Positions 1 through 64,000 of a stretch of 64,000 nt of DNA are shown here, piece by piece. The first letter of the stretch is position 1. Every line of letters begins with the position of its first letter. The notes beneath the pieces are model-generated. The model saw nothing but the letters and a program-made list of their open reading frames with translations, had not been told where the DNA came from and did no database searches. A program made the translations under genes and the position numbers. This DNA is from Gemmobacter sp. 24YEA27 (GTDB lineage: Bacteria; Pseudomonadota; Alphaproteobacteria; Rhodobacterales; Rhodobacteraceae). The stretch lies in contig NZ_JASJPW010000006.1 in the NCBI RefSeq assembly GCF_030052995.1, forward strand, positions 1 to 64,000. Direction: 5' to 3'.

Positions 1-381
1 CGCACGGGCGCAGGACCATGCGCCATCCAGATTGATCGCGAAGGCCCGGCGCCATTCGGCCTCGGTTGTGTCCAGCGGTGTGTGGAAGACATTGACGCCC
101 GCATTGTTCACCAGCCCATCGAGGCTGCGGCCGGCCTGTGCCGCCGCATCGGCAAAAACCTCCACGACCCGGCCGGGATCGGCGATATCGGCCGCCGCCT
201 GCAGAATGCGGCCGCCGGGGGTGGCGAGCAGATCCGCCACCGTTGCCGCCAGCAGATCCGCATCCAGATCCAGTAAGAACAGATCCGCGCCTTCGGCCCG
301 GAAATCCGCAGCAATCGCCCGCCCGATGCCCTGTGCAGCGCCCGTCACTGCGATGAAACGCCCGCTCAGCCTGCCTGTCAT
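1..381 (-). CDS. SDR-family dehydrogenase (sugar 1-dehydrogenase-like), 3' end outside window
   Basis: Short-chain dehydrogenase/reductase, N-terminal 127 codons only; the gene runs off the left edge. Seen: the NAD(P)-binding motif TGAAQGIG at residues 14-21 and the NNAG motif near residue 90, with the usual SDR spacing. The ATG lies 4 bp after the stop of the dehydratase gene, so it is the last visible gene of the araFGH operon. From context (sugar importer, mutarotase, galactonate-type dehydratase) I infer oxidation of an aldose such as D-galactose or L-arabinose to its lactone. The catalytic Tyr-Lys pair is outside the window, so activity cannot be judged. A 2-keto-3-deoxy sugar acid dehydrogenase is an alternative. 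Confidence 0.85.
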   Translation of the reverse strand, partial: MTGRLSGRFIAVTGAAQGIGRAIAADFRAEGADLFLLDLDADLLAATVADLLATPGGRILQAAADIADPGRVVEVFADAAAQAGRSLDGLVNNAGVNVFHTPLDTTEAEWRRAFAINLDGAWSCARA

Positions 382-385
382 CTCG

Positions 386-1537
386 TCACCACTCTGCCAC
401 GGAGCCGTCTTCATGACGCCAGACCGGGTTGCGCCAGCGATGCCCGATCCGGGCCGCCTCGATCACGGCCTCTTCATTCACCTCGATGCCCAGACCCACG
501 CCCTGCGGGATCGTGACCATACCATCGGCATAGGTGAAAACATCGGGATCGACCAGATAATCCAGCAGATCGCGCCCGGGCCCGTTGTAATGGATGCCCA
601 GCGACTGTTCCTGGATGAAAGCATTGTAGCTGACCGCATCGACCTGCAGGCAGGCTGCCAGTGCAATCGGCCCCAGCGGGCAATGCGGCGCAAGGGCCAC
701 GTCATAGGCCTCCGCCATAGCTGCAATCTTGCGGCATTCGGTGATGCCCCCGGCATGGGAGAGGTCGGGCTGGATGATATCGACCACCCGGCTTTCCAGC
801 ACATGACGGAAATCCCAGCGGGAATAGAGCCGCTCGCCAAGCGCGATCGGAGTGCTCGAGCCCTTGGCAACCTCGCCGATCGCATCGAGATGCTCCGAAA
901 GCAGCGGTTCCTCGATGAACATCAGCCGGAACTGTTCCAGCTCGCGGATCAGCGCCTTGGCCATCGGCCGGTGCACCCGGCCATGGAAGTCGACGCCAAG
1001 GCCGATATGCGGGCCGACGGCGGCACGCACCGTCGCCAGGGTCTCGACCACAGCGTCGATCTTGGCATGGCTGTCAACGATCTGCAGCTCTTCGGTACCG
1101 TTCATCTTCAGCGCCTGGAAGCCGCGCGCCACCGCCTGCTGCGCCGCCTTGGCCACATCCGAGGGGCGGTCGCCGCCAACCCAGGAATAGACCTTGATCC
1201 GGTCGCGGCACGGCCCGCCCAGCAACTGATGCACCGGCTGGCCGTAAGCGCGGCCCTTGATGTCCCACAGGGCCTGATCGACACCCGCGATCGCGCTCAT
1301 CAGGATCGGGCCGCCGCGATAAAAACCGCCGCGATACATCACCTGCCAGTGATCCTCGATCTTCAGCGGGTCCTGCCCGATCAGATAATCCGCTAACTCC
1401 TGCACCGCCGCCTCGACGGTATGGGCGCGCCCCTCGACCACCGGCTCGCCCCAGCCCGAAATGCCCTCATCGGTTTCGATCTTCAGGAAGCACCAGCGCG
1501 GCGGCACGATGAAGGTTTTCAGCGCAGTGATCTTCAC
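386..1537 (-). CDS. dgoD: D-galactonate dehydratase family protein (enolase superfamily)
   Basis: Enolase-superfamily acid-sugar dehydratase of 383 residues, close to E. coli DgoD in length and sequence throughout. Reaction known for the family: D-galactonate to 2-keto-3-deoxygalactonate, Mg-dependent. Seen: the catalytic/metal stretch DFHGRV, the FIEEP and ALGERLYSR metal-binding strands, [11 protein letters not shown], the [13 protein letters not shown] active-site loop and the C-terminal [11 protein letters not shown]. The start is GTG at 1537, overlapping the epimerase stop by 4 bp and preceded by GGAGAAAA. An upstream in-frame extension exists but covers the epimerase gene, so I reject it. 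Cytoplasmic. It could act on a related acid such as L-arabonate or fuconate, though the sequence sides with galactonate. Confidence 0.93.
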
Positions 1538-2421
1538 GACTTTTCTCCGGAAACGGCCCCGGCTGCGCCGGGCAGGGATGAGGGAACAAGGGTGATGCTG
1601 CCCGCAAGGCTTTCGCCGGGGGCAAGCGGGGTCAGGCCACCATGACCGGGCCGGGACAGCGCGTCGGGCAGATGGCTCATCGGCTCGAAAGCGAAAGGGG
1701 CGCCGTCCTGCGGAGCGTAAAGCTGATAGCAGCCAAAGACCGGATCGGCGCTGATGCGCAGGGACAGGCCACGCTGCGGCCAGTCGATCCTGGCGTGACC
1801 GCTCCATCCATCAAAGGCATTGTTGATCCAGCGGCCGGGCAGCGGGCGCGGCTGCGCGAAATCCAGATCTTCGGGCAGGACGGTACGGCCATCCGGCAGA
1901 TGGCCGGGGCCTTCGGTCCAGACCCCCTGTGCCGGCGCGGTCAGCACCGCCCCCGGCAGAAAAAACGGATGCCAGCCAATGCCGAAAGGCAAGGTGTCGG
2001 CCCCGGTATTGGTCACTGCAAGGCTGATCGTGAGCGAGCCGGGCGTCAGGGTGAAGCTTTGCACCGCCTCATAGCGATGCGGCAGATCGGGGCCGTCATA
2101 GCGGTGGATCAGCCGGGCCGAGCTCTGATCGGAGCCGGCCAGGTCCCAATCGGCCTGCCAGCCGGCACCATGCAGATGCAGCGGCTCGGGCAGGGCATTG
2201 GGGGTCACGCGGTAGGTCTGCCCGCCAAAGTCAAAGCGGTTGTCGCGGATGCGGTTGCCCAGCGGCACCAGCGGAAAGCAGGCGCTGTCGCCCGGGGCCG
2301 CGCCCTCTGGCGTGGGGCGCATCAGGGCCCCTGCCCCAAGGCGGAAGTCAAGGATCACCCCGCCCCGGCAGCCCAGCCGAAGCGCAAGATCCCCCGACCT
2401 CAGCGTGATGGTCTTTGTCAT
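1534..2421 (-). CDS. aldose 1-epimerase (galactose mutarotase family)
   Basis: GalM-type mutarotase of 295 residues interconverting alpha and beta anomers of an aldose. Seen: [13 protein letters not shown] near the N-terminus, HLHGAGW with the first active-site His, GIGWHPFF with the second His, and [10 protein letters not shown] carrying the general-base Glu. It sits between araH (17 bp gap) and dgoD (4 bp overlap), so it is co-transcribed. Its likely job is to supply the anomer used by the sugar dehydrogenase at the end of the operon. A second, divergent epimerase lies at 56.8-57.7 kb in this window. Substrate identity is inferred. Confidence 0.9.
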
Positions 2422-2437
2422 TGCAGCACCCCTTCGC

Positions 2438-3388
2438 TCAGCGACGAATGCCGCTGGAGCTGCGCAGATTGTCGAGCAGCACCGCGAAGAGCAGGATCAG
2501 GCCGCGCACGACATATTGGTAGAAGGCCTGGATGTTCAGCAGGTTCATCACGTTTTCCGCGATGCCAAGGATCAGCACCCCGACGATCACGCCGGTCATC
2601 GTCGCCCGCCCCCCGGCCAGCGACACGCCGCCCAGCACACAGGCAGAGATCGCCGAGAGTTCCAGCCCGGTGGCGGCATTCGGCTGCCCCGAGGTGATCC
2701 GCGAGGCCAGCAGAACGCCGGCGATGGCACACATCACGCCCTGGATGGCAAAGATGGTCACCCGGGTCCAGACCACCTTGACCCCGGCCAGCCGCGCCGC
2801 GTCCGGGTTGCCGCCGATGGCCAGCGTATTGCGGCCAAAGACAGTGCGGTTCAGCACAACACCGAAGAGGATGAAGGCCAGCGCCAGCACGATGATCGGC
2901 GTCGGAATACCAAAGACACTGGACAGCGCGATATTGTAGAAGGCGGGCTCCTTGACCCCGACCGCGCGCCCGTCCGAAATGATAAGGCCAAAGCCGCGCA
3001 CCAGCTGCATCGTCGCCAGCGTGGTGATCAGGGCGTTGATGCCGATCTTCGCGATGATCACGCCATTGACCAGACCGACCGCCGCGCCGGCGGCAATCGC
3101 CCCCAGGATGCCCAGCGGGATCGACCCGGTGGCATTGGTCACCATCACTGCCATCATGCCGGTAAAGGCCACCGTCGAGCCGACCGAAAGGTCGAAGTCG
3201 CGGGTCGCCAGACAGAGCATCATTGAGCAGGCGACCAGCCCGACCGTGACCACCGCCTGCAACAGGCCGATCACATTGCGGGTGGACAGGAAGTTCGGCA
3301 CGAAGACCGACACCAGCACCAGAGCGATGGCGAAGATCACCAAAAGCCCCTGTTCGCCGAGCAGGATTTTCTTCAACGTCGTTGTCAT
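2438..3388 (-). CDS. araH: L-arabinose/galactose-type ABC transporter permease
   Basis: Inner-membrane permease of the BPD_transp_2 family (AraH/RbsC/MglC type), 316 residues with about eight to ten hydrophobic segments and the family signature around ITTLATMQLVRGFG and LGGVSLAGG. The start is the ATG at 3388, preceded by GGAG; the much longer open frame upstream is araG read in another frame. It follows araG by 17 bp and precedes the epimerase by 16 bp. It forms the channel for the araF binding protein and araG ATPase. The close similarity of araF to E. coli AraF is the reason for the ara name. Confidence 0.9.
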   Translation of the reverse strand: MTTTLKKILLGEQGLLVIFAIALVLVSVFVPNFLSTRNVIGLLQAVVTVGLVACSMMLCLATRDFDLSVGSTVAFTGMMAVMVTNATGSIPLGILGAIAAGAAVGLVNGVIIAKIGINALITTLATMQLVRGFGLIISDGRAVGVKEPAFYNIALSSVFGIPTPIIVLALAFILFGVVLNRTVFGRNTLAIGGNPDAARLAGVKVVWTRVTIFAIQGVMCAIAGVLLASRITSGQPNAATGLELSAISACVLGGVSLAGGRATMTGVIVGVLILGIAENVMNLLNIQAFYQYVVRGLILLFAVLLDNLRSSSGIRR

Positions 3389-3405
3389 TGTCTGATCTCC
3401 GGGCC

Positions 3406-4928
3406 TCAGGCGGCGGTGGAATGGTCCTGCCCATCGGGCAGCGCGGCGGCCAGCAGGGCCTGCTCTCTGAAGGTCTCTCGGGTGAATTCGGCGCGGATGC
3501 GGTGCTGGCACATCACCAGCACCCGGTCGCAGATCCCCATCACCTCTGGCAGTTCCGAGGAAACGACAAGAATGGTCATTCCCTGTTCGGCCAGTTTGTA
3601 GAGCAGATCGTAGATCTCGGACTTCGCCCCGACATCGATGCCGCGCGTCGGCTCGTCCACGATCAGCACGCGGATGCCCTCCTCGGCCAGCCATCGGCCA
3701 AGGATCACTTTCTGCTGGTTGCCGCCCGAGAGGTTCACGATGTCCTGGAACCGCGACGGGGTGCGCACCCGCAGCTGTCTGATCTGGTCTTCCGCCACCT
3801 GCGCCTCGCGCTTCAGGCGCAGGAAACCGCCCTTTGACCACAGGCGGCGCGCGGAAATGGTGATGTTTTCTTCGATCGAACGGCCATTGAGGATGCCGTC
3901 ATGTTTGCGGTCTTCGGAACAGTACCCAATGCCACGCCGGATCGACTGGCGCGGATCGGTGGCGGTATAGCTTTCGCCATCCAGCGTCACGCGCCCGGCC
4001 TTCGCAGGATCCGCACCATAGATCAGCCGCATCAGCTCGGAGCGGCCCGCCCCGATCAGGCCGAAAAAGCCAAGGATCTCGCCTTTTTTCGCGCTGAAAC
4101 TGCCCGGGGCGGACAGGCGCGGGCCGCTCAGGCCTTCGACCGTCAGCCGGGTCTCGCCCAGCGGGCGGCCACGCCAGTTCCAGATATCGGCAATCTCGCG
4201 CCCGACCATCTCCGAGACGATCTGCGCGCGGGTCACGCCTTCCAGCGTGTCATGATGTGCGGCCAGCCTGCCATCGCGCAGCACGGTCATGGAATCGCAG
4301 AGCTGGAAAATCTCATCCATGCGGTGCGAGACATAAAGGATCACTGTCCCTTCGGCCTTGAGCCGCGCGATCATGCGAAACAGCACCTCGCTTTCGCGCG
4401 AGGACAGCGACGAGGTCGGCTCGTCCAGCGCGATCACGCGGGCCCTGACCATGGCGGCCTTCGCCACCTCGACCATCTGGCGCGCGCCCAGAGGCAGGCT
4501 GGCCACGCGGGCGCCCGCATCGGCGTCGATGCCGTAATCATCCAGTACCGCCTGCACATCGGCGATCATCCGGCGGCGCGAGACGAACCCCGCGCGCGCC
4601 GGAAACCGGCCAAGGCAGAGGTTTTCGGCGACTGTCAGATCCGGCACCAGCTGCAATTCCTGATGCACCACCATGACCCATTATCCGAGGCATCGCGCAC
4701 TGAGGTGAAGTTCTGCTCCGCTCCGTCGATCAGGATCGTCCCGGCATTGGCCTGCTGGTCGCCCGAGAGGATGCGGATCAGCGTGGACTTGCCGGCGCCG
4801 TTCTCTCCCATCAACCCGTGGACTGCACCCCGGCGCACGCCGAAGCTGACATCCTCCAGCGCCCTGACACCGGGATAGGTCTTGGTGATGCCGCGATATT
4901 CGAAGAAGTAGCTCATGGTTGCGCCCAT
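3406..4928 (-). pseudogene. araG: L-arabinose/galactose-type ABC transporter ATPase, one frameshift
   Basis: Duplicated-ATPase sugar importer subunit (AraG/MglA type). The N-terminal piece (4928 down to about 4680) has Walker [10 protein letters not shown]. The rest, in another frame, has [15 protein letters not shown], the first Walker B ALDEPTSSLS, a second half with LSGGNQQKVILGRWL and VDEPTRGIDVGAK, and a normal C-terminus. The break lies at the CCC run 4677-4679 (GGG on the coding strand). One extra G restores [13 protein letters not shown] as in AraG. Everything else is family-typical over about 507 residues, so a base-calling error is as likely as a true pseudogene. Lies between araF and araH in the same operon; without it the importer would not work. 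Confidence 0.88.
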
Positions 4929-4981
4929 AGCTGATGCGGGAAAAGGATGGGCCGACCCGGAGGCCGGCCCGGGGTCAGGCG

Positions 4982-5977
4982 TCAGTTGACGCCCAGATCG
5001 ACCAGCACCTGCTTATAGTCGTCGCGCCTGGCCAGCGCGCCTGCGGTCAGGGTCAGCTTTTCCGGCTCGACGCCATTGGCAACCCATTCATACATATTCA
5101 GCGCGGTTTCATAGCCGTGCCGCTTGGGCGAGATCACCACGGTGCCGAAGAAGCCCGTCGCATCGGGCTTTTCAAACTCGTTGATCGCCGATGCCGCGCC
5201 GCCGATGCCGACGCCGATGATGTCGGCCGATTTGATGCCGACGCTTTCCGCTGCGCGCACCGCGCCCAGAACCGCCTCGTCATTCAGGCCGAAAGCGATC
5301 CAGTGCTTGACCTCGGGATGCTGGTTCAGCACCACGGTGGCCGCGTTCAGTGCCGCTTCGGTATCGGTGCGGGTTTGCGGCGCGTCATAGATATTGGCCT
5401 CGGGGAAGCCTGCCGCCTTCAGCGCATCCACTGCCCCGCCGGTACGATCAACGGCCGTCGGCAGCTGGTCATAGGAGATTTTGAGCGCACCCACTTCGGC
5501 CGGGTTCCAGTCGCGCGCCTTGATCTCTGCCGCCAGCGCTTCACCGACGGTTTCGCCGATCTTGCGGGCCGAAATGCCCATATGCACGACCGAGTCGATT
5601 TCCGCACCCGATGCATCGACCAGACGGTCATCGACGGTCATCAGCTTCAGCCCGGCGGCTTCGGCGCGGGCCACAATGGCCGGGCCAAGGTTCACATCCG
5701 GCGTGCAGACGATAAAGCCTTGCGCACCCTGTGCCGCCAGATTGTCGATGGCCGCCATCAGCTGTTCGCCATCGGTGGCCCCAATTTTGACCACCTCGAA
5801 GCCTTTCTCGGCGCCGGCCTGATCTGCGAACTTCCATTCGTCCTGGAACCACGGCTCCTCGGGCTGCTTGACGATGAAGCCGATCTTTACCGTATCGGCC
5901 ATGACCGAGGTGGCCAGACCAGCAATAGTGCTCAGCCCGAGGCCAGCAGCCAGGGCAATGGAATTCAGGAAACGCAT
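4982..5977 (-). CDS. araF: periplasmic sugar-binding protein, AraF-like
   Basis: Periplasmic binding protein of 331 residues. Signal peptide at residues 1-25 ending ATSVMA. The mature start [15 protein letters not shown] is almost identical to E. coli AraF (L-arabinose/D-galactose-binding protein), and the match continues through [30 protein letters not shown] and [15 protein letters not shown] chose the ATG at 5977 because GGGAGGA stands just upstream; the longer start at 5989 has none. First gene of the operon, with a divergent GntR regulator upstream. E. coli AraF binds both L-arabinose and D-galactose, so the galactonate dehydratase downstream makes galactose a plausible substrate. Confidence 0.93.
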
Positions 5978-6109
5978 GAGTCCTCCCACGGATCAAGGTC
6001 TATATGACCCCGACAGGCTAACACAAATATCAGTGCAGTCAATTCTGTGGTATGATAATTAAATTCACTGGCCAGACATGCAAAAATCGTGTTGATATAT
6101 CGCAGCTTA
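5978..6109. promoter_or_regulatory. divergent promoter region between araF operon and GntR regulator
   Basis: About 130 bp, AT-rich compared with its flanks, between two divergent genes. On the minus strand TTGACT (6042-6037) could be a -35 for araF. The stretch GGTATGATAAT at 6049-6059 lies just upstream of it and recurs inverted at 63097-63107, ahead of another SDR gene, so it is a candidate half-site for the GntR-family regulator. No experimental support; the promoter call is by position and composition. Confidence 0.5.
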
Positions 6110-6874
6110 ATGCGGCGCCGGACATATTGCCGCCGCAAGGATGGACGGAAAACCGATGCAGGCCAGCAGCCCCAGGCGCCCCGCGTGCGCAGCGACATTC
6201 AGGCCGATCTGGCAAGGCTCATCGCCTCCGGCGCCGTGATTCCTGGCCAGAATCTGCCATCCGAAGCCGAACTGTCGCTGCAATTCGGCGTCTCTCGCAC
6301 TGTCGTGCGCGAGGCGATCAAGGGGCTCGAGGCAAAACATCTGGTCCGCTCCCGCCCGCGGGTGGGCACCATCGTGCTGCCGCGGGAAGACTGGGCCTTG
6401 CTGGATGCCGAGGTTCTCCACTGGGTGGCGGATTATCTGGATGTTGCAGAATTTGCCGATAGCGTGCTGGAAGCCCGCCGCGCCATCGAACCCGCAGCAG
6501 CGGAGCTGGCCTGCAAGCGCGCAAGTCTCGCCGACCTTTCCCATATAGAAGCCGCGGTGAATGACATGGCCAGGGCAGGAAACGACCCGGAGGCCTTTAC
6601 ACGCGCCGATCTCGCATTTCACGAGGCCCTGCTGCGCGCCAGCCATAACGCGGTCTTTCTGCAGTTTATCCATTCCATCCGGGCGGGGCTGAATCTGATG
6701 CTGCTGGCCTCGAACAAATCGGTCGATGATTTCTCCCGGACAGTAGCATCGCATCGCGCCCTGCTGGACGCCCTGGTCACGCGGGATATAGATCGGTCGA
6801 GAGAGTGCAGTTTGACGCTCATTCAGCATGCGATGGACGATCTGGGAAGATCCGGAGCCACGTCTGGCCCGTAA
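6110..6874 (+). CDS. GntR/FadR-family transcriptional regulator (DgoR-like)
   Basis: Regulator with an N-terminal winged helix-turn-helix (PSEAELSLQFGVSRTVVREAIKGLEAKHLV, given in part) and a C-terminal FCD ligand-binding domain. Typical FCD elements include VLEARRAIEPAAAELA, DLAFHEALLRASHN and a late SHRALLDAL with the metal-binding His. The order of elements resembles DgoR, the galactonate repressor. Divergent from the araF operon, so it probably represses that operon until a sugar acid accumulates. The start is uncertain: GTG at 6089 and ATG at 6110 are both open and neither has a clear ribosome-binding site. I use the ATG, giving 254 residues. Confidence 0.85.
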   Translation: MRRRTYCRRKDGRKTDAGQQPQAPRVRSDIQADLARLIASGAVIPGQNLPSEAELSLQFGVSRTVVREAIKGLEAKHLVRSRPRVGTIVLPREDWALLDAEVLHWVADYLDVAEFADSVLEARRAIEPAAAELACKRASLADLSHIEAAVNDMARAGNDPEAFTRADLAFHEALLRASHNAVFLQFIHSIRAGLNLMLLASNKSVDDFSRTVASHRALLDALVTRDIDRSRECSLTLIQHAMDDLGRSGATSGP

Positions 6875-7159
6875 GAAATCAGCGCAATCGAACCGAAGGG
6901 TGGCGATGGCGCGGATCGCCTGGTCTCCCCAGCCCCTCCGGCCGACCGGTCTGCCACTGGGCGAGAGTGACAGTGCCACCGTTTGAGCCGCCACTGGTCC
7001 ATGCAGGTCTGGTGGCAATCGGCGCCTGCTCGCCGCAGTGGATCTGGCCGCAAAAATGCCTGGCGCTGCGCCCTGCCCCACGCACAAACAATTCTCAAGA
7101 ATAAACTAATCCCTCTCGTAGCGCAGTCTCGGAACAGGATCACCATCTCCCCCCGGCCG
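6875..7159. other. intergenic, no gene seen
   Basis: About 285 bp after the GntR gene. Short open frames here overlap each other on both strands and carry no recognisable motif. It leads into the IS481-like remnant and may include decayed IS flank. Confidence 0.5.
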
Positions 7160-7435
7160 ATGCGCTACGACGTGACTTGCAAAGCCAGAGGCATCAAACA
7201 GCGGCTGACCAGGCCCAGCCATCTCCGGACCAATGGCCAGGTCGAGCGGATGAACTGCGCGATCAAGGAGGCCACCGCCAAACGCTTTCAGTACGAAAGC
7301 CACTACCAGCTGCAAACGCACCTGGCAGACGCCATCTTGTATCGGGCCAGACACTCCGCCGGACGGGCTGCCGATCCCGCCTCACCTGCAACGTATTACA
7401 AAGGCTCAGGCCCCCGGCGGTCGCACGCCTTGTGA
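7160..7435 (+). pseudogene. IS481-type transposase C-terminal fragment
   Basis: Remnant of an integrase-core (rve) transposase. The piece GIKQRLTRPSHLRTNGQVER followed by MNCAIKEATAKRF and HLADAI matches the conserved catalytic-end region of IS481 family transposases, where the intact form reads HRLTKPxHPWTNGQVERMNRTIKEATVKRF. Upstream catalytic residues are absent, and after HLADAI the frame departs from the family, so both ends are lost. No terminal repeats identified. Confidence 0.75.
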
Positions 7436-7752
7436 CTGCATCTGCAAAATCTGGCGATCAGAGCCTGACAGATCCATCTTCACTCCGTTTCATCACATGC
7501 CGGGCCGGACACCCAGGACGTGTTGACAAAAGGGATCCCCGTTTTCGATGCCCAGTTACTCAAGGTCATAACGATATGGGAAATGACCCTGGCGCCCAAT
7601 CTGACAGTTGTGCGAGACCACACAGGACGCTCCAAACCTTGCCGGCGTTTCGTCGGCTCGGGCGATGTTTATGCGGTGATCTTCATGAAGGAGGGACAGG
7701 TCGCGGCGAGTTTGGCTTGCATCGACGGCAGAATTCTTGTTTATGCACGTTT
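7436..7752. other. intergenic stretch with IS-end-like sequence
   Basis: About 315 bp between the transposase remnant and the deoR-like gene. TGTTGACAAAAGG near 7520 resembles the right terminal repeat of the IS5 copy at 9.9-10.8 kb (TGTTGACAAA there), so an old IS5-type end may lie here. A 91-codon open frame at 7520-7795 has no recognisable family and overlaps the deoR start; I do not call it. Confidence 0.35.
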
Positions 7753-8528
7753 ATGTCCGATACCGCACGAATCCCAAAACATCGAAAGCACCTGATCCGT
7801 GATCGGCTTGCCGCCGGGCACGCGGTCATATCAACCGATCTGGCCGCAGAATTCGGGGTCTCTGAAGATGCGATCCGCCGCGATCTGCGCACGCTTGCCG
7901 CCGAGGGCGTTTGTGAGCGTGTTTATGGGGGGCATTGCCGCTCTCGCCAGCAATCGGGGCCCTGTCCGAGCGAGTGTTGCAGAACTCAGACGAGAAGACC
8001 GTGCTGGCACAGGCTGCTCTGCCGCTGATCAGGCCTGGTCAAACCGTGTTCCTGGATTCGTCCTCGGGCAATCTTGCACTGGCGCGGATCCTTCCGGGCG
8101 GGGCGCAGTTGCATGTCATCACAAACTGCCTTGCCATCGCGTCAGAACTGCTCTCGCGCAGCGACATTGTCACATCCCTGCTCGGCGGACGTCTGTCCCC
8201 TGAAACAGGTGGCTGCGTGGATGCCAGGGCGATCCAGGATCTTCAAGATTACAGCATTGATCTCGCCTTTGCCGGTGTCTGCGCCTTTGACCCTGTCGAA
8301 GGGCTGGCCGGCTATTTTGCCGATGACGTGCAGTTCAAGAAGGCGCTGATCCGTTCAGCGCGCGAAACAGCTGTGCTGCTGACCACAGATAAGATCGCCA
8401 CAACCGCGCCCTATCGTATCTGCGCAAGTGACAGGATTACGACTTATGTCTTGACGCATCCGGCCACGGAACGCATTGGCCTGACCCTGCGTGAAGAGGG
8501 CCGCAACGTTCTGACAGCCCCCCCGTAA
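7753..8528 (+). pseudogene. DeoR-family transcriptional regulator, one frameshift
   Basis: DeoR-type repressor, a cytoplasmic DNA-binding protein usually sensing phosphorylated sugars. The N-terminus has the DeoR HTH (ISTDLAAEFGVSEDAIRRDL followed by RTLAAEGVCERVYGG). The C-terminal DeoRC sensor domain continues in another frame with VFLDSSSGNLALA, VITNCLAIASEL, LLGGRLSPETGGCVD and the late FKKALIRSARETAVLLTTDK. The break is at the six-G run 7927-7932; seven Gs restore RVYGGALPLSPAIGALSERV. It lies 21 bp before the MFS gene, likely one transcript. One more base would make it a normal gene of about 258 residues. Confidence 0.85.
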
Positions 8529-8549
8529 CAAGCGCGACGCTCTTCCATC

Positions 8550-9682
8550 ATGTCCGGTAATCTCCCCTCTGCACGCCTTGCAACCCGGCTCGCTTTTGTC
8601 GTCGCGGGCTTTTCCATCGCGGCCTGGGCCGCGACTGTGCCCTATGCAAAAGCCCGTGTGGGCGTGGACGAGGCCGGGCTGGGCATCCTGCTCCTCTGCC
8701 TTGGTGGCGGCTCTATCCTTATGATGCCCGCGACGGGCGGGCTTTGCGCCCGCTTCGGCAGCCGCAAAATCATCCTGGCAGGCGGGATCGGCGTTACGCT
8801 GTTCCTGCCCATGCTGGCACTTGCCGATACTCCGGCTTTACTGGGCCTGCTCCTGGCCGCATTCGGCGCTTCGCTTGGTGCACTGGAAGTGGCGATGAAC
8901 ATTCACGCCAGCGAGGTTCAGAGCGATTCCCCGCACCCGCTGATGTCGGGCTTTCACGCGATGTTCAGCGTGGGCGGCTTTATCGGCGCAGGCGGGATGG
9001 CCCTGCTGCTCTCTTTCGGCCTTCAACCCGTAAAGGCCCTGATGATAGGCAGCCTTGGCATGGCGCTGGCCCTTTTCATAGCCTCCCCCGCCTGCTGGCC
9101 TCGCGTCAGGGGGAGCCCGTGCGCTTTGTGCTGCCGCGTGGCAGCATCCTGCTCTTCGCCTTCCTCGCCTGGATCGCCTTCCTGATGGAAGGTTCGCTGC
9201 TGGACTGGAGCGCGCTGCTGATCGTGCAGAAAGGGCTGGTCCCGGTGGAACAGGGGGGCGCCGGTTACATGGTCTTTGCCGTGGCAATGACGCTTGCCCG
9301 GCTGACAGGAGACCGTATCGTCGCAGTAGCCGGCCCAAGGCGGGTGCTGATCGTCGGGGGCAGCGTGGTCGTGCTTGGTGTCGCGCTTCTGGCGGCGGCC
9401 CCGGCGCTGTGGGTCGCGATGGTCGGGCTTGTCTTGCTGGGACTTGGCGCGGCGAACATCGTGCCGGTGCTGGTCAGCCTCTCAGCGCAGGAAGGCACAA
9501 TGGCGCCGGGGCTTGCCATAGCTGCCGTGACGACCGCGGGCTATGCGGGGGTGCTGCTTGGCCCTGCGCTGCTGGGTGGCCTTGCGCATCACAGCTCACT
9601 GCCTGTCGCTTTCGCGATCCTTGCCGCCATCATGGTTGCGATCCCGGTTGCCGCACTTGTTGCAATCCGGAGCAGCCGCTGA
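8550..9682 (+). pseudogene. MFS transporter, one frameshift
   Basis: Major facilitator superfamily permease with about twelve membrane segments when the two frames are joined. The N-terminal half has GFSIAAWAATVPYAKARVGV and the loop motif GGLCARFGSRKIILAGG. The C-terminal half has FLMEGSLLDWSALLI, ARLTGDRIVAVAGPRRVL and GVLLGPALLGGLAHHSSLP. The general pattern fits the YbjJ-like MFS group. The break is at the C run 9085-9089; one extra C joins ALFIAS to RLLASRQGEPVRF. It is transcribed behind the deoR-like regulator, which probably controls it. Substrate unknown. Confidence 0.85.
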
Positions 9683-9920
9683 AACTCGCCCATATCGCTT
9701 CGCCGGCCCCCGATATTGAAGCAGATCCCGCCTTTTGGGCGGCACATTTTGCCGCAGAGATCGGGGAGCGCTATGCAAGCCGCACCCGCCCCGTTTTCGT
9801 CTCGCGGTTTGTAACGCTGCCAGAAAGTGGTCTGCGTCTGGAACTGATGCCCGGCCCCGGGTCGCCACTCGCACCGCCGAAGCCACTGGATGGGCCCGGA
9901 CCTTCCTCTCGCTTAGGTAG
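9679..9920 (+). pseudogene. VOC/glyoxalase-family protein, truncated by IS5
   Basis: N-terminal half of a vicinal oxygen chelate (glyoxalase/bleomycin resistance) protein. LKLAHIASPAPDIEADPAFW, then AAHFAAEIGERYASRTRPVF and VSRFVTLPESGLRLELMPGP, reproduce the first beta-alpha-beta-beta-beta unit and first metal-ligand His of small VOC proteins. It begins at the MFS stop with a CTGA overlap, where an ATGA would be expected, so the start codon may also have mutated. The frame slips around 9890 and ends at the left end of the IS5 copy. The second half is not found on the other side of the element. Confidence 0.75.
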
Positions 9921-10773
9921 TGTTCACAAAATCGATTCCACGGGTCCGCGCTCTATGATTCAAGCTCATCGCTGCGTGGGAGATGAACTTGGCTCGCAGC
10001 CTGATATCCGACCATGAGTGGGCCTTATTCCAGGGCTTCATTCATGCCAGCCGGTACCCGAACGGGCGGAAAAATGCGGACAATCGCCTTGTTGTGGATG
10101 GAAGTTTCTGGATCGCAAGGACTGGTTCGCCACAGCGTGATCTGCCCGAAGAGTTTGGCAAGTGGTCCTCGGTCTGCCGTCTGTTCCGCCGCTGGACTTT
10201 GGCGGGATTGTGGGAGGATATCCTTAATCCGCTGAACCACGCCGGGATCGCGCCAGACAAGCTCCAGATGGTTGATCGAACTGTGATCCGTGCCGATCAA
10301 CATGCGGCGGGCGCAAAAGGGGGACTGCTGACAACAAGTTCCTGGCTGTTCGAGAGGTGGGTTCTCGACCAGGATCCATCGTCCTTCGTCAACGGCGCAG
10401 GCCTCCCGATGAGGACCGAGATCACGCTAGGGCAGGATTCCTATTAAACCGGCTACAATCTGGTGATGGCCGACAATCTGCCACAGCCCGCCGTTCTGGT
10501 CGCCGACTGGGGCTACGGGTATGATAAAATTCGGGAAGACATCGAGGGCCGCAACCCCCGCCCATGATACCGATGCGAAGGACCCGATGGGTGCGCAAGG
10601 CTGTCGACATGACCATCTACACCCTGCGCAACATGGGCGAGTGCTGCTTCAACAGGCTGAAAAACAGCCGTCGGCTGGCAACTCGCTACGACAAAACCAC
10701 CAAAAGCTTCCTCGGCTTCGTCGATGTCGCCTGCATCAGGTTATGGCACCACAGTTTGTCAACATGACCTAAG
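9912..10773 (+). mobile_element. IS5-family element (degenerate)
   Basis: About 860 bp bounded by imperfect inverted repeats. The left end reads CTTAGGTAGTGTTCACAAA, and the right end read in reverse is CTTAGGTCATGTTGACAAA (16 of 19 identical). It encloses a single decayed transposase. Insertion cut a VOC-family gene. The outer CTTAG/CTAAG bases are themselves palindromic, so the exact target duplication cannot be separated from the repeats. Confidence 0.85.
9983..10767 (+). pseudogene. IS5-family transposase, degenerate
   Basis: DDE transposase of the IS5 group. The N-terminus ARSLISDHEWALFQGFI and the core WIARTGSPQRDLPEEFGKWS, FRRWTLAGLW and LPMRTEITLGQ are diagnostic. An in-frame TAA at 10445-10447 interrupts just after GQDSY; the reading then continues as YNLVMADNLPQPAVLVADWGY. 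A second disruption near 10561 changes frame before NMGECCFNRLKNSRRLATRY and the end FLGFVDVACIRLWHHSLST. Part of the middle, where the second Asp region would be, is also altered. Not expected to be active. Confidence 0.88.
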
Positions 10774-11198
10774 CCTCAGTGGATCTGCTAACATTCGTCT
10801 GGATCAAAATGCACACGGAGTCCCTTTCGGTCGCAAAAACCAAAGAGGAGGCGACATGGGAGCAGGTGCTGGCAGCAAGGGGAGCAAAGCTGGCCGGTGA
10901 CAGCACCGATCCGAAACAGCGCTATGCGGCTGCCTGTGATCTGGCCGAAACCCTCCATGAGGTGGTGAAAAACTTAGTTGGATAAAGCGCTGCGGGTAAT
11001 TGAGGTTGCGTGTGAGCTGACCGCCACTCGTGGTGCCGCGGTGTTTATCATCATGGGGGTGGCCGAAACTATCGCGTCCACCCTTCTGGGCCGCGCCTAT
11101 CCGGCACAGGGCTTCCTCGAAGCGGCGGGCTATTCCGGCGCTGACCCGGCCAATGCAGGCCTCGCCCTGCAGCTGGCAATGGCGCCGGAGCGTCGGTG
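10774..11198. other. region with only weak small open frames
   Basis: Two short plus-strand frames are open here: 10779-10985 and a TTG-started one at 10978-11199 (MDKALRVIEVACELTATRG, 73 codons, with a hydrophobic middle AAVFIIMGVAETIAS). They overlap slightly and could be pieces of one older gene, but I recognise no family and see no ribosome-binding site. The longer minus-strand frame over the same stretch has an arginine/proline-rich, shadow-like composition. Confidence 0.3.
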
Positions 11199-11300
11199 AT
11201 GCGCCTCGTTTTGCTACTGGCCGCCCTCCTCTCTCACACAGCCTGAGGCCCGCCGGATGACTACAGCGGGCGCAGCAGGGGTTTCTATCCCGGTGGCTGA
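11199..11300 (+). pseudogene. remnant of a tiny lipoprotein with TGA at the lipobox cysteine
   Basis: Reading from the ATG at 11199 gives MRLVLLLAALLSHTA, then a TGA stop, then GPPDDYSGRSRGFYPGG and a final TGA. The layout is exactly that of small Rhodobacterales lipoproteins (basic start, hydrophobic stretch, T-A-C-G lipobox, short polar Gly/Tyr-rich tail), with the expected Cys codon TGC or TGT replaced by TGA. It is therefore probably a point-mutated lipoprotein, or a miscalled base. Too short for certainty. Confidence 0.4.
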
Positions 11301-11311
11301 GGCGCCGGCGG

Positions 11312-11533
11312 TCACTCTTCTTTCGGGATCCGGTTTGCCGAGTGATCCTCGTACTGCTCGGTCTGCACGTGTTTGCCGTCATGCCCGCCCTTGCGCGGAT
11401 CCTGCTGCTTATCGCGGTTGGACAAGACTTCGTTCGGCGGGATCCTGTCGATGTCGGACATGGTCATAGCGCCTGAGGCATCCCCTTTGCCCTGGACACC
11501 CTTGCCGAATTTTTTGTGCGATGCGTTTGCCAT
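11312..11533 (-). CDS. conserved small hydrophilic protein, unknown function
   Basis: A 73-residue, highly charged protein beginning MANASHKKFGKGVQGKGDAS and containing PPNEVLSNRDKQQ and VQTEQYEDHSANR. I recognise this as a recurrent small protein type in alphaproteobacteria, with a conserved N-x-VLSNRDK core and a C-terminal H(V/T)QT-x-QYxDHxANR block. No domain of known function, signal or membrane segment. An AAGGAGAAC ribosome-binding site precedes the ATG at 11533. It stands alone among IS debris. Function is not inferred. Confidence 0.7.
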   Translation of the reverse strand: MANASHKKFGKGVQGKGDASGAMTMSDIDRIPPNEVLSNRDKQQDPRKGGHDGKHVQTEQYEDHSANRIPKEE

Positions 11534-12106
11534 TATTGTTCTCCTTCCGAAGAGATAACGGGCGACAAGCTCACGGGGTTCATGACGATGGTGTGAGGCT
11601 GCCGATCCGGGTCAGCCACCCCTCGCGCGCTCGGGGCTGATCCGCTTCTGGTATATGCGCGAGCTGTCCGACCGGAAGGCTGCGACGATCAGTCGTCCGG
11701 ATCGGGGATGCGAGAGGCGAGCCGTCCTTCTCTGGTGCATGGAAGCGCGAAAGGACCCTGATGCCGGTCGGTGGCTATGTCGGAGGCTCGTATGATTGGA
11801 CCAGCGACACGGGGCCCCAGGCAGCCGCATATCTTTCAGGGTGCAGGGAATGAGGATCTGCTGTGGTTCGCTGACCTAACCACGTTCTGGCGGGATCTGC
11901 TGACTATCATTATCATATCGCGGGCAGCAAATGACGCGGTGGAGCCAGCCCATAACAGGATGCCGGTTATCCTGAATGCTGGCTCTCCGTGCTGGCGATC
12001 TCAATTCAGGCTTGCATAGGCAGTTGACTTTCATTCCAGAGTTGCGATCTGCTTGGGATTCTGCAGATCGTTGAATTATTGCCTTTTTTCGTCATGGAGC
12101 TATCGC
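11534..12106. other. long intergenic region, no gene called
   Basis: About 570 bp. A plus-strand frame (11771-12019) and a minus-strand one (11612-11830) are open but have no family features or start signals. Composition drops in GC towards 12.05 kb, consistent with the amidohydrolase promoter lying at about 12020-12090. Confidence 0.4.
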
Positions 12107-13554
12107 ATGTGTCAAACCTGCTGTGCATCTCTTGCCGACACAGGACTAATGCACTTTTGCCATTGCGGCAGCCCCGATACCCTGGCCGCAATGCGCCGGA
12201 TTGAGGCGGATATCTCGCGTCGTCAGATGCTCGGCGGGATGTCAGCGGTCGTCGGTATGTTCGCAGGTTTTGGCCTTGCCCCAAAGGAGGTGCGGGCGCA
12301 GACGGCTGGCGCGCCTCTTTTGCTGACCAATCTGAAATATTTCGACGGTACAAGGCTGAACCTTCACAGTGGCGTCGACATTCTGGTTGAGGGCGGCCGG
12401 ATTGCCGGGCTGCCGGCGGCGGGCCAGGGCCCGGCAGAGGCTGAACGGATCGATTGCGGCGGGCGCACTGTCATTCCTGGTCTGATCGACAGCCATTGGC
12501 ATACGACGCTTGCCTCGGTCAGCCAGCTGGCCGCGATGACCCAGGATATCGGCTTCCTGCATCTGATGGCGGGGAGAGAGGCGGGCGCGACGCTGATGCG
12601 CGGCTTCACCACGGTGCGCGATGTCGGCGGACCGGCCTTTGGCCTGCAGGCCGCGGTGGATCGCGGTGTGGTGACCGGCCCGCGCATTTTCCCCGCCGGG
12701 GCGATCATCAGCCAGACCTCGGGCCATGGCGATTTCCGCTTTCAGAACACGCTGCCGATGATGCCGATCGACCAGCCCGATTATGCGACCAAAGCTGGCA
12801 TGTCGGCGCTGGCTGACGGCGTCCCCGAGGTGCTGCGCCGCACCCGCGAGCAGCTGATGAAGGGCGCGAGCCAGATCAAGATCGCGGCGGGCGGCGGCGT
12901 CGCCTCACAATATGACCCGCTGGAATCGCTGCAGTTCACGCTGGAAGAGATGCGCGCCGCAGTCGATGCCGCGAGCGACTGGGGCACCTATGTCTGCGCC
13001 CATGTCTATACCTCGGCTGGCATCCAGCGCTGTATCAAAGCAGGCGTGAAATCGATCGAACATGGCCAGCTGGCGGATGAGGACACCGTCCGCATGATGG
13101 CGGATAATGGCACCTGGTGGTCGATCCAGCCGTTCCTCGCCGATGAAGATGCGAATAAATACACCGATCCCAAGGCGATTGCCGCGCAGAAAATGGTCGC
13201 TGAAGGCACGATGCGGGCCTTTGAATGGGCCGACAAGCACAAGGTCAACTGGGCGTTCGGCACAGATATCCTTTACGGCGGCGGCGAAACCCAGGCGAAG
13301 CAGCTGACCAAGCTGGCCCGTTTCATGTCGCCGCTGGAGGCGCTGCACCGGGCAACCGGGGCAGCGGGTGATCTTCTGGCACTGTCGGGGCACGCGCACC
13401 CTATGACGGACGGCTTGGCGTGATCGCCGAGGGAGCACTGGCGGATCTTCTGGTGGTTGATGGCGATGCTGAAGCCGGGCTCGACTGGCTTTCTGACAGC
13501 AGCAATCTGAGGGTCATCCTCAAAGATGGCCGCCTGTTCAAAAATACCTTGTGA
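12107..13554 (+). pseudogene. Tat-exported amidohydrolase (imidazolonepropionase/prolidase-like), one frameshift
   Basis: Metal-dependent amidohydrolase. The start ATG at 12107 has GGAG six bases upstream. The N-terminus MCQTCC with a later CHCG is Cys-rich, followed by a twin-arginine signal SRRQMLGGMSAVVGMFAGFG. The body has VIPGLIDSHWHT (metal HxH), the KIAAGGGVASQ strand with the bridging Lys, VCAHVYTSAGIQRCIKAGVKSIEHGQ with two metal His, and FGTDILYGGG with the catalytic Asp. The frame breaks at the GGGG run 13387-13390; a fifth G gives LSGARAPYDGRLGVIAEGALADLLVVDGD to the end. First of four same-strand genes with secreted products. Substrate unknown, probably a cyclic or linear amide. 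Confidence 0.85.
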
Positions 13555-13564
13555 GGAGCATGAC

Positions 13565-14290
13565 ATGATCCGCAACCTGCTGGGGGCTATGGCCATTCTC
13601 GCCCTTGGATCAACCGCGGCTCTGGCCGAGGGCTGGTCACGCCAGGTCACCCCCTATGTCTGGGCCGCAGGCTTTGGCGGCGATGTCACCCCCTTTACGG
13701 GCGCACCGACGCTGTCCTTCAAAAAAGGTTTTTCCGACGTCATCGAAGATGTCGACGGTGCCTTTTTCCTTTCGGTCTATGCGCGGCGCGACCGCCTGGT
13801 GCTCATGGGGGATCTGAGCTGGTCCTCAAGTTCTAAATCCGGACATGTGCCGCCGGGGCTGCCGGCCGAGGGCAAGCTGACACAACGCTCTCTGACCCTG
13901 CTGGCAGGCTGGCGGGCGGTGCAGAATGAGGCCTTTACCCTAGACCTCCTGGGCGGCGCCCGGGCCTTCAGCATCAAAAGCAGCGTCACCGTTGCGGGCG
14001 GAATGATGCAGGCATCGCCGGGAAAGGATTTCGTCGATCCGATCCTCGCGGCCCGCGCCAATATCGCGCTGGCCCCGCAATGGTCTGCGGTGGTTTATGC
14101 CGATTTTGGTGGCTTCGGAGTTGGCTCGGAAAGCACCAGCCAGATTCTTGCGACGGTTAATTATGAGGTGAATGACAATCTCTGGCTGTCTTTCGGCTAC
14201 CGGCAGCTGAATGTCGATTACCGCAGTGGCGGCACAGCGGTCGATGTGCGCATGGGCGGGCCGCTTTTCGGCGCGACCTGGCGATTCTGA
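13565..14290 (+). CDS. outer-membrane beta-barrel protein
   Basis: Protein of 241 residues with a signal peptide ending TAALA and a mature part made of alternating hydrophobic/polar strands. It ends in GGPLFGATWRF, a typical outer-membrane barrel ending with a terminal Phe. FSDVIEDVDGAFFLSVYARR and YRQLNVDY fit a small eight-stranded barrel of the kind annotated only as outer membrane beta-barrel protein. GAGGAGCATGAC gives a strong ribosome-binding site 10 bp after the amidohydrolase stop, so it is co-transcribed. It could be a pore or a surface anchor for the hydrolase block; this is inferred from position only. Confidence 0.8.
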   Translation: MIRNLLGAMAILALGSTAALAEGWSRQVTPYVWAAGFGGDVTPFTGAPTLSFKKGFSDVIEDVDGAFFLSVYARRDRLVLMGDLSWSSSSKSGHVPPGLPAEGKLTQRSLTLLAGWRAVQNEAFTLDLLGGARAFSIKSSVTVAGGMMQASPGKDFVDPILAARANIALAPQWSAVVYADFGGFGVGSESTSQILATVNYEVNDNLWLSFGYRQLNVDYRSGGTAVDVRMGGPLFGATWRF

Positions 14291-14300
14291 GGAGAAACAG

Positions 14301-15347
14301 ATGATCAGATCCCTTACCCTCGCGCTTGCGCTCGCAGTCGCGGCAGCCCCGATTGCCGAGGCCTGCACCCGTGTTGTTTATCACGGGCCCGAAGGCCGCG
14401 TCCTGACCGCACGGTCCATGGACTGGAGCCTGCCGATGGTCTCGAATCTCTGGGTCTTTCCGCGCGGCATGGCCCGCACCGGCGAGGCAGGTCCGCGCTC
14501 GCTGGAATGGACCTCGAAATATGGCAGCCTGATCGTCTCAGGCTATGACATCTCGACCGTCGACGGCATGAACGAGGCGGGGCTGGTTGCCAATATGCTC
14601 TGGCTGGTGGCCTCGGACTATCCCGAGGATGATGGCCAGACACCACAGATGTCGCTTTCGCTCTGGGCGCAGTATTTCATGGATAATTACGCAACCGTTG
14701 CCGAGGCAGTGAAGGATCTGGAGGCGCAGCCCTTTCATGTCCTGACCAGGGAAGTGCCGATGCAGCCGGGACGGCTGACGACCGTGCATCTGTCTTTGTC
14801 GGATGCGAGCGGTGACAGTGCCATTCTGGAATGGCTCAATGGCGAATTGGTGATCCATCACGGGCCAGAATTCAACGTCATGACCAATGACCCGCCTTAT
14901 GATGAGCAACTCGCGCTGGCCTCCTACTGGAAGGGTGTCAACCCGCGCGAGGTGCTGCCCGGCACCACCCGCGCCGCTGACCGTTTCGTGCGCGCCGGCA
15001 CCTATATCGACATGGTCGTGCAATCGGATGACCCGCGCGAGGCTGCGGCAGCGGCCTTCAGCGTGATCCGCAATGCCTCGGTGCCTTATGGGATCTCGAC
15101 GCCGGACGCGCCGAACCTTTCGACCACACGCTGGCGGGTGGTGGCGGATCAGAAGGACCGGCTGTTCTACGTCGAATCCGCGATCTCGCCCAATGTGTTC
15201 TGGGTTGATCTGAAGCAGCTGGATTTTGACAGTGACAGCGGTGTACGTCAGCTGGATCTGGGCGTGGATATGGGCAGCATCCGCTCGGGCGAGGTCTCGG
15301 CGGAATTTGTCGCTGCAGAGCCTTTCCGTTTCGAACCTGCCGAATGA
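14301..15347 (+). CDS. secreted linear amide C-N hydrolase (choloylglycine hydrolase family)
   Basis: Ntn hydrolase of the conjugated bile acid hydrolase/penicillin V acylase family, 348 residues. The signal peptide APIAEA ends directly before CTRVVYHGPEGRVLTARSMDW. After cleavage Cys becomes residue 1 and the N-terminal nucleophile; RSMDW carries the conserved Arg and Asp. Further conserved stretches are DGMNEAGLVANMLWL, the Asn-bearing FNVMTNDPPYDEQL and STTRWRVVADQKDRLFYVES. GGAGAAACAG precedes the ATG. It acts in the periplasm or outside. Family members cleave N-acyl amino acids, bile salts, penicillin V or acyl-homoserine lactones; which one applies cannot be read from sequence. Second hydrolase in the block. 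Confidence 0.88.
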   Translation: MIRSLTLALALAVAAAPIAEACTRVVYHGPEGRVLTARSMDWSLPMVSNLWVFPRGMARTGEAGPRSLEWTSKYGSLIVSGYDISTVDGMNEAGLVANMLWLVASDYPEDDGQTPQMSLSLWAQYFMDNYATVAEAVKDLEAQPFHVLTREVPMQPGRLTTVHLSLSDASGDSAILEWLNGELVIHHGPEFNVMTNDPPYDEQLALASYWKGVNPREVLPGTTRAADRFVRAGTYIDMVVQSDDPREAAAAAFSVIRNASVPYGISTPDAPNLSTTRWRVVADQKDRLFYVESAISPNVFWVDLKQLDFDSDSGVRQLDLGVDMGSIRSGEVSAEFVAAEPFRFEPAE

Positions 15348-15360
15348 GAGAGGTATCAGC

Positions 15361-15651
15361 ATGACCAGGACCCTGACCCGACTGCCGCTGATTTTGTTGC
15401 TTGCCGCAACACAGGCGGCCTGCGTCAGCGGCCCCAGGCCCGAAGAGCCGGTGAGAATTCTGCGAAGCACCACCGATGGAGTTGTGCTGCACGGGCTGAT
15501 TGACGCCACGCGGAAGAGCCCGCCCGAGCGCTATGACATGCTGGCACAAAGCGAGTGTGCGCGTTCAGGGAGGCATGCTGTTCTGACCGGAATGGAACAG
15601 AAATCGACATTCGGCTTTGATGTGACCTATCGCTGCATCGCAAAGACCTGA
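15361..15651 (+). CDS. small lipoprotein, unknown function
   Basis: A 96-residue protein with a lipoprotein signal (LPLILLLAATQAAC, lipid Cys at about residue 21). The polar tail has YDMLAQSECARSGRHAVL and FGFDVTYRCI, giving two further cysteines that may form a disulfide. The start ATG at 15361 lies 13 bp after the C-N hydrolase stop with GAGAGAGG upstream, so it is the last gene of the secreted-hydrolase block. Similar tails with C-A-x-x-G and a late Y-x-C occur in small Rhodobacterales lipoproteins of unknown role. Periplasmic or outer-membrane location. Confidence 0.75.
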   Translation: MTRTLTRLPLILLLAATQAACVSGPRPEEPVRILRSTTDGVVLHGLIDATRKSPPERYDMLAQSECARSGRHAVLTGMEQKSTFGFDVTYRCIAKT

Positions 15652-15660
15652 CGCAACCCG

Positions 15661-15718
15661 GCTGCGCGGATCCGTTAAGAGCGTGCATCTGCCTCGAGTC
15701 GGAGGCAGATCGCGCAGC
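15661..15718. terminator. nested inverted repeat between convergent genes
   Basis: Outer arms GCTGCGCG (15661-15668) and CGCGCAGC (15711-15718) are perfectly complementary. They enclose a second perfect hairpin with arms ATCTGCCTC (15687-15695) and GAGGCAGAT (15702-15710) around a 6-nt loop. It begins 9 bp after the lipoprotein stop and faces the HTH regulator on the other strand, so a bidirectional terminator is likely although no T-run follows. Confidence 0.6.
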
Positions 15719-15795
15719 GCCCGAAAGTGGCCTGCCACAATGACCTGCACTTCGTTCCGCGCGAAAAGCCGTGATCGCGGCGCTGATCGCGGGGC

Positions 15796-16608
15796 TCAGG
15801 GTTCGTCCACTTCAAGCACATAGGTGCCTGGCTCGATCCGGTTCATCACCAGATCGGGGATATCGGCCGGCAATGCGGCGGCCTGCGGCGGGAAGACGCC
15901 CACCGCCCGCAGGGCCTTGCGCAGATCGATATTGCGACCGAGGTAATCAAGCGCCACTTTTGACGCCCCGGGTTTGCGCCCGCGGCGGGTTGGACCACCC
16001 GTCTGGATGCCCATCAGCCGGAGCAGCTGGTGACGATAGCTGGGATAGAGCGTGACCTGGGTCAGGGATTTAAAGTCGAGCGTCTCGTATTCGATGACAT
16101 GGATACGGTCGGCGAGATAGAGCAGGACACCGCTGTATTTGCTGAGCCCGACGACTTTCCCGGTCACCGGATCGCGCATGATCTCGATGTTCTTCCAGTA
16201 ATAGCGGTCATTGCGCCGATAGACTGAGACGAGAGACTTCGTGATTAAGCCATTGTTGCCAAAAGAATAAAAATACCTGTAGTAATAGCCGACATATTTT
16301 TCGAGCGACTGGCTGTGACGGTAAAGCGCCTCGACATGCGCGCTGGCTTCACCCGGTTGCGGCTGGGGATCGGGTACGCGCCGCAACGAGATGATCTGCT
16401 CAAGCTGCGATGGCTCCATCAGGATCTCAGTCTCGGTTACCCCGAAGAAATCGCAGAGCCGGCGCATGTTGCGCCGCGAAGGCCGGCTTTGGCCGTTGAG
16501 ATATTTGTTGAACTGCTGCCGGTTCATTTTCAACCGACGGCAAGCCTCCGCCACCGAATGGTGATAGCTGCAAAGCAGTGACAGGTTTCGCGGGAAATCG
16601 TCTTCCAT
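15796..16608 (-). CDS. HTH (XRE-like) transcriptional regulator
   Basis: A 270-residue DNA-binding protein. An N-terminal helix-turn-helix (VAEACRRLKMNRQQFNKYL then SRRNMRRLCDFFGVTETEI) of the Cro/CI type is followed by a C-terminal region of about 190 residues rich in aromatic residues (YVGYYYRYFYSFGNNG). That region is found with this HTH in Rhodobacterales regulators, but I cannot name a function for it. Divergent from the dipeptide importer and convergent with the secreted-hydrolase block. It probably controls the importer through the inverted repeat at 16634-16651. Ligand unknown. Confidence 0.82.
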   Translation of the reverse strand: MEDDFPRNLSLLCSYHHSVAEACRRLKMNRQQFNKYLNGQSRPSRRNMRRLCDFFGVTETEILMEPSQLEQIISLRRVPDPQPQPGEASAHVEALYRHSQSLEKYVGYYYRYFYSFGNNGLITKSLVSVYRRNDRYYWKNIEIMRDPVTGKVVGLSKYSGVLLYLADRIHVIEYETLDFKSLTQVTLYPSYRHQLLRLMGIQTGGPTRRGRKPGASKVALDYLGRNIDLRKALRAVGVFPPQAAALPADIPDLVMNRIEPGTYVLEVDEP

Positions 16609-16633
16609 GATTCTACATCACATTGAAGCGTAA

Positions 16634-16651
16634 TTCGCGTCAAGTCGCGAA
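16634..16651. promoter_or_regulatory. inverted repeat, candidate operator
   Basis: TTCGCG and CGCGAA separated by TCAAGT form a perfect dyad in the 73-bp gap between the divergent HTH regulator and the binding-protein gene. Dyad size and position fit an XRE-type operator. Inference by position only. Confidence 0.5.
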
Positions 16652-16681
16652 GGACAACAGACTGGAAAAGAGGAGGGTCTG

Positions 16682-18292
16682 ATGCGAGTTTCCTTAAAAA
16701 ATAATATCCAGGGAATGAGAATCATGAGTCGTTTCGGCTTTACACGGCGGGGCTTTCTCGCAACGGGCACTGCGTTTTCCGCGCTTGCCGGCATCGGACT
16801 GCCCATGCGGCATGCCGTGGCTCAGGAGGCTGGCGCTTCGACCCGCCCACTGCTGCGGGTACGCCAGGACGGGGATATCAAGATCCTTGATCCGGGCTAT
16901 ATGACTGGCGGGCTCGAGATCGAAGTGCAGAAGCAATGTCTGCCCTTCCTCGCGCAATATGTCACCAGAGACGGTGTGCTGGACTGGGAGCCGACCTACT
17001 ATGTGACCCGGCTGGAGCTGCGTGACCCGACCCATATCGATTTTGAGCTGACCGAGGGGCTGAACTGGTCTGGAGGCTATGGCCCGCTGCGCGCCTCGGA
17101 TGTCAAATTCTCTTATGAGCGGATGAAGGATTCCGAATGGGGCGGCTACTTTGAGGTGCTCGACCATGTCGAGGTCACCGGCGAGCGTACCGGGACGATC
17201 GTTCTGAAGAACGCTTTCGCACCCTTCTTCCTTGTAACGCTCTGCCACGGACCAGGGGCCATTCTGTGCGAAAAGGCGATGGCGGATGTGGGGGGGCGCT
17301 TCACCACCGAATTCCCCGCCATCTGCGGCCCCTACCGGATCGAGAATATCCCCGGCCAGATGGTCAAATTCCTGCCAAATCCTGACTGGACCGGTCCGAA
17401 GCCTGCCTTTGATGAGGTGCAGTCTTACATCATCTCGCAGGTCAAGGCGACCGAACTGGCCTATGAGGCCGGCGAGCTGGATATCACACAGATCGCTTCG
17501 GATGCCGTCGCGCGTTACCAGACGTCTGTTCCGGAAAATTCAGCGCTGACCAAGGCCGGCGAGCTGAATTTCATGTGGCTGGGGATGAACACCGAACATC
17601 CGATTCTGCAGGATATTCGTGTGCGCCGCGCAATCCAGCATGCGGTGGATTGCGACGCGATCATTGCGGCCGCCTATTCGAATGTCGCGAGCCGGTCGTA
17701 TGGCGTGGTCTGCCCGGGGCTGATCGGCCATCGCAGCGAGACAAAGTTCTACACATTTGATGTCGCGGCAGCGCAGGCGCTGCTGGATGAAGCCGGTGTC
17801 AGCGGGTTGCAGCTCAGCCTCAGAGTGCTGAACCAGCAGCAGCCGATGCTTGCGGCTCAGATCATCCAGGCCAATCTGGCGATGATCGGGATCACGCTGG
17901 AAATCATCCCGATGGACAGCGGCAGCTTCTGGGAAATGGGCATGGAATCTGCCGGTGACACCTGGAAAGATCTGCAGCTGTGGATCATGCGGTTTGGCAG
18001 CGTTCCCGATCCCTATGAAGCGACGCAATGGTTCGTCTCGTCTCAGGTTGGCGAATGGAACTGGGAACGCTGGACCAATCCGGAATATGACACCCTGGTC
18101 GAGAAGGGGATTGCCGAAACCGACCCGGCGATCCGCAATGACATCTATCTGCGGCTCCAGGATCTCATGGAAGAGACTGGTGCCTATGTCTGGCTCTGCC
18201 ATGAGCCGCGCTATTACATCCACAAAACCGATGTTGCGGTGCGGATCTCCCCTTCGGGGCAGCAGGACTACCGGCTGTTTCAGCCTGCCTGA
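16682..18292 (+). CDS. dipeptide/oligopeptide-type ABC transporter substrate-binding protein
   Basis: Family 5 extracellular solute-binding protein (DppA/OppA type) of 536 residues. A Tat-like signal (TRRGFLATGTAFSALAGIG) sits behind a 14-residue extension. The start at 16682 is supported by AGGAGG five bases upstream; an internal ATG at 16724 is the alternative. The body has RVRQDGDIKILDPGY, LRASDVKFSYERMKDSEWGG, FPAICGPYRIENI, IRVRRAIQHAVDCDAIIAAAY and a late VWLCHEPRYYIH, typical for the family. First gene of an operon with two permeases, a double ATPase and a C69-like hydrolase. Ligand may be a peptide or the product of the upstream secreted amide hydrolase. Confidence 0.9.
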   Translation: MRVSLKNNIQGMRIMSRFGFTRRGFLATGTAFSALAGIGLPMRHAVAQEAGASTRPLLRVRQDGDIKILDPGYMTGGLEIEVQKQCLPFLAQYVTRDGVLDWEPTYYVTRLELRDPTHIDFELTEGLNWSGGYGPLRASDVKFSYERMKDSEWGGYFEVLDHVEVTGERTGTIVLKNAFAPFFLVTLCHGPGAILCEKAMADVGGRFTTEFPAICGPYRIENIPGQMVKFLPNPDWTGPKPAFDEVQSYIISQVKATELAYEAGELDITQIASDAVARYQTSVPENSALTKAGELNFMWLGMNTEHPILQDIRVRRAIQHAVDCDAIIAAAYSNVASRSYGVVCPGLIGHRSETKFYTFDVAAAQALLDEAGVSGLQLSLRVLNQQQPMLAAQIIQANLAMIGITLEIIPMDSGSFWEMGMESAGDTWKDLQLWIMRFGSVPDPYEATQWFVSSQVGEWNWERWTNPEYDTLVEKGIAETDPAIRNDIYLRLQDLMEETGAYVWLCHEPRYYIHKTDVAVRISPSGQQDYRLFQPA

Positions 18293-18313
18293 GCGGCGAT
18301 GACAGCTGACTGT

Positions 18314-18336
18314 GCCCCCGCCATTCCGGCGGGGGC
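18314..18336 (+). promoter_or_regulatory. intercistronic stem-loop after the binding-protein gene
   Basis: Perfect 9-bp stem GCCCCCGCC/GGCGGGGGC with loop ATTCC, placed between the stop of the binding-protein gene and the start of the first permease. No T-run follows, so it is more likely a stabilising or attenuating hairpin, as often seen where the binding protein must be made in excess. Confidence 0.7.
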
Positions 18337-18358
18337 AGGCGAATTCGACGGAACTCTG

Positions 18359-19303
18359 ATGATTGCATATCTCATAAAGCGCGTCGGATTGGCATTTGCC
18401 ATTGTGACGACGGTTGTGATCACGCTCTTTGCCCTGCTGCGGCTGGTAAAGGGCAATCCGGTCACGATTGCGCTCGGGCCACAGGCAACCCCCGAAGCCA
18501 TTGCGCGCTATACTGCCAAGATGAATCTCGACCAGCCGGTCTGGGTGCAGTTCCTCACCTATGCGCGCAGCCTGTTTTCCGGCGATCTGGGCGAGGATAT
18601 CTTTTCGGGCCGCGCTGTCTCGGCCATCATCGGCGAGCAGATCGGCTATACTTTGGCCCTGATGGCCGGTGCGATGGGCTGGGCCATTGTGATCGGCATT
18701 CCGCTGGGCTGTCTGGCTGCGGTGCGGCCGAACGGCTGGCTGGACCGGGTGACCGGCGTCCTTTCGGTCGGAACCATTGCAATCCCCTCCTTTCTGATGG
18801 CGATCTGGTCGCTGCTGATCCTTTCGGTTCAGCTGAACTGGCTGCCGGCGATGAGCGCGGGCCAGTCCGGCAATATCTCCAGCCAGCTGCGTCATCTTAT
18901 TCTGCCCGCTTTCGCGGTCGGGGTGGGCTGGGTCGGCTATCTGGCGCGAATGGTGCGCGCGTCGATGCTGGAGGTGATGGGCGAGCCCTATATCCGTTCG
19001 GCCCGTGCCTTCGGCCTGCGGCCTTTGCGCATCGTTTTTGGCTATGCCCTGCCGGTGGCCGTTCTGCCCACGATCACCCTGATCGGCATGGGCTTCGGAG
19101 GCCTCGTGTCTTCGGCCGTTTTCGCCGAGGTGATTTTTGCCCGGCCGGGCATCGGCAAACTGCTCTATGACGCCGTGCAGGCGCGAAACTTCCCGATCGT
19201 CCAGGGCACTGTGGTGGTGACCACCGCGCTTTACATCCTGGTCGTGCTTATCTCAGACCTTCTTATCAGCTGGATCGACCCCCGTGTCCGAAACTCGCTC
19301 TGA
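18359..19303 (+). CDS. ABC transporter permease, DppB type
   Basis: Inner-membrane permease of 314 residues with six membrane segments. The N-terminus MIAYLIKRVGLAFAIVTTVV, the VWVQFLTYARSLFSGDLGED stretch and the EAA loop VMGEPYIRSARAFGLRPLRI are typical of DppB. I place the start at ATG 18359; an upstream in-frame extension to 18299 runs through the stem-loop and is not conserved in type. It overlaps the next permease by 20 bp. Partner of the DppC-type permease in the channel. Confidence 0.9.
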   Translation: MIAYLIKRVGLAFAIVTTVVITLFALLRLVKGNPVTIALGPQATPEAIARYTAKMNLDQPVWVQFLTYARSLFSGDLGEDIFSGRAVSAIIGEQIGYTLALMAGAMGWAIVIGIPLGCLAAVRPNGWLDRVTGVLSVGTIAIPSFLMAIWSLLILSVQLNWLPAMSAGQSGNISSQLRHLILPAFAVGVGWVGYLARMVRASMLEVMGEPYIRSARAFGLRPLRIVFGYALPVAVLPTITLIGMGFGGLVSSAVFAEVIFARPGIGKLLYDAVQARNFPIVQGTVVVTTALYILVVLISDLLISWIDPRVRNSL

Positions 19304-20177
19304 TTCCGGCTTTGCTGCGGGGCGCGGCGCCCGCAATGAGCGCCGCCGCCAGATTGCCGCCTTTCTGTCAAACCGTCAGGCCATGATCGGGCTGGCGCTG
19401 GTGCTGCTATTCTGCCTTTCGGCCCTGCTGGCGCCCCTGATCGCGCCCTATGATCCGAATGCCATGGATATTCCGGCCCGGCTGTCCGCCCCCGGCTGGC
19501 AACATCTGGCCGGCACCGACCAGCTGGGACGCGATACGTTGTCGCGCATTCTTTATGGCGGCCGCATTGCTTTGCTGATCGCAACCGTTGGCGTGACGAT
19601 CTCGCTGGTTCTGGGGCTGATGCTGGGCATGATGGCGGCCTTCGGACCGCGCTGGCTCGATCAGCTGCTGCTGTTGCTGTTCGACGCGATCCGCTCTTTC
19701 CCGACCATCATTCTGGGTCTTGCCATGGTGGCACTGACCGGGCCAAGCCTTGCGCTGGTGATGGCGATCGTCATCCTGACCTCGATCCCGCAATATGCCA
19801 GGGTGACGCGCACAGCCGCGCTGGCGCTGCGCGGCACCGATTTCGTGATGGCTGAACGCTCGCTGGGGGCATCGACGCTCCGGATCATGCTGCACCATAT
19901 CCTGCCCAATATCATGGGGCCGCTTCTGATCCTTGCCGCCATGGATGTGCCGGCGGTGGTTGCGCTGGAGGCGGGGCTTTCCTTCCTCGGGCTGGGGGTA
20001 CGGCCGCCGCTGGCCAGCTGGGGAACGCTGCTCAATGACGGCTATCTGGTGATCCGCGACTCGCCCTGGATGGTGCTGATGGCGGGCCTGCCGCTGGTGC
20101 TGACCACGCTTGGCTTCACATTCTTTGCCGAAGGCCTTCGGGATGCCTTCGATCCGCGCATGAACAAGGCACGCTGA
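19284..20177 (+). CDS. ABC transporter permease, DppC type
   Basis: Second permease subunit of 297 residues. The N-terminal tail NERRRQIAAFLSNRQAMIG, the LAPLIAPYDPNAMDI and GTDQLGRDTLSRILYGGRIAL loop, and the EAA motif GTDFVMAERSLGASTLRIMLHH are diagnostic of DppC/OppC. It begins with GTG at 19284 inside the end of the dppB-type gene. The stop is followed 2 bp later by the ATPase ATG. Works with the DppB-type subunit and the fused ATPase. Confidence 0.9.
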   Translation: MSETRSDSGFAAGRGARNERRRQIAAFLSNRQAMIGLALVLLFCLSALLAPLIAPYDPNAMDIPARLSAPGWQHLAGTDQLGRDTLSRILYGGRIALLIATVGVTISLVLGLMLGMMAAFGPRWLDQLLLLLFDAIRSFPTIILGLAMVALTGPSLALVMAIVILTSIPQYARVTRTAALALRGTDFVMAERSLGASTLRIMLHHILPNIMGPLLILAAMDVPAVVALEAGLSFLGLGVRPPLASWGTLLNDGYLVIRDSPWMVLMAGLPLVLTTLGFTFFAEGLRDAFDPRMNKAR

Positions 20178-20179
20178 CG

Positions 20180-22191
20180 ATGGAAAACCTGCTTGAGATC
20201 AGGGGGCTCTCGGTCGATTTCCAGACCAGCCAGGGCCGCATGAAGGCCCTGCGCAATATCAGCTTTGATCTGCGCAAGGGCCGCATCACCGGCATTGTCG
20301 GTGAAAGCGGCTCGGGAAAAAGCTCGGTCCTGTGGTCTGTCATGGGGTTGCTTGCGGCTAATGCCGAGATCACTGACGGCACGATCCGCTATGAGGGCCG
20401 TGACATTCTGCGCCTGTCCGAGCGCACGCGCCGCGCGCTGCGCGGAGAGGAAATCTCGGTCGTCTTCCAGGACCCGATGACCTCGCAGGCGCCCTTGCTG
20501 ACCTATGGCACCCAGATGCGCGACCTGCTTTACCGTCGCCGTAAAATGAGCCGCAGTGCCAAGCGCAAGGCTGCTGTGGAAATGCTGGGAAAGGTGGGAA
20601 TTCCGGATCCTGGATATCGGCTGGGCCGCTATCCGCATGAGTTTTCCGGTGGCATGCGGCAGCGGGCCGGCATCGCTATGGCGCTGCTGACCGGGCCAAA
20701 TCTTTTGCTGGCGGATGAGCCGACCACCGCGCTTGATGTGACGATGGAGGCGCAGATCATCGAGCTTTTGCGCAATCTTCAGCGCGACAGCGAAACCACC
20801 ATGGCGGTGGTCTCGCATAATCTGGGTCTGATTGCGCAGCTTTGCGACGATGTTGTGGTGATGTATGCGGGAGAAGTGGTCGAAACCGGCACCGTTTCGC
20901 AGATTTTCCATGCGCCGCAGCATCCCTATACACGCGCATTGCTGGAATGCGATCCGGCGCGGATCCCCGAACGGGTCAGCCGGCTGCCGATCATTCCGGG
21001 CGATCTGCCCGATCTGATTGCCTTGCCAACGGGCTGCATCTTTGCCCCCCGCTGCGGCCAGGCCGTCGCGGAATGTCGTGAGAGCGCGCCGCCGGAAGTG
21101 CGACGCGACGCGACCGCAATGGTGCGCTGCTGGCGCAGTGAACAACCGGCACCGGTACCGGCTGCTGTCATCACGTCACCGCCGCGCGCGCCGATAGCAG
21201 CGCAGGACAGCGCCGCGCCGCTTCTGGAAGTGTCCGATCTGGGCGTTCGCTTCCAGATCGGCAGCCAGCTCGCCGCAAAACTTGCGCGGCGGGCCCCGCG
21301 CGGGCTGGATGCTGTGCTCGATGTCAGCCTGCGGCTTCGCGCGGGAGAGACGCTGGGCCTTGTCGGGGAAAGCGGCTCGGGCAAAAGCACGCTTGGCAGG
21401 GCCATTCTGAACCTGGTGCCCGTGACCTCGGGCAAGGTGTTGTTCGACGGCACCGAGGTGCAGAACATGCCCGAACGCACCTTCAAGCCCCTCCGCCGCA
21501 ATATGGCGATGATGTTCCAGGACCCGAATGGCTCGCTCTCGCCGCGCAAAACCGTGCGCGCCCTGATCGCCGAGCCGTTCCAGATTCATGGTGAGGAAGG
21601 GCGCAGCCTTGACGCCGAGGTGGAACGCCTTGCCGATATGGTGCGGCTGCCAAGGGCATTGTTGTCGCGCCATCCGCATCAGCTGTCGGGCGGCCAGGCG
21701 AGGCGCGTCGGGGTGGCACGGGCGCTGGCACTGAGCCCGCGTCTTCTGCTGGCCGATGAACCGACCGCCGGGCTTGATGTCTCGGTGCAGGGTGAGGTGC
21801 TTAATCTGATGGCCGGGCTGCAGAGCAGCTATAACCTCGGTTACCTTATCATCACCCACAATCTGCCGGTGGTCCGCCATATCAGCGACCGCATCGCGAT
21901 CATGTATCTTGGCCGTATCGTGGAAGAAGGGCCGACAGACGCGATTTTCCGCGACTGCCGCCATCCCTATACCGCGTCGCTGCTGAAGGGGATCGCGCAG
22001 CCCGATCCGATCAGCGTCAGAGCGGTCTGGGTCTTGCGGGCGAGGTGCCCAGCCTGCTGAACCGGCCAAAGGGCTGTGATTTCGTGACCCGCTGCCCGCT
22101 GGCCCAGCCAATATGCCACCAGCTTAAGCCGGCCCATCAGGCCGAAGGCACTGACCGGGTTTTTGCCTGCCACTTCCCGCTTTCCGGCTGA
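20180..22191 (+). pseudogene. dipeptide ABC transporter fused ATPase (DppD-DppF), C-terminal frameshift
   Basis: Two ATPase domains in one chain. The first has GESGSGKSSVLWSVMG, the Q-loop VVFQDPMTSQAP, signature FSGGMRQRAGIAMAL and LLADEPTTALDV. A Cys-bearing oligopeptide-transporter C-domain (FAPRCGQAVAEC) follows. The second has GESGSGKSTLGRA, MMFQDPNGSLSPR, LSGGQARRVGVARAL and LLADEPTAGLDV. The frame breaks at the GG run 22024-22025. One extra G gives ISVRAGLGLAGEVPSLLNRP and the expected second Cys-rich tail (FVTRCPLAQPICHQL) up to TGA 22189-22191. Only the tail is affected, so function could survive if the break is real. Energises the importer upstream. Confidence 0.88.
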
Positions 22192-22225
22192 CCCCGGACA
22201 GCAGCAGAGACGACAAGGACGTTCC

Positions 22226-23653
22226 ATGAGTTACGGTATCTATATCGGCCGCGCCCATACGGCCGACGGTCTTCCCTATCTGGCCGGCTATGGCGATGAG
22301 CCATCAAGCCACTGGCTGGAGATCATTCCTGCCGCCAGCCATGCGCCCGAGGCGACAATCACCGTTGGGGTGACGCCTGCTGCGCTGATGCCGGGCCTGC
22401 TTTCGGAGATTCCGCAGGCTGCCAGCACATTTCGCCATATGCGGGTCAGCTACAGCCATTATCTTGGCGTGCCCTGCCCGCTGACCAATGGCGGACTGAA
22501 CGAATACGGGGTGGCCGTCCGCGATATCTGGTCAACCTCGTCCGAGCGGCTGATTGCCATGACGCCAAAGGATCAGACCGGACCAAATTACTCGGATCTG
22601 GCGCGCATCGTGCTGGAACGCGCCCGCACCGCCCGCGAAGGGGTGCAGATCATAGGGGATCTGATCGCCAGCCACGGCTATTCAACCTATGGCGGGAATT
22701 CGCATATCATCGCGGATGGCAATGAAGCCTGGGTGGTGATTGAATTTGCCGGCGGACGGCGTCTCTGGGTCGCCGAGCGGCTGGGGGACCACAGCATCCG
22801 TGTCTCCCGCCCGGGCTATATCGGGCAGATCCCGGCCGAGCCGGACGAAGATTTCCTGTTCCCGCAGCATTTCATCAGCACTGCCATAGATCTGGGCTGG
22901 TATGATCCGGCTGCAGGTGTCTTTGACGTCAATGCCGTCTATGGCGATGGCAAGGGTCGCTGGGAAGGTCAGGCCTGGATCGAGGCTGAGATGCAGTCCC
23001 GCGCCGCCCGCCCCGAAAAGCTGGGACTCGAGGATATCGTCTGGGCCATCGCGACCGAAAAGCTGACCGGGGATACTGCCGGTTATGGACAGATCGTGCC
23101 GCTGACGGAACCCGACTTCCCGGAGCAAAGGATGATGTGGCATGCCGCCATCGGCCCGGTTGCCGCGCCACTGACGCCGGTCTTCCTTGGCATGGATGAG
23201 GTGCCGCCGGCCTATCGCCAGCACCGCCATCTGACCGAAGGTGAAAGCGGCCGTTTCCTCGATCGCCGCAAGGAAGCGAAATCACCCGAGGTGGTGTCAC
23301 GGATCCCGCAGGGGATCGAAAGCGCCGATGGTGCGGTCTATCAGTTCCGCAAGCTCATGCATCTGGCCTTTCAGGATGGCGAGGCCCTGCTGCCCGAAAT
23401 CTACAGCCACTGGCGCGATCTTGAGGCGCTGATCCGGGCCGATCTGCCTGAGACGCTGCGGGCCTCGGGCCTGTTGAGCGCAGCGGGAGAACGCGGTCTC
23501 GCCTGCCGCCTGCTGTCGGACTTCAGCACGCGCTGGATGGAGCGCAGCCTTGACGACTGTGATGCGCTGGCCCGGGCCGCCTATGTGCGCCTCAGGGTGC
23601 GCGGCGGGCTGAATATGACAACGAGCCCGCTTTCCCCTGCGCAGATCTGGTAG
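22226..23653 (+). CDS. C69/Ntn-hydrolase-like dipeptidase
   Basis: Cytoplasmic protein of 475 residues that I place with the C69 dipeptidase-like Ntn hydrolases. Support comes from GGLNEYGVAVRDIWSTSSER (the conserved GLNEYGVA block), NYSDLARIVLERARTAREGV, YGGNSHIIADGNEAWVVIEF and DTAGYGQIVPL, which follow the family order. Unlike classic PepD, the N-terminus is MSYGIYIGRAHTADG with no Cys near the start. The nucleophile would have to be Ser2, or the family is more distant. The start ATG at 22226 follows an AAGGAC site. Last gene of the importer operon, so it likely hydrolyses the imported compound. Confidence is good for the fold, moderate for the reaction. Confidence 0.7.
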   Translation: MSYGIYIGRAHTADGLPYLAGYGDEPSSHWLEIIPAASHAPEATITVGVTPAALMPGLLSEIPQAASTFRHMRVSYSHYLGVPCPLTNGGLNEYGVAVRDIWSTSSERLIAMTPKDQTGPNYSDLARIVLERARTAREGVQIIGDLIASHGYSTYGGNSHIIADGNEAWVVIEFAGGRRLWVAERLGDHSIRVSRPGYIGQIPAEPDEDFLFPQHFISTAIDLGWYDPAAGVFDVNAVYGDGKGRWEGQAWIEAEMQSRAARPEKLGLEDIVWAIATEKLTGDTAGYGQIVPLTEPDFPEQRMMWHAAIGPVAAPLTPVFLGMDEVPPAYRQHRHLTEGESGRFLDRRKEAKSPEVVSRIPQGIESADGAVYQFRKLMHLAFQDGEALLPEIYSHWRDLEALIRADLPETLRASGLLSAAGERGLACRLLSDFSTRWMERSLDDCDALARAAYVRLRVRGGLNMTTSPLSPAQIW

Positions 23654-23660
23654 GCAAAGG

Positions 23661-23686
23661 CTGCTCCGGTCGTAAGACCGGGGCAG
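23661..23686 (+). terminator. hairpin terminator of the dipeptide importer operon
   Basis: Eight bases after the operon's last stop, arms CTGCTCCGGTC and GACCGGGGCAG pair over 11 positions (one G-U) around a GTAA tetraloop. GNRA-like loop and location fit a transcript end; no strong T-run follows. Confidence 0.65.
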
Positions 23687-23691
23687 TGAGC

Positions 23692-23790
23692 TGCTGCCAG
23701 TTTCATGGACACGAAGATAAGATCGCGCCCAAGGAACCGGAATGCAGATATGACGAGACGGAAGTTCAGCCGCGAGTTCAAATGAAGGAG
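23692..23790 (+). mobile_element. IS3-family left-end fragment
   Basis: TGCCAGTTTCATGGACACGA leads to ATGACGAGACGGAAGTTCAG, closely matching the left part of the IS3 remnant at 55571-55665 (TGCCGGTTTCGTGGACACGA, then the same MTRRKFS start). After 23782 the similarity ends, leaving only the IS end and about ten codons of orfA. Confidence 0.7.
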
Positions 23791-24277
23791 GCCACCATCT
23801 GGGACCCCAAGGCGATATCGACGAAGCCGCAGGCCACGGCGGCCGCCGATCCGCCGGAGGACCCTTCCTGCATGCGCGTCAGTCATGAGCGTTCCGGGTC
23901 GGGCCAGGTGAGAAGAAGGCGAATTCTGTGGTCACGTTCTTTCCCACTGTCACGGCGTCCGCTGCATTCAACTGAGCAACGGAAACGGCATCAGCGGCGG
24001 GTTCGGAACGCAGGCCTTCGGCTTCTGTTGATCGGGGGACAAAATGAAACCACTCTTTCCGAAGGCTTCCGGTCCGTGATGCGGGACAAACTGGATGAGG
24101 GCCTCCTGCCCGGCGCCTTATGCCGGCGCAGGTTCATCCTGTGGTCGTTGGCGCCTTGCGCCTCGATGCAGGCGACGGCGCGGGCCATACCCCTTTGGTC
24201 CTGGAGTGCGTCACGACGCTGATAGGGCTGGCGGGGAACATTGCCATTCTGATCGGCGGGCCAGGCCAGTTACAGGG
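23791..24277. other. intergenic debris, no intact gene
   Basis: About 490 bp. Short plus-strand frames can be read (for example PVVVGALRLDAGDGAGHTPL near 24140-24200) and look like pieces of a real protein, but frame changes and stops interrupt them and I cannot name a family. Confidence 0.4.
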
Positions 24278-24586
24278 TCACCCCTCCGCCAGATAATTGG
24301 TCAGGTTCTGATGCGCATAGAGCAGGCGGATGATCTCAATCCCCTGCCCGGCCTGCTGATAGATCACCAGATGGCTGCCGCTGGGATGGATCCGCACCGG
24401 AGGCGTAAACTCTGCCCGCTCACGCGCCATGTCGGGAAAATCCGCCAGAAGGTCAAGGAGTGTGAACAGGACATCCGCATAGCGATCTGCCCGGTCAGGC
24501 CCCCAGCTTTCTGCCCCGTGGCGCCAGATCGCAGCCAGATCGGGCCGTGCAGCCGGACGCAGCAGCCAGCCCGGTTCGCTCTGCAT
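24278..24586 (-). CDS. parE: RelE/ParE-family toxin
   Basis: A 102-residue toxin beginning MQSEPGWLLRPAARPDLAAIW. A DLxxIW block near the start, YADVLFTLLDLLADFPDMARER in the middle and the strand RIHPSGSHLVIYQQAGQGIEIIRLLY near the end match ParE (HxxYxxxxxxIxIxRILH). The terminal His of RILH is Y-A-H here. It starts 1 bp after the antitoxin stop, the usual arrangement with antitoxin first. ParE toxins act on DNA gyrase; the target here is inferred. Among IS remnants, as is common for such modules. Confidence 0.85.
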   Translation of the reverse strand: MQSEPGWLLRPAARPDLAAIWRHGAESWGPDRADRYADVLFTLLDLLADFPDMARERAEFTPPVRIHPSGSHLVIYQQAGQGIEIIRLLYAHQNLTNYLAEG

Positions 24587-24587
24587 C

Positions 24588-24830
24588 TCAGCCGTCGCGC
24601 CCGGTCCGCATCGCAGTCTTGAAAGCGGCCCTGTCCAGGGCTTCGGCCGGGCCACTGCCCAGCCCCGCATCCACTGCCTCCTGCAAGCTCACCCGCGCCT
24701 CGATCCGCTGCCGGTCGCGCCGGATCAGGTCGCGGACATAATCGCTGGAATTGGCATAGCGCCCGGATTTCGCCTGATCTTCGACCCAGGCCTTCATTGG
24801 CTCGGGCAGCGAAATGTTCATCGTGCTCAT
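24588..24830 (-). CDS. parD: ParD-family antitoxin (CopG/RHH type)
   Basis: An 80-residue antitoxin. MSTMNISLPEPMKAWVEDQA followed by GRYANSSDYVRDLIRRDRQR is the ribbon-helix-helix of the ParD/CC2985 group, and the C-terminal ALDRAAFKTAMRTGRDG is the toxin-binding tail. AAGGAGAACGCCG places the start at 24830. Neutralises the ParE toxin encoded next and normally represses its own promoter, probably through the inverted repeat at 24855-24871. Confidence 0.88.
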   Translation of the reverse strand: MSTMNISLPEPMKAWVEDQAKSGRYANSSDYVRDLIRRDRQRIEARVSLQEAVDAGLGSGPAEALDRAAFKTAMRTGRDG

Positions 24831-24854
24831 CGGCGTTCTCCTTGCCCGCAAGGT

Positions 24855-24871
24855 ATGGCAATCTTTGCCAT
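24855..24871. promoter_or_regulatory. inverted repeat upstream of parD, candidate autoregulation operator
   Basis: ATGGCAA-TCT-TTGCCAT is a perfect 7-bp dyad 25 bp upstream of the antitoxin start, where an RHH antitoxin operator is expected. Position-based inference. Confidence 0.6.
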
Positions 24872-25067
24872 CCGGCAACAGAGAATCCCGCGCAAACTTG
24901 CCCCGGCAACCATCTGCTGCCACCAGCCAGGGCAAATCGGAGGGTCGCTCTGGCAACCGGGCCAGCCACAATTCGGTTGCGCGGCGCGCTATGCCCGAAC
25001 CGCAACTGCCGCAATCCGGGGCGTGATGGATGCCGGATACGGGGGGCGGAGCGTACTCAGTAAGAAG

Positions 25068-25084
25068 TTGACAACAACTGTCAA
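25068..25084. promoter_or_regulatory. inverted repeat upstream of the TonB-dependent receptor
   Basis: TTGACA-ACAAC-TGTCAA, a perfect 6-bp dyad 76 bp before the receptor start. The first arm is also a consensus -35 box, so a bound regulator would compete with RNA polymerase. No match to a Fur or RirA box is claimed. Confidence 0.5.
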
Positions 25085-25159
25085 TTTTCGGACTAGGGGA
25101 TAAAGCAAGCCAGCGTCCGCAAGCCAAGCTTCCAATCAGACAGTTTCCAGCAGGACAGC

Positions 25160-27184
25160 ATGGCCAGATCCAGACTTCTATTCGCGGCAACGCTTGCGCT
25201 CACCACTTCACCGCTTGCGCTCTTTGCCCAGACCACAGCAACCAACAACGACACAGCAGACACCAACCACCTGGGCGTGATTGTGCTTGATGCCGACGCG
25301 CCCGCAGTCACTGCGGGAACCGGGCCGAATTTCAGCCTCGATGCAGAGGGTATCGCGCGCACGCAGGCGAGCACCTTGCAGGATGCGTTGCGCGATGCGC
25401 CTTCGGTCACGACCACCCGCCGCGGCAATCTGCTGACCGGTGGCATTTCGATCCGCGGTTTCGGTGGCAACCACCATTATCCCGGCGACCCGGCGACAAA
25501 GATTGTGGTTGATGGTGTGGCTGACAATCCGGGCCGCTTTTATCAGGGCTCCTCGGGCGCGATCTCAGACCCCGCTTTGTTGCGCTCGATCGATGTGACC
25601 ACCGGGCCGCTGGCCTCGCTGGAATATGGATCGGGGATTACCGGCGGTGCGGTCACCGCGCGCACCATCAACGGATCAGACCTGACCGGCGACCAGGACG
25701 GGTTCCGTATCCGCCAGATGCTCGGCGCCAACAGCAATGGCGATGGCTGGGTGACCTCATCCACGCTGGCCTGGCAGATGAACAGCTCGGTCGACTTCCT
25801 GCTGAACTATACCCGGCGCGGACAGGGTGCCCAGGAAGATCCCGATGGCAATGAGACCGCGCGCGGTTTCAACGTGCCGTCGATGCTGTTCAAGTCGCGG
25901 TTCCGGCTGGACGACGCCAATAGCATCACCCTCAGCTATACCCGCTATGAAAGCTCGGAAAGCAACGTCAACCTCTCGAACCTGCTGAATGATTTCGGGG
26001 GGCTTGGCCTTGCGAATATCGACCGCAAGGGGAATGTGGCCGCGCTGACCTGGAACTACAATCCTGCCGACAATGATCTGCTTGATCTTGAACTGACCTA
26101 CTCGCATTCGGATCAGGATCACAATATCGAGGCGCTGACGCCCGGCTTTGCCCAGACCCAGGCCGGCCTGTTCAACACCAAAACCGACCGGGTCACGCTG
26201 ACCAATACCGCGCGGTTTGACACCGGTGTCATCGGCCACAGCCTGCGCGCGGGTCTCTCCTGGTCCAACGAAGACCGCACCCGCCTGAGAACCTCGCCCG
26301 CGAGTGGCAAGGATCGTCGTCTCAGCCTCTTCGCCATCGACACGATGGATTTCGGCAATGAGCTGCTTGCGACCATCGGTCTGCGTCTCGAAGATCAGAA
26401 GATCAGCGCCACGACCGCCCCGCGTGGGCCCTATGACAATCTGGCCCGCACGCTTGGCCTCGGGTTGGAAAAGGGCTTTGGCAACGGTCTGAAGGTCTTT
26501 GGCTCGTTCACCTATACCGAAGCGCTGCCGACCTATGACGTGCTGGCCACCTATGACGACAATCTGCAGCAGTCGCGCAACTGGGAAGGCGGCGTTCGCT
26601 ATGAGGGCAGCGATCTCCTGGCGGCGGGCGATACGCTCAGCGGCTCGATCACGCTTTACCGCAGCGAAATCTGGAACACGATGTATGCCCTTTCCGTTCC
26701 CGGCCGGCAGCTGACGCGTGAAGGTGTCGAGATCGCGGCGCATTACAACATGGCAAGCGGCACCTATCTGAACGGCACCGTGAACCTGACCAAGAACGAG
26801 CGCCTCGTCGCAGGCGGCGTATGGACGTCGGACAACTACAGCCCCAGCGACACCCTCGCGCTGACGGTTGGCCATAAATTTGCGTCCGGGCTTGATGTAT
26901 CCTGGCGCATGGAGGCCCAGAAGGGCATTATCGTCAGTAATGCGAGCAACACCGGCACTGATCATCACGGCGGGTTTGGCGTACATGACCTCAAGGTCAG
27001 CTACACCGTGCCGCAGGGCAATCTTGAAGGCCTGGTGGTCGATTTCGGCGTCGAGAACGTCTTCGACCGCTCTTACCACTATGCAATGACGCCTCTGCAA
27101 GGCGCGACCGGCCCCCGCCCCGGTGAGCCATGGGTGAACGAGAACGGCCGCAACTTCCGCCTGAATCTCTCGAAAACCTTCTGA
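25160..27184 (+). CDS. TonB-dependent outer-membrane receptor (YncD-like)
   Basis: Outer-membrane active transporter of 674 residues. Signal peptide at residues 1-23 (ending ALFA), a short TonB-box-like region (GVIVLDA), and a plug domain with LQDALRDAPSVTTTRRGN, ISIRGFGGNHHYPGD, KIVVDGVADNPGRFYQG and the barrel-joining LASLEYGSGITGGAVTART. A 22-stranded barrel follows, ending FRLNLSKTF with a terminal Phe. Convergent with a YncE-like gene. In E. coli the receptor YncD and the periplasmic propeller YncE are also neighbours, which supports a functional pair. Substrate unknown; a metal chelate is usual. Confidence 0.88.
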   Translation: MARSRLLFAATLALTTSPLALFAQTTATNNDTADTNHLGVIVLDADAPAVTAGTGPNFSLDAEGIARTQASTLQDALRDAPSVTTTRRGNLLTGGISIRGFGGNHHYPGDPATKIVVDGVADNPGRFYQGSSGAISDPALLRSIDVTTGPLASLEYGSGITGGAVTARTINGSDLTGDQDGFRIRQMLGANSNGDGWVTSSTLAWQMNSSVDFLLNYTRRGQGAQEDPDGNETARGFNVPSMLFKSRFRLDDANSITLSYTRYESSESNVNLSNLLNDFGGLGLANIDRKGNVAALTWNYNPADNDLLDLELTYSHSDQDHNIEALTPGFAQTQAGLFNTKTDRVTLTNTARFDTGVIGHSLRAGLSWSNEDRTRLRTSPASGKDRRLSLFAIDTMDFGNELLATIGLRLEDQKISATTAPRGPYDNLARTLGLGLEKGFGNGLKVFGSFTYTEALPTYDVLATYDDNLQQSRNWEGGVRYEGSDLLAAGDTLSGSITLYRSEIWNTMYALSVPGRQLTREGVEIAAHYNMASGTYLNGTVNLTKNERLVAGGVWTSDNYSPSDTLALTVGHKFASGLDVSWRMEAQKGIIVSNASNTGTDHHGGFGVHDLKVSYTVPQGNLEGLVVDFGVENVFDRSYHYAMTPLQGATGPRPGEPWVNENGRNFRLNLSKTF

Positions 27185-27202
27185 TCCAGGCCCAGCCGAA
27201 AG

Positions 27203-27239
27203 AAAAAGCCCCGGATGCAATCGCATCCGGGGCTTTTTT
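27203..27239. terminator. bidirectional rho-independent terminator
   Basis: AAAAAGCCCCGGATGC, loop AATC, GCATCCGGGGCTTTTTT: a 16-bp perfect stem with A-run on one side and T-run on the other. It ends both the receptor gene (plus) and the YncE-like gene (minus). The clearest terminator in the window. Confidence 0.96.
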
Positions 27240-27256
27240 GTCTGGTCAGGTAAGGA

Positions 27257-28681
27257 TCAGTTCGCGCGGGTGATCCGGCGCAGGAAATCCGCCTTCTCAT
27301 CCTCGGCGCCAAGCGATTTGTTGACCGCAAAGACCGCGCCTTTGCCATCAATCGCGACATGGTTGGCATAGCTGCCGCCCTCGAGATGCGCGACCACCTC
27401 ACCCTCATTGTTCACCGCAGTCACGCTGCCCGCCTCACGCGAGGAAACCCAGGCAAGCCCGCTGGTCGCATCATAGACAACATTCAATGCGCCTGCGCCG
27501 ACAGTAATATCATGAAGCACGTCGCCGGTCTCGCGGTTCAGCACCAACAGATTATTGCTGTCCTGCGCGGCCACGAACAGACGACCGGTCGCAGGGTCGA
27601 CATCAAGCCCGGTTGCATTCTTCGCCCCCGGAAGCGCGAAGACCTTCTTCACCTCAAGGCTGGCAGCATCAATGACCGCCAGTTCATTGCTGACGCGGCT
27701 GACAACATAGACCTCGCCTTTCGCCGGATCGATGGCAAGGCTCATGACATAGAAGTCACCGCCGCGCTCAGCCGAACGGATGTCGATGACGCCCAGCGGC
27801 GCAAAGCTTTCGCTGTCAAAGACATAGACATTGCTGGTGGCCGAAGACGAGACAAAGGCGCGTTTGCGCACGGGGTCGATGATGACATCGCGCGAATGGT
27901 AAACAGTGCCGGGGGCGAACTGATGCACCAGCGACAGATCGTCCTGCGCGTAGACCGCAATCGTATTGTCCGGCGTATTGGTCACCCAGATCCGGCCTGC
28001 AGCCTCGTCAAGGCCAAGCCCGAACACACCCGCAGGCGCCAGTTTGAACGGCCCCTTCGGAGCGCCCTCCTTTTCCGGCGGCTTCTGATCTTCGGGGAAA
28101 TCCGCCGGAGTGACGCGGGCCAGAACCTCAAGAGTTTCCGGGTCGACGCGCAATAGTTCAGAGGTCGCCGCATTGAAATCCGCCGCGGTCACAAAGAGCG
28201 CATCGCTGCGGGCGCTGTAGGTGGACTGATACAGTCCCTTCGCCGGTTGCACGGCCGTGACTGTCCAGTCCTTCTCGTTCAGATAGTCCAGTGGCTTTGA
28301 AATCTTGAGGTCGACCGTCGTCGTCATCGACGGATCTTCCAGCAGCGCCACCAGGGGATGCAGGCCAGTGGCCGCATCGGAGGGCAGCGTGAAGGTCAGG
28401 CTGGCATTCCCCTTTTCATCTGCTACCAGCACCATATCGGACAGAACCTCTGTGCCACGCTGCAAAACAAGTTTCTGCCCCGGCGCGAGACCCGTGGCCG
28501 AGATACGGACTTCGCCGCCGGCATGAACCGGAATGCCGGGAACAGCACTTTCCGCCCGGATGCGGCCTTTGAAGTCTAAGGGGGTCGGAAAGCCCGCATC
28601 AGCAAGGACCAGCGATGGTGCACTGAATGTGGCGATGCAAAGCGTGGCGAGGAGGGTTCGTCTGAAACCGGAGCTGTACAA
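27257..28681 (-). CDS. YncE-like periplasmic seven-bladed beta-propeller
   Basis: Secreted protein of about 474 residues. Signal peptide LLATLCIATFSAPSLVLA, an Ig-like domain of about 100 residues (RISATGLAPGQKLVLQRG), then YVTN/NHL-type propeller repeats such as GRIWVTNTPDNTIAVY, KRAFVSSSATSNVYVFDSES, GEVYVVSRVSNELAVIDAAS and GRLFVAAQDSNNLLVLNRET. I place the start at TTG 28681, with AAAAGGATC upstream. The in-frame TTGACT at 28738-28733 looks like a -35 box, arguing against the longer frame. Convergent with a TonB-dependent receptor, as YncE sits by YncD. E. coli YncE is iron-regulated and binds DNA in vitro; its role is unclear. Confidence 0.85.
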   Translation of the reverse strand: MYSSGFRRTLLATLCIATFSAPSLVLADAGFPTPLDFKGRIRAESAVPGIPVHAGGEVRISATGLAPGQKLVLQRGTEVLSDMVLVADEKGNASLTFTLPSDAATGLHPLVALLEDPSMTTTVDLKISKPLDYLNEKDWTVTAVQPAKGLYQSTYSARSDALFVTAADFNAATSELLRVDPETLEVLARVTPADFPEDQKPPEKEGAPKGPFKLAPAGVFGLGLDEAAGRIWVTNTPDNTIAVYAQDDLSLVHQFAPGTVYHSRDVIIDPVRKRAFVSSSATSNVYVFDSESFAPLGVIDIRSAERGGDFYVMSLAIDPAKGEVYVVSRVSNELAVIDAASLEVKKVFALPGAKNATGLDVDPATGRLFVAAQDSNNLLVLNRETGDVLHDITVGAGALNVVYDATSGLAWVSSREAGSVTAVNNEGEVVAHLEGGSYANHVAIDGKGAVFAVNKSLGAEDEKADFLRRITRAN

Positions 28682-28738
28682 GTCTTGATCCTTTTCGCGA
28701 GACCCGTCTCTTGGATGATACTGCAGTAAAAAAGTCAA

Positions 28739-29119
28739 CTATTCTCGCCAGCGGATGTACCCCCTGCCGCTGACCCTCCTGCCATCGGCCCCCTCCACCG
28801 GCCATAATCCGGATAATCCGCTGTCACTCATTGCTGCTCAGGTCACCGGAGAGATCATTCAGGAATTGCGGGCCATCAAAGATCTCGCCTGCAACAGCAA
28901 AAGCGCGCCAACCTTGCGCCAGCGGAGCAGTAAACAAATCGGGTCTTTCTGATCAGCTCTCAAACATCATCCTGATATAGGGCTTTGAAAGCCAATGGCT
29001 GCGACATGTCGGTTTCCGGGCTGGATGCCGACAGCTCGATCCGGGATGTGATTATTTCCCAGGCCTGACCAGGCGAGGACAGATCCGGATGAGGCGATCC
29101 CTTACGGTGCAGAACGGGT
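28739..29119. other. intergenic, no gene called
   Basis: About 380 bp between the YncE promoter and the IS3 remnants. One 65-codon plus-strand frame (28755-28952) starts at an ATG without a ribosome-binding site and has no family features. The rest appears to be IS flank. Confidence 0.4.
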
Positions 29120-29388
29120 CCCCGCGCGGCTTCCGTCAGGATCAGCTTGTCCAGCGTCAGATCCGAAACACCACGCCTGAGCCGGTCATTCTCCTGCTGA
29201 AGGTGCTTCAGTTCTTTCAGCTGGTCTACGCCTATTCCGCCATATCGCTTGCGCCAGCGGTAATACGTCTGTTCGACAACGCCGATACGCCTGATCCCGT
29301 CCAGACAGGGCAAACCTTGCCCCATCAGAACCTCAACCTACCGCAACTTCGAGACAATCTCTTCCGCGTTAGGTCGCTTGTTTGCCAT
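29120..29388 (-). pseudogene. IS3-family orfA (IS407-type), nonsense mutation and truncated
   Basis: MANKRPNAEEIVSKLR, then TAG (29340-29338), then VEVLMGQGLPCLDGIRRIGV, VEQTYYRWRKRYGG and VDQLKELKHLQQENDRLRRG ending DKLILTEAARG. This is the HTH plus leucine-zipper architecture of IS3 orfA, with a CAG-to-TAG type nonsense change at codon 17. Similarity stops near 29120 and the matching orfB is absent. Confidence 0.85.
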
Positions 29389-29440
29389 TTTCGGTCCTCC
29401 GTTTCCTAAACGTAACGGCGGACCACTTCACCGGGGGAGG

Positions 29441-29635
29441 ATCAACAACGCGATGGTCGAGACCTTCTACAAAACCATCAAGTCGGAACTGACCTGGCCG
29501 GTCGCATGGCCATCCCGCCAACAGGCCGACAGCGCCGTCGCGAGAGACATCTGCGAGCTCCAAAATCCCGTCGGAGACATTCATCGTTTGGCGACCACTG
29601 CCCCATCGCATTCGAGTGATGGGCAGGGGAAGTGA
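29441..29635 (+). pseudogene. IS3-family orfB C-terminal fragment
   Basis: INNAMVETFYKTIKSEL, then WPVAWPSRQQADSAVARDI and LQNPVGDIH: the last catalytic-domain segment of IS3 transposases (intact form NAMVETFFKTIKSEL...RYIDGFYNPVRRH), with altered reading after the NPV motif. It is opposite in strand to the orfA remnant beside it, so these are two different insertions or an inverted piece. Confidence 0.8.
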
Positions 29636-29854
29636 GCTAAATGCTCTCTACAAAAGCCGGCCAAGTCCGGCGACCCGAGGCCGGGAATTTCGGATCGCCG
29701 CATCTTACGCGGAACTGAGCCACGTCTGACGATGGATTTCCGGTCCTGTTTGGGTCAGAGGGGTGTTTTCCTTGTTCTTTTCCCTGGCTGCATTTGCCGG
29801 GCCTTCGCTTTGTGATGCCGATCAGGGACGGCGGCATGGAGAGCGACAGCGGGA

Positions 29855-31018
29855 TCAGCCGCCGCGCAGTACGATGGCAGGGTCAATTCTGGCGGCGATA
29901 ATGGCAGGGATCAGACCCGCCGTTACGCCTGCCGCCAGAAACATGGCTGCAAGCTGGATAAGGCCGACAGGAGACAGAACCGCATGTGCCGCCGGGTCCA
30001 GCAATCCGGCCCCCTGCATCTGCGCCAGAAGATAAAGGCCGAGGTATTTGCCGCCGATCATACCTGTCAGCAGACCACCAAGAACCAGGGCTGCGATCTC
30101 GGTCTGAACATGGCCGATGATCTGCCATTGCGTCGCCCCTATCGCGCGGCGAATGGCGATTTCCCGGCGTTGCTCCGACACCGAGAACATGAAGGTTGTG
30201 GCAATCGCGAAAGCACAAAGGCCCAATGCGACACCACTGATTGCGGCTGCGACGAAATTGTAGATTGCAAGGATACCCGCCGCGCGTTCGGCGTGATGCT
30301 GGCTGGACCAGATTTCCACCGCCCCGGCCTCCAGCCAGGGGGCCAGGCCCGCGCGCAGATCCGCCTCGTTCAAAACGGCGGTATCCGCCTGCAGATAGCT
30401 GCTCCAGAGAATGGTCTCCTCCGCCATGACCCGGTCACGCGCGGCCAGCCGCAGCACCGCCCGGTCGATCGTCCAGAAAGGCGGGCGGATCTCACCGTCA
30501 AAGACCCCGGCAAGCCTGCAGCGCATGGTGCCGAAATGCAGCCATTCGGGCAGCGGCCCCTTTAGCTGATCGGCAAGGCGGCGACCCATCAGGCAGCTTC
30601 CCGGCTCCGGCTTGCGATCGGGGCTGAGGCTCAGCCGGTAGGCCAAAGGGAAATGCGGATCGCTTGTCAGGATTTCCACCATGCCGGCGGCAGGCAGTTC
30701 GGCAATCGGGCTAAATTGCCGCGCATAGGGCGAGACGGAGATCCCCGCCCCGGCAAAGGCGGCTTTCAGCGCCTCCTCCGTCCAGGGGGCGAGATGGTCC
30801 GCATCGGTGTGGCCCCGGCTGACCTTCTGTGCCGAGAGCATCGGAAAAGTCAGCACCGCCTCATGATAGAGGCTGGCACGAATGCGGGCATCGAAGCCTT
30901 CGGTCGCGGCAGATGTGATGATGCGATTGGCAAGAATGACCGCGAAACAGGCCGAGACGAGGCAATAGATCAGCAGTCTGCGCAGGATCACGCGACGAAA
31001 GGGGCGTCGCACCTTCAT
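29855..31018 (-). CDS. ABC transporter permease, FtsX/MacB-like
   Basis: Inner-membrane protein of 387 residues. One N-terminal membrane segment (RRLLIYCLVSACFAVILANR), a periplasmic domain of about 200 residues, then three C-terminal segments. The FtsX/MacB cytoplasmic loop VSEQRREIAIRRAIGATQWQ is diagnostic. Its ATG overlaps the ATPase stop (ATGA). MacB-type systems use the periplasmic domain to push substrates from the periplasm through a TolC-type duct rather than across the inner membrane. Here ATPase and permease are separate proteins as in LolCDE. Last gene of a five-gene exporter operon. Confidence 0.88.
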   Translation of the reverse strand: MKVRRPFRRVILRRLLIYCLVSACFAVILANRIITSAATEGFDARIRASLYHEAVLTFPMLSAQKVSRGHTDADHLAPWTEEALKAAFAGAGISVSPYARQFSPIAELPAAGMVEILTSDPHFPLAYRLSLSPDRKPEPGSCLMGRRLADQLKGPLPEWLHFGTMRCRLAGVFDGEIRPPFWTIDRAVLRLAARDRVMAEETILWSSYLQADTAVLNEADLRAGLAPWLEAGAVEIWSSQHHAERAAGILAIYNFVAAAISGVALGLCAFAIATTFMFSVSEQRREIAIRRAIGATQWQIIGHVQTEIAALVLGGLLTGMIGGKYLGLYLLAQMQGAGLLDPAAHAVLSPVGLIQLAAMFLAAGVTAGLIPAIIAARIDPAIVLRGG

Positions 31019-31704
31019 CAGGCGACCTCATGCAGCCGACCGTCCCGCAGCACGAGAACGCGGTCGAAATGGCGGCTGTACGCGTGGTTATGTGTCACCA
31101 TCACGAGGCTGTGCGGGCTGTCCTGCCCTCGCCCAAGGATCATCTCCAGTATTTCCTGGCCTGTCTGGGGGTCGAGGCTGCCGGTCGGCTCATCCGCCAG
31201 GATCAGGCGGGGCGCATGGATTGTGGCGCGGGCAAAGGCCACGCGTTGCTTTTCGCCCCCCGAAAGCGCGCTGGCGGGCACCGCAGCAAGATGCGTGAGG
31301 CCAAGGGCTGCCAGCCGTTCCGCCGCACGCTGATGAGCAGCCTCAGCCCGGACGCCGTCAAGCCGCAGGGGCATGGCGATATTGGCAAGCGCCGTCAGCC
31401 CTTCGATCAGAGCATAATCCTGGAAGATGAACCCCAGCTGCTGACGGCGCAGCCTGGCACGAACCCGGTCTGCGGCCCCCGCCGGATCAATGTCGAAAAG
31501 GCGCACCCGCCCGGCATCCGGGCTCCGGAAACCGCTGATCACCTCCAGAAGCGTGGTCTTTCCCGAACCGCTTTCGCCAAGGATGCAAAGCCGCTCGCCG
31601 GGCGCGACCGTCAGATCGACATGGTCCAGCACCACCCGGCGGTCCTGGCCGCCATGATGCACCACAACCCGCTCAAGATGCAGCGGCAGCGCGGCCTCAC
31701 TCAT
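31018..31704 (-). CDS. ABC transporter ATPase, LolD/MacB type
   Basis: Single-domain ATPase of 228 residues. Walker A GESGSGKTTLLEVISG, Q-loop GFIFQDYALIEGLTALANI, signature LSGGEKQRVAFARATIHAP, Walker B LILADEPTGSLDPQTG and the H-loop VMVTHNHAYSRHFDR. All are the MacB/LolD/FtsE pattern. I place the start at ATG 31704, inside the end of the upstream lipoprotein gene (8-bp overlap). Overlaps the permease by 3 bp. Powers the FtsX-like permease. Confidence 0.92.
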   Translation of the reverse strand: MSEAALPLHLERVVVHHGGQDRRVVLDHVDLTVAPGERLCILGESGSGKTTLLEVISGFRSPDAGRVRLFDIDPAGAADRVRARLRRQQLGFIFQDYALIEGLTALANIAMPLRLDGVRAEAAHQRAAERLAALGLTHLAAVPASALSGGEKQRVAFARATIHAPRLILADEPTGSLDPQTGQEILEMILGRGQDSPHSLVMVTHNHAYSRHFDRVLVLRDGRLHEVA

Positions 31705-32962
31705 TGGCCGCCGCTCCGTCAGGCCCGCCTGGCTTCCGCGCAGCAGGCATACACAAAAGGGCAAGCCCGGCTTCCAGATGCTCCTGCACCAGCCTGGCGC
31801 GGCGTTTTTCCAGATCGTAAAGCCTGGCGGAAAGATCGGCGGCGCATCCGGTCTCTGCCCTGGCCGGAGGCGTCAACCCGGCCTGCAGCACATGGGCCTC
31901 GGCCAGGGCCAGGGTCAGCTCGGCATGGGCCAGCATGAAGGCCGCTTTGCTTTCACGGGCCGCGATCAGCGCATTGGCGACCGCGATCCGTGCCCGCTGC
32001 ACCTGCCGGTCACCCTTGCCCTGATCAATCAGCGGCACCATCAGATTGAGCAAAAGTTCCAGCTGGGCCGGGCTGTCCGGCCCAAGCTGATTGGGCACGA
32101 TGCCAGACAGCGCGATCCAGCGATCAATGCGGGCGGCGTCCAGCCCGTCTTTGGCAATCCGGTGCAAAACCGCGTTGCGCGCTTCCAGCGCGGAACCTTC
32201 ATAGCATTGCTCTGCCGTCCGGGCACGCAAGGGCCCCGGGTGCAAAGCCGCGATCCGCAGATCCGGACCGAAGGGGGCGCCGCCTGTGCCATGGGCAAGA
32301 CTGGCGCGGCTGGCCTCATACATGGTCCGGCGCGCGGCATGGGCGGATTTGCGGCTTTGCAGCGCGGTCTGCCCGGCCGCAACCTCGTTGCGCGGCAGGG
32401 TACCAAGCGCCAGCTCACCCTGCATGTCCTTTATGCGGCAGCTCTCGGCATCAAGGGTCAGGCCGGCCTCTTCAAGCGCCAGCCCAGCGTCTAGGGTATC
32501 TGCCAGCTGGTCTAGCAGTTGCTTTTCGGCGCCTTGCCGGGCAAGCGCGCTTTCCTGTGCAACCAGAATGGCGAAGATCTCGGGCGTATTCCGGAACAGG
32601 ACATAGATCGCCCGGATGAAATCCCATTCGATAACAAAGGCATGATTGCGACCCCTGACCGAGAAGCCGCCGCTTTCATGCCATTGGGACCTGCCCTGAA
32701 CCATGACGCTCAGGCGCGGCAATGCGCCCCGGCGCAGTTGATCCAGATCCAGCAAAAGCTCTGCCTCGCGCAGTCGGGCGGTGTGAAAGGCCGGGCCATA
32801 ACGGCGGACGTGATCGCCAAAGGCAAGACCTTTGGCGGGCGCATCCTGCGCGAGATCCAGGGTAACCTGGTCGATCAGCGCTTCCGCCCGGTCAAAATCG
32901 GGCGCAGCACATCCCGCGCCAAAGGCCACCGCAAGCCAGAGCAGGCGGGAACGCAGGGTCAT
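31697..32962 (-). CDS. TolC-like outer-membrane efflux lipoprotein
   Basis: Protein of 421 residues with a lipobox (LWLAVAFGAGC, lipid Cys at about residue 18). Long helical, Ala/Leu/Arg/Glu-rich segments resemble the two repeated hairpins of outer-membrane efflux proteins, for example GALPRLSVMVQGRSQW in the first half and ALIAARESKAAFMLAHAELT in the second. Similarity is weaker than for classic NodT/OprM proteins, and the order in the operon (adaptor, this, ATPase, permease) supports the call. Overlaps the adaptor gene by 4 bp. It would form the outer-membrane duct. Confidence 0.72.
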   Translation of the reverse strand: MTLRSRLLWLAVAFGAGCAAPDFDRAEALIDQVTLDLAQDAPAKGLAFGDHVRRYGPAFHTARLREAELLLDLDQLRRGALPRLSVMVQGRSQWHESGGFSVRGRNHAFVIEWDFIRAIYVLFRNTPEIFAILVAQESALARQGAEKQLLDQLADTLDAGLALEEAGLTLDAESCRIKDMQGELALGTLPRNEVAAGQTALQSRKSAHAARRTMYEASRASLAHGTGGAPFGPDLRIAALHPGPLRARTAEQCYEGSALEARNAVLHRIAKDGLDAARIDRWIALSGIVPNQLGPDSPAQLELLLNLMVPLIDQGKGDRQVQRARIAVANALIAARESKAAFMLAHAELTLALAEAHVLQAGLTPPARAETGCAADLSARLYDLEKRRARLVQEHLEAGLALLCMPAARKPGGPDGAAANE

Positions 32963-33990
32963 GGCGCGGCCTCTGTGATGGTTTCGAACAGGCAGCTTGC
33001 CGATTGCGGTTCGCTCGCGAGACCTGTCGGATCGAAGCGAATTTCAACCTCATGCGTGCTGCCATCGGGCAGAGGGCTGCGAAGGGCCGAGATGCGCGTG
33101 ACCTGACCCGTCAGGATCCCCGCCTCCAGCGCTAGGCGGGCGGTGACGCGGCGATCGGTGAAAAGCGACAGGTCGCGCAGATGCACCGGAACTTTCGCGC
33201 GGAACATGCCAGGGCGGGCAAGGCTGATCACATGTTCGCCGCGCCGCACCGCGACAAGGGCACCCGTCGTCAGCGCGGGCGCCACAAAGCTGATCACACC
33301 AGCGGTTTCGCTGCGCAGAGAAAGTGTCCCGATATGGTCCTGAAGCGCCTTTCTTTCATTGGCGAGGGCCGCGCTTTCCTGCTGCAACTCAATCAGTCTG
33401 AGGGCATGTTCTGCCTCCAGCAGGGTAAGCGCAGGGGCGGTCTGCGCGGCAAGATCGTCAATTTCGGCAAGCTGATCCTCGGCAAGTTCCAGCGAGAGGC
33501 GGTCGAGCCTGCCTTCGCGATGGCGGGTGGCGGCAAGCGCCGCCGCCTCGCGCGCGCGCATGCGTTTGCGATCAACGGCGCGGGCCTCGGTCGCGTGACG
33601 GGCGAGGGCGGAGGCATGGGCGGCTGTTGCAAGGCGCTGCCGGTCCTCAAGTCCAAGGGCGCGCAGATCCAGCATTTCCAGCTGAGCGCGTTCATTTTCA
33701 GCGCGGAAGGTCAGTAGAACGTTGTCCGGCTGGACCAAGTCTGAAACCGAAAGCCCGGTTGACGCAAATCCATCGCGCAGAGCAATCAGTGGCGTCTCTT
33801 CGGCCCAGTCCAGAAAGCAGGTCCTGAATGTCGCAGGTTCAACCGCAGCCCCCGATGGAGACGTAGCCGTCAAAGCCACTGCCGCCCGGACCTCCGGTGC
33901 GACACTGGCGGGGCCATGGCCAAGTCCTGCTGCGACGGCACCGGTCAGGGCCATCGCAGCAAGACCTGCGGTTATGTAAAAACGCAGCAC
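32959..33990 (-). CDS. HlyD-like periplasmic adaptor protein
   Basis: About 343 residues. N-terminal membrane anchor (LRFYITAGLAAMALTGAVAAG), then a long coiled coil of Ala/Glu/Arg/Leu heptads (roughly residues 110-240). A lipoyl/beta-barrel half follows with GTLSLRSETAGVISFVAPAL, TTGALVAVRRGEHVISLARP and FRAKVPVHLRDL, as in membrane-fusion proteins. Start at GTG 33990, chosen because the longer open frame upstream covers the lipoprotein gene. Connects the inner-membrane FtsX-type pump to the outer-membrane duct. Confidence 0.8.
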   Translation of the reverse strand: MLRFYITAGLAAMALTGAVAAGLGHGPASVAPEVRAAVALTATSPSGAAVEPATFRTCFLDWAEETPLIALRDGFASTGLSVSDLVQPDNVLLTFRAENERAQLEMLDLRALGLEDRQRLATAAHASALARHATEARAVDRKRMRAREAAALAATRHREGRLDRLSLELAEDQLAEIDDLAAQTAPALTLLEAEHALRLIELQQESAALANERKALQDHIGTLSLRSETAGVISFVAPALTTGALVAVRRGEHVISLARPGMFRAKVPVHLRDLSLFTDRRVTARLALEAGILTGQVTRISALRSPLPDGSTHEVEIRFDPTGLASEPQSASCLFETITEAAP

Positions 33991-34001
33991 GTCAGGCAGC
34001 G

Positions 34002-34346
34002 TCAGGGGGCGCAGCCGATCTGCTGCACCATGCTGCGCGCCAACCCGGCGGACCGGGCATGGTTGTCGTAAAGCTGTTCCAGCGTCGATGCGGCTGTGCC
34101 GGCCCGCGCGTTTTCGACATAGACCTGGTAATAGGATTCTGCGGCCTGGCAGCTGGTGCGGGTCTGCACATTCTGGCAATTCGATGGGCAGGTATAGGCG
34201 GGCGGGCGAACAGTGACACTGCCACCACCGGTACCGCCAGTGCTGCCGGAGCCGCCGCTGCTGTTGCTGTCAGAGCTGCCGCTTTCATAGCAGCCTGCAA
34301 GCACAAGAACTGCGGCGAGGGTCAGGCTGAGCTTCAGAATTTTCAA
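34002..34346 (-). CDS. small Gly/Ser-rich, Cys-containing lipoprotein
   Basis: A 114-residue protein. Signal MKILKLSLTLAAVLVLAGC with a perfect lipobox, then a flexible Ser/Gly linker (SSGGSGSTGGTGGGS), then a compact domain with four cysteines (TCPSNCQN, TRTSCQAAESYY and the terminal QQIGCAP). The four Cys suggest two disulfides, hence a periplasmic or surface location. First gene of the exporter operon, 11 bp before the adaptor. It could be the cargo of the FtsX-type pump, an accessory factor or a self-protection protein. I do not recognise the domain. The LuxR gene and a 10-bp inverted repeat lie upstream. Confidence 0.8.
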   Translation of the reverse strand: MKILKLSLTLAAVLVLAGCYESGSSDSNSSGGSGSTGGTGGGSVTVRPPAYTCPSNCQNVQTRTSCQAAESYYQVYVENARAGTAASTLEQLYDNHARSAGLARSMVQQIGCAP

Positions 34347-34399
34347 GGTATTACTCCCGTTTTCATCAGACCGGGCAGGAAGACTGCGTCCCTGAACTG

Positions 34400-34428
34400 C
34401 CCGTCCTGAACCATGTGATCAGGACGGG
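34400..34428. promoter_or_regulatory. 10-bp perfect inverted repeat upstream of the exporter operon
   Basis: CCCGTCCTGA and TCAGGACGGG separated by 9 nt, 54 bp before the lipoprotein start. It could be the operator of the upstream LuxR-type regulator or a leader hairpin. It lacks a T-run, so a terminator is less likely. Confidence 0.6.
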
Positions 34429-34595
34429 CCTAGCATCGGGCGGATGCGGCGGGCTGCCCCCATATGGGTGAAGACCCCGCCCGACAGCCTCGGAAACTGA
34501 CATGGCGCGCGGTTCGCCCCCCCTTACGGGCGAGGTGATGCCGGGCTGCACAGGGCAAGACCCGGTGAAGACCTGATGGGGGGACAGGCGTGATG

Positions 34596-35696
34596 TCAGT
34601 CGGGATCGGGGTCCGTCAGACCGATGGCCATGCGGATAAGCTGGGGCTGGCCATTCGCGCCGGTCTTCGAGAAGACAGATTTCAGCTGGCTGCGCACCGT
34701 CTCGACCGAAAGCGAGGCTGCCGTCGCGATTTCAGCCGGCCGCTGTCCGTCAAGGATGGCGGTGAGAACCCTCGTCTCGGCAGGCGTCAGCCCATAGCGC
34801 CGGGCAAATTCAAGCGCCGGTGCAGCGGTCCGCGCCAGAACCGGAGTGAATACGGCAGCCACGGTCTGGCCGCTGAAGGCAATGCCCCCTTCGTTCTGGC
34901 CAACCGGCATCAGGGTGATCCCGAAACCGCCATCCTGCAGGGTGACGGGCAGCACGGCCCGCGGGCCACGCAGCATCTGTTGCAGCGCGCTCTGGATATC
35001 GGGATTGCGAAACCGCAGCGTCGCATTTGGCCCAAGGCTCGCCGCGCGGCCATCTGCCAGGTATTTTTCGGCGGCGGGGCTGACATGGCTTGCCCGGCCC
35101 ACCGGATCGACCAGCACAAAGCCGACACCGCCCGCTTCGCTCAGCCAGCCGGTCAGTTCAGCGCCGATGCCGGAGTGATGGTTGCGCCGGTAAAACTCCG
35201 ACGCGCGGCGCAGATGCGGGGCAAGGCGGCTCAGAAGCCTGGCCCGCGCGGCATTGCGTTCCTCATCGACGTCGCCGCTGAGGGTGGACAGCAGCAGGAA
35301 ACGGCCTTCGGTGCGCTCGATGGTCACGCCGACCCCGGTTTCCTGGTCAAAGCGGCGCAGGAAATCGTTGTAATATTCGGTACGGTGAAACCTGTCGCGC
35401 GCGACCAGCTGCTCGCCGACGATCGCTGTGCCGACAGGGGTGCGCCCGACCTGCCACATCCAGGGATTCAGGGCCCCGTAATGGCTGAGATAATCGCGTT
35501 GCGCGACATCCGGGATGCCCGACTGAAGGGTGACGGCGCCCCTGCCGCTCTGGCTGTCATGAAAGAAAAGCGTGGCGCATTCCACATCCGCCAGTACCGC
35601 AAGACGACCGATGAATTCCTCCCAACGGGTCTCTCGCAACAGAGAGGCATAGATCAGGGGAATAAGCTCGTCGGCAGCATCCATGGGCGGCGACAA
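34596..35696 (-). CDS. LuxR-family transcriptional regulator
   Basis: A 366-residue regulator. The C-terminal LuxR HTH (YGLTPAETRVLTAILDGQRP then IATAASLSVETVRSQLKSVF) is clear. The N-terminal about 290 residues carry no receiver or autoinducer-domain signature that I recognise. They include a PAS-like segment GFVLVDPVGRASHVSPAAEKYL, a layout common in alphaproteobacterial helix-turn-helix regulators annotated only as LuxR family. Same strand and directly upstream of the exporter operon (250 bp), so it is the likely activator. The N-terminal ligand is unknown. Confidence 0.87.
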   Translation of the reverse strand: MSPPMDAADELIPLIYASLLRETRWEEFIGRLAVLADVECATLFFHDSQSGRGAVTLQSGIPDVAQRDYLSHYGALNPWMWQVGRTPVGTAIVGEQLVARDRFHRTEYYNDFLRRFDQETGVGVTIERTEGRFLLLSTLSGDVDEERNAARARLLSRLAPHLRRASEFYRRNHHSGIGAELTGWLSEAGGVGFVLVDPVGRASHVSPAAEKYLADGRAASLGPNATLRFRNPDIQSALQQMLRGPRAVLPVTLQDGGFGITLMPVGQNEGGIAFSGQTVAAVFTPVLARTAAPALEFARRYGLTPAETRVLTAILDGQRPAEIATAASLSVETVRSQLKSVFSKTGANGQPQLIRMAIGLTDPDPD

Positions 35697-35742
35697 TCCC
35701 TTCTTCGACTGGCTCTGGTGGAAATGAAAATCACATCAAAAG

Positions 35743-35774
35743 GACGCCAGATGAAACTGACGCCAGATGAAACT
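35743..35774 (+). repeat. 16-bp tandem duplication spanning a start codon
   Basis: GACGCCAGATGAAACT occurs twice in direct succession (35743-35758 and 35759-35774). Each copy contains an ATG AAA CT start, and 16 is not a multiple of three, so the two starts are in different frames. Confidence 0.95.
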
Positions 35775-35895
35775 AAAGACTATATCTGCTGCATTTATAC
35801 TGACCGCAGTGGCGGGCTGTGTCGATGGTTTTGACGAAAATGGTGTGTCATCTCAGAAAATCGAATTGCCTGCTTCGATCAGCGCGCGCGTATAG
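35767..35895 (+). CDS. 42-residue lipoprotein, possibly a remnant
   Basis: ATG at 35767 gives MKLKTISAAFILTAVAGC followed by VDGFDENGVSSQKIELPASI and SARV, stop TAG. The first 18 residues are a textbook lipoprotein signal with lipid Cys at position 18. The body is only 24 residues and overlaps the 3' end of the opposite-strand ATPase gene by 43 bp. The AAGGA ribosome-binding site precedes the first copy of the tandem repeat, so the intact start may have been pushed away by the duplication. It may be a real small lipoprotein or the stump of a longer one. Confidence 0.5.
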   Translation: MKLKTISAAFILTAVAGCVDGFDENGVSSQKIELPASISARV

Positions 35896-37505
35896 GCATG
35901 GCGCGGCGCGTTCAGCACCTGGTCCTGTGGCCCCTTTTCGACGATCCTGCCGTCTTTGAGAACGACCAGGTCATCGGCCATCCCGGGCAGGATGCTCAGA
36001 TCATGAGTGATCAGCAGAAAGGCCACCTGTTCCCGGTGCTGCAACTCTTGTAAAAGGCTCAGCACTTCTTTTTGCACCGTGGCATCCAGCGCGGAGGTCG
36101 GTTCGTCAAGTACGACGAGCTTTGGCGAGGAGGCGAAGGCGCGGGCAATCGCCACACGCTGCTTTTGTCCGCCCGAAAGCCCCGCCGGAAAGCGCGATGC
36201 CAGCTCGGGCGGCAACCTGACGAGATCAAACAGCTCTCGCATCCGCCCCCCGGGATCGGGAGAACCGGCCAGATGCGCTGCCCGTTTCAGGATATCCCCG
36301 ACCCGATGCGCCGGGTTCAGCGTCGCATCGGGGGACTGGAAGACCATGCGCACAAGGTTGCGCTGTGCGAGGCTGCGGGCGTCCCCCGCTGCGGGAAGAT
36401 CGCTTCCCGCCATCTCGATCCGGCCGTCTTGCAGATCATGTATGCCGCAGATCAGCTTGCCGATCGTCGACTTCCCAGAGCCGGATTCGCCGATCAGCCC
36501 CAGACAGCGCCCCGGTGCGATGTCAAAGCTGATCTCTTGCAACACGGATGTGCTCGCGTTGCGGAAGCTGTGCCCAAGGCCGCTGACGCGCAAAAGCGGG
36601 GGGGTGGCAACCGCGGCCGTCTGCCTGCCTGAAGCCGGAACCAGCGCACTGGCCAGAAGATGGCGGGTATAGTCATGCGCAGGGGTTTCGGTCAGGTGCA
36701 GGACGCTGCCGGTTTCGAGGATCTCGCCCCCGCGCATCACCGCGATCCGGTCGGCAAAGCCGCTGACGAGGCGAAGATCGTGGCTGATCAGCAGATAGGC
36801 GGTGCCGCGCCGCTGTTGCAGATCGGCCAGCAGCTCAAGGATCTCGCGCTGCACCGTGGCATCCAGCGCGGTGGTAGGCTCGTCGAGCACGATCAGGTCA
36901 GGCTCTGGCGCCAGCGCGATAGCGATGGCAACCCGCTGCTGCATGCCCCCCGAAAGCTGATGCGGGTAAAGCCCTGCCACCTGGCCGGGGTTGCGGATCT
37001 GCACCTCTCCCAGCAGTGCCAGAGCGCGCGCATGCGAGGCGGCGCGGGAGAGACCCAGCACATGGCGCGAAACCTCAGTCAGCTGCGCGCCAATGGTCAT
37101 TGCGGGGTTCAGGGACGTGCCGGGATGCTGGCTGACCGCCGTGATCCGCCTGCCCCGCAACGCCCTGAGCGCGGATGGGCGCAGCGCCATCAGATCCTGC
37201 CCCATCAGGTGCAGGCCCCGCGCCTCGCGCCGCGCACCGGGGGGCAGATAGTCCAGCACCGCCAGAGCCGTCGTGCTTTTGCCACTGCCTGATTCCCCGA
37301 CCAGCGCCAGCGTCTCTCCGGCGGCGAGGCTGAACGAAATGTCTTTCAGCGCAGCGACAAAGCCGGACACAGTCGGATAGCTGACCGAAAGCCCGCACAC
37401 CTCCAACACTGGCCCCGTCTCCGGGCCCGGCGCGGTCCGGCCCCGGGCGGCAAATGATTCCACCGAAGCAGAAGAAATTTCCCTTTCCAGCACGGACACA
37501 CGCAT
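35853..37505 (-). CDS. dipeptide-type ABC transporter fused ATPase (DppD-DppF)
   Basis: Two ATPase domains in 550 residues. First: GESGSGKSTTALAVLDYLPP, SQHPGTSLNPAM, LSGGMQQRVAIAIAL, LIVLDEPTTALDA. Second: GESGSGKSTIGKLICG, MVFQSPDATLNPAHR, LSGGQKQRVAIARAF, LVVLDEPTSALDA. The Cys-rich oligopeptide-binding tails are missing from both halves. Divergent from the monooxygenase and the binding-protein/permease genes at 37.6-42.4 kb, which lack an ATPase, so it completes that importer. The shared 89-bp intergenic region presumably carries both promoters. Confidence 0.9.
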   Translation of the reverse strand: MRVSVLEREISSASVESFAARGRTAPGPETGPVLEVCGLSVSYPTVSGFVAALKDISFSLAAGETLALVGESGSGKSTTALAVLDYLPPGARREARGLHLMGQDLMALRPSALRALRGRRITAVSQHPGTSLNPAMTIGAQLTEVSRHVLGLSRAASHARALALLGEVQIRNPGQVAGLYPHQLSGGMQQRVAIAIALAPEPDLIVLDEPTTALDATVQREILELLADLQQRRGTAYLLISHDLRLVSGFADRIAVMRGGEILETGSVLHLTETPAHDYTRHLLASALVPASGRQTAAVATPPLLRVSGLGHSFRNASTSVLQEISFDIAPGRCLGLIGESGSGKSTIGKLICGIHDLQDGRIEMAGSDLPAAGDARSLAQRNLVRMVFQSPDATLNPAHRVGDILKRAAHLAGSPDPGGRMRELFDLVRLPPELASRFPAGLSGGQKQRVAIARAFASSPKLVVLDEPTSALDATVQKEVLSLLQELQHREQVAFLLITHDLSILPGMADDLVVLKDGRIVEKGPQDQVLNAPRHAYTRALIEAGNSIF

Positions 37506-37594
37506 CGCTTTCCCTTTTCCTGCCCAGACAGAGAATAGACTACAAGTTCAGTCGTGATTAAAACCCAGACTGAGAAAATACTCAATCGAAAGCT

Positions 37595-38938
37595 TTGATC
37601 TTGTCCCGAAGACTTCTCCTTGCTGGCTTTTTCTACAATCCGCAGGGCAATCACCGGATTTCCTGGCGCCATGCCGATGCGCCATCAGCCGAGGTCTACG
37701 GGCTGGAATATTACGCCGGTCTCGCGCGTGAGGCCGAGGCGGCGAAGCTGGATTTCATCTTCGTGGCCGATCACCTCGCGGTCTGGACCGAGGCGAAATC
37801 CTCGCTCCACCATTACGCCAATACCCGGCTGGAGCCGATCACGCTTCTGACTGCGCTGTCGGCGCTGACTAAAGAGATCGGCCTCGTCTCGACCGCTTCT
37901 TCCTCCTATTCCGAACCCTATAATCTTGCGCGGCAGTTCGCGTCCTGGGATCATATCAGCGGCGGGCGGGCGGCGATCAATATCGTGACCTCGGCCATGG
38001 TGAGCGAGGCCCAGAATTACGGCCACGCGGATGTGTTTCGCCACGCAGACCGCTATCGTCGCGCCGAAGAATTCGTGCGCGTTCTGCGTGATCTGTGGGA
38101 CAGCTGGGAAGATGACGCCCAGTTATTCGATCGCGAAAGGGGCGAGATAGCCGATCCCGCAAAGGTGCATGAGTTGCGCCACGAGGGCGAATTCTTCCGG
38201 GTGCGCGGGCCGCTGAACGTGCCGCGCCCGCCGCAGGGCCATTTGCCGGTGTTTCAGGCCGGATCCTCTGAGGATGGCAAGAATTTCGTAGCGCAACATG
38301 TGGATGTGCAATTCGTCTCGCTGCGCACCATCGAAGAGGGACTGGCATATCGTGCCGATATCAACGCAAGGCTGGCTGCGCGGGGCCGCGCGCCGGAAAG
38401 CCTGAAGATCCTGCACGGTATCCAGCCGGTGGTTGCCGCCAGCCAGGAAGAGGCGCGTGAGAAATTCGCAGCGCTGCAGGCGCTTCAGCCCGACAGGTTG
38501 TCGATTGATCTTCTGTCCACCTGGTCGGGGCTGGATCTGAGTGGTGTCGATCCCCATGGCCCATTGCCCGACCTGCCCGCCGCCGACGGCTATAAAGGCG
38601 TCCAGACCACACTGGAGCGGGTGCGCCACCATGCGCAGAAAGGCCTGAGCGTGATCGAGATCGCACGGCTGATGTCCGCTGGTGGCGAGATGCACTTTGT
38701 TGGCGGCACTCCCGTCCAGATTGCCGATGAGATTGAGGCCTGGTTTTCCTCGGGCGCGGTAGACGGGTTCAATCTGATGTTCCCGCATCTGCCCGGTGAC
38801 TGGACCGATTTCACCCGGCTCGTGGTTCCCGAACTGCAACGCCGTGGCCTGTTTCAAACTGAATATGGGCCGGGCACCTTCCGCGACCGCCTTGGTCTCG
38901 CCCATGCCGAAAACCGTTTTCGCGCAACTGCGCGCTGA
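37595..38938 (+). CDS. FMN-dependent LLM-class monooxygenase (NtaA/SnaA/DszA family)
   Basis: A 447-residue TIM-barrel flavin monooxygenase using FMNH2 supplied by a separate reductase. LEYYAGLAREAEAAKLDFIF, VADHLAVW, the LEPITLLTALSALTKEIGLV strand, TASSSYSEPYNLARQFAS and WDHISGGRAAINIVTS are characteristic of the NtaA/SnaA/DszA subgroup, as is VFQAGSSEDGKNFVA. Start is TTG at 37595; an internal start is possible because the family usually begins nearer LLLAGFFYNP. The first gene of a group ending in a peptide-type importer, so it may oxidise the imported compound, possibly an organosulfur or chelate-like substrate. Confidence 0.88.
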   Translation: MILSRRLLLAGFFYNPQGNHRISWRHADAPSAEVYGLEYYAGLAREAEAAKLDFIFVADHLAVWTEAKSSLHHYANTRLEPITLLTALSALTKEIGLVSTASSSYSEPYNLARQFASWDHISGGRAAINIVTSAMVSEAQNYGHADVFRHADRYRRAEEFVRVLRDLWDSWEDDAQLFDRERGEIADPAKVHELRHEGEFFRVRGPLNVPRPPQGHLPVFQAGSSEDGKNFVAQHVDVQFVSLRTIEEGLAYRADINARLAARGRAPESLKILHGIQPVVAASQEEAREKFAALQALQPDRLSIDLLSTWSGLDLSGVDPHGPLPDLPAADGYKGVQTTLERVRHHAQKGLSVIEIARLMSAGGEMHFVGGTPVQIADEIEAWFSSGAVDGFNLMFPHLPGDWTDFTRLVVPELQRRGLFQTEYGPGTFRDRLGLAHAENRFRATAR

Positions 38939-38961
38939 CCCTCTTCACAAAGGTAGCCACA

Positions 38962-40635
38962 ATGACCCGCAATACCCGCCTCCCTGCCCCGCTGCTCACG
39001 CGCCTGCGTGACGCATTCGGTCGCGATACCCGCGCCGATCTTTGGAACGTCGCGCTGGACGAACATGCAAAGGGTTATCTCGACCGCCGCAACCTGCTGA
39101 AATACGCGGGCGCGCTCGGGATAGGGTCGGCCCTTGGCGTGACTGGCCTGCTCGGCAGCACTGTCCCGGCACGGGCCGAGGGCAAGCCCGGTGGTACCAT
39201 TCGCGTGGGCCTTGGCCAGCCGACGGCGGCGTTCAACCCGGTCTTGCTGACCGACAGTTCCTCGATCGGGGTGCTGAGCCAGGTCGGCGAATATCTGATC
39301 CTGGATGACGCGGAAAACGGCCTCGTACCGCAGCTCGCTTTATCCTGGGAGGCCAATGACGATCTTTCCGAATGGGTGTTCAATTTGCGCCCGGGCGTGA
39401 AATTCCATGACGGGCGCGATGTGACCTCGGCCGATGTCGTCGCGACGTTCGAGCGGCTGGCGGACCCGGAAAGCGGCTCTTCGGCACTCTCGGCCTTCCG
39501 GGGGCTCCTGTCCAAAGGGGCTACTTCGGCGAAAGATCCGCTGACGGTAGTGTTCCGCCCCGACGTGCCCAATGCAAATTTCCCCTATTACGTTTCTTCC
39601 AGCGTGGTGGCGACCATCATCCTGCCCGCCGATCACGCCGGCGATTACGAGCAAAGCTTCATCGGCACCGGCCCGTTCCGCTTTGACAGCTATCAGCCGC
39701 AGCGGGGCATCAGCTTTGTCCGCAATGAAGAGTACTGGGGCGAGAAAGCGCTGCCTGACCGGGTCGAAATCCGCTTTTACGATGACCAGCAGGCGCAGTT
39801 CCTCGCGCTGAAATCGGGCGAGGTTGATGTTATCCCCGAGGTCAACAGCCTGACCTCGACCGTCGAGCAGGATCCGGCGCTCAGGGTGCTTGCGGTTGAC
39901 AGCACCCGCAATGATACGATCCACCTGCGCACCGACAGTGCTGAATTCAAAGATGCCCGCATCCGCCGGGCCTTTGCCCTGGCCATCGACCGTGATGCGG
40001 TGGTGGATGGGCTTTACAAAGGCCGCGCGCTCAAGGGAAACGATTCCATCTTCGCGCCGATCTATGCCTCCAGCGACCCCGGCGTGCCGCAAAGGAACCG
40101 CGATCTGGCCGAGGCAAGGCGGCTTTTGGGTGAGGCGGGTGTGCCCAATGGATTCAAGGTGACGCTGACCACGGAACGCGCCTATTCGATCCCGGAATAT
40201 TCCGTCCTGCTGCAAAATCAGCTGAAAGAGGCGGGGATCGAGATCGAGCTGAACCTGATCCCGCAGGATGCCTATTATGGCAAGGCGGTATTCGGGGAAT
40301 CGCCCTGGCTGGATTCGACGCTCGGCATCACCGATTATGGCCATCGCGGCACGCCGGATCTCATCCTGAACGCAACTCTGCGCAGTGACGGGGCGTGGAA
40401 TTCGGCACAGTTCAAAAGCGCCGAATATGACGCGCTTCTGGTCGATTACGCAAAAGCGCGCGATCTTGCGGCACAGCGCGAGGCGGCGGGTAAGATCCAG
40501 CGGCTCCTGCTGGAGGAAACTCCGACAATCATCACCTATTTCAATAAGTTCATCCGCTTCTCCAGCCGCCGTGTAGAGGGGGTGCGCTTTACGGCAATCT
40601 CGCATCTGCTGCTCGCGCGCGCCTGGGTGGCCTGA
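38962..40635 (+). CDS. dipeptide-type ABC transporter substrate-binding protein
   Basis: Family 5 solute-binding protein of 557 residues. It has an unusually long leader: about 35 residues before a signal of RRNLLKYAGALGIGSALGV type ending VPARA. The mature part has GGTIRVGLGQPTAAFNPVLL, WVFNLRPGVKFHDGRDVTSA, GTGPFRFDSYQPQRGI and IRRAFALAIDRDAVVDGLYK, all typical. It follows the monooxygenase by 23 bp. Transfers substrate to the permeases encoded next. Confidence 0.9.
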   Translation: MTRNTRLPAPLLTRLRDAFGRDTRADLWNVALDEHAKGYLDRRNLLKYAGALGIGSALGVTGLLGSTVPARAEGKPGGTIRVGLGQPTAAFNPVLLTDSSSIGVLSQVGEYLILDDAENGLVPQLALSWEANDDLSEWVFNLRPGVKFHDGRDVTSADVVATFERLADPESGSSALSAFRGLLSKGATSAKDPLTVVFRPDVPNANFPYYVSSSVVATIILPADHAGDYEQSFIGTGPFRFDSYQPQRGISFVRNEEYWGEKALPDRVEIRFYDDQQAQFLALKSGEVDVIPEVNSLTSTVEQDPALRVLAVDSTRNDTIHLRTDSAEFKDARIRRAFALAIDRDAVVDGLYKGRALKGNDSIFAPIYASSDPGVPQRNRDLAEARRLLGEAGVPNGFKVTLTTERAYSIPEYSVLLQNQLKEAGIEIELNLIPQDAYYGKAVFGESPWLDSTLGITDYGHRGTPDLILNATLRSDGAWNSAQFKSAEYDALLVDYAKARDLAAQREAAGKIQRLLLEETPTIITYFNKFIRFSSRRVEGVRFTAISHLLLARAWVA

Positions 40636-40677
40636 CGGAACGGGGGCTCCGGCCCCCACCGCTGGTGTTTTCGGTAA

Positions 40678-41634
40678 ATGCTGCTTCGGACGTTCCTGCT
40701 GCGCAGGCTGACCACGACCCTTGTGACCCTGTTCCTCGCAAGCCTGCTGGTTTTTGCGGCCTGCCAGCTTTTGCCTGGCGATATCGGTCGGGCAGTGCTG
40801 GGGCCTTTCGCCGCGCCCGAGGCTGTGGCGGCGCTGAATGCAAAGCTGGGCACCGATCAGCCGGCGCATCTGCAGTATCTGCGCTGGCTCGGCGGGGTGT
40901 TCAACGGGTCGCTCGGCGTCTCGCTTTCGCATGGCCAGCCGGTGGCGCCGAAGCTTTGGGCGGCGATGGCGCAATCGGCGCAACTGGCGCTGGTGGTGGT
41001 CGGGCTGCTGGTGCCGCTGGCCATGGCTGCCGGTATCTGGGCGGGGCTGCGCAAAGGAAAGCTGGTTGACCGGGTGATCCTTCTGACCGGCATCTCGCTT
41101 GCAACAGTGCCGGATTTCGTCACCGCATTGCTTCTGGTGATCCTGTTCAGCCTCTGGCTTGGCTGGCTGCCGGTCTCCGGCCCGCCCGATGGCGCGGGCG
41201 CGGCCGAGACGCTGCGCCATCTGATCCTGCCCGCGCTGCCCCTGGTGATCAACCTCTTCGGCTATATCGCCCGCATCGTTCGCGCCGGCGTGATCCGTGC
41301 CAGCGAGGCCGATTTCACCCGAACCGCGATCCTGAAGGGCCTGCCATTCCGCATCGTGCTTTTGTGCCATATCCTGCCCAATGCACTGGCGCCGACGGTT
41401 GCAGTTCTGGCAACGCAGATCTCGAACCTGCTTGGCGGGATCGTGGTGATCGAGGCGCTTTTCAACATCCAGGGGCTGGGCGCATTGGTGGCACAGGCGG
41501 CTAAGGGCCGCGATTATCCGACTTTGCAGGCGGGCGTGCTGACCATGGTCGTGATTTATGGCGTGGTCACATTGCTTGGGGATCTGCTGCAACTGATCCT
41601 TGATCCGCGTCAGCGCGAAAGGCCCGGCGGATGA
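40678..41634 (+). CDS. ABC transporter permease, DppB type
   Basis: A 318-residue inner-membrane permease. LRTFLLRRLTTTLVTLFLAS start, AHLQYLRWLGGVFNGSLGVS in the first periplasmic loop, and the EAA motif VIRASEADFTRTAILKGLPF. Stop overlaps the next permease start by 4 bp. A long minus-strand open frame covers it and its neighbours; I treat that as a codon-bias shadow. Confidence 0.9.
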   Translation: MLLRTFLLRRLTTTLVTLFLASLLVFAACQLLPGDIGRAVLGPFAAPEAVAALNAKLGTDQPAHLQYLRWLGGVFNGSLGVSLSHGQPVAPKLWAAMAQSAQLALVVVGLLVPLAMAAGIWAGLRKGKLVDRVILLTGISLATVPDFVTALLLVILFSLWLGWLPVSGPPDGAGAAETLRHLILPALPLVINLFGYIARIVRAGVIRASEADFTRTAILKGLPFRIVLLCHILPNALAPTVAVLATQISNLLGGIVVIEALFNIQGLGALVAQAAKGRDYPTLQAGVLTMVVIYGVVTLLGDLLQLILDPRQRERPGG

Positions 41635-42439
41635 CAAACTCCCGCGCCTCGCGCGCCCCTTTGATCATCGGCCTCGTGATCCTCGCGTTCTGGCTGTTTT
41701 GCGCGTTCTTTGCCGGCGTGATCGCGCCGCAGGATGCCTATGCCGACAATATCCTGCGCACGATGGAGCCCCCCTCGGCCGAGTTCTGGTTCGGCACCGA
41801 TATGCTGGGCCGCGATGTGTTCTCGCGCGTGTTGACCGGCGCGCGCCCGATCCTGACCACCGCGCCGCCCGCAACTCTGGCCGGAGTGGCGCTCGGGGTG
41901 ATCCTCGGGCTGGTCCTTGGTTATCTCGGGGGCTGGGCCGATGTGGTGTTCAGCCGGATCCTTGATACATTGCTCGCGATGCCGCTGATCGTGACCGCCA
42001 TGCTGGTTCTGACCACGCTGGGCGGCTCGCCGCTGACGGTGACGCTGGTGATCATCGTGATCTACACGCCACTTGTCGCGCGCACCATTCGAGCCGCGGT
42101 CCGCGTCGAGGCGGCCAAAGACTATGCGATCTCCGCTCGGATCTGCGGCGAATCCGCCTTTGGCGTGATGTTTCGCGAGATCTTGCCCAATATCCGTCAG
42201 GTCGTGCTGATCGAGGCGATGACGCGTCTTGGTTATGCGTTTTTCACCATTTCGACGCTGAGCTTTCTGGGCCTCGGCCTGCAACCCCCTCAACCGACTG
42301 GGGGCTTGCGGTGGCCGAATCCTATGGGCTGTTGACGGCAGGCATCTGGTGGGTGGCGACCTTCCCCGCCCTCGCGATTGTGTCGCTGGTGATCTCCACC
42401 AACCTCATCGCCGAAGGGCTTGGCGCATTCGATGACTGA
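41631..42439 (+). pseudogene. ABC transporter permease, DppC type, C-terminal frameshift
   Basis: Second permease of the importer. The IAPQDAYADN stretch, GTDMLGRDVFSRVLTGARPI and the EAA motif VEAAKDYAISARICGESAFG are typical DppC. The reading stops at TGA after QPPQPTGGLRWPNPMGC. At the CC run 42294-42295 one more C gives LQPPQPDWGLAVAESYGLLT and continues to AEGLGAFDD, the normal DppC end, with TGA at 42437-42439. About 45 residues of conserved tail are thus out of frame. A base-call error is plausible. Confidence 0.87.
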
Positions 42440-42447
42440 GAGGCCTC

Positions 42448-43398
42448 ATGACCACATTGCCTGATTTGCCGCGCGAAGGCCTGGTGCCGCCGCGGATCGA
42501 ATGGCCAACATGGGGCTTGCTGGCTTTGTGCTATGGGCTTTGGCTCTGGGCCGGGTTCTGGCTTTATCCGCTGTCCCCCGGGCTGGCGCTGATTGTCATC
42601 GGGGTCACTGTCGCGCTGCATTCCTCTTTGCAGCATGAGGTGCTGCATGGCCATCCGACCAGAAATGCGCGGCTCAACGAAGCGCTGGTCTGGCTGCCGA
42701 TCGGCATCTTCTACCCCTATCGCAGTTATAAGCTGACCCATCTGCAGCATCATAATGACGAGCGCCTGACCGACCCGCATGATGATCCCGAAAGCTATTA
42801 CATCGCGCTGTTCGACTGGCTCGGGATGCCGCGCATCCTTCGGGCGGCGCGGATCGCGAATAATACGCTGATCGGGCGGGTGGTGATCGGCCCCTGGTTT
42901 GCGGTGACCGGCTTTACCCTGGCCGAAATGCACCGTGTCGCGGCAGGGGATTCCAAGACCCGTAACGCCTGGGCGCATCATCTTGCAGGCCTCGTGCCGG
43001 TGCTGGCCTTCATCCAGTTCGGCATGGGGATCCCGGTCTGGCTTTATGTGCTGGTCTCGGGCTGGATCGGGCTGGGCCTTCTGGCAATCCGCACCTATTG
43101 CGAACATCAATGGGCCGAAGATCCGAATGGCCGCACGATCATCGTCGAGCGCTCCATTCTGGCGCCGCTGTTTCTTTATAACAACCTGCATTTTGTGCAT
43201 CACAAGTTGCCGCGTGTGCCCTGGTATCGGCTGCCCGCCACATATCGCGCAGCGCGCGGCGACTGGGCGCGGCTGAATGGAGGCTATGTGTTTCCCAGCT
43301 ATTTCAGCATCCTGCAGCGCTTCGCCTGGAAAGTGAAAGAGCCGGTTCCGCATCCGCGCTGGCGTCGAAACCGGGACGGGGAAGGGGACGCGCCATGA
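42448..43398 (+). CDS. membrane fatty acid desaturase family protein
   Basis: A 316-residue integral membrane di-iron oxygenase. Three His clusters are visible: HSSLQHEVLHGHP, HLQHHNDERLTDPHDDPES and, near the C-terminus, NNLHFVHHKLPRVPW, with a further HQWAEDP. Hydrophobic segments lie at about 24-60 and 185-215. It starts 8 bp after the permease and ends with an ATGA overlap into the next gene, so it belongs to the importer operon. Family members desaturate or hydroxylate lipids or other hydrophobic compounds. Whether its substrate is a membrane lipid or the imported molecule is open. Confidence 0.85.
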   Translation: MTTLPDLPREGLVPPRIEWPTWGLLALCYGLWLWAGFWLYPLSPGLALIVIGVTVALHSSLQHEVLHGHPTRNARLNEALVWLPIGIFYPYRSYKLTHLQHHNDERLTDPHDDPESYYIALFDWLGMPRILRAARIANNTLIGRVVIGPWFAVTGFTLAEMHRVAAGDSKTRNAWAHHLAGLVPVLAFIQFGMGIPVWLYVLVSGWIGLGLLAIRTYCEHQWAEDPNGRTIIVERSILAPLFLYNNLHFVHHKLPRVPWYRLPATYRAARGDWARLNGGYVFPSYFSILQRFAWKVKEPVPHPRWRRNRDGEGDAP

Positions 43399-43811
43399 GC
43401 CTTGTGGTCTCTTTCGGCATGTATGACTGGCCCGAGGCCCGGGCGGCGAGTGACGCGGCATGGGCGGACATCCGGCCCGGCTTGCTTGTCGCTGGCCTTG
43501 CGGCCCCGGCCCGGCTTGTCCGTCGCAACCGCGATTTGCCACCTGTGCCTGGCGGGATCCGGGCGCCCGGGGGGCGGTTGCTGGCCCCTGATCCGGCGCA
43601 GCTTGCCCCCGATGATCTGGATTTCACGGCGGTCTGACACCATCCGGCGCTGCTCTTGGCCGAGATCTGCCATGGGGTGCTGGATTACAAAGCTTTCCCG
43701 GGGCGCGAACGTGTGGGTCAGCTGGATTACGACGGGATCGACGGCTACAGCGGTGCCGCGTATTCCAGTGCCCTGGTAATCCTCCCCTTGGTTAATGGGA
43801 TGCGGCAGTAG
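43395..43811 (+). pseudogene. PhnD-like (phosphate/phosphonate-type) binding protein, broken and truncated
   Basis: Starts in an ATGA overlap with the desaturase. SLVVSFGMYDWPEARAASDA and WADIRPGL match the start of the PhnD-like periplasmic proteins found in Rhodobacterales. After a TGA at 43635-43637, the reading HPALLLAEICHGVLDYKAFP, QLDYDGIDGYSGAAYSSALV continues in the same frame with the family's central GxPDY...GYYxS pattern, then ends at TAG 43809 next to IS3 DNA. So one nonsense codon plus loss of the C-terminal half. Confidence 0.65.
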
Positions 43812-43820
43812 AGTTTTCTC

Positions 43821-43848
43821 GTGAGCCGTGAGCCGTGAGCCGTGAGCT
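43821..43848 (+). repeat. heptanucleotide tandem repeat
   Basis: GTGAGCC repeated three times and followed by a fourth copy GTGAGCT, directly upstream of the IS3-type orfA start. Seven-base units can slip during replication; here they lie just before a ribosome-binding site (GAGGAG). Confidence 0.9.
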
Positions 43849-43860
43849 GAGGAGATTCGA

Positions 43861-44004
43861 ATGAGAAAGAGCCGTTTCACGGAACCGCAGATCATGGCTG
43901 TACTTCGCCAGGCCGAGAGCGGTGTGGCCGTGCCTGAACTTTGCCGTGAGCATGGGATCAGCACGGCAAGCTTCTACAAGTGGCGTTCCAAGTATAGCGG
44001 CTTC
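43861..44004 (+). pseudogene. IS3-family orfA fragment
   Basis: MRKSRFTEPQIMAVLRQAES, then GVAVPELCREHGISTASFYK and WRSKYSG: the N-terminal helix-turn-helix of IS3 orfA, cut after SKYSG where the IS6-like end GGGCACTGTTGCAAA begins. No leucine zipper or orfB remains. Confidence 0.85.
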
Positions 44005-44235
44005 ATCGGGCACTGTTGCAAAAGTCAGCCAGCGCGACCGGCCTGGAGCGCGCGCCCGATCATATACTTGTCCAGCCAGATCAGCGGAGAGCCACGTCGC
44101 TTCAATGCAGCGTTTTATGACTTCCAGTTCGTCGTGCGACAGCGGGCGGGTTCAGGCCTGGTCATCCCAGCCTCCCAAACCCATGGATTCGCCGTGCGAA
44201 TCCTGCTCGTTGGGGACTCTGCAACAACGCCGGAT
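44005..44235. mobile_element. IS6-like terminal fragment
   Basis: GGGCACTGTTGCAAA at 44007-44021 is the terminal inverted repeat type of IS6/IS26-like elements. CTCTGCAACAACG near 44218 may be a decayed opposite end. Between them, the minus-strand reading LSHDELEVIKRCIEATWLSA is protein-like but not one I can name. No complete transposase. Confidence 0.5.
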
Positions 44236-44401
44236 GACCCGCGCAAGCTGCGCGGATCAGGTCTGAACAGAAGCCCCGGCAGGGTAGCGACCAGGATTAG
44301 GTCCGCCTCGCTCCTGCCCCGACGGTTTTTCCTTTTACCCGATCCGCCAGATTCCCATTACCGGGAAATACAGGGGCTGTGGTGCCGCGCCAGAGCAGCG
44401 C

Positions 44402-45568
44402 TCAATAGGCCTGACGGTAAAGGGCCAGCGCGGCCTCCTCGTCCACGGTGACCGGATTATTCTGCAGCAAACGTGTCTGCAGCATCGCGTCCCTGGCGAG
44501 CATTGGCAGGCTGTCTTCCGGCACACTGACATCGCGCAGGCGGCGCGGTGCGCCGGAGCGGTCCATCAGATCCTCCATAAAGTCGACAAAGGCGGCGGCA
44601 CGGGCCTGCACGCCCTCCCCGGACGGGCCTGTCACCACATCCGCCAGCTCGGCATAAAGCGGCGCGGCGGCGGCCATGTTGTAGCGCAGCACTGGTCCCA
44701 GCATCAGCGCATTGGTCAGGCCATGCGGCAGGTGGAAGTGACCGCCCAGCGGATAGGCCAGGGCATGGACCGCGCCCACGGGGCTGTTGGAAAAGGCCTG
44801 GCCGGCGAAATTCGCGCCGATCAGCATCCCCTCGCGCGCGGCGCGGTCATCGCCATTCTGGCAGGCATTGACCAGATGAGTGGCCAGAAGCCGCAGCGCT
44901 TCGCGCGCGAAGATGTCAGAGAGAAGGTTCTTCCTGTGTCGGCTGGTATAGGCCTCAATCGCATGGACCATCGCGTCGATGCCGGTCGCGGCGGTCTGCA
45001 CCGGCGGCAGGCCCGTGGTCAGCGCGGCATCCAGCAGCACCCGGTCGGCATAAAGCTGTTGCGAGACGATGCCCATTTTGGTCGTCTCGCCGGTGGTGAG
45101 GATGGTGATATTGGTCACTTCCGACCCGGTCCCGGCGGTGGTGGGCACCTGCACCAGCGGCAGGCGCTGGCCGGTCACTTTCCCGATACCGTAAAGCTCG
45201 GACAGGGGCTGTTCGCTGACCAGCATAACCGCCACCAGCTTTGCGATATCCATCGAAGAGCCGCCGCCCAACCCCATCACGATATCCGCGCCCGCAGCCC
45301 GTCCCTGCGCGACACAGGCCATCAGCACCGCCTCGGGCGGATCGGCGACCACATCGTCGAACACTGAAACCGTGAAGCCATGCGACAAAAGCGAGGCCTT
45401 CGCCGCATCAAGCAGCCCGCCATCATGCAGGAATTTATCCGTTACGATCAGCAGTTTGCGCGCCGGGAACCAGTCCTGCAGCAATTCACCCATTCGGGCC
45501 GCACCACCCCATTCCACCAGCGTCGAGCCGGGGGTATCAAATGAAAAGGCTTTGATCAGATCCGTCAT
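44402..45568 (-). CDS. iron-containing alcohol dehydrogenase (4-hydroxybutyrate dehydrogenase candidate)
   Basis: Group III (Fe-dependent) NAD(P) alcohol dehydrogenase of 388 residues. Dinucleotide motif MGLGGGSSMDIAK, the VPTTAGTGSEVTNITILTT block, metal ligands in TGIDAMVHAIEAYTS and HALAYPLGGHFHLPHGLTNA. All metal residues are present. It follows gabD by 59 bp on the same strand and is the last gene of the ten-gene amide operon. The neighbouring succinate-semialdehyde dehydrogenase suggests oxidation of 4-hydroxybutyrate to succinic semialdehyde. The family is broad, so other short-chain alcohols are possible. Confidence 0.85.
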   Translation of the reverse strand: MTDLIKAFSFDTPGSTLVEWGGAARMGELLQDWFPARKLLIVTDKFLHDGGLLDAAKASLLSHGFTVSVFDDVVADPPEAVLMACVAQGRAAGADIVMGLGGGSSMDIAKLVAVMLVSEQPLSELYGIGKVTGQRLPLVQVPTTAGTGSEVTNITILTTGETTKMGIVSQQLYADRVLLDAALTTGLPPVQTAATGIDAMVHAIEAYTSRHRKNLLSDIFAREALRLLATHLVNACQNGDDRAAREGMLIGANFAGQAFSNSPVGAVHALAYPLGGHFHLPHGLTNALMLGPVLRYNMAAAAPLYAELADVVTGPSGEGVQARAAAFVDFMEDLMDRSGAPRRLRDVSVPEDSLPMLARDAMLQTRLLQNNPVTVDEEAALALYRQAY

Positions 45569-45598
45569 CTTTCGTTCCTTCCCTTGAGGAAAGCAGAA

Positions 45599-45615
45599 GG
45601 GGGCATCTGGCCCCC
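45599..45615. promoter_or_regulatory. intercistronic stem-loop between gabD and the Fe-dehydrogenase
   Basis: GGGGGC and GCCCCC around ATCTG form a 6-bp GC stem in the 59-bp gap. No T-run; likely an RNA-stability or partial attenuation hairpin. Confidence 0.55.
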
Positions 45616-45627
45616 GGGGCAGTCAGC

Positions 45628-47073
45628 TCAGAACGCGCTGCAGAGATATTTCAGTTCGAGATAGTCCTCGATCCCGTATTTCGAGCCCTCGCGGCCAAGG
45701 CCGGATTGCTTGACCCCGCCAAAGGGCGCGACCTCGTTTGAGATCAGGCCGGTATTATGGCCGACCATGCCATATTCCAGCGCTTCGGAGACGCGGATGA
45801 CCCGGCCATGGTCTCGGGTGAAAAAATAAGCGGCAAGGCCGAAGATGGTGTCATTGGCCATGGCGATGGCGTCTTCTTCAGTGTCGAAGACAAAAACCGG
45901 GGCCATCGGGCCGAACGTCTCTTCGCGGGCGACCGCCATGTCCGGGGTCACGCCGGTCAGCAGCGCCGGTTGCAGATAAAGCCCGCCGAGGCGCTGGCCG
46001 CCGGTGACGAGTTCCGCGCCCTTTTCCACCGCGTCGCGGATATGGCTTTCGACCTTATCGATGGCTTTTGCCTCGATCATCGGGCCGACATCGGTGTCTG
46101 GCAGCATCCCGTCGCCCACCTTCAGGCCCGCAATCCGTTCGGACAGCCGCGCGACAAAGGCATCATGGATGCCGCGCTGCACGAGAAGACGGTTCGCACA
46201 AACGCAGGTCTGACCGGCATTGCGGAACTTGGACACCATCGCCCCTTCCACCGCCGCGTCCAGATCGGCGTCATCGAACACGATGAAAGGCGCATTGCCG
46301 CCCAGCTCCAGGCTCAGTTTCTTAATTGTGGGCGCGCATTGCGCCATCAAAAGCCGCCCCACCTCGGTCGAGCCGGTGAAGGAAAGTTTGCGCACGACAT
46401 CGCTGTCGGTCAGCACTTTGCCGATTTTCGAGGCCGAGCCGGTGACGATCTGAAACACACCCGCAGGCACCCCGGCGCGCTGTGCCAGCTCACCAAGCGC
46501 CAGCGCCGAAAGCGGTGTCAGATCGGCAGGGCGCAGGATCATCGCGCAGCCCGCCGCCAGGGCGGGAGCCGCCTTGCGGGTGATCATTGCCGCCGGGAAG
46601 TTCCAGGGCGTGATGGCCGCCGTCACACCGATGGGCTGGCGCAGCACGGTGATGCGCTGATTTGCCTTCGGCGCCGGGATCGTATCACCATAGACGCGCT
46701 TCGCCTCTTCAGCGAACCATTCGACAAAACTGGCGGCATAGGCGATCTCGCCTTTGGCTTCGGACAGCGGTTTACCCTGTTCGGCGGTCATGATGCGGCC
46801 CAGATCGTCCTGGTGCTGCATCATCAGCTCGAACCAGCGGCGCAGGATCCTGCTGCGCTCGGCCGCCGGGCGGGCCGCCCAGAGCTTCTGCGCGGCTTCG
46901 GCGGCGGCGATCACCGCGGGGATTTCGGCCGGGTCCATCTGCGGCACGTGACCGACCTCGCTGCCATCGGCAGGGTTGGTCACCACAGTCATCGCGGCAG
47001 AGGCCGCACCGACCCATTCCCCATTGATCAGACAGGCGGATTTCAACAGGCTGGGGTCTTGCAGAACTGGCAT
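45628..47073 (-). CDS. gabD: NAD(P)-dependent succinate-semialdehyde dehydrogenase
   Basis: Aldehyde dehydrogenase of 481 residues, close to Gab[12 protein letters not shown] start, [20 protein letters not shown] for the cofactor fold, catalytic Glu in [20 protein letters not shown], catalytic Cys in [17 protein letters not shown] (the CVCxNR double Cys is typical of SSADH), and [20 protein letters not shown] near the end. Start at ATG 47073, preceded by AAGGACGC. Oxidises succinic semialdehyde to succinate. In this operon it would complete conversion of a four-carbon amide or hydroxy acid into the TCA cycle. Confidence 0.92.
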
Positions 47074-47103
47074 TTTGCGTCCTTCGGGCAAACAGGGCGG
47101 CAG

Positions 47104-47127
47104 CAACGGGCAGCCATTAGCCCGTTG
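47104..47127. promoter_or_regulatory. 8-bp perfect stem-loop between the amiR-like gene and gabD
   Basis: CAACGGGC and GCCCGTTG flank an 8-nt loop. On the transcribed (minus) strand the loop is TAATGGCT. Its inner six bases AATGGC have A at 1 and G at 4, as in ANTAR-bound hexaloops, but would need a U-U closing mismatch. Plausible RNA hairpin; binding is speculative. Confidence 0.5.
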
Positions 47128-47164
47128 CGAAAGTGGTCAGGATCGGGTGGTAAGCCGGCTGAGG

Positions 47165-47800
47165 TCAGTCCGGCGGATCGTGCGGCGGGCCCTGGCCATG
47201 TGTCTCTGCGGTGATCCCGGCAATGACACGCTCTGCCGCAGCTTCGATAGAGATGCGGCCATCCATCGCGGCCTTTTGCAGATAGCGGTGGGTCTGGGCC
47301 ATTTCGATATTGCGGACCCTGCAAAGCAGGGTCTTGGCGATATCGACAACGGAAAGCGCGGCCTGGCGCTGTTCGGCGGCAGCGATCCGTTCCAGGTTCT
47401 TCCGGCGGCGTTTCCAGATGTCACGGCTGATCATCAGATTGGTCAGAAGGCCAAAGGGTTTTACCGGGCGCTCGATCACCGCAGCCGCCCGCAATTCCAG
47501 CACCAGTTGCAGCGTCGAGGGATCCTCATAGCCGACAAGCACAATGATCGGCGGGCTCAGATCGGTCAGGCTGGTGATCAGAACCCGGACATCGGCGCGC
47601 GCATCGGAATCGACAGTGACGATTGCCACGTCAATATCGTCGGACAGCCGCGCAGGGATCGGCCAGTCAAGACGCGGCAGGCAGCCAATGCGGATCAGGT
47701 GGGTCATCAGCGCCTCGGCCTCGCGTCCGGGCGGCAGCAGCACCAGAACCCTGGTGCCTTTCAGATCGCTGATCTTTGGCTGGCCGCTGGGCTTAGGCAT
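47165..47800 (-). CDS. AmiR-like ANTAR-domain antiterminator
   Basis: A 211-residue protein. Degenerate receiver-like N-domain (GTRVLVLLPPGREAEALMTH, IVLVGYEDP), then a coiled-coil region (RRRKNLERIAAAEQRQAALS) and the C-terminal ANTAR RNA-binding helices (VVDIAKTLLCRVRNIEMAQT, HRYLQKAAMDGRISIEAAAE). The layout is that of AmiR of Pseudomonas, which binds leader RNA to stop termination and is held inactive by AmiC. Overlaps the amiC-like gene by 8 bp, again as in amiCR. Likely controls this amide operon by antitermination. Confidence 0.85.
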   Translation of the reverse strand: MPKPSGQPKISDLKGTRVLVLLPPGREAEALMTHLIRIGCLPRLDWPIPARLSDDIDVAIVTVDSDARADVRVLITSLTDLSPPIIVLVGYEDPSTLQLVLELRAAAVIERPVKPFGLLTNLMISRDIWKRRRKNLERIAAAEQRQAALSVVDIAKTLLCRVRNIEMAQTHRYLQKAAMDGRISIEAAAERVIAGITAETHGQGPPHDPPD

Positions 47801-48944
47801 GGCTGATCAGATCACCCCCGAAGCTGTGCTCGACCATATAGGGTTCGGGCTTTACCGGGGCCGTGGCATCTTCGATCACCTCAAAGGCATTCTGGTCATT
47901 AACTCTGCCAATCCGCGGCCAGAGCCAGCAGTGATGGGTCGCAGCATCGATCCGCACCTCGCCTTCGGGTGCAGAAAAACGCACATCTGCCAGCCGGGCC
48001 AGCACCGCATCCAGCGCAGGCAGCTCCGCCTGCCGCGCCGCCTGTGCGAAGAGGTGAACCTGGAAATACGCGGCTTCTGCCCCGGAGGTCAGCGCAATAT
48101 CCCCGCCAAAACGGGCCTGCATCCCGGCGCGGAAGACCTGGCTTTCCGGGTTTTGCAAAGTGGAAAACCAGGGCGCCGCAGCAAGGAAGCCTTCGGACAG
48201 CTCTGCGTCCATCTGTGCAAGATCCGCTTCGTTGGTCGCGAGGCTGGCGATCACTGCCCCCCCTGCCCGGCTGCGGGTTCCGGCAAAAGCCCGGTGCAGC
48301 CGGATCGTGTCGCTGCCGACCACGGTCGAGTAGATCACATCGGGGCGCAGGGCCTCAATCTTTGCGATCACATCCGACAGGTCGTCATCCGGAGCGCCAA
48401 AGGGCAGGTAAACCTCGCCCACCACCTGGCCCTCGGCCTGCTCAAAGAGATCGCGCATGATGCGGTTGGATTCATGGGCAAAGACGTAGTTATTGCCAAT
48501 GAAGAACACCCGCCTGCCATGATGGCGCAGCAGATGCCGCGCCAGCGGGACCGAGTTCTGGTTAGGTGCGGCACCGGTATAGATGCAATTCCGCGAGAAT
48601 TCGAACCCTTCATAAAGCGTCGGGTAGAACAGCAGCGCCTCGCGGCTTTCAACGACAGGCAGCACGGCCTTGCGTGAATGGGACATATGGGTGCCGAACA
48701 GCACCCGCACGCCATGGTCATCGGCCAGCTTTTCCGCCGCGAGACAATAATCATCCGGATGCGGCCCGACCGGCAGCCGGCAGGGCTCCAGCGGCAGGCC
48801 GTTGATGCCGCCCGCCGCATTCACCTCGTCAATCGCCAGCAAGGTCGCACAGGCCTGGCTGTGTTCGACCGCCGAAGTCTGGCTCGTCTCTGAGAAGAGC
48901 AGTCCGACGGGCCAGCTTTCCCGCCGCGTATTGAGAAGTTGCAT
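47793..48944 (-). CDS. AmiC-like amide-sensing binding protein
   Basis: Type I periplasmic-binding fold protein of 383 residues with no signal peptide, so cytoplasmic like AmiC. WPVGLLFSETSQTSAVEHSQ, GPHPDDYCLAAEKLADDHGV, YEGFEFSRNCIYTGAAPNQN and YNYVFAHESNR-type segments (seen as FFIGNNYVFAHESNRIMRD) are AmiC/UrtA hallmarks. It starts in an ATGA overlap with the amidase stop and runs into the amiR-like gene. Expected role: bind the amide inducer and release the AmiR-like antiterminator. Lack of a signal separates it from the transporter's own binding protein. Confidence 0.85.
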   Translation of the reverse strand: MQLLNTRRESWPVGLLFSETSQTSAVEHSQACATLLAIDEVNAAGGINGLPLEPCRLPVGPHPDDYCLAAEKLADDHGVRVLFGTHMSHSRKAVLPVVESREALLFYPTLYEGFEFSRNCIYTGAAPNQNSVPLARHLLRHHGRRVFFIGNNYVFAHESNRIMRDLFEQAEGQVVGEVYLPFGAPDDDLSDVIAKIEALRPDVIYSTVVGSDTIRLHRAFAGTRSRAGGAVIASLATNEADLAQMDAELSEGFLAAAPWFSTLQNPESQVFRAGMQARFGGDIALTSGAEAAYFQVHLFAQAARQAELPALDAVLARLADVRFSAPEGEVRIDAATHHCWLWPRIGRVNDQNAFEVIEDATAPVKPEPYMVEHSFGGDLISHA

Positions 48945-50458
48945 CACAGCGTCTTCCAGTCGAAGGCCGCTTCCCAGGCCGCCGCCGCGCGGTAAAGCAG
49001 CGCCTCGGCGTGATCGCGCCCGACCAGCATCATTCCGACCGGCAGGCCTTCGGCCCGACCGCAGGGCAGACTGATCGCGGGCAGGCCGGTGGCATTGAAC
49101 GGGGCGGTATTTGCGTTCATCTCCAGCGCGCGTCCGACCCATTCCGCCGGACCGCATCCCGGTTCGGGCAGTTTCGGGGCCTTGAGGGGAACGGTCGGCA
49201 TCAAAAGCATGTCGTAATCCGCAAGCACCGCCAGATAGGCCGCCTTGAGACGGCGGACCAGGTTCTGTGCCTTGCCATAGGTCTGCCCCCGATACTGACC
49301 CCGGAAGTAATGCGCCGCAAGCAGAACCGATTTCACATCATCGGGAAAATCCGCCGCATGATCGCGCCAGTCGCTTTGCGCCCGCATCAGGCTGGTGACG
49401 TAAAGCCCCTTCCAGTTGGAGCCGTAATTCAGCCCTTCCATCTGGGCGACCGTGCCTTCGGTGGCAATCGGTGTCCAGATCGCATGGCCCTTGCGGTGCA
49501 GCGGGATTGAGACTTCGTCGACGGTGGCGCCCAGCTTGGCAAGGCGTTCTGCCCCCGCCCTGACCGTCCTGTCGATATCGGGTTCGGAATTCGGCCAGCC
49601 AAAGCCCTCGGGGATAACTGCGACACGCAGGCCTTTGGCCCCCGCCGCAAGCCCTTCGCTGTAATCCGTGGCGGCAGGCAGTGCCTGCTGGCGCGGATCA
49701 AGCCCGTCCGCCCCGGCAATCGCGGTCAGAACCCGCGCATTGGTCGCGACATTGCCCGACATTACCCCGGCATGGTCCAGCGTCATCTCGACCGGCATCA
49801 CCCCTGTATAGGGCACCAGCCCATGCGTCGGTTTCATGCCGACAAAACCGGCATAGGCCGCCGGGATCCGCACGGATCCGCCCTGATCGGTGCCGATAGC
49901 GGCATCGACCAGGCCCGCAGCCACCAGCGCCGAACAGCCCGAGGAAGACCCGCCCGCCGAGCGCGTCTCGTCATGGGGGTTGCGCACCGGGCCCTGCGCG
50001 CCGGTATGGCTGCTGCCCGAGACGCAGAAATATTCACATTGCGCCTTGCCCTCGATCACCGCGCCGGCATCCAGCAGCCGGGTGACAAGCGTCGCGTCCA
50101 CATCCGGCACATAGCCGCGCAGGGTCGAGGCGCCATTCATCATCGGCACGCCCGCCAGCATGACATTGTCTTTCAGCGCCATGCGCAGCCCCGAAAGCGG
50201 GCCGCCCTGCCGCCCCTCGACCCGGGTTTTCACATACCAGGCGTTATAGGGGTTCTCTTCCGGCGTGGGGTAATGGCCGGGGGTTCGCGGATAACGCAGT
50301 TCGGGCAGTTCCGGGGTCAGCGCATCGACGATCGCGTAATCTTCGGCCACGGCCTCCATCAGGGTGGTGAAGGTGGTCAGCTCGTCTTCGCTCAGCCCGA
50401 GGCCCAGATCCTGATCTGCGGCCAGCATATCGTCGAAATTGGGTTTGCGGATGGTCAC
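48944..50458 (-). CDS. amidase (amidase signature family)
   Basis: A 504-residue amidase with the Ser-cisSer-Lys triad in place: Lys in LRMALKDNVMLAGVPMMNG, cis-Ser in SAGGSSSGCSALVAAGLVDA, and the nucleophile in AIGTDQGGSVRIPAAYAGF. It hydrolyses an amide to acid plus ammonia. It lies between the LivF-type ATPase (3-bp gap) and the amiC-like gene (overlap). Unlike the Pseudomonas amiE system, whose amidase is of the nitrilase type, here a GatA-like amidase is joined to AmiC/AmiR, so the substrate may be larger than acetamide. Cytoplasmic. Confidence 0.92.
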   Translation of the reverse strand: MTIRKPNFDDMLAADQDLGLGLSEDELTTFTTLMEAVAEDYAIVDALTPELPELRYPRTPGHYPTPEENPYNAWYVKTRVEGRQGGPLSGLRMALKDNVMLAGVPMMNGASTLRGYVPDVDATLVTRLLDAGAVIEGKAQCEYFCVSGSSHTGAQGPVRNPHDETRSAGGSSSGCSALVAAGLVDAAIGTDQGGSVRIPAAYAGFVGMKPTHGLVPYTGVMPVEMTLDHAGVMSGNVATNARVLTAIAGADGLDPRQQALPAATDYSEGLAAGAKGLRVAVIPEGFGWPNSEPDIDRTVRAGAERLAKLGATVDEVSIPLHRKGHAIWTPIATEGTVAQMEGLNYGSNWKGLYVTSLMRAQSDWRDHAADFPDDVKSVLLAAHYFRGQYRGQTYGKAQNLVRRLKAAYLAVLADYDMLLMPTVPLKAPKLPEPGCGPAEWVGRALEMNANTAPFNATGLPAISLPCGRAEGLPVGMMLVGRDHAEALLYRAAAAWEAAFDWKTL

Positions 50459-50461
50459 GTC

Positions 50462-51166
50462 TCAGCCCTCGATCCCGATAAATGCCCTGGCTTCCTCTTC
50501 CGATCCGGCGGCTTTCGGGTCGATGGTCTTCGACACGCTGCCCTTGTCGACCGCCAGAACGCGGTCACAGATCGACCAGAGGAAATCGATGTCCTGTTCG
50601 ACCAGAATGATCGACAGGTCCTTTTCTTTGCGCAGACGGATCAGCACATCGATGATCTCGTCGCAGATATTGGGCTGGATGCCCTCGGTCGGCTCATCCA
50701 GCAGGATCAGATCCGGCTCGCCGCAAAGGCAGCGGCCAAGCGCCAGAAGCTGCTGCTCGCCGCCCGAAAGCATGCCCGCAGGGCGTTCCAGCAGCGGCAC
50801 GAGGCGCGGCAGCAGGTCAAGCACTTCGGCGATCCTCTCGCGGGCGGCGCGGAATTTCTTCACACAGCCCATGCGCAGGTTTTCCTCAACGCTGAGCAGC
50901 TTGAAAAGTTGTTTTCCCTGCGGCACATAGCCGATCCCGGCGCGGGCACGCGTCTGCACCGGCTTGCCCGTGAGCCTATGCCCCCCCTTGCGGATCTCGC
51001 CCGCCCAGTTCGGCAATTCGCCCATAATGGCACGCAAAAGCGTGGTTTTGCCCATGCCGTTGCGACCCAGAAGCCCGATACATTCACCACGGGCGAGCGT
51101 CAGATCGACCCCCCGCAGCACCGGCACACGGCCATAGCCCGATTTCAGACCGCTTACCTCAAGCAT
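50462..51166 (-). CDS. amide/branched-chain-type ABC transporter ATPase (UrtE/LivF)
   Basis: A 234-residue ATPase: GRNGMGKTTLLRAIMG, GYVPQGKQLFKLLSVEENLR, LSGGEQQLLALGRCL and LILLDEPTEGIQPNICDEII. The last is the UrtE/FmdF-type form of the LivF signature (EGIQP). Start at ATG 51166 because AAGGAG is too close to the earlier ATG at 51172. Overlaps the LivG-type gene by 8 bp. One of two ATPases of the importer. Confidence 0.9.
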   Translation of the reverse strand: MLEVSGLKSGYGRVPVLRGVDLTLARGECIGLLGRNGMGKTTLLRAIMGELPNWAGEIRKGGHRLTGKPVQTRARAGIGYVPQGKQLFKLLSVEENLRMGCVKKFRAARERIAEVLDLLPRLVPLLERPAGMLSGGEQQLLALGRCLCGEPDLILLDEPTEGIQPNICDEIIDVLIRLRKEKDLSIILVEQDIDFLWSICDRVLAVDKGSVSKTIDPKAAGSEEEARAFIGIEG

Positions 51167-51890
51167 CTGCATTCTCCTTGCGGCCAAGATAGGCGGCCCG
51201 CACCTGCGGATCCTTTGAGATCTCAGTGAAACTGCCCTCGGCGATCACTGCGCCGCGCTCGAATACGGTGACGCGCTCGCCGATCAGGCGGATGAAATCC
51301 ATGTCATGTTCGACCACGATCACTGCGCTGTGCTGTGTGATGTCGCGGATGATTTCGACGGTTTTCAGGCTCTCGCTATGGGTCATGCCCGCCGCCGGTT
51401 CATCAAGCAGCGCGACGGCGGGTTTCATCGCCAGCATCTGGCCCAGTTCGACCCATTGGCGCTGACCATGCGCCAGTTCAGCACAGGCGCGATGGCGCAG
51501 ATCGCCAAGGCCGATATGGTCCAGTACATCGGTCACAACCCCGGCAACCGCCTTGCCCCGCACCCGCCGACGCGCCGCCATGTCGATGTTTTCCTGAACG
51601 CTCAGCCCCTCGAAAAGGCTGGGCACCTGGGTTTTGATGCCGATCCCGAGCCGGGCGATCTGCCAGGGTTTCAGCCCCGCCAGCGGCTTCTCCCTGAACG
51701 TCACCGCGCCGCGTGTCGGCGCATACTGGCCCGAGAGCAGCCGGAAGAAGGTGGTCTTGCCCGCACCATTCGGCCCGATCAGGCAGCGCAGCTCGCCCTG
51801 GCGCAGCTCGAAATCCACCGCCTTGACCGCGTCGACACCGCCAAAGCTGATGCCAAGGCCCCGGGCCTGAAGAATGATCTCGCCGCTCAT
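51159..51890 (-). CDS. amide/branched-chain-type ABC transporter ATPase (UrtD/LivG)
   Basis: A 243-residue ATPase: GPNGAGKTTFFRLLSGQYAP, GIKTQVPSLFEGLSVQENID, LAHGQRQWVELGQMLAMKPA (signature with the UrtD-type AHGQ variant) and VALLDEPAAGMTHSES. This combination is that of UrtD-like subunits of urea/short-chain amide importers rather than amino-acid LivG. Start ATG at 51890, 4-bp overlap with the LivM-type permease. Confidence 0.9.
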   Translation of the reverse strand: MSGEIILQARGLGISFGGVDAVKAVDFELRQGELRCLIGPNGAGKTTFFRLLSGQYAPTRGAVTFREKPLAGLKPWQIARLGIGIKTQVPSLFEGLSVQENIDMAARRRVRGKAVAGVVTDVLDHIGLGDLRHRACAELAHGQRQWVELGQMLAMKPAVALLDEPAAGMTHSESLKTVEIIRDITQHSAVIVVEHDMDFIRLIGERVTVFERGAVIAEGSFTEISKDPQVRAAYLGRKENADA

Positions 51891-52876
51891 GCGCTCTGCT
51901 CCGTTTCGGCTTTGGGCTTGCGGCGGAACAGGCCCGTGATCAGCGGCACGATCCCCTGCGGCACCAGGAGGACGAAGAAGGTCAGCACAAGGCCCAGCAC
52001 CAGATTGACCTGCACAACCTGCTGGGTGCCCAGTTTCGTCGTGGCCCATTGCAGCGCGATACAACCCAGGATCGGCCCGATCAGCGTGCCGCGCCCGCCC
52101 ACGATCACCCAGATGATGATCTGCGCCGATTGCACGAGGCTGAAGATGGTCGGGCTGACAAAAGCGCCCCAATTGGCGAAGAGACAGCCGCCAAGCCCCG
52201 CCAGCGCCCCGCCGAGGGTAAAGGTGATCAGCTTCGATTGCGCCACATTATAGCCCAGCAGCTCGGCCCGGACCTCGTTCTCGCGCACGGCGATCGCGGT
52301 CTTGCCGGGCGTTGTCTTCAGGTAGAGCGCGATGGCGACGATCGCCGCGACGATCACGATGACCGTCAGGCGGAAGATCTCGGCCGGATCCAGCGGTATC
52401 CCACCCGGCCAGGCCAGCGTCGGTATGCCGGTCATGCCGTTGAAGCCTCCGAGCAGCGCCGATCCGATGCGGTATTGCGGCCCCGAGGTAGAGTTGATCA
52501 GGTTGAAGAGGATCAGCGTCACCGCCAGTGTGATGACCCCGATGTAGATGTCATTGATGCGGCCATAGAACATGAAATAGCCAAGCACCGCCGCGAAAGC
52601 TGCGGGCACTGCCACGGCAATGGCCAGCGCAGCTATGCCTGGGCCGAAATTAATCGCCCCCACTGCCCAGGCATAGGCGCCCAGGCCGAAAAAGGCGGCC
52701 TGGCCGAGGCACATGATCCCGCCTTTGCCCCAGACAAAGGCAAGGCTCAGTGCCAGCACCGCCATGATGAGATAGGCGGTGAATTCATAGATGGTGAAGA
52801 GCTCCAGCCAGCCCGGGGCCAGTAGTCCCAGCACCAGAGCTGCGAAAAGCAACGTGGGTTGCAGGATGCGGGTCAT
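51887..52876 (-). CDS. amide/branched-chain-type ABC transporter permease (UrtC/LivM)
   Basis: A 329-residue permease with about nine membrane segments. LALSLAFVWGKGGIMCLGQA, AFFGLGAYAWAVGAINFGPG and the motif WVIVGGRGTLIGPILGCIAL are typical of LivM/UrtC. The QAxFFGLGAY element is the family's channel signature. It overlaps both neighbours by 1 to 4 bp. Pairs with the LivH-type permease. Confidence 0.9.
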   Translation of the reverse strand: MTRILQPTLLFAALVLGLLAPGWLELFTIYEFTAYLIMAVLALSLAFVWGKGGIMCLGQAAFFGLGAYAWAVGAINFGPGIAALAIAVAVPAAFAAVLGYFMFYGRINDIYIGVITLAVTLILFNLINSTSGPQYRIGSALLGGFNGMTGIPTLAWPGGIPLDPAEIFRLTVIVIVAAIVAIALYLKTTPGKTAIAVRENEVRAELLGYNVAQSKLITFTLGGALAGLGGCLFANWGAFVSPTIFSLVQSAQIIIWVIVGGRGTLIGPILGCIALQWATTKLGTQQVVQVNLVLGLVLTFFVLLVPQGIVPLITGLFRRKPKAETEQSA

Positions 52877-53744
52877 CAGATCGACCTCCTGAAGAAGCGG
52901 CCGGTGATGCCCTGCGGCAGGATGCGGATCAGCACGATGGCAGTAAGCAAAAGCGCGACCTCACCGATCACCGGGGTGAAGACATAGGTGAAGATCTGCC
53001 CCACCGACCCAAAGAGGACCGAGGCCGAGAGGTTGCCGGCGATCACCGCCGCCCCGCCCGAAATCACCGTGATGAACGACTTTGCGATGTAAGAGGCACC
53101 GATGGTCGGTATCACCCCGGTCAGCGGCGCAAGGGCGGCCCCGCCAAGTCCCGCAAGCGCGGCCCCCAGGCCGAAGGTCAGCGCATAGATCCGGCGCGGC
53201 TTGCCGCCAAGGGCTGCAACCATTTCGGCATTTTGCGTAGTAGCCCGCGCCTGCAGGCCAAAGGTTGTCAGTTTGAACAGGCAAAACAGCCCGGCGAACA
53301 CCGCCAGCGCCAGCGCGATCAGAAAGATCACATAGCCGCTGACGGAGTAGTCGCCGATGCTGACGCTTGGAAGCGGCGTCGGAATCCCCGTGGTCGTATT
53401 GCCCACCAGCATGGTCATGCCACCGATCAGTGCAAGGCTGATCCCCCAGGTTGCCAGCATGGTATCAATCATCCGCCCGTAAAGGTGACGGATGACCAGC
53501 CATTCCAGCGCCAGGCCGACCATTCCCACCACAAGGGGGCCAGGATCAGCGCGCTGATCCAGAAGTTCAGACCGGCATAGTTGGTGCCATAGATTGCCAC
53601 ATAGCCGCCGAGCATAAGAAACTCGCCATGGGCCATGTTGATGACCTTCATCATCCCGAAAACCACCGCCAGACCGATGCTGATCAGCACCAGAATGGCA
53701 ATGGACCCCAGGATTTCGATCACGAGGACGGACGCGAAATCCAT
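52876..53744 (-). pseudogene. amide/branched-chain-type ABC transporter permease (UrtB/LivH), one frameshift
   Basis: First permease of the importer. The N-terminal piece MDFASVLVIEILGSIAILVL, VVFGMMKVINMAHGEFLMLG and the remainder MVGMVGLALEWLVIRHLYGR, LVGNTTTGIPTPLPSVSIGD, TFGLQARATTQNAEMVAALG are continuous LivH/UrtB sequence in two frames. The join is at the G run 53535-53539 (five C on the coding strand). Six C would give LILAPLVVGMVGLALEW. All other operon members are intact, so a sequencing deletion is likely. Without it the importer lacks a channel half. Confidence 0.88.
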
Positions 53745-53753
53745 GCTTTTTCC

Positions 53754-54980
53754 TTAGAAATCGATGACGTATTGCTGGTTGTCATCCGGGTTTGCGATCA
53801 GGTCGCAGACCAGGGCGGTGTCAGCCGGAGGCTGCTGCTCAAACGTCTCGACCGGAATCAGGCCGCCGTTTTCGACCCGCGCGATATGCACATCCATCGT
53901 GGTGTGATGGGTTTTCGGATCGATGGTGACGCGCCCGCTGGGGGCATCCAGCGAAATGCCAGTCTCCAGCGCCTCGATCACCGAAAGCCGGTCGGTGGTT
54001 CCCGCCTTTTCAACGCCCGCCGCCCAGAGACGGAAGCCCTGATAGGCGCCCATGCCCAGCTCGGTGATATAGGGGTAATCCGCGCCGAATTTCGCGTGGA
54101 AATCAGCGACGAACTGCTGGTTCAGCGGATTGTCCAGCTCCTGCAGATAGTTCTGGCAGACCATGATACCATCGGATTCCGCAGGCGTCAGGATCACATG
54201 CTCATTGCCGCCCGCGAAGGTGGTCGAGGACATCGGGATCTTGCCCAGCATCCCCGCCGCCTTCCACTGGCGATAGAAGGAGATATGCGCGCCGCCGACC
54301 AGTGCCGACCAGACATAATCGGGTTTTGCCGCCTGGATCTTCGAGATCGAGGTCTTGAAATCGGTCACATCCATCGGGAAGAACTCGACGCCCAGCACCT
54401 CGCCACCGTGATCGGCGGTGTATTTCTTGACCCAATCGGCGATGATCTGGCCATAGTTGTAATCGGCGGCGACGATGTAGACCTTGCCGCCATTGTTCTT
54501 GACCGAATAGTCGACCAGCTTTTCAACGGTCTGACCCGGGGTCACGCCGGTTGCGAACATGTTGCGGTCGCAGACGCCGCCCTCATACTGGTTGGCGTAA
54601 AAGTAAAGCGTGTTGAACTGCCGCATGATCGGGCGGACCACTTCGCGCGAGGCCGAGGTGATACCGGCAAAGACCACCGCCGGTTTATCAGACAGCGCTG
54701 CCTGACGGGCGAACTGCGCGTAAAGCTGCATATTCGACTGCGGATCATAGATGCTGAGTTTCACCTCACGCCCCAGCAGCCCGCCCTTTGCATTTTGCTC
54801 ATCTACGGCAAAGCGCAGCGCGTCAACGATGGGCTGGCCGTAGGATTCGAGCCCCCCCGACTGGTCGTAAAGGGCGGATACCGTGATCGGCCCCTCCTGC
54901 GCAAAGGCATGGGCCGAGGTGAGGCTGAGGGCAGTTGCAGCGCCAAAGGCGCCCAACGCCTGACGGCGGTTCATGGACAT
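53754..54980 (-). CDS. amide/urea-type ABC transporter substrate-binding protein (UrtA/FmdD-like)
   Basis: A 408-residue periplasmic protein with a signal (NRRQALGAFGAATALSLTSA, ending AFA). Its body GPITVSALYDQSGGLESYGQ, KGGLLGREVKLSIYDPQSNM, YFYANQYEGGVCDRNMFATG, YNYGQIIADWVKKYTADHGG and GAYQGFRLWAAGVEKAGTTD follows the UrtA/FmdD line of short-chain amide/urea binding proteins. Start at 54980 with GGAGCTTCC in front. First gene of the ten-gene operon. Binds the substrate later cut by the amidase. Confidence 0.9.
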   Translation of the reverse strand: MSMNRRQALGAFGAATALSLTSAHAFAQEGPITVSALYDQSGGLESYGQPIVDALRFAVDEQNAKGGLLGREVKLSIYDPQSNMQLYAQFARQAALSDKPAVVFAGITSASREVVRPIMRQFNTLYFYANQYEGGVCDRNMFATGVTPGQTVEKLVDYSVKNNGGKVYIVAADYNYGQIIADWVKKYTADHGGEVLGVEFFPMDVTDFKTSISKIQAAKPDYVWSALVGGAHISFYRQWKAAGMLGKIPMSSTTFAGGNEHVILTPAESDGIMVCQNYLQELDNPLNQQFVADFHAKFGADYPYITELGMGAYQGFRLWAAGVEKAGTTDRLSVIEALETGISLDAPSGRVTIDPKTHHTTMDVHIARVENGGLIPVETFEQQPPADTALVCDLIANPDDNQQYVIDF

Positions 54981-55094
54981 GGAAGCTCCGGTGTTGGGGG
55001 AAGGGCCGGCAACAGGCCAGGTGCTGCGCAAGCAACAGACAGCAACGCAAATGGTGCCAGACGTCCTGATCAGTGTGGTAGTTTTGATTTTGAA

Positions 55095-55129
55095 GCCAGA
55101 TCTGCGGACCCGTTTGTCCTGATCCTGGC
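55095..55129 (-). promoter_or_regulatory. leader hairpin of the amide operon
   Basis: GCCAGATC (55095-55102) pairs with GATCCTGGC (55121-55129) with one bulge. Inside, GGAC/GTCC closes a six-base loop (AAACGG on the transcribed strand). It lies 115-150 bp upstream of the binding-protein start, in the expected leader. Such hairpins are what ANTAR proteins bind, but the usual loop position 4 G is absent (G is at 5), so this is only a candidate. Confidence 0.45.
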
Positions 55130-55389
55130 TCGATACTGAACGGTGCAACGCAGTTGTCGCAGCAGAATCAGGATTCCGCCTCGCTCGCCGCGCATGCTAG
55201 TTATCTTGCTGTCCGCTGTAAAGATACCGACAGAAAATTTCCTCCGCCAGGGTATTGCCGTGCCGATAGCTGCGCCATCGGGCCAGTTGCAGTGCGAAGG
55301 TTTGGGCAAACTCGGCTGGGGTCTGCCCATATGTATCTGCCGGCTCTTGTTCACAATCGATAGTTCAGCACGACTTCGGAAGCCACTCA

Positions 55390-55545
55390 CATGTACCCTG
55401 CTCGATCAGGAAGCAGAGGATCTGGTTGATCGGCGCTGTGCGGCGCGAGACGAGCCGCGCGCGAGCCCGGTGCAGCACCTGCTGGTCGAACTGATCCCGG
55501 GTCTTCTCTGAAACCCCGCGCGGATTGGGGCGTAGCGCTGCTTCG
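55390..55545 (-). pseudogene. IS110-type transposase fragment
   Basis: GVSEKTRDQFDQQVLHRARA followed by RLVSRRTAPINQILCFLIEQ is the mid-protein segment of IS110/IS1111 transposases (LHRxRxRLVxxRTAxINQIRxFLxExG). Only about 50 codons remain, on the minus strand. Confidence 0.7.
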
Positions 55546-55570
55546 GCATTGGTCTCGGCATCTGAACTTC

Positions 55571-56170
55571 TGCCGGTTTCGTGGACACGAATATAGGATG
55601 ATCGTGACCAGGGAACTGGAGAATGGATATGACGAGACGGAAGTTCAGCGGTGAGTTTAAGATCGAGGCCGTCAGGCTGGTGACGGATCGTGGTGTGGCG
55701 GTTGCTAAGGCCGCGCGTGACCTTGATATTGCCCGAAGTATTCTTCGGCGGTGGATGCCGGAACTGACCGCGACACCGGCCACGGCGCTTCTCGGGAACG
55801 GGCCGATCGGGCCGGGTTTTCAGCCTTGAAGAAAGAGGTCGCACATCCTCGCACGGAGCGTGACATGCCTCGAAGAAAGCGGCAGCTTTTTTCGCGTGAG
55901 AGACGATATGAGGTTCGCCTTCATTGCCAGGCATCGTCATATCCGGCCAGTCAGCTGGCTCTGCGAGGGGCTGGAGGTCTCGCGGTCCGGTTTCCATGCC
56001 TGGCTGACCCGCCCGACCAGCCCTCGCGAGTGCTATGACGCCAAACTCGTCACGGCGATCGAGGCGAGCTTCAAGGCCAGAGACCAGCCCTGTGGCGCGC
56101 GTCGCATCTGGCGCGATGTTATGGAAATGGGGTTGGTCGGCGGCCTTCACCGGATCAAACACCTTGGGCT
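55571..56170 (+). mobile_element. IS3-family element, left half, degenerate
   Basis: Left end TGCCGGTTTCGTGGACACGA, then orfA from 55623 (MTRRKFSGEFKIEAVRLVTD, ARDLDIARSILRRWMPELTA), disrupted near 55810 with the remainder KKEVAHPRTERDMPRRKRQL in another frame. orfB then begins (MRFAFIARHRHIRPVSWLCE, LEVSRSGFHAWLTRPTSPRE, ARRIWRDVMEMGLVGGLHRI) and is lost near 56165. The downstream catalytic DDE region and right end are missing. The same left end, shorter, is at 23692-23790. Confidence 0.85.
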
Positions 56171-56812
56171 GCGGGTTCTTTGCTGTGGAGGGAATTCCAC
56201 TCAAGTGATGAGGACGATTGCCGCGCCCCGTGCCCGTGGTTTCTTGTGCCGTGACCGGGATCGCTGAGGCCGCTTTCGGGGAGGGTTGCGGTGGGTCTAA
56301 GCGGGCGGGCAGCTTTTGTCACCGGGGCCCGGGTCGTCACCAGACCGGCGCGCGACTGTTACAACGCCGTTCGGTGACAGCGCGGACTGAGGCAGCTGTT
56401 CACCTTGCGCGATGGTCGCGGGCGCGGCCCGACTCGCTGTGAACCGCCCATCTTTCCTGACCAGCATGGCCTGCTGGTTTCTTTGAGCTTCGTAACTCCC
56501 GGCGCCCCGGATACCCGGCTGAGCCACCGAACGGGCACGGTATTGGCGCGGACCGGGGCGGAGGGTATCATCCGTCGCTGTGGCTTTAGGTCCTTTTGCG
56601 AGGCGCAGTGTCATGGCGCTGCCTTTCTGATTATGTGCTGGTGCCGGGACCGTCACGACGATGCGCGCCGCGCGGCCGATATTGGCTGCAAGGTGACGAT
56701 GCATCTCTGTGGCATTACGACGGCGGTGCTGGCCGAAGTGACAGAGGGCGGCCGGAACATGCGCCAATGCGGGCGGCAGAAGCGGTCATGGCCGCGAACG
56801 GGAGAGGACAGA
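56171..56812. other. long region without a recognised gene
   Basis: About 640 bp between the IS3 fragment and the epimerase. It is very GC-rich and several frames are open without start signals or family features. The epimerase frame is open back to 56405 but has no conserved content before 56813. Confidence 0.45.
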
Positions 56813-57679
56813 ATGACTGAGAGGATCAGCCTTGAGAATGGCTCTGTGACGGCGGAAATCGCTGTTATGGGGGCCGAGCTGCGATCGTTGAAACACGGCC
56901 CGCGCGAGGTATTGTGGCAGGCCGACCCGGCATTCTGGGGCCAGTCGAGCCCGCTGCTCTTCCCGATCTGTGGCCGGGCGATCGACAATCGCGTCAGCGT
57001 TGACGGGGTCGATTATCCGATGACCATCCATGGCTTCGCGATGGAAAGCCGGTTCACGCTGGTTGAAAGCACTCCCGACAGCTGCACTTTCGCCCTCGTG
57101 GCCGATGAAACCAGCCGCCGTCTCTATCCTTTCGCGTTCCGGCTGGAGCAGAGCTACCGGCTGGAAGCCGACCGGCTTGACTGCCGGACACGGGTTGAAA
57201 ACACCGGCACCCGGCCGATGCCCTTCAGCTTTGGCTATCACCCCGGCTTTGCCCTGCCCTTGCCGGGTGTGGCTGGCGCTCATGAGGTGCGGCTCCTGAA
57301 CGGTGCCGCGCCCGCGCCTGCGGAACAGCGCGAGAATTTCCTGACCGGCGGTCAGATTGCCACACCATTTGAAGCCGGGCGGCTGGAGATCCGGGACGAG
57401 ACCTTCTTCCCGTCCTCCTCGATCATCCTCGCCCGGGGTGCAGGCGAGGGGCTGTTTTACGGCTCGGGCGACCGGGGGCTGGTGATCCGCTGGCAGGGCC
57501 TGGAGAATCTGGTCCTCTGGCGCCCGCAGCAGGCCGGGTTTCTCTGTGTTGAGCCCTGGCAGGGCCTGCCCGGCCAGATTGGCGCCGGGCCAGAGCTGGC
57601 AGCGCGGCCCTTCAGCCTTACCCTGGCCCAGGGTGAGACGCGCGAGTTCGGTCTTTCGGTCGATATGGCGGCGCTTTAA
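56813..57679 (+). CDS. aldose 1-epimerase family protein
   Basis: Mutarotase-like protein of 288 residues. SLENGSVTAEIAVMGAELRS start, LFPICGRAIDNRVSVDGVDY, IHGFAMESRFTLVE with the first His, MPFSFGYHPGFALPLPG with the second, and CVEPWQGLPGQIG with the Glu. The pattern LFPICGR and the C-terminal EPWQGLP mark the YeaD/LACX-type branch rather than GalM. GGGAGAGGACAG precedes ATG 56813. Convergent with the BMP-family importer, so not in its operon. Substrate unknown; likely a sugar or sugar phosphate. Confidence 0.85.
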   Translation: MTERISLENGSVTAEIAVMGAELRSLKHGPREVLWQADPAFWGQSSPLLFPICGRAIDNRVSVDGVDYPMTIHGFAMESRFTLVESTPDSCTFALVADETSRRLYPFAFRLEQSYRLEADRLDCRTRVENTGTRPMPFSFGYHPGFALPLPGVAGAHEVRLLNGAAPAPAEQRENFLTGGQIATPFEAGRLEIRDETFFPSSSIILARGAGEGLFYGSGDRGLVIRWQGLENLVLWRPQQAGFLCVEPWQGLPGQIGAGPELAARPFSLTLAQGETREFGLSVDMAAL

Positions 57680-57687
57680 CCCCTGCC

Positions 57688-58614
57688 CTATCTGGCACCG
57701 CGCTCAAAGCTTTCGCCAAGGGCTGCGGGCAGGCTCGCCTTGCGGCCGGCGACCAGCAGCACCAGCATGACCATGGCGAAGGGCAGCATCTGGATCACAT
57801 CGACCGGCACATTGACGCCCGCGACCTGAAGCGCGGTTGTCATCGAAAGGCTTGCGCCAAACAAGAGCGCGCCGCCCAGCACCCAGAGCGGGCGTCCCCG
57901 CGCCAGCATCGCAAGCACGATGGCGATGAAGCCATTGCCATGGCTCATGAAGGGAATGAAGACGCCCGCCACTGCAACTGACATGAAGGCCCCGCCAAGG
58001 CCGGCCAGTGCTCCGGTGGTCAGCACCGCCAGCGCGCGGGTGCGGATCACATCGACGCCAGCCGCATCCAGCGCCGCAGGTTTGTCGCCCGCCGCCTGCA
58101 AAGCCGATCCGAGATGGGTCATGCGGTAGATCCAGGCGAAAACCGCGACCAGGATGACCGCAAGATAGACCACCGGATTATGGCTGAAGAACATCGGCCC
58201 GAGGACCGGGATATCGGCGAGGCCGGGGATGCGCCAGCTCTGCATCCCGTCAAGCCTGGGATAGGATCGCGAGAATTGCACGAAATGCAACAAAGCGGTG
58301 AGCCCCTGCACCAGCAAGGTCAGCGCGATGCCAATCACGATCTGGTTCAGCCCCAGGATGACGCAAAACACCACCATCAGGCTTGCCACCAGCGCCCCCG
58401 CCCCCGCGCCGCCGGCAAAACCAAGGGCGGAACTTCCGCTGGCCCAGGCGGTGAGGAACCCGGCATAGGCCCCGGCGAGGATCATGCCCTCAAGGCCGAT
58501 ATTCAGCACCCCCGCTTTTTCCGAAAGCTGCTCACCGAGGCCCGCAAGCAATAGCGGGATCCCCGCCATGACGGCGCCAAGGAAAAGCGTGATGAGGAAG
58601 GTTTCCGTGAACAT
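57688..58614 (-). CDS. nucleoside-type ABC transporter permease (BMP system, second permease)
   Basis: A 308-residue permease: LGEQLSEKAGVLNIGLEGMI, LGLNQIVIGIALTLLVQGLT and GGAFMSVAVAGVFIPFMSHG are characteristic of the NupQ/YufQ subunit of BMP-family importers (the motif KAGVLNIGLEG is specific). I place the start at ATG 58614, beyond which the open frame covers the preceding gene. Eight bp after the other permease. Forms half of the channel. Confidence 0.9.
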   Translation of the reverse strand: MFTETFLITLFLGAVMAGIPLLLAGLGEQLSEKAGVLNIGLEGMILAGAYAGFLTAWASGSSALGFAGGAGAGALVASLMVVFCVILGLNQIVIGIALTLLVQGLTALLHFVQFSRSYPRLDGMQSWRIPGLADIPVLGPMFFSHNPVVYLAVILVAVFAWIYRMTHLGSALQAAGDKPAALDAAGVDVIRTRALAVLTTGALAGLGGAFMSVAVAGVFIPFMSHGNGFIAIVLAMLARGRPLWVLGGALLFGASLSMTTALQVAGVNVPVDVIQMLPFAMVMLVLLVAGRKASLPAALGESFERGAR

Positions 58615-58621
58615 CAGGTCC

Positions 58622-59692
58622 TCAGTCTCTGGCACGCGCGCGGCGGCGCTTGTCGGCATATTCGGCAAGGCCGAGGGTGATCAGCAACAGCGCCACGATG
58701 ACGAGCGAGAAGAAGCTCGGGACACCGAGGCGGCGCGCAGCACTTTCTCCGCCGATGGTCAGGGCGGAAAAGAGGAAGACATAGGCGATGGATCCGAACC
58801 CGTTCAGCCGCGCCAGGAAGACCAGCGGCACCACGGTCAGGCTATAGGCCGGGTTCCAGTCGGCGCGCACATTGCCTTGCGTTCCAAGAATATCGACCGC
58901 GCCCGACAGGCCCGCAAGCGCGGCGGAAATCGCAAAGACCGCGATGGTCAGTTTCGGAACCGACAGCCCGGCATGGATCGCCGCGCGCGGGTTCGCCCCC
59001 ACGATCCGCAAGCGCATCCCGAAGGCCGTCCGCGTCATCATCAGATGCACGAGGATCACCACGACCAGCCCGATGATCAGCCCCGAAGAAACCGTCGTGT
59101 CGAAAAGACGCGGCAGCCGCGCCTCGACCGGCAGCGTCCTTGTCTGCGGCGTGGTGGTGGCGGGGTCGAGAAACGCAAGCTTCACCAGCACATTGGCGAA
59201 AGAGACGCCCAGAAAGCTCATCATCAGCGTGGTGATGATTTCATTGATGCCCTGACAGGCCTTGAGGATCGCCGGCAGCACCGACCAGGCGGCGCCAATC
59301 ACCGCCCCGATGACAAGGCCCGTGGCCAGAACCAGCCAGACCGGCATACCGGCGGCAAACATCAGCGGCGTCAGCGCGGCGACCAGCACGGCGGCCAACA
59401 GAAACTGCCCGTCGCCGCCGAGATTCCAGATCCCGGCCCGGAAGGCAACGATCAGGCTCGCTGCAATCAGAAGCAGCGGCCCCATCCGGGTCAGTGTCGC
59501 TTCCAGCCCCGAGGGTCTGAAAATCGAGCGTTCTACCACAAAAGCGTAGTAATCCAGCGGGTTGACCCCCATCGTAATCAGGATCAGCGCGCCAAGCGCC
59601 AGTGCCGCCAGCAAAGGCCCGATCAAAAGGCCCAACATCCAGAGCCAGTCGCGGCCCGCGCGCGCCGGCGTGGTCAGGCTTGTGTCGCTCAT
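58622..59692 (-). CDS. nucleoside-type ABC transporter permease (BMP system, first permease)
   Basis: A 356-residue permease: PLLLIAASLIVAFRAGIWNL, GGDGQFLLAAVLVAA, INEIITTLMMSFLGVSFANV and GANPRAAIHAGLSVPKLTIA match NupP/YufP-type subunits (NxGxEGQ-like GGDGQ motif after FRAGIWN). Overlaps the ATPase gene by 4 bp. Together with the other permease and a BMP lipoprotein-type binding protein it makes a purine-nucleoside-like importer. Confidence 0.9.
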   Translation of the reverse strand: MSDTSLTTPARAGRDWLWMLGLLIGPLLAALALGALILITMGVNPLDYYAFVVERSIFRPSGLEATLTRMGPLLLIAASLIVAFRAGIWNLGGDGQFLLAAVLVAALTPLMFAAGMPVWLVLATGLVIGAVIGAAWSVLPAILKACQGINEIITTLMMSFLGVSFANVLVKLAFLDPATTTPQTRTLPVEARLPRLFDTTVSSGLIIGLVVVILVHLMMTRTAFGMRLRIVGANPRAAIHAGLSVPKLTIAVFAISAALAGLSGAVDILGTQGNVRADWNPAYSLTVVPLVFLARLNGFGSIAYVFLFSALTIGGESAARRLGVPSFFSLVIVALLLITLGLAEYADKRRRARARD

Positions 59693-61257
59693 GCGCTGTC
59701 TCCCGCGCTCATCAGCCGGCCAATGGCGTCGCGCGCGCCGGGTCCGTTTTCCACAATGCCGCAGATGCGGCCCCGGTCGATCACCGCGATACGGTCGGCC
59801 AGCTCCAGCAGTTCATCGAGATCGGTCGAGATCAGCAGGACGGCCTTCCCCGCCTCGGCCGCGTCACGGATGCGGGCGCGGGTCGCGCGGATATTCTGCA
59901 CATCAAGACCATAGGTTGGCTTGGCGAAAATCACCGCCTCGGCAGCACCCGTCAGCTCGCGCGCCAGAAGCACTTTCTGGATATTGCCGCCCGAGAGCTT
60001 GCCCACCGGGGTCTGAACGCCCGGGGTGCGGATGTCGAATTTCTTCACATGGTCTTCGGCCTGGGCGCGGATCGCCTGCGGTTTCTCGACCCCTTTCTTC
60101 CAGAAGGGCGAAGACCCTATCTCTTTCAGAAGGAAATTCACCGCGACCGGGAAAGTGGCGACGGTGCCCTCGCCCAGCCGGTCATCGGTCACATAGCGCA
60201 GCCCCGCCGCGCGGCGGCCGCCGACGGTCAGCGCGCCGATCTCGCGCCCGTTCAGCCGCACCGACCCGCGCGAGGGCACCTGGCCTGACAACGCCTCCGC
60301 CAGTTCTTTTTGCCCATTGCCGTCAATCCCCGCGATGCCGAAAATCTCGCCCTGATGCACCGCGAATGTCATATTTTGCAATGGGATACGGCCAGATCCG
60401 GCGGTCAGGCCTGCGACCTCCAGCACGACCGGCCCAGGCGTGCGCAGCGCGCGCATCGCCGCCTCGCCCTGCTCCGCGCCGCTGCCGAACATCAGCGCGA
60501 TGATCCGGGCCGTGTTTTCAGCATCCGTATGCGCGCGCAATTCCTCCGGCCCGATCTCGCCCGCATTTTTCCCCAACCGCAGCACTGAAATCCGGTCACC
60601 ATAAGCCAGCGCCTCATTCAGCTTATGGGTGATGAAGATGATCGCCAGCCCCTCTGCCACCAGACGGCGCATGAGTTCCCCCAGCGACACCGCCTCCTGC
60701 GGCGTCAGCATCGCAGTCGCCTCATCAAGGATCAGACAGCGCGAACCCCGCATCAATGCGCGCAGGATCTCGACCTGCTGGCGTTCGCCAAGCGACAAAG
60801 TCGCGACCAGAGCGAAAGGATCGACCCGCAGGCCAAGCCGCGCGGCGGTCTCAAGGATGCGCGCCGCCTGGCCCTCGCGGTCGGGGCGCTTCCACCAGGC
60901 ACCGCCAAGGGTGAAATTATCGACAACCGACAGCGACGGCACCAGCATCGAATGCTGAAACACCGTGCCGATGCCCAATGACAATGCATGGCGCGGCGAG
61001 GTTACGGTAACGCGCTTCGCCGCGATCTCGATATGCCCCTCATCGGGCTGTTGCAGCCCGGACAGCATGCCGACCAGGGTCGATTTCCCCGCTCCGTTTT
61101 CGCCAAGAAGAACATGGACCTCGCCTGCGTAAATACTGGCGCTGACATTGTTATTGGCGATCACGCCCGGATATCTTTTCGTCACGCCTTTCAGCGCAAC
61201 AACCGGGCCGGGGGTTGCAGATGACGCATCCGCCATCGCCCCTACAGATGCCTGCAT
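59689..61257 (-). CDS. nucleoside-type ABC transporter double ATPase (BMP system)
   Basis: Two-domain ATPase of 522 residues. First half: [74 protein letters not shown]. Second half: GIAGIDGNGQKELAEALSGQ, a degenerate Walker A as is usual, LSGGNIQKVLLARELTGAAE and VIFAKPTYGLDVQNIRATRA. The signature LSGGNxQKxLLARE and PTxGLDV identify YufO/NupO-type subunits. In the second Walker B the Glu is replaced by KP, as family members often vary here. Start at ATG 61257, behind AAGGATC. Confidence 0.9.
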   Translation of the reverse strand: MQASVGAMADASSATPGPVVALKGVTKRYPGVIANNNVSASIYAGEVHVLLGENGAGKSTLVGMLSGLQQPDEGHIEIAAKRVTVTSPRHALSLGIGTVFQHSMLVPSLSVVDNFTLGGAWWKRPDREGQAARILETAARLGLRVDPFALVATLSLGERQQVEILRALMRGSRCLILDEATAMLTPQEAVSLGELMRRLVAEGLAIIFITHKLNEALAYGDRISVLRLGKNAGEIGPEELRAHTDAENTARIIALMFGSGAEQGEAAMRALRTPGPVVLEVAGLTAGSGRIPLQNMTFAVHQGEIFGIAGIDGNGQKELAEALSGQVPSRGSVRLNGREIGALTVGGRRAAGLRYVTDDRLGEGTVATFPVAVNFLLKEIGSSPFWKKGVEKPQAIRAQAEDHVKKFDIRTPGVQTPVGKLSGGNIQKVLLARELTGAAEAVIFAKPTYGLDVQNIRATRARIRDAAEAGKAVLLISTDLDELLELADRIAVIDRGRICGIVENGPGARDAIGRLMSAGDSA

Positions 61258-61356
61258 GGAGTGATCCTTCATGAAAAACCCGCAGCCCCGATCTGGCCTC
61301 GCGGGGCATGTCGCTGGTGGACAGGGCCTGACCGGCCCCGTCCCTGCAGTCGCAGC

Positions 61357-62391
61357 TTACTCGACGGTTTTCACCAGGGCATGTACGCTTTCGGCATCAT
61401 ATTTGGCCTCGACCTTGATCGCGCCGGAAATGACCTCGGCTTTCAGCGCCTCGATTTCGGCCCAGACATCATCGGGGATATTCGCGGTCTTCAACAGCCG
61501 CAGACTGTCATCCGAGAGCTTGATGTCGTAGTTCTTTTCGCCATAGGTGCCCGCCTTCAGATCGGCGATCATCGCGGAATAGACCGGGGTCAGATCCCAG
61601 ACCACGGAAGACAGGAGATGCCCTTTGTCGATCGAGGTTTTGTCGCCGATCACGTCGATGAAATAGGCCTTGCCGCCATCGGTCGCAGGGGTGGTTTCCA
61701 CCGCCTGGAGCATCCCGAACGAAGATCCGTTACCCTGGCCGAAGATGATATCAGCGCCAGAGGCGATCACGGTTTCCGTCACGCGCTTGCCACCCGCCGC
61801 ATCGGCGTAGGCTGCAGGCCCGATCACCGCATAGCGCACTTCGACCGCAGGCTTCTCGGCCTTGACGCCTTCGGCGAAGGCGATGGACATATTGTTCCAG
61901 GACGGCGGTTCGCCTGACACCACGATACCGACCACGCCGGTGCGGGTCATCTTGGCGGCCAGACGGCCGGCAAGATAGGCGCCATCCGAGCCGGTCGCGG
62001 TGTAATCGGCAACTTTGCCCTTCGAGAGCTTGTCGGGCATATCGACAATGGCCACCGGCACGCCCAGCTCTTCGCCGATCTCGGGCGCAGAGGTGTTATA
62101 GCCCGAAGCGTGCCCGATCAGAAGATCGGCGCCGTCTTCGGCCAGTTCACGCAAAGTGGGGCGCACATCGCCATAGCCGAGGTTCTCGGCCACGATGACC
62201 TCGATCCCTGCCGCCGCAGCCGCGGCTTTGGCCGCATCGACCCCTTGCTGGTTCCAGCCCATATCGGTGCCCATCTCGGGCGCCAGAATTGCGATGGAAT
62301 CAATCTCATCCGCCGAAGCAACAGCCCCCCAGCCCACAAGGGCGAGTGTAAGAACTGCGCGGCTGACAGTGCCGGTAATCGTCTTTTTCAT
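61357..62391 (-). CDS. BMP-family ABC transporter substrate-binding protein
   Basis: A 344-residue periplasmic protein with a signal ending AVASA. The BMP (basic membrane protein) features are present: WNQQGVDAAKAAAAAAGIEV, GYGDVRPTLRELAEDGADLL, GSDGAYLAGRLAAKMTRTGV, GGKRVTETVIASGADIIFGQ, GNGSSFGMLQAVETTP and VIGDKTSIDKGHLLSSVVWD. Start at ATG 62391, AAGGAATGATG upstream. First gene of the four-gene importer. BMP proteins bind purine nucleosides or autoinducer-like and sugar ligands; no nucleosidase gene is adjacent, so the ligand stays open. Confidence 0.9.
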   Translation of the reverse strand: MKKTITGTVSRAVLTLALVGWGAVASADEIDSIAILAPEMGTDMGWNQQGVDAAKAAAAAAGIEVIVAENLGYGDVRPTLRELAEDGADLLIGHASGYNTSAPEIGEELGVPVAIVDMPDKLSKGKVADYTATGSDGAYLAGRLAAKMTRTGVVGIVVSGEPPSWNNMSIAFAEGVKAEKPAVEVRYAVIGPAAYADAAGGKRVTETVIASGADIIFGQGNGSSFGMLQAVETTPATDGGKAYFIDVIGDKTSIDKGHLLSSVVWDLTPVYSAMIADLKAGTYGEKNYDIKLSDDSLRLLKTANIPDDVWAEIEALKAEVISGAIKVEAKYDAESVHALVKTVE

Positions 62392-62478
62392 CTCATCATT
62401 CCTTGTTGTCGTTTTACAGTTGACAGTCAGCCGCCGCCCGGATGCCATCCGGTCAGTTGAAACCCGAACACACGGCTT

Positions 62479-62919
62479 ATGATGCAGTTGCCCCGCATTC
62501 GCTCTGTTACGACCCCTGCTCTGGCGTTTGTCACCAGTCTGGCCGGAGCGATGACTGCACCGGCATTTGCCGCGCAGCATAGTGTGGAAATCGCAATAAC
62601 CAATACCGGAGATGCGGGCCTCGACTGCGGCGCCGCGATTGCGCATTGGTTTTCCGAGGACCTGGGTCGTATTGCGCCAGGCGAGACGCTGGAATTCAGC
62701 TTTGGATATGACCTTGCAACCGGCACGGTGTTTCGGCTGAACGAAGCTGGCGATGAAATGGCGGTGCAACGGGTCTGGTGCGGGCTTGCGGGCAATGCCT
62801 GGCCCACCCGCGCCGAGATCCCGCTGGAGCGGCGGGCAGGCGAGGCCCCTGCCCCGGTCGCGCTGGACTGCGCGGCGGTGGAGGGCACGACCCGCTGTAC
62901 GGCCAAAGCGGCTGAATGA
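62479..62919 (+). CDS. secreted protein of unknown function
   Basis: A 146-residue protein with a signal peptide (PALAFVTSLAGAMTAPAFA) and a mature domain of alternating strands: QHSVEIAITNTGDAGLDCGA, HWFSEDLGRIAPGETLEFSF and VFRLNEAGDEMAVQRVWCGL. Cysteines lie at about 50, 101, 130 and 138 and may form disulfides. The NTG...L...C start resembles a small Ig-like or cupredoxin-like fold, but I cannot name a family. Divergent from the BMP importer, separated by 87 bp. Product periplasmic. Confidence 0.65.
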   Translation: MMQLPRIRSVTTPALAFVTSLAGAMTAPAFAAQHSVEIAITNTGDAGLDCGAAIAHWFSEDLGRIAPGETLEFSFGYDLATGTVFRLNEAGDEMAVQRVWCGLAGNAWPTRAEIPLERRAGEAPAPVALDCAAVEGTTRCTAKAAE

Positions 62920-63240
62920 CCGCGCGCACCCGCATCTCTCGCCGCAAAGCTGTTCATCAGACCCCTTCCGCTTGAGGGACATCGTGGCAGGCATCGTTCA
63001 GGGGAACCCATCGGCCGGCTGCCTCAATCGAGGGAATTCTCCCCACGGCAGCACAAGAAACCAGGTCCCCGATTGACAGCACAAGAATACGATAACATTA
63101 TCATACCGTAATACAATGTGAAAAAATCCTACACCTGCAGGCCTGGCTGAAATTTCCGTCACGAGACTGAAATTTCATCATATTCCCGGAGCGGGTGCCG
63201 CAAATTTATCCGGTCACGCCGGAGGAAACGGGAGAATGCC
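62920..63240. promoter_or_regulatory. regulatory region upstream of the SDR gene
   Basis: A 320-bp AT-rich stretch. It contains the dyad GATAA-CA-TTATC (63091-63102), overlapping the 11-mer ATTATCATACC (63097-63107) that recurs inverted ahead of araF. Two copies of CTGAAATTTC (63147-63156 and 63167-63176) are exactly 20 bp apart. These are candidate operators. GGGAGAATGCC supports the ATG at 63241. Confidence 0.5.
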
Positions 63241-64000
63241 ATGCGCAGCGCCATCGTCACCGGAGCAAGCCGGGGCCTCGGAAAAGCCTTTGCCATCGGC
63301 CTTGCCCGGGACGGATTCGCGCTGTCGCTCGCAGCGCGCGACGCGGCTGCGCTGGAGGAAACCGCGCGCGAGGCACGGGCCGCCGGGGCGCCGGAGGTGA
63401 TCATCACCGCGACCGATCTCTCTGAGCCCGGCGCGGCAGGCGAGGTCGTGACGGCGACGCTTGCTCAGCTCGGCCGGATCGACGCATTGGTCAACAATGC
63501 GGGCGCCACCAAACGCGGCGATTTCCTCGCACTGACGGATGAGGATTTCCTCGAAGGCTTCGCGCTAAAATATCACGCAACCGTCCGGTTCTGCCGCGCG
63601 GCATGGGAGGCGCTGGAGGCGTCAAAAGGCGTGATCGTCAATATCTCGGGCGTCGGCGCTCATACGCCCGAACCCGATTTCACCATCGGCGGCTCGGTCA
63701 ATTCGGCGCTGATCAATTTCACCAAGGCGCTCTCGAAACGGGCACAGGGTGCAGGCATCCGCATCAACACGCTCTGCCCCGGCCATATCGTCACCGACCG
63801 CCTCGCCCGCCGGATCGGGACCCGGGCGGTGGAACGCGGCATCAGTTTCACTGAAGCCCAGGAGGAAATGCGGGTAGAACATGGCATTGCCGCTTACGGC
63901 CAGCCGGACGAGGTCACCAATGTGCTGCGCTTCCTGTGCAGCCCTGCCGCAAGTTATGTCCACGGCACGGTTATAAATGTCGATGGCGGGGCGACGCCCG
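63241..64000 (+). CDS. SDR-fold protein lacking the catalytic triad, 3' end outside window
   Basis: 253 codons visible, running off the right edge but nearly complete. The cofactor half is normal: VTGASRGLGKAFAIGLARDG and LVNNAGATKRGDFLA. The catalytic half is not. Where FabG-like enzymes have Ser then Tyr-x-x-x-Lys, this protein has VNISGVGAHTPEPDF and FTIGGSVNSALINFTKALSK, so Ser, Tyr and Lys are replaced by Gly, Gly and Asn. The C-terminal RINTLCPGHIVTDRLA and SYVHGTVINVDGGATP are typical of classical SDRs. Either a binding or regulatory protein or an enzyme with different chemistry. Divergent promoter region lies upstream. Confidence 0.85.
   Translation, partial: MRSAIVTGASRGLGKAFAIGLARDGFALSLAARDAAALEETAREARAAGAPEVIITATDLSEPGAAGEVVTATLAQLGRIDALVNNAGATKRGDFLALTDEDFLEGFALKYHATVRFCRAAWEALEASKGVIVNISGVGAHTPEPDFTIGGSVNSALINFTKALSKRAQGAGIRINTLCPGHIVTDRLARRIGTRAVERGISFTEAQEEMRVEHGIAAYGQPDEVTNVLRFLCSPAASYVHGTVINVDGGATP

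Follow-up and report, generated by a model that had tools for sequence, protein, structure and literature searches.

The blcABC (attKLM) genes of Agrobacterium convert gamma-butyrolactone to 4-hydroxybutyrate and succinate semialdehyde, and the system has been discussed for quorum quenching, according to the available portion of a review (PMC5924552). Oxidation of 4-hydroxybutyrate by Pseudomonas putida KT2440 lies in a beta-oxidation-type operon, unlike the arrangement described here, and direct assays in extracts failed, as given in the accessible part of that report (PMC7090098). For amides, the available portion of a further study (PMC13209695) describes a Klebsiella KOS9 plasmid operon comprising amiE-amiC-amiR and an ABC-transporter, and a P. 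veronii operon comprising amiE-fmdAB-urtABCDE. As at the present locus, the amidase adjoins the amide importer in these operons, and KOS9 also shares AmiC/AmiR, but their amidases are of another type; a word search of its main text found neither 'semialdehyde' nor 'hydroxybutyrate'.

The window, meaning the whole 64,000-nucleotide stretch of Gemmobacter sp. 24YEA27 DNA that was analysed, contains a cassette of ten genes on the minus strand (44402-54980), all of which are present (Table 1). They run in the order urtA-urtB-urtC-urtD-urtE-amidase-amiC-amiR-SSADH-Fe-ADH with intergenic spacing of -8 to +91 bp, which bears out the first-pass annotation of a ten-gene, one-strand run with short gaps. 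The cassette reads as the joining of two gene modules, each known separately. It is marginally probable that these form an exchangeable two-module catabolic cassette for 4-hydroxybutyramide or an N-substituted derivative, which, given an amide front end and a blcAB-type back end, is therefore the most likely substrate. The genes would be co-transcribed; urtABCDE would import a small amide, AmiC/AmiR antitermination would sense it, and the amidase, taking the place held by the BlcC lactonase in Agrobacterium, would cleave it to ammonia and a carboxylate. Fe-ADH would then convert 4-hydroxybutyrate to succinate semialdehyde, and SSADH would convert this to succinate. No description of an amide front end combined with SSADH/Fe-ADH was found in a limited search of open-licence literature, which fits the earlier statement that no described system has this combination, although each half has already been described.

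Table 1. Features of the cassette and its flanks, with positions in the window
Feature	Position	Strand	Basis
urtA-like substrate-binding protein (Peripla_BP_6)	53754..54980	-	family match
urtB-like permease, split into two reading-frame pieces by a frameshift near 53538	52876..53744	-	family match and alignment
urtC-like permease	51887..52876	-	family match
urtD-like ATPase	51159..51890	-	family match
urtE-like ATPase	50462..51166	-	family match
Amidase-signature amidase, PRK07235 subfamily	48944..50458	-	family and PDB sequence match
AmiC-like amide sensor	47793..48944	-	sequence match
AmiR-like ANTAR antiterminator	47165..47800	-	AmiR_N and ANTAR matches
Succinate-semialdehyde dehydrogenase (SSADH)	45628..47073	-	family match; 68% to A. 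fabrum blc-locus SSADH
Iron alcohol dehydrogenase (Fe-ADH)	44402..45568	-	family match; 68% to A. fabrum blc-locus Fe-ADH
Promoter-like site TTTACA-17-TAGCAT	55194..55222	-	consensus match only; ~213 bp before urtA
Candidate leader RNA; hairpins predicted at 55144-55161 and 55106-55119, both with six-base loops	55106..55161	-	prediction
Terminator-like hairpin, SSADH-ADH gap, 6 G-C pairs, weak T tail	45599..45615	-	hairpin prediction
Truncated transposase start (HTH_Tnp_1), left flank	43861..44003	+	family match
Degenerate IS3-like transposase start, right flank	55623..55829	+	by eye

The amide front end

The amidase scores 692.8 bits against PRK07235, above the curated cut-off of 545, with a Lys motif starting at residue 94 and two Ser motifs at 169 and 191. 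It matches the PDB sequence of a Rhodococcus amidase of the same amidase-signature type (3a1k) at 434 bits; that enzyme, from strain N-771, is linked to nitrile hydratase, whereas the ten-gene operon contains no nitrile hydratase. A whole-genome search gave no nitrile-hydratase matches in the strain's own genome, but none in the control genomes either, and so says nothing on a nitrile source. The AmiC-like protein scores 326.5 bits against P. aeruginosa AmiC (PDB sequence 1pea), and the AmiR-like protein scores 74.2 bits against 1qo0 (PDB sequence) and contains AmiR_N (98.6 bits, cut-off 27) and ANTAR (28.6 bits, cut-off 27.3) domains. This sensor and regulator are shared with the amiEBCRS system of P. 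aeruginosa, in which, however, AmiE has a nitrilase fold, unlike the PF01425 amidase of the cassette, which also adds a UrtABCDE-type importer and a dehydrogenase tail. The earlier claim of amide uptake, an amidase and AmiC/AmiR-type regulation is supported.

The importer is of the five-component branched-chain type, as is the urea transporter UrtABCDE, but its subunits fall below the urea equivalog cut-offs: UrtA scores 355.4 (cut-off 494.8), UrtC 251.8 (575.55), UrtD 245.1 (304.1), UrtE 244 (285.8), and the 3' piece of urtB alone 183.9 (374.25). Urea transport is not supported by these scores. Alignment with the relative G306 places a one-base gap at the frameshift of urtB, the sole alignment gap within coding sequence of the 10.58 kb. 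In Paracoccus methylovorus H4-D09, urtB of the annotated operon is full-length. The 'complete pathway' proposed earlier is weakened because urtB is frameshifted in the assembly.

Kinship of the back end and conservation of the gene order

SSADH scores 708.1 bits against TIGR01780 (cut-off 646.35) and 694.2 bits against the PDB sequence of E. coli SSADH (3jz4). Fe-ADH scores 141.4 bits against its family (cut-off 31.3) and 168.4 bits against ADH_Fe_C (cut-off 27), with metal-ligand motifs starting at residues 196 and 267 that presumably serve as ligands. The two proteins are 67.9% and 68.1% identical, respectively, to the products of adjacent genes at the blcR/attM locus of A. fabrum C58, where SSADH is likewise followed by Fe-ADH. 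In a tree of 17 rows, the cassette ADH and the A. fabrum blc ADH share one supported clade (97/93), and neither reaches the NCBIfam equivalog cut-offs. The cassette differs from the Agrobacterium locus in having an amidase and importer instead of the BlcC lactonase, and AmiC and AmiR instead of BlcR, an IclR-type regulator. Because SSADH and ADH are close kin of the blc pair, the earlier claim that Fe-ADH and GabD would turn 4-hydroxybutyrate to succinate gains support.

Three other genomes, namely G306, Pseudogemmobacter hezensis and Paracoccus methylovorus (plasmid p1), carry all ten genes in identical order, so the arrangement exceeds chance; a survey of this order had been proposed by the first-pass annotation. 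Alloyangia pacifica has a five-gene form, amidase-amiC-amiR-SSADH-ADH, and P. shanxieyensis a nine-gene form that is missing SSADH. Conservation of the dehydrogenases with the amide genes, as anticipated earlier, held for Fe-ADH in 8 of the 12 amidase-amiC-amiR clusters read, a count that includes Marinomonas and Hoeflea clusters with an Fe-ADH of another clade, but SSADH adjoins the amide genes in only five. In a further genome (G301), Fe-ADH closes a differently built amiC-amiR-urtABCDE cluster. Four clusters are without Fe-ADH. Two belong to alphaproteobacteria with a blc-type pair elsewhere, as a whole blcRABC in GH2-2 and as IclR-SSADH-ADH on another plasmid in Thioclava FTW29; the other two belong to Pseudomonas, in which no BlcB-like ADH was found (best match 42%). 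An ADH at E <= 1e-120 is present in 1 of 148 other family genomes, and a Fisher test of whole-genome co-occurrence (2/2 vs 1/148, p = 0.0003) is given little weight because it is post hoc and compares tiny numbers of differently chosen genomes.

The ADH has many close relatives that show no tie to amide genes, the best 120 of 7998 being 73-99% identical, and 7 of 16 distinct ADH loci (>=70% identity, neighbours read) have no adjoining SSADH; these unlinked relatives and loci, like the SSADH count of 5/12 and the Pseudomonas result, were counted against the main reading. Elsewhere, the blc-type pair occurs with other front ends, namely a lactonase, an AMP-binding ligase and an alpha/beta hydrolase, which was counted in its favour. 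A broader view is tentative and on the doubtful side: that 4-hydroxybutyramide, or an N-substituted form of it, serves as a nutrient in nature for which Rhodobacterales carry a dedicated mobile cassette under amide sensing, and that blcAB is a general back end for lactonase, amidase, hydrolase and CoA-ligase front ends. If true, a four-carbon hydroxyamide would have its pathway, with regulator and transporter, and the amide sensor could serve as a biosensor. The back end for 4-hydroxybutyrate, familiar from butyrolactone use in Agrobacterium, would be a reusable module, so that the front-end gene would allow substrate prediction for many pairs annotated as 'SSADH + iron ADH'.

Alternative substrates and origins

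An unlikely alternative is that ordinary short amides, such as acetamide and propionamide, serve the front end as a nitrogen source, and that the blcAB-type pair forms a separate 4-hydroxybutyrate/butyrolactone module whose place downstream is incidental. This agrees with the adjacency of urtD-urtE-amidase in 29/29 loci and with the widespread occurrence of the urtABCDE-amidase unit without the pair, as all 17 larger regions retrieved gave neither an AmiR nor an Fe-ADH match; one (L122) has a 40% SSADH-like match at its edge, and eight have weak AmiC-type matches (23-30%) away from the amidase. The Pseudomonas amide clusters lacking the pair point the same way, as do the gaps before SSADH (91 bp) and ADH (59 bp), which are the widest of the operon and both contain hairpins. 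The AmiC motifs GTHMS and FYPTLYEG likewise occur in each of the 12 AmiC rows, whether or not the cluster has a BlcB-clade ADH, and the substrate is therefore unproven. A separate origin of the pair is harder to reconcile with the recurrence of Fe-ADH beside amidase-amiC-amiR in several differently built clusters, and with GH2-2 and Thioclava, which have the pair elsewhere in the genome.

The AmiC stretch FIGNNYVF is different in the two Pseudomonas, which are without the pair, and this was counted for the main reading. Clusters with and without a BlcB-clade ADH are separated by only four columns in AmiC, none in UrtA and two in the amidase; with the two shared motifs, this means that the substrate may be an amide other than a C4 hydroxyamide, and substrate discrimination by such columns gave little signal. 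The 4-hydroxybutyramide or lactam-derived substrate proposed at first is not established. A neighbouring hydroxyamide, such as 3-hydroxypropionamide or 5-hydroxyvaleramide, whose hydroxy acid and semialdehyde the dehydrogenases would then use, is improbable; both enzyme families take related omega-hydroxy acids and semialdehydes, and the ADH misses every equivalog cut-off, but the two dehydrogenases resemble the four-carbon blc pair and SSADH exceeds its subfamily cut-off. It is more improbable still that the amide, for example 4-aminobutyramide, gives GABA or succinate semialdehyde directly and that ADH is only a reversible 4-hydroxybutyrate shunt. In favour of such a route, a class-III aminotransferase and an SSADH lie just past the amide cluster of Hoeflea poritis, but no aminotransferase is present in the window operon or in the ten genes of the same-order relatives.

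Literature under the name 4-hydroxybutyramide concerned DNA-array chemistry throughout, among the matches listed. A purification study of Alcaligenes nitrile hydratase/amidase (PMC4145624) reportedly mentions both 'hydroxybutyramide' and 'amidase'.

Leader elements and boundaries

Promoter-like sites of the TTTACA-17-TAGCAT type number two over the region, compared with 2.4 expected, and TTTACAG is kept in five of seven distinct Rhodobacterales urtA leaders aligned, being absent in L040 and L153. An ANTAR leader consists of two hexaloop hairpins with A at position 1 and G at position 4 of the loop, according to the available part of PMC3369931. Both predicted hexaloops of the window leader begin with A but are without the canonical G at position 4, and a strict hexaloop-pair search found no canonical dual-loop leader in the window. 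Of the 11 leaders tested, three have the strict pair: two from Pseudomonas that are nearly identical to each other (stems of 9 and 6) and one from P. methylovorus (stems of 6 and 5). Rfam gave just two matches over 43800-56300, both under the gathering score. The terminator-like hairpin ahead of ADH, the frameshifted urtB, the lack of a canonical ANTAR leader in the window and the ADH scores below every equivalog cut-off were counted against the main reading.

In a search for signs that the cassette-bearing contig C6 (189,546 bp) is a plasmid, matches to the repC family lay on contigs C3, C4 and C7, with none on C6. The repeats found flanking the cassette are just short, poorly matching ones. 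In favour of an exchangeable cassette, identity to G306 is 93.75% inside the block and falls to 0.34-0.49 outside ~44.25 and ~55.25 kb.

Gene content and the blc-type back end

The ten one-strand genes proposed in the first-pass annotation are all present, spaced by -8 to 91 bp, in a genome of 5.08 Mb and 12 contigs. The proposed UrtA/B/C/D/E-like importer also stands as worded; its subunits score under the urea-transporter equivalog cut-offs, and it is therefore called Urt-like rather than a urea transporter. By inspection, the amidase carries catalytic motifs and the iron alcohol dehydrogenase (ADH) metal-ligand motifs.

Features of the cassette, its flanks and related loci (spacing is to the next gene downstream; L-numbers denote compared loci)
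Feature	Position	Strand	Spacing (bp)	Content
Cassette	54980 down to 44402	minus		ten genes
urtA	start 54980	minus	9	
urtB		minus	-1	single-base frameshift near 53538; one frame up to there, another beyond
urtC		minus	-4	
urtD		minus	-8	
urtE		minus	3	
Amidase		minus	-1	
amiC		minus	-8	
amiR		minus	91	
Succinate-semialdehyde dehydrogenase (SSADH)		minus	59	
ADH		minus		
ABC importer upstream of cassette	57688-62994	minus		Bmp-type substrate-binding protein, ATPase, two permeases
Desaturase-family gene	42448-43398			fatty-acid desaturase family, just past left transposase remnant
L107, same genome	G000:C5:94448-97060			second adjoining SSADH (52%) and Fe-ADH (36%) pair; neighbours TRAP transporter, Ldh_2, isocitrate-type and 3-hydroxyisobutyrate-type dehydrogenases; GntR regulator close by
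L156, same-genus genome G301	5177-15184			UrtB over the urea UrtB cut-off (339.1 vs 250.3), unlike the window's urtB piece
L177, Agrobacterium pAt2	6436-17674			amiC-amiR-urtABCDE beside ethanolamine ammonia-lyase genes and nitrilase-type hydrolase
L179, Sulfitobacter plasmid	1824-6167			SSADH-ADH pair with AMP-binding ligase
L180, Haematobacter plasmid	3499-9308			SSADH-ADH pair with FAD oxidoreductase and alpha/beta hydrolase

A search of plasmids with the ADH returned, among the best 30 of 110 records, pAtC58 of Agrobacterium fabrum at 68%, where the annotated order is blcR, SSADH, iron alcohol dehydrogenase and attM; identities to this blc-locus pair are 67.9% for SSADH and 68.1% for ADH. 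AttL is presumably 4-hydroxybutyrate dehydrogenase and AttK SSADH. An ADH tree of 40 rows, 37 of them different, places the window and A. fabrum ADHs in one supported clade of 17 rows (97/93), and the Hoeflea and Marinomonas ADHs pair together outside it (96/93). The blc-type ADHs of Rhodobacteraceae GH2-2 (78%) and Thioclava GXIMD4215 (81%), each with a BlcC-like lactonase beside it, are nearer to that of A. fabrum, so the window's ADH is, on sequence, a close relative of BlcB though not its nearest. Judged by the same kinship, the back end of the cassette is a blc pair. Through blcABC, gamma-butyrolactone is converted into 4-hydroxybutyrate and succinate semialdehyde (PMC5924552; also PMC4231840).

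Neighbours were inspected for 16 distinct ADH loci with 70% identity or more, drawn from a larger set that includes further plasmid matches. In 9 of them SSADH lies directly upstream of the ADH (the window, L154, L038, L149, L150, L152, L157, L179 and L180); it does not in L039, L151, L106, L158, L130, L181 and L156. At E <= 1e-60 the ADH has at least 7998 protein relatives (of 8000 scored), the best 120 of 7998 being 73-99% identical; with relatives so numerous, the ADH type is widespread rather than bound to amide genes. Front ends seen with the SSADH-ADH pair include a lactonase and, in the window, an amidase, and the partners in L180 and L179 are possible further front ends for 4-hydroxybutyrate. 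One locus, L106 (genome G088), has the AMP-binding ligase and ADH without SSADH.

Both halves of the operon are already known separately, and a limited literature search found no description of the joined amide and blc-type operon. Among the papers found, the one closest to it dates from 2026 and describes plasmid-borne amide operons equipped with transporters and AmiC/AmiR (PMC13209695); 'semialdehyde' and 'hydroxybutyrate' are both absent from its main text. The swap of lactonase for amidase is of interest and directly testable, if not shocking.

Amide clusters with and without the blc-type pair

The ten proteins were compared with 90 loci and with regions added later, among which 12 distinct clusters unite amidase, amiC and amiR. 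A Fe-ADH is present inside 8 of 12 clusters, and SSADH adjoins in 5 of 12.

Clusters uniting amidase, amiC and amiR
Cluster	Fe-ADH in cluster	SSADH adjoining	Remark
The window	yes	yes	
G306 (L154)	yes	yes	relative with the same ten-gene order
P. hezensis (L038 = L155)	yes	yes	
P. shanxieyensis (L039)	yes	no	
P. methylovorus plasmid (L149)	yes	yes	
Alloyangia pacifica (L150)	yes	yes	without urt genes
Rhodobacteraceae GH2-2 (L040)	no	no	
Thioclava FTW29 (L153)	no	no	counted for one of three sister strains
Pseudomonas morbosilactucae (L042)	no	no	
P. chlororaphis (L043)	no	no	
Hoeflea poritis (L074)	yes, another clade	no	beyond it a divergent LuxR-type gene, then class-III aminotransferase and SSADH
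Marinomonas transparens (L041)	yes, another clade	no	gene order rearranged

Within the family, urtABCDE plus an amidase often occurs as a simpler unit. Near full-length amidase matches of at least 49% occur in 30 of 294 other genomes; urtD, urtE and the amidase adjoin in 29 of 29 loci from amidase-positive genomes, L033 reaching only 30-39% for urtD/urtE; and the larger regions hold five urt genes and the amidase in 17 of 17. These 17 regions gave no AmiR or Fe-ADH matches; eight have weak AmiC-type matches (23-30%) away from the amidase, and one (L122) has a 40% SSADH-like match at its edge.

On balance, and only just, the amide front end and the blc-type pair probably form a joined 4-hydroxybutyramide-type pathway. 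The alternative, that the front end scavenges nitrogen from ordinary short amides and the pair merely landed downstream, is considered unlikely. It draws on the two Pseudomonas clusters, whose genomes lack such an ADH (best match 42%), and on an amide sensor largely unchanged between clusters with and without the pair: the AmiC motifs GTHMS (GPHMS in one) and FYPTLYEG are common to all twelve AmiC rows, whereas P. aeruginosa AmiC has GCYMS and CYPTPYEG. A third AmiC stretch varies, being FIGNNYVF in the window and VGGPYVY in the two Pseudomonas, a difference that would be consistent with another ligand there. Between six clusters with a BlcB-clade ADH (including L039, without SSADH, and L150, whose UrtA row can only be a distant match) and six without (including Hoeflea and Marinomonas, with another Fe-ADH), the separating columns number 4 in AmiC, 0 in UrtA and 2 in the amidase; because these are few, simple amides may also be handled by the front end.

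Against a chance landing stands the recurrence of Fe-ADH with amidase-amiC-amiR clusters. Such an ADH occurs in 4 of 13 genomes of the genus, three with the ten-gene operon (the ADH of one, G298, has a tree row identical to that of Pseudogemmobacter hezensis L038, a species which thus belongs to the genus); the fourth, G301, has a differently built association, amiC-amiR-urtABCDE-adh (ADH 70%), plus a divergent amidase of another subfamily. GH2-2 and Thioclava FTW29 have amide clusters without the pair, yet carry the pair elsewhere in the genome, accompanied in FTW29 by an IclR regulator alone; by comparison, an ADH at E <= 1e-120 is found in 1 of 148 other family genomes, and in 20 of 398 across the phylum, the window's own included.

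Leader, frameshift and flanks

A promoter-like site lies about 213 bases from urtA, and its TTTACAG is kept in five of seven distinct Rhodobacterales urtA leaders aligned (the window, L154, L155, L039 and L149) and absent from L040 and L153. The leader motif searched for is a pair of hairpins, each with a six-base loop that has A1 and G4 (PMC3369931). A strict search found the pair in 3 of 11 leaders, those of the two Pseudomonas and P. methylovorus, and none in the window's leader. The near-identical Pseudomonas leaders, which count as one observation, hold a canonical-looking ANTAR double hexaloop about 236 (L042) and 185 (L043) bases before urtA, with stems of 9 and 6 bp; of 300 shuffles, 5 and 1 respectively produced any pair, and in no such pair did the stems add up to 14. 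In the P. methylovorus pair the stems measure 6 and 5 bp, with 1 shuffled sequence in 300 giving a pair. The leaders of the window, L154 and L155 are predicted to fold into two hexaloop hairpins with loops beginning with A and lacking G4; L039 has the first, its second having a four-base loop, and L149 neither. The modelled leader folds are compatible with AmiR control but no proof of it. Hairpins also sit before SSADH and before ADH, where they may tune or split the transcript; the region holds 16 terminator-like sites where 8.5 would be expected.

The cassette is 93.75% identical to that of G306 over 10.58 kb (9919/10580). The urtB frameshift, the sole in-gene gap of this alignment, could reflect either an assembly error or a mutation that arose recently; two further gaps, at 45615 and 54995, fall between genes within the block or next to it. 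Identity is 0.87-0.92 in the edge bins within 44.25-55.25 kb and 0.34-0.49 outside. A truncated transposase (HTH_Tnp_1, 51.5 bits) marks the left edge and, by eye, a degenerate IS3-like transposase start the right. In Paracoccus, Alloyangia and Thioclava, plasmids carry relatives of the whole operon or of its eight-gene part. We infer that Rhodobacterales exchange the cassette as one unit. Its GC content (0.629) is like that of the rest of the window (0.624).
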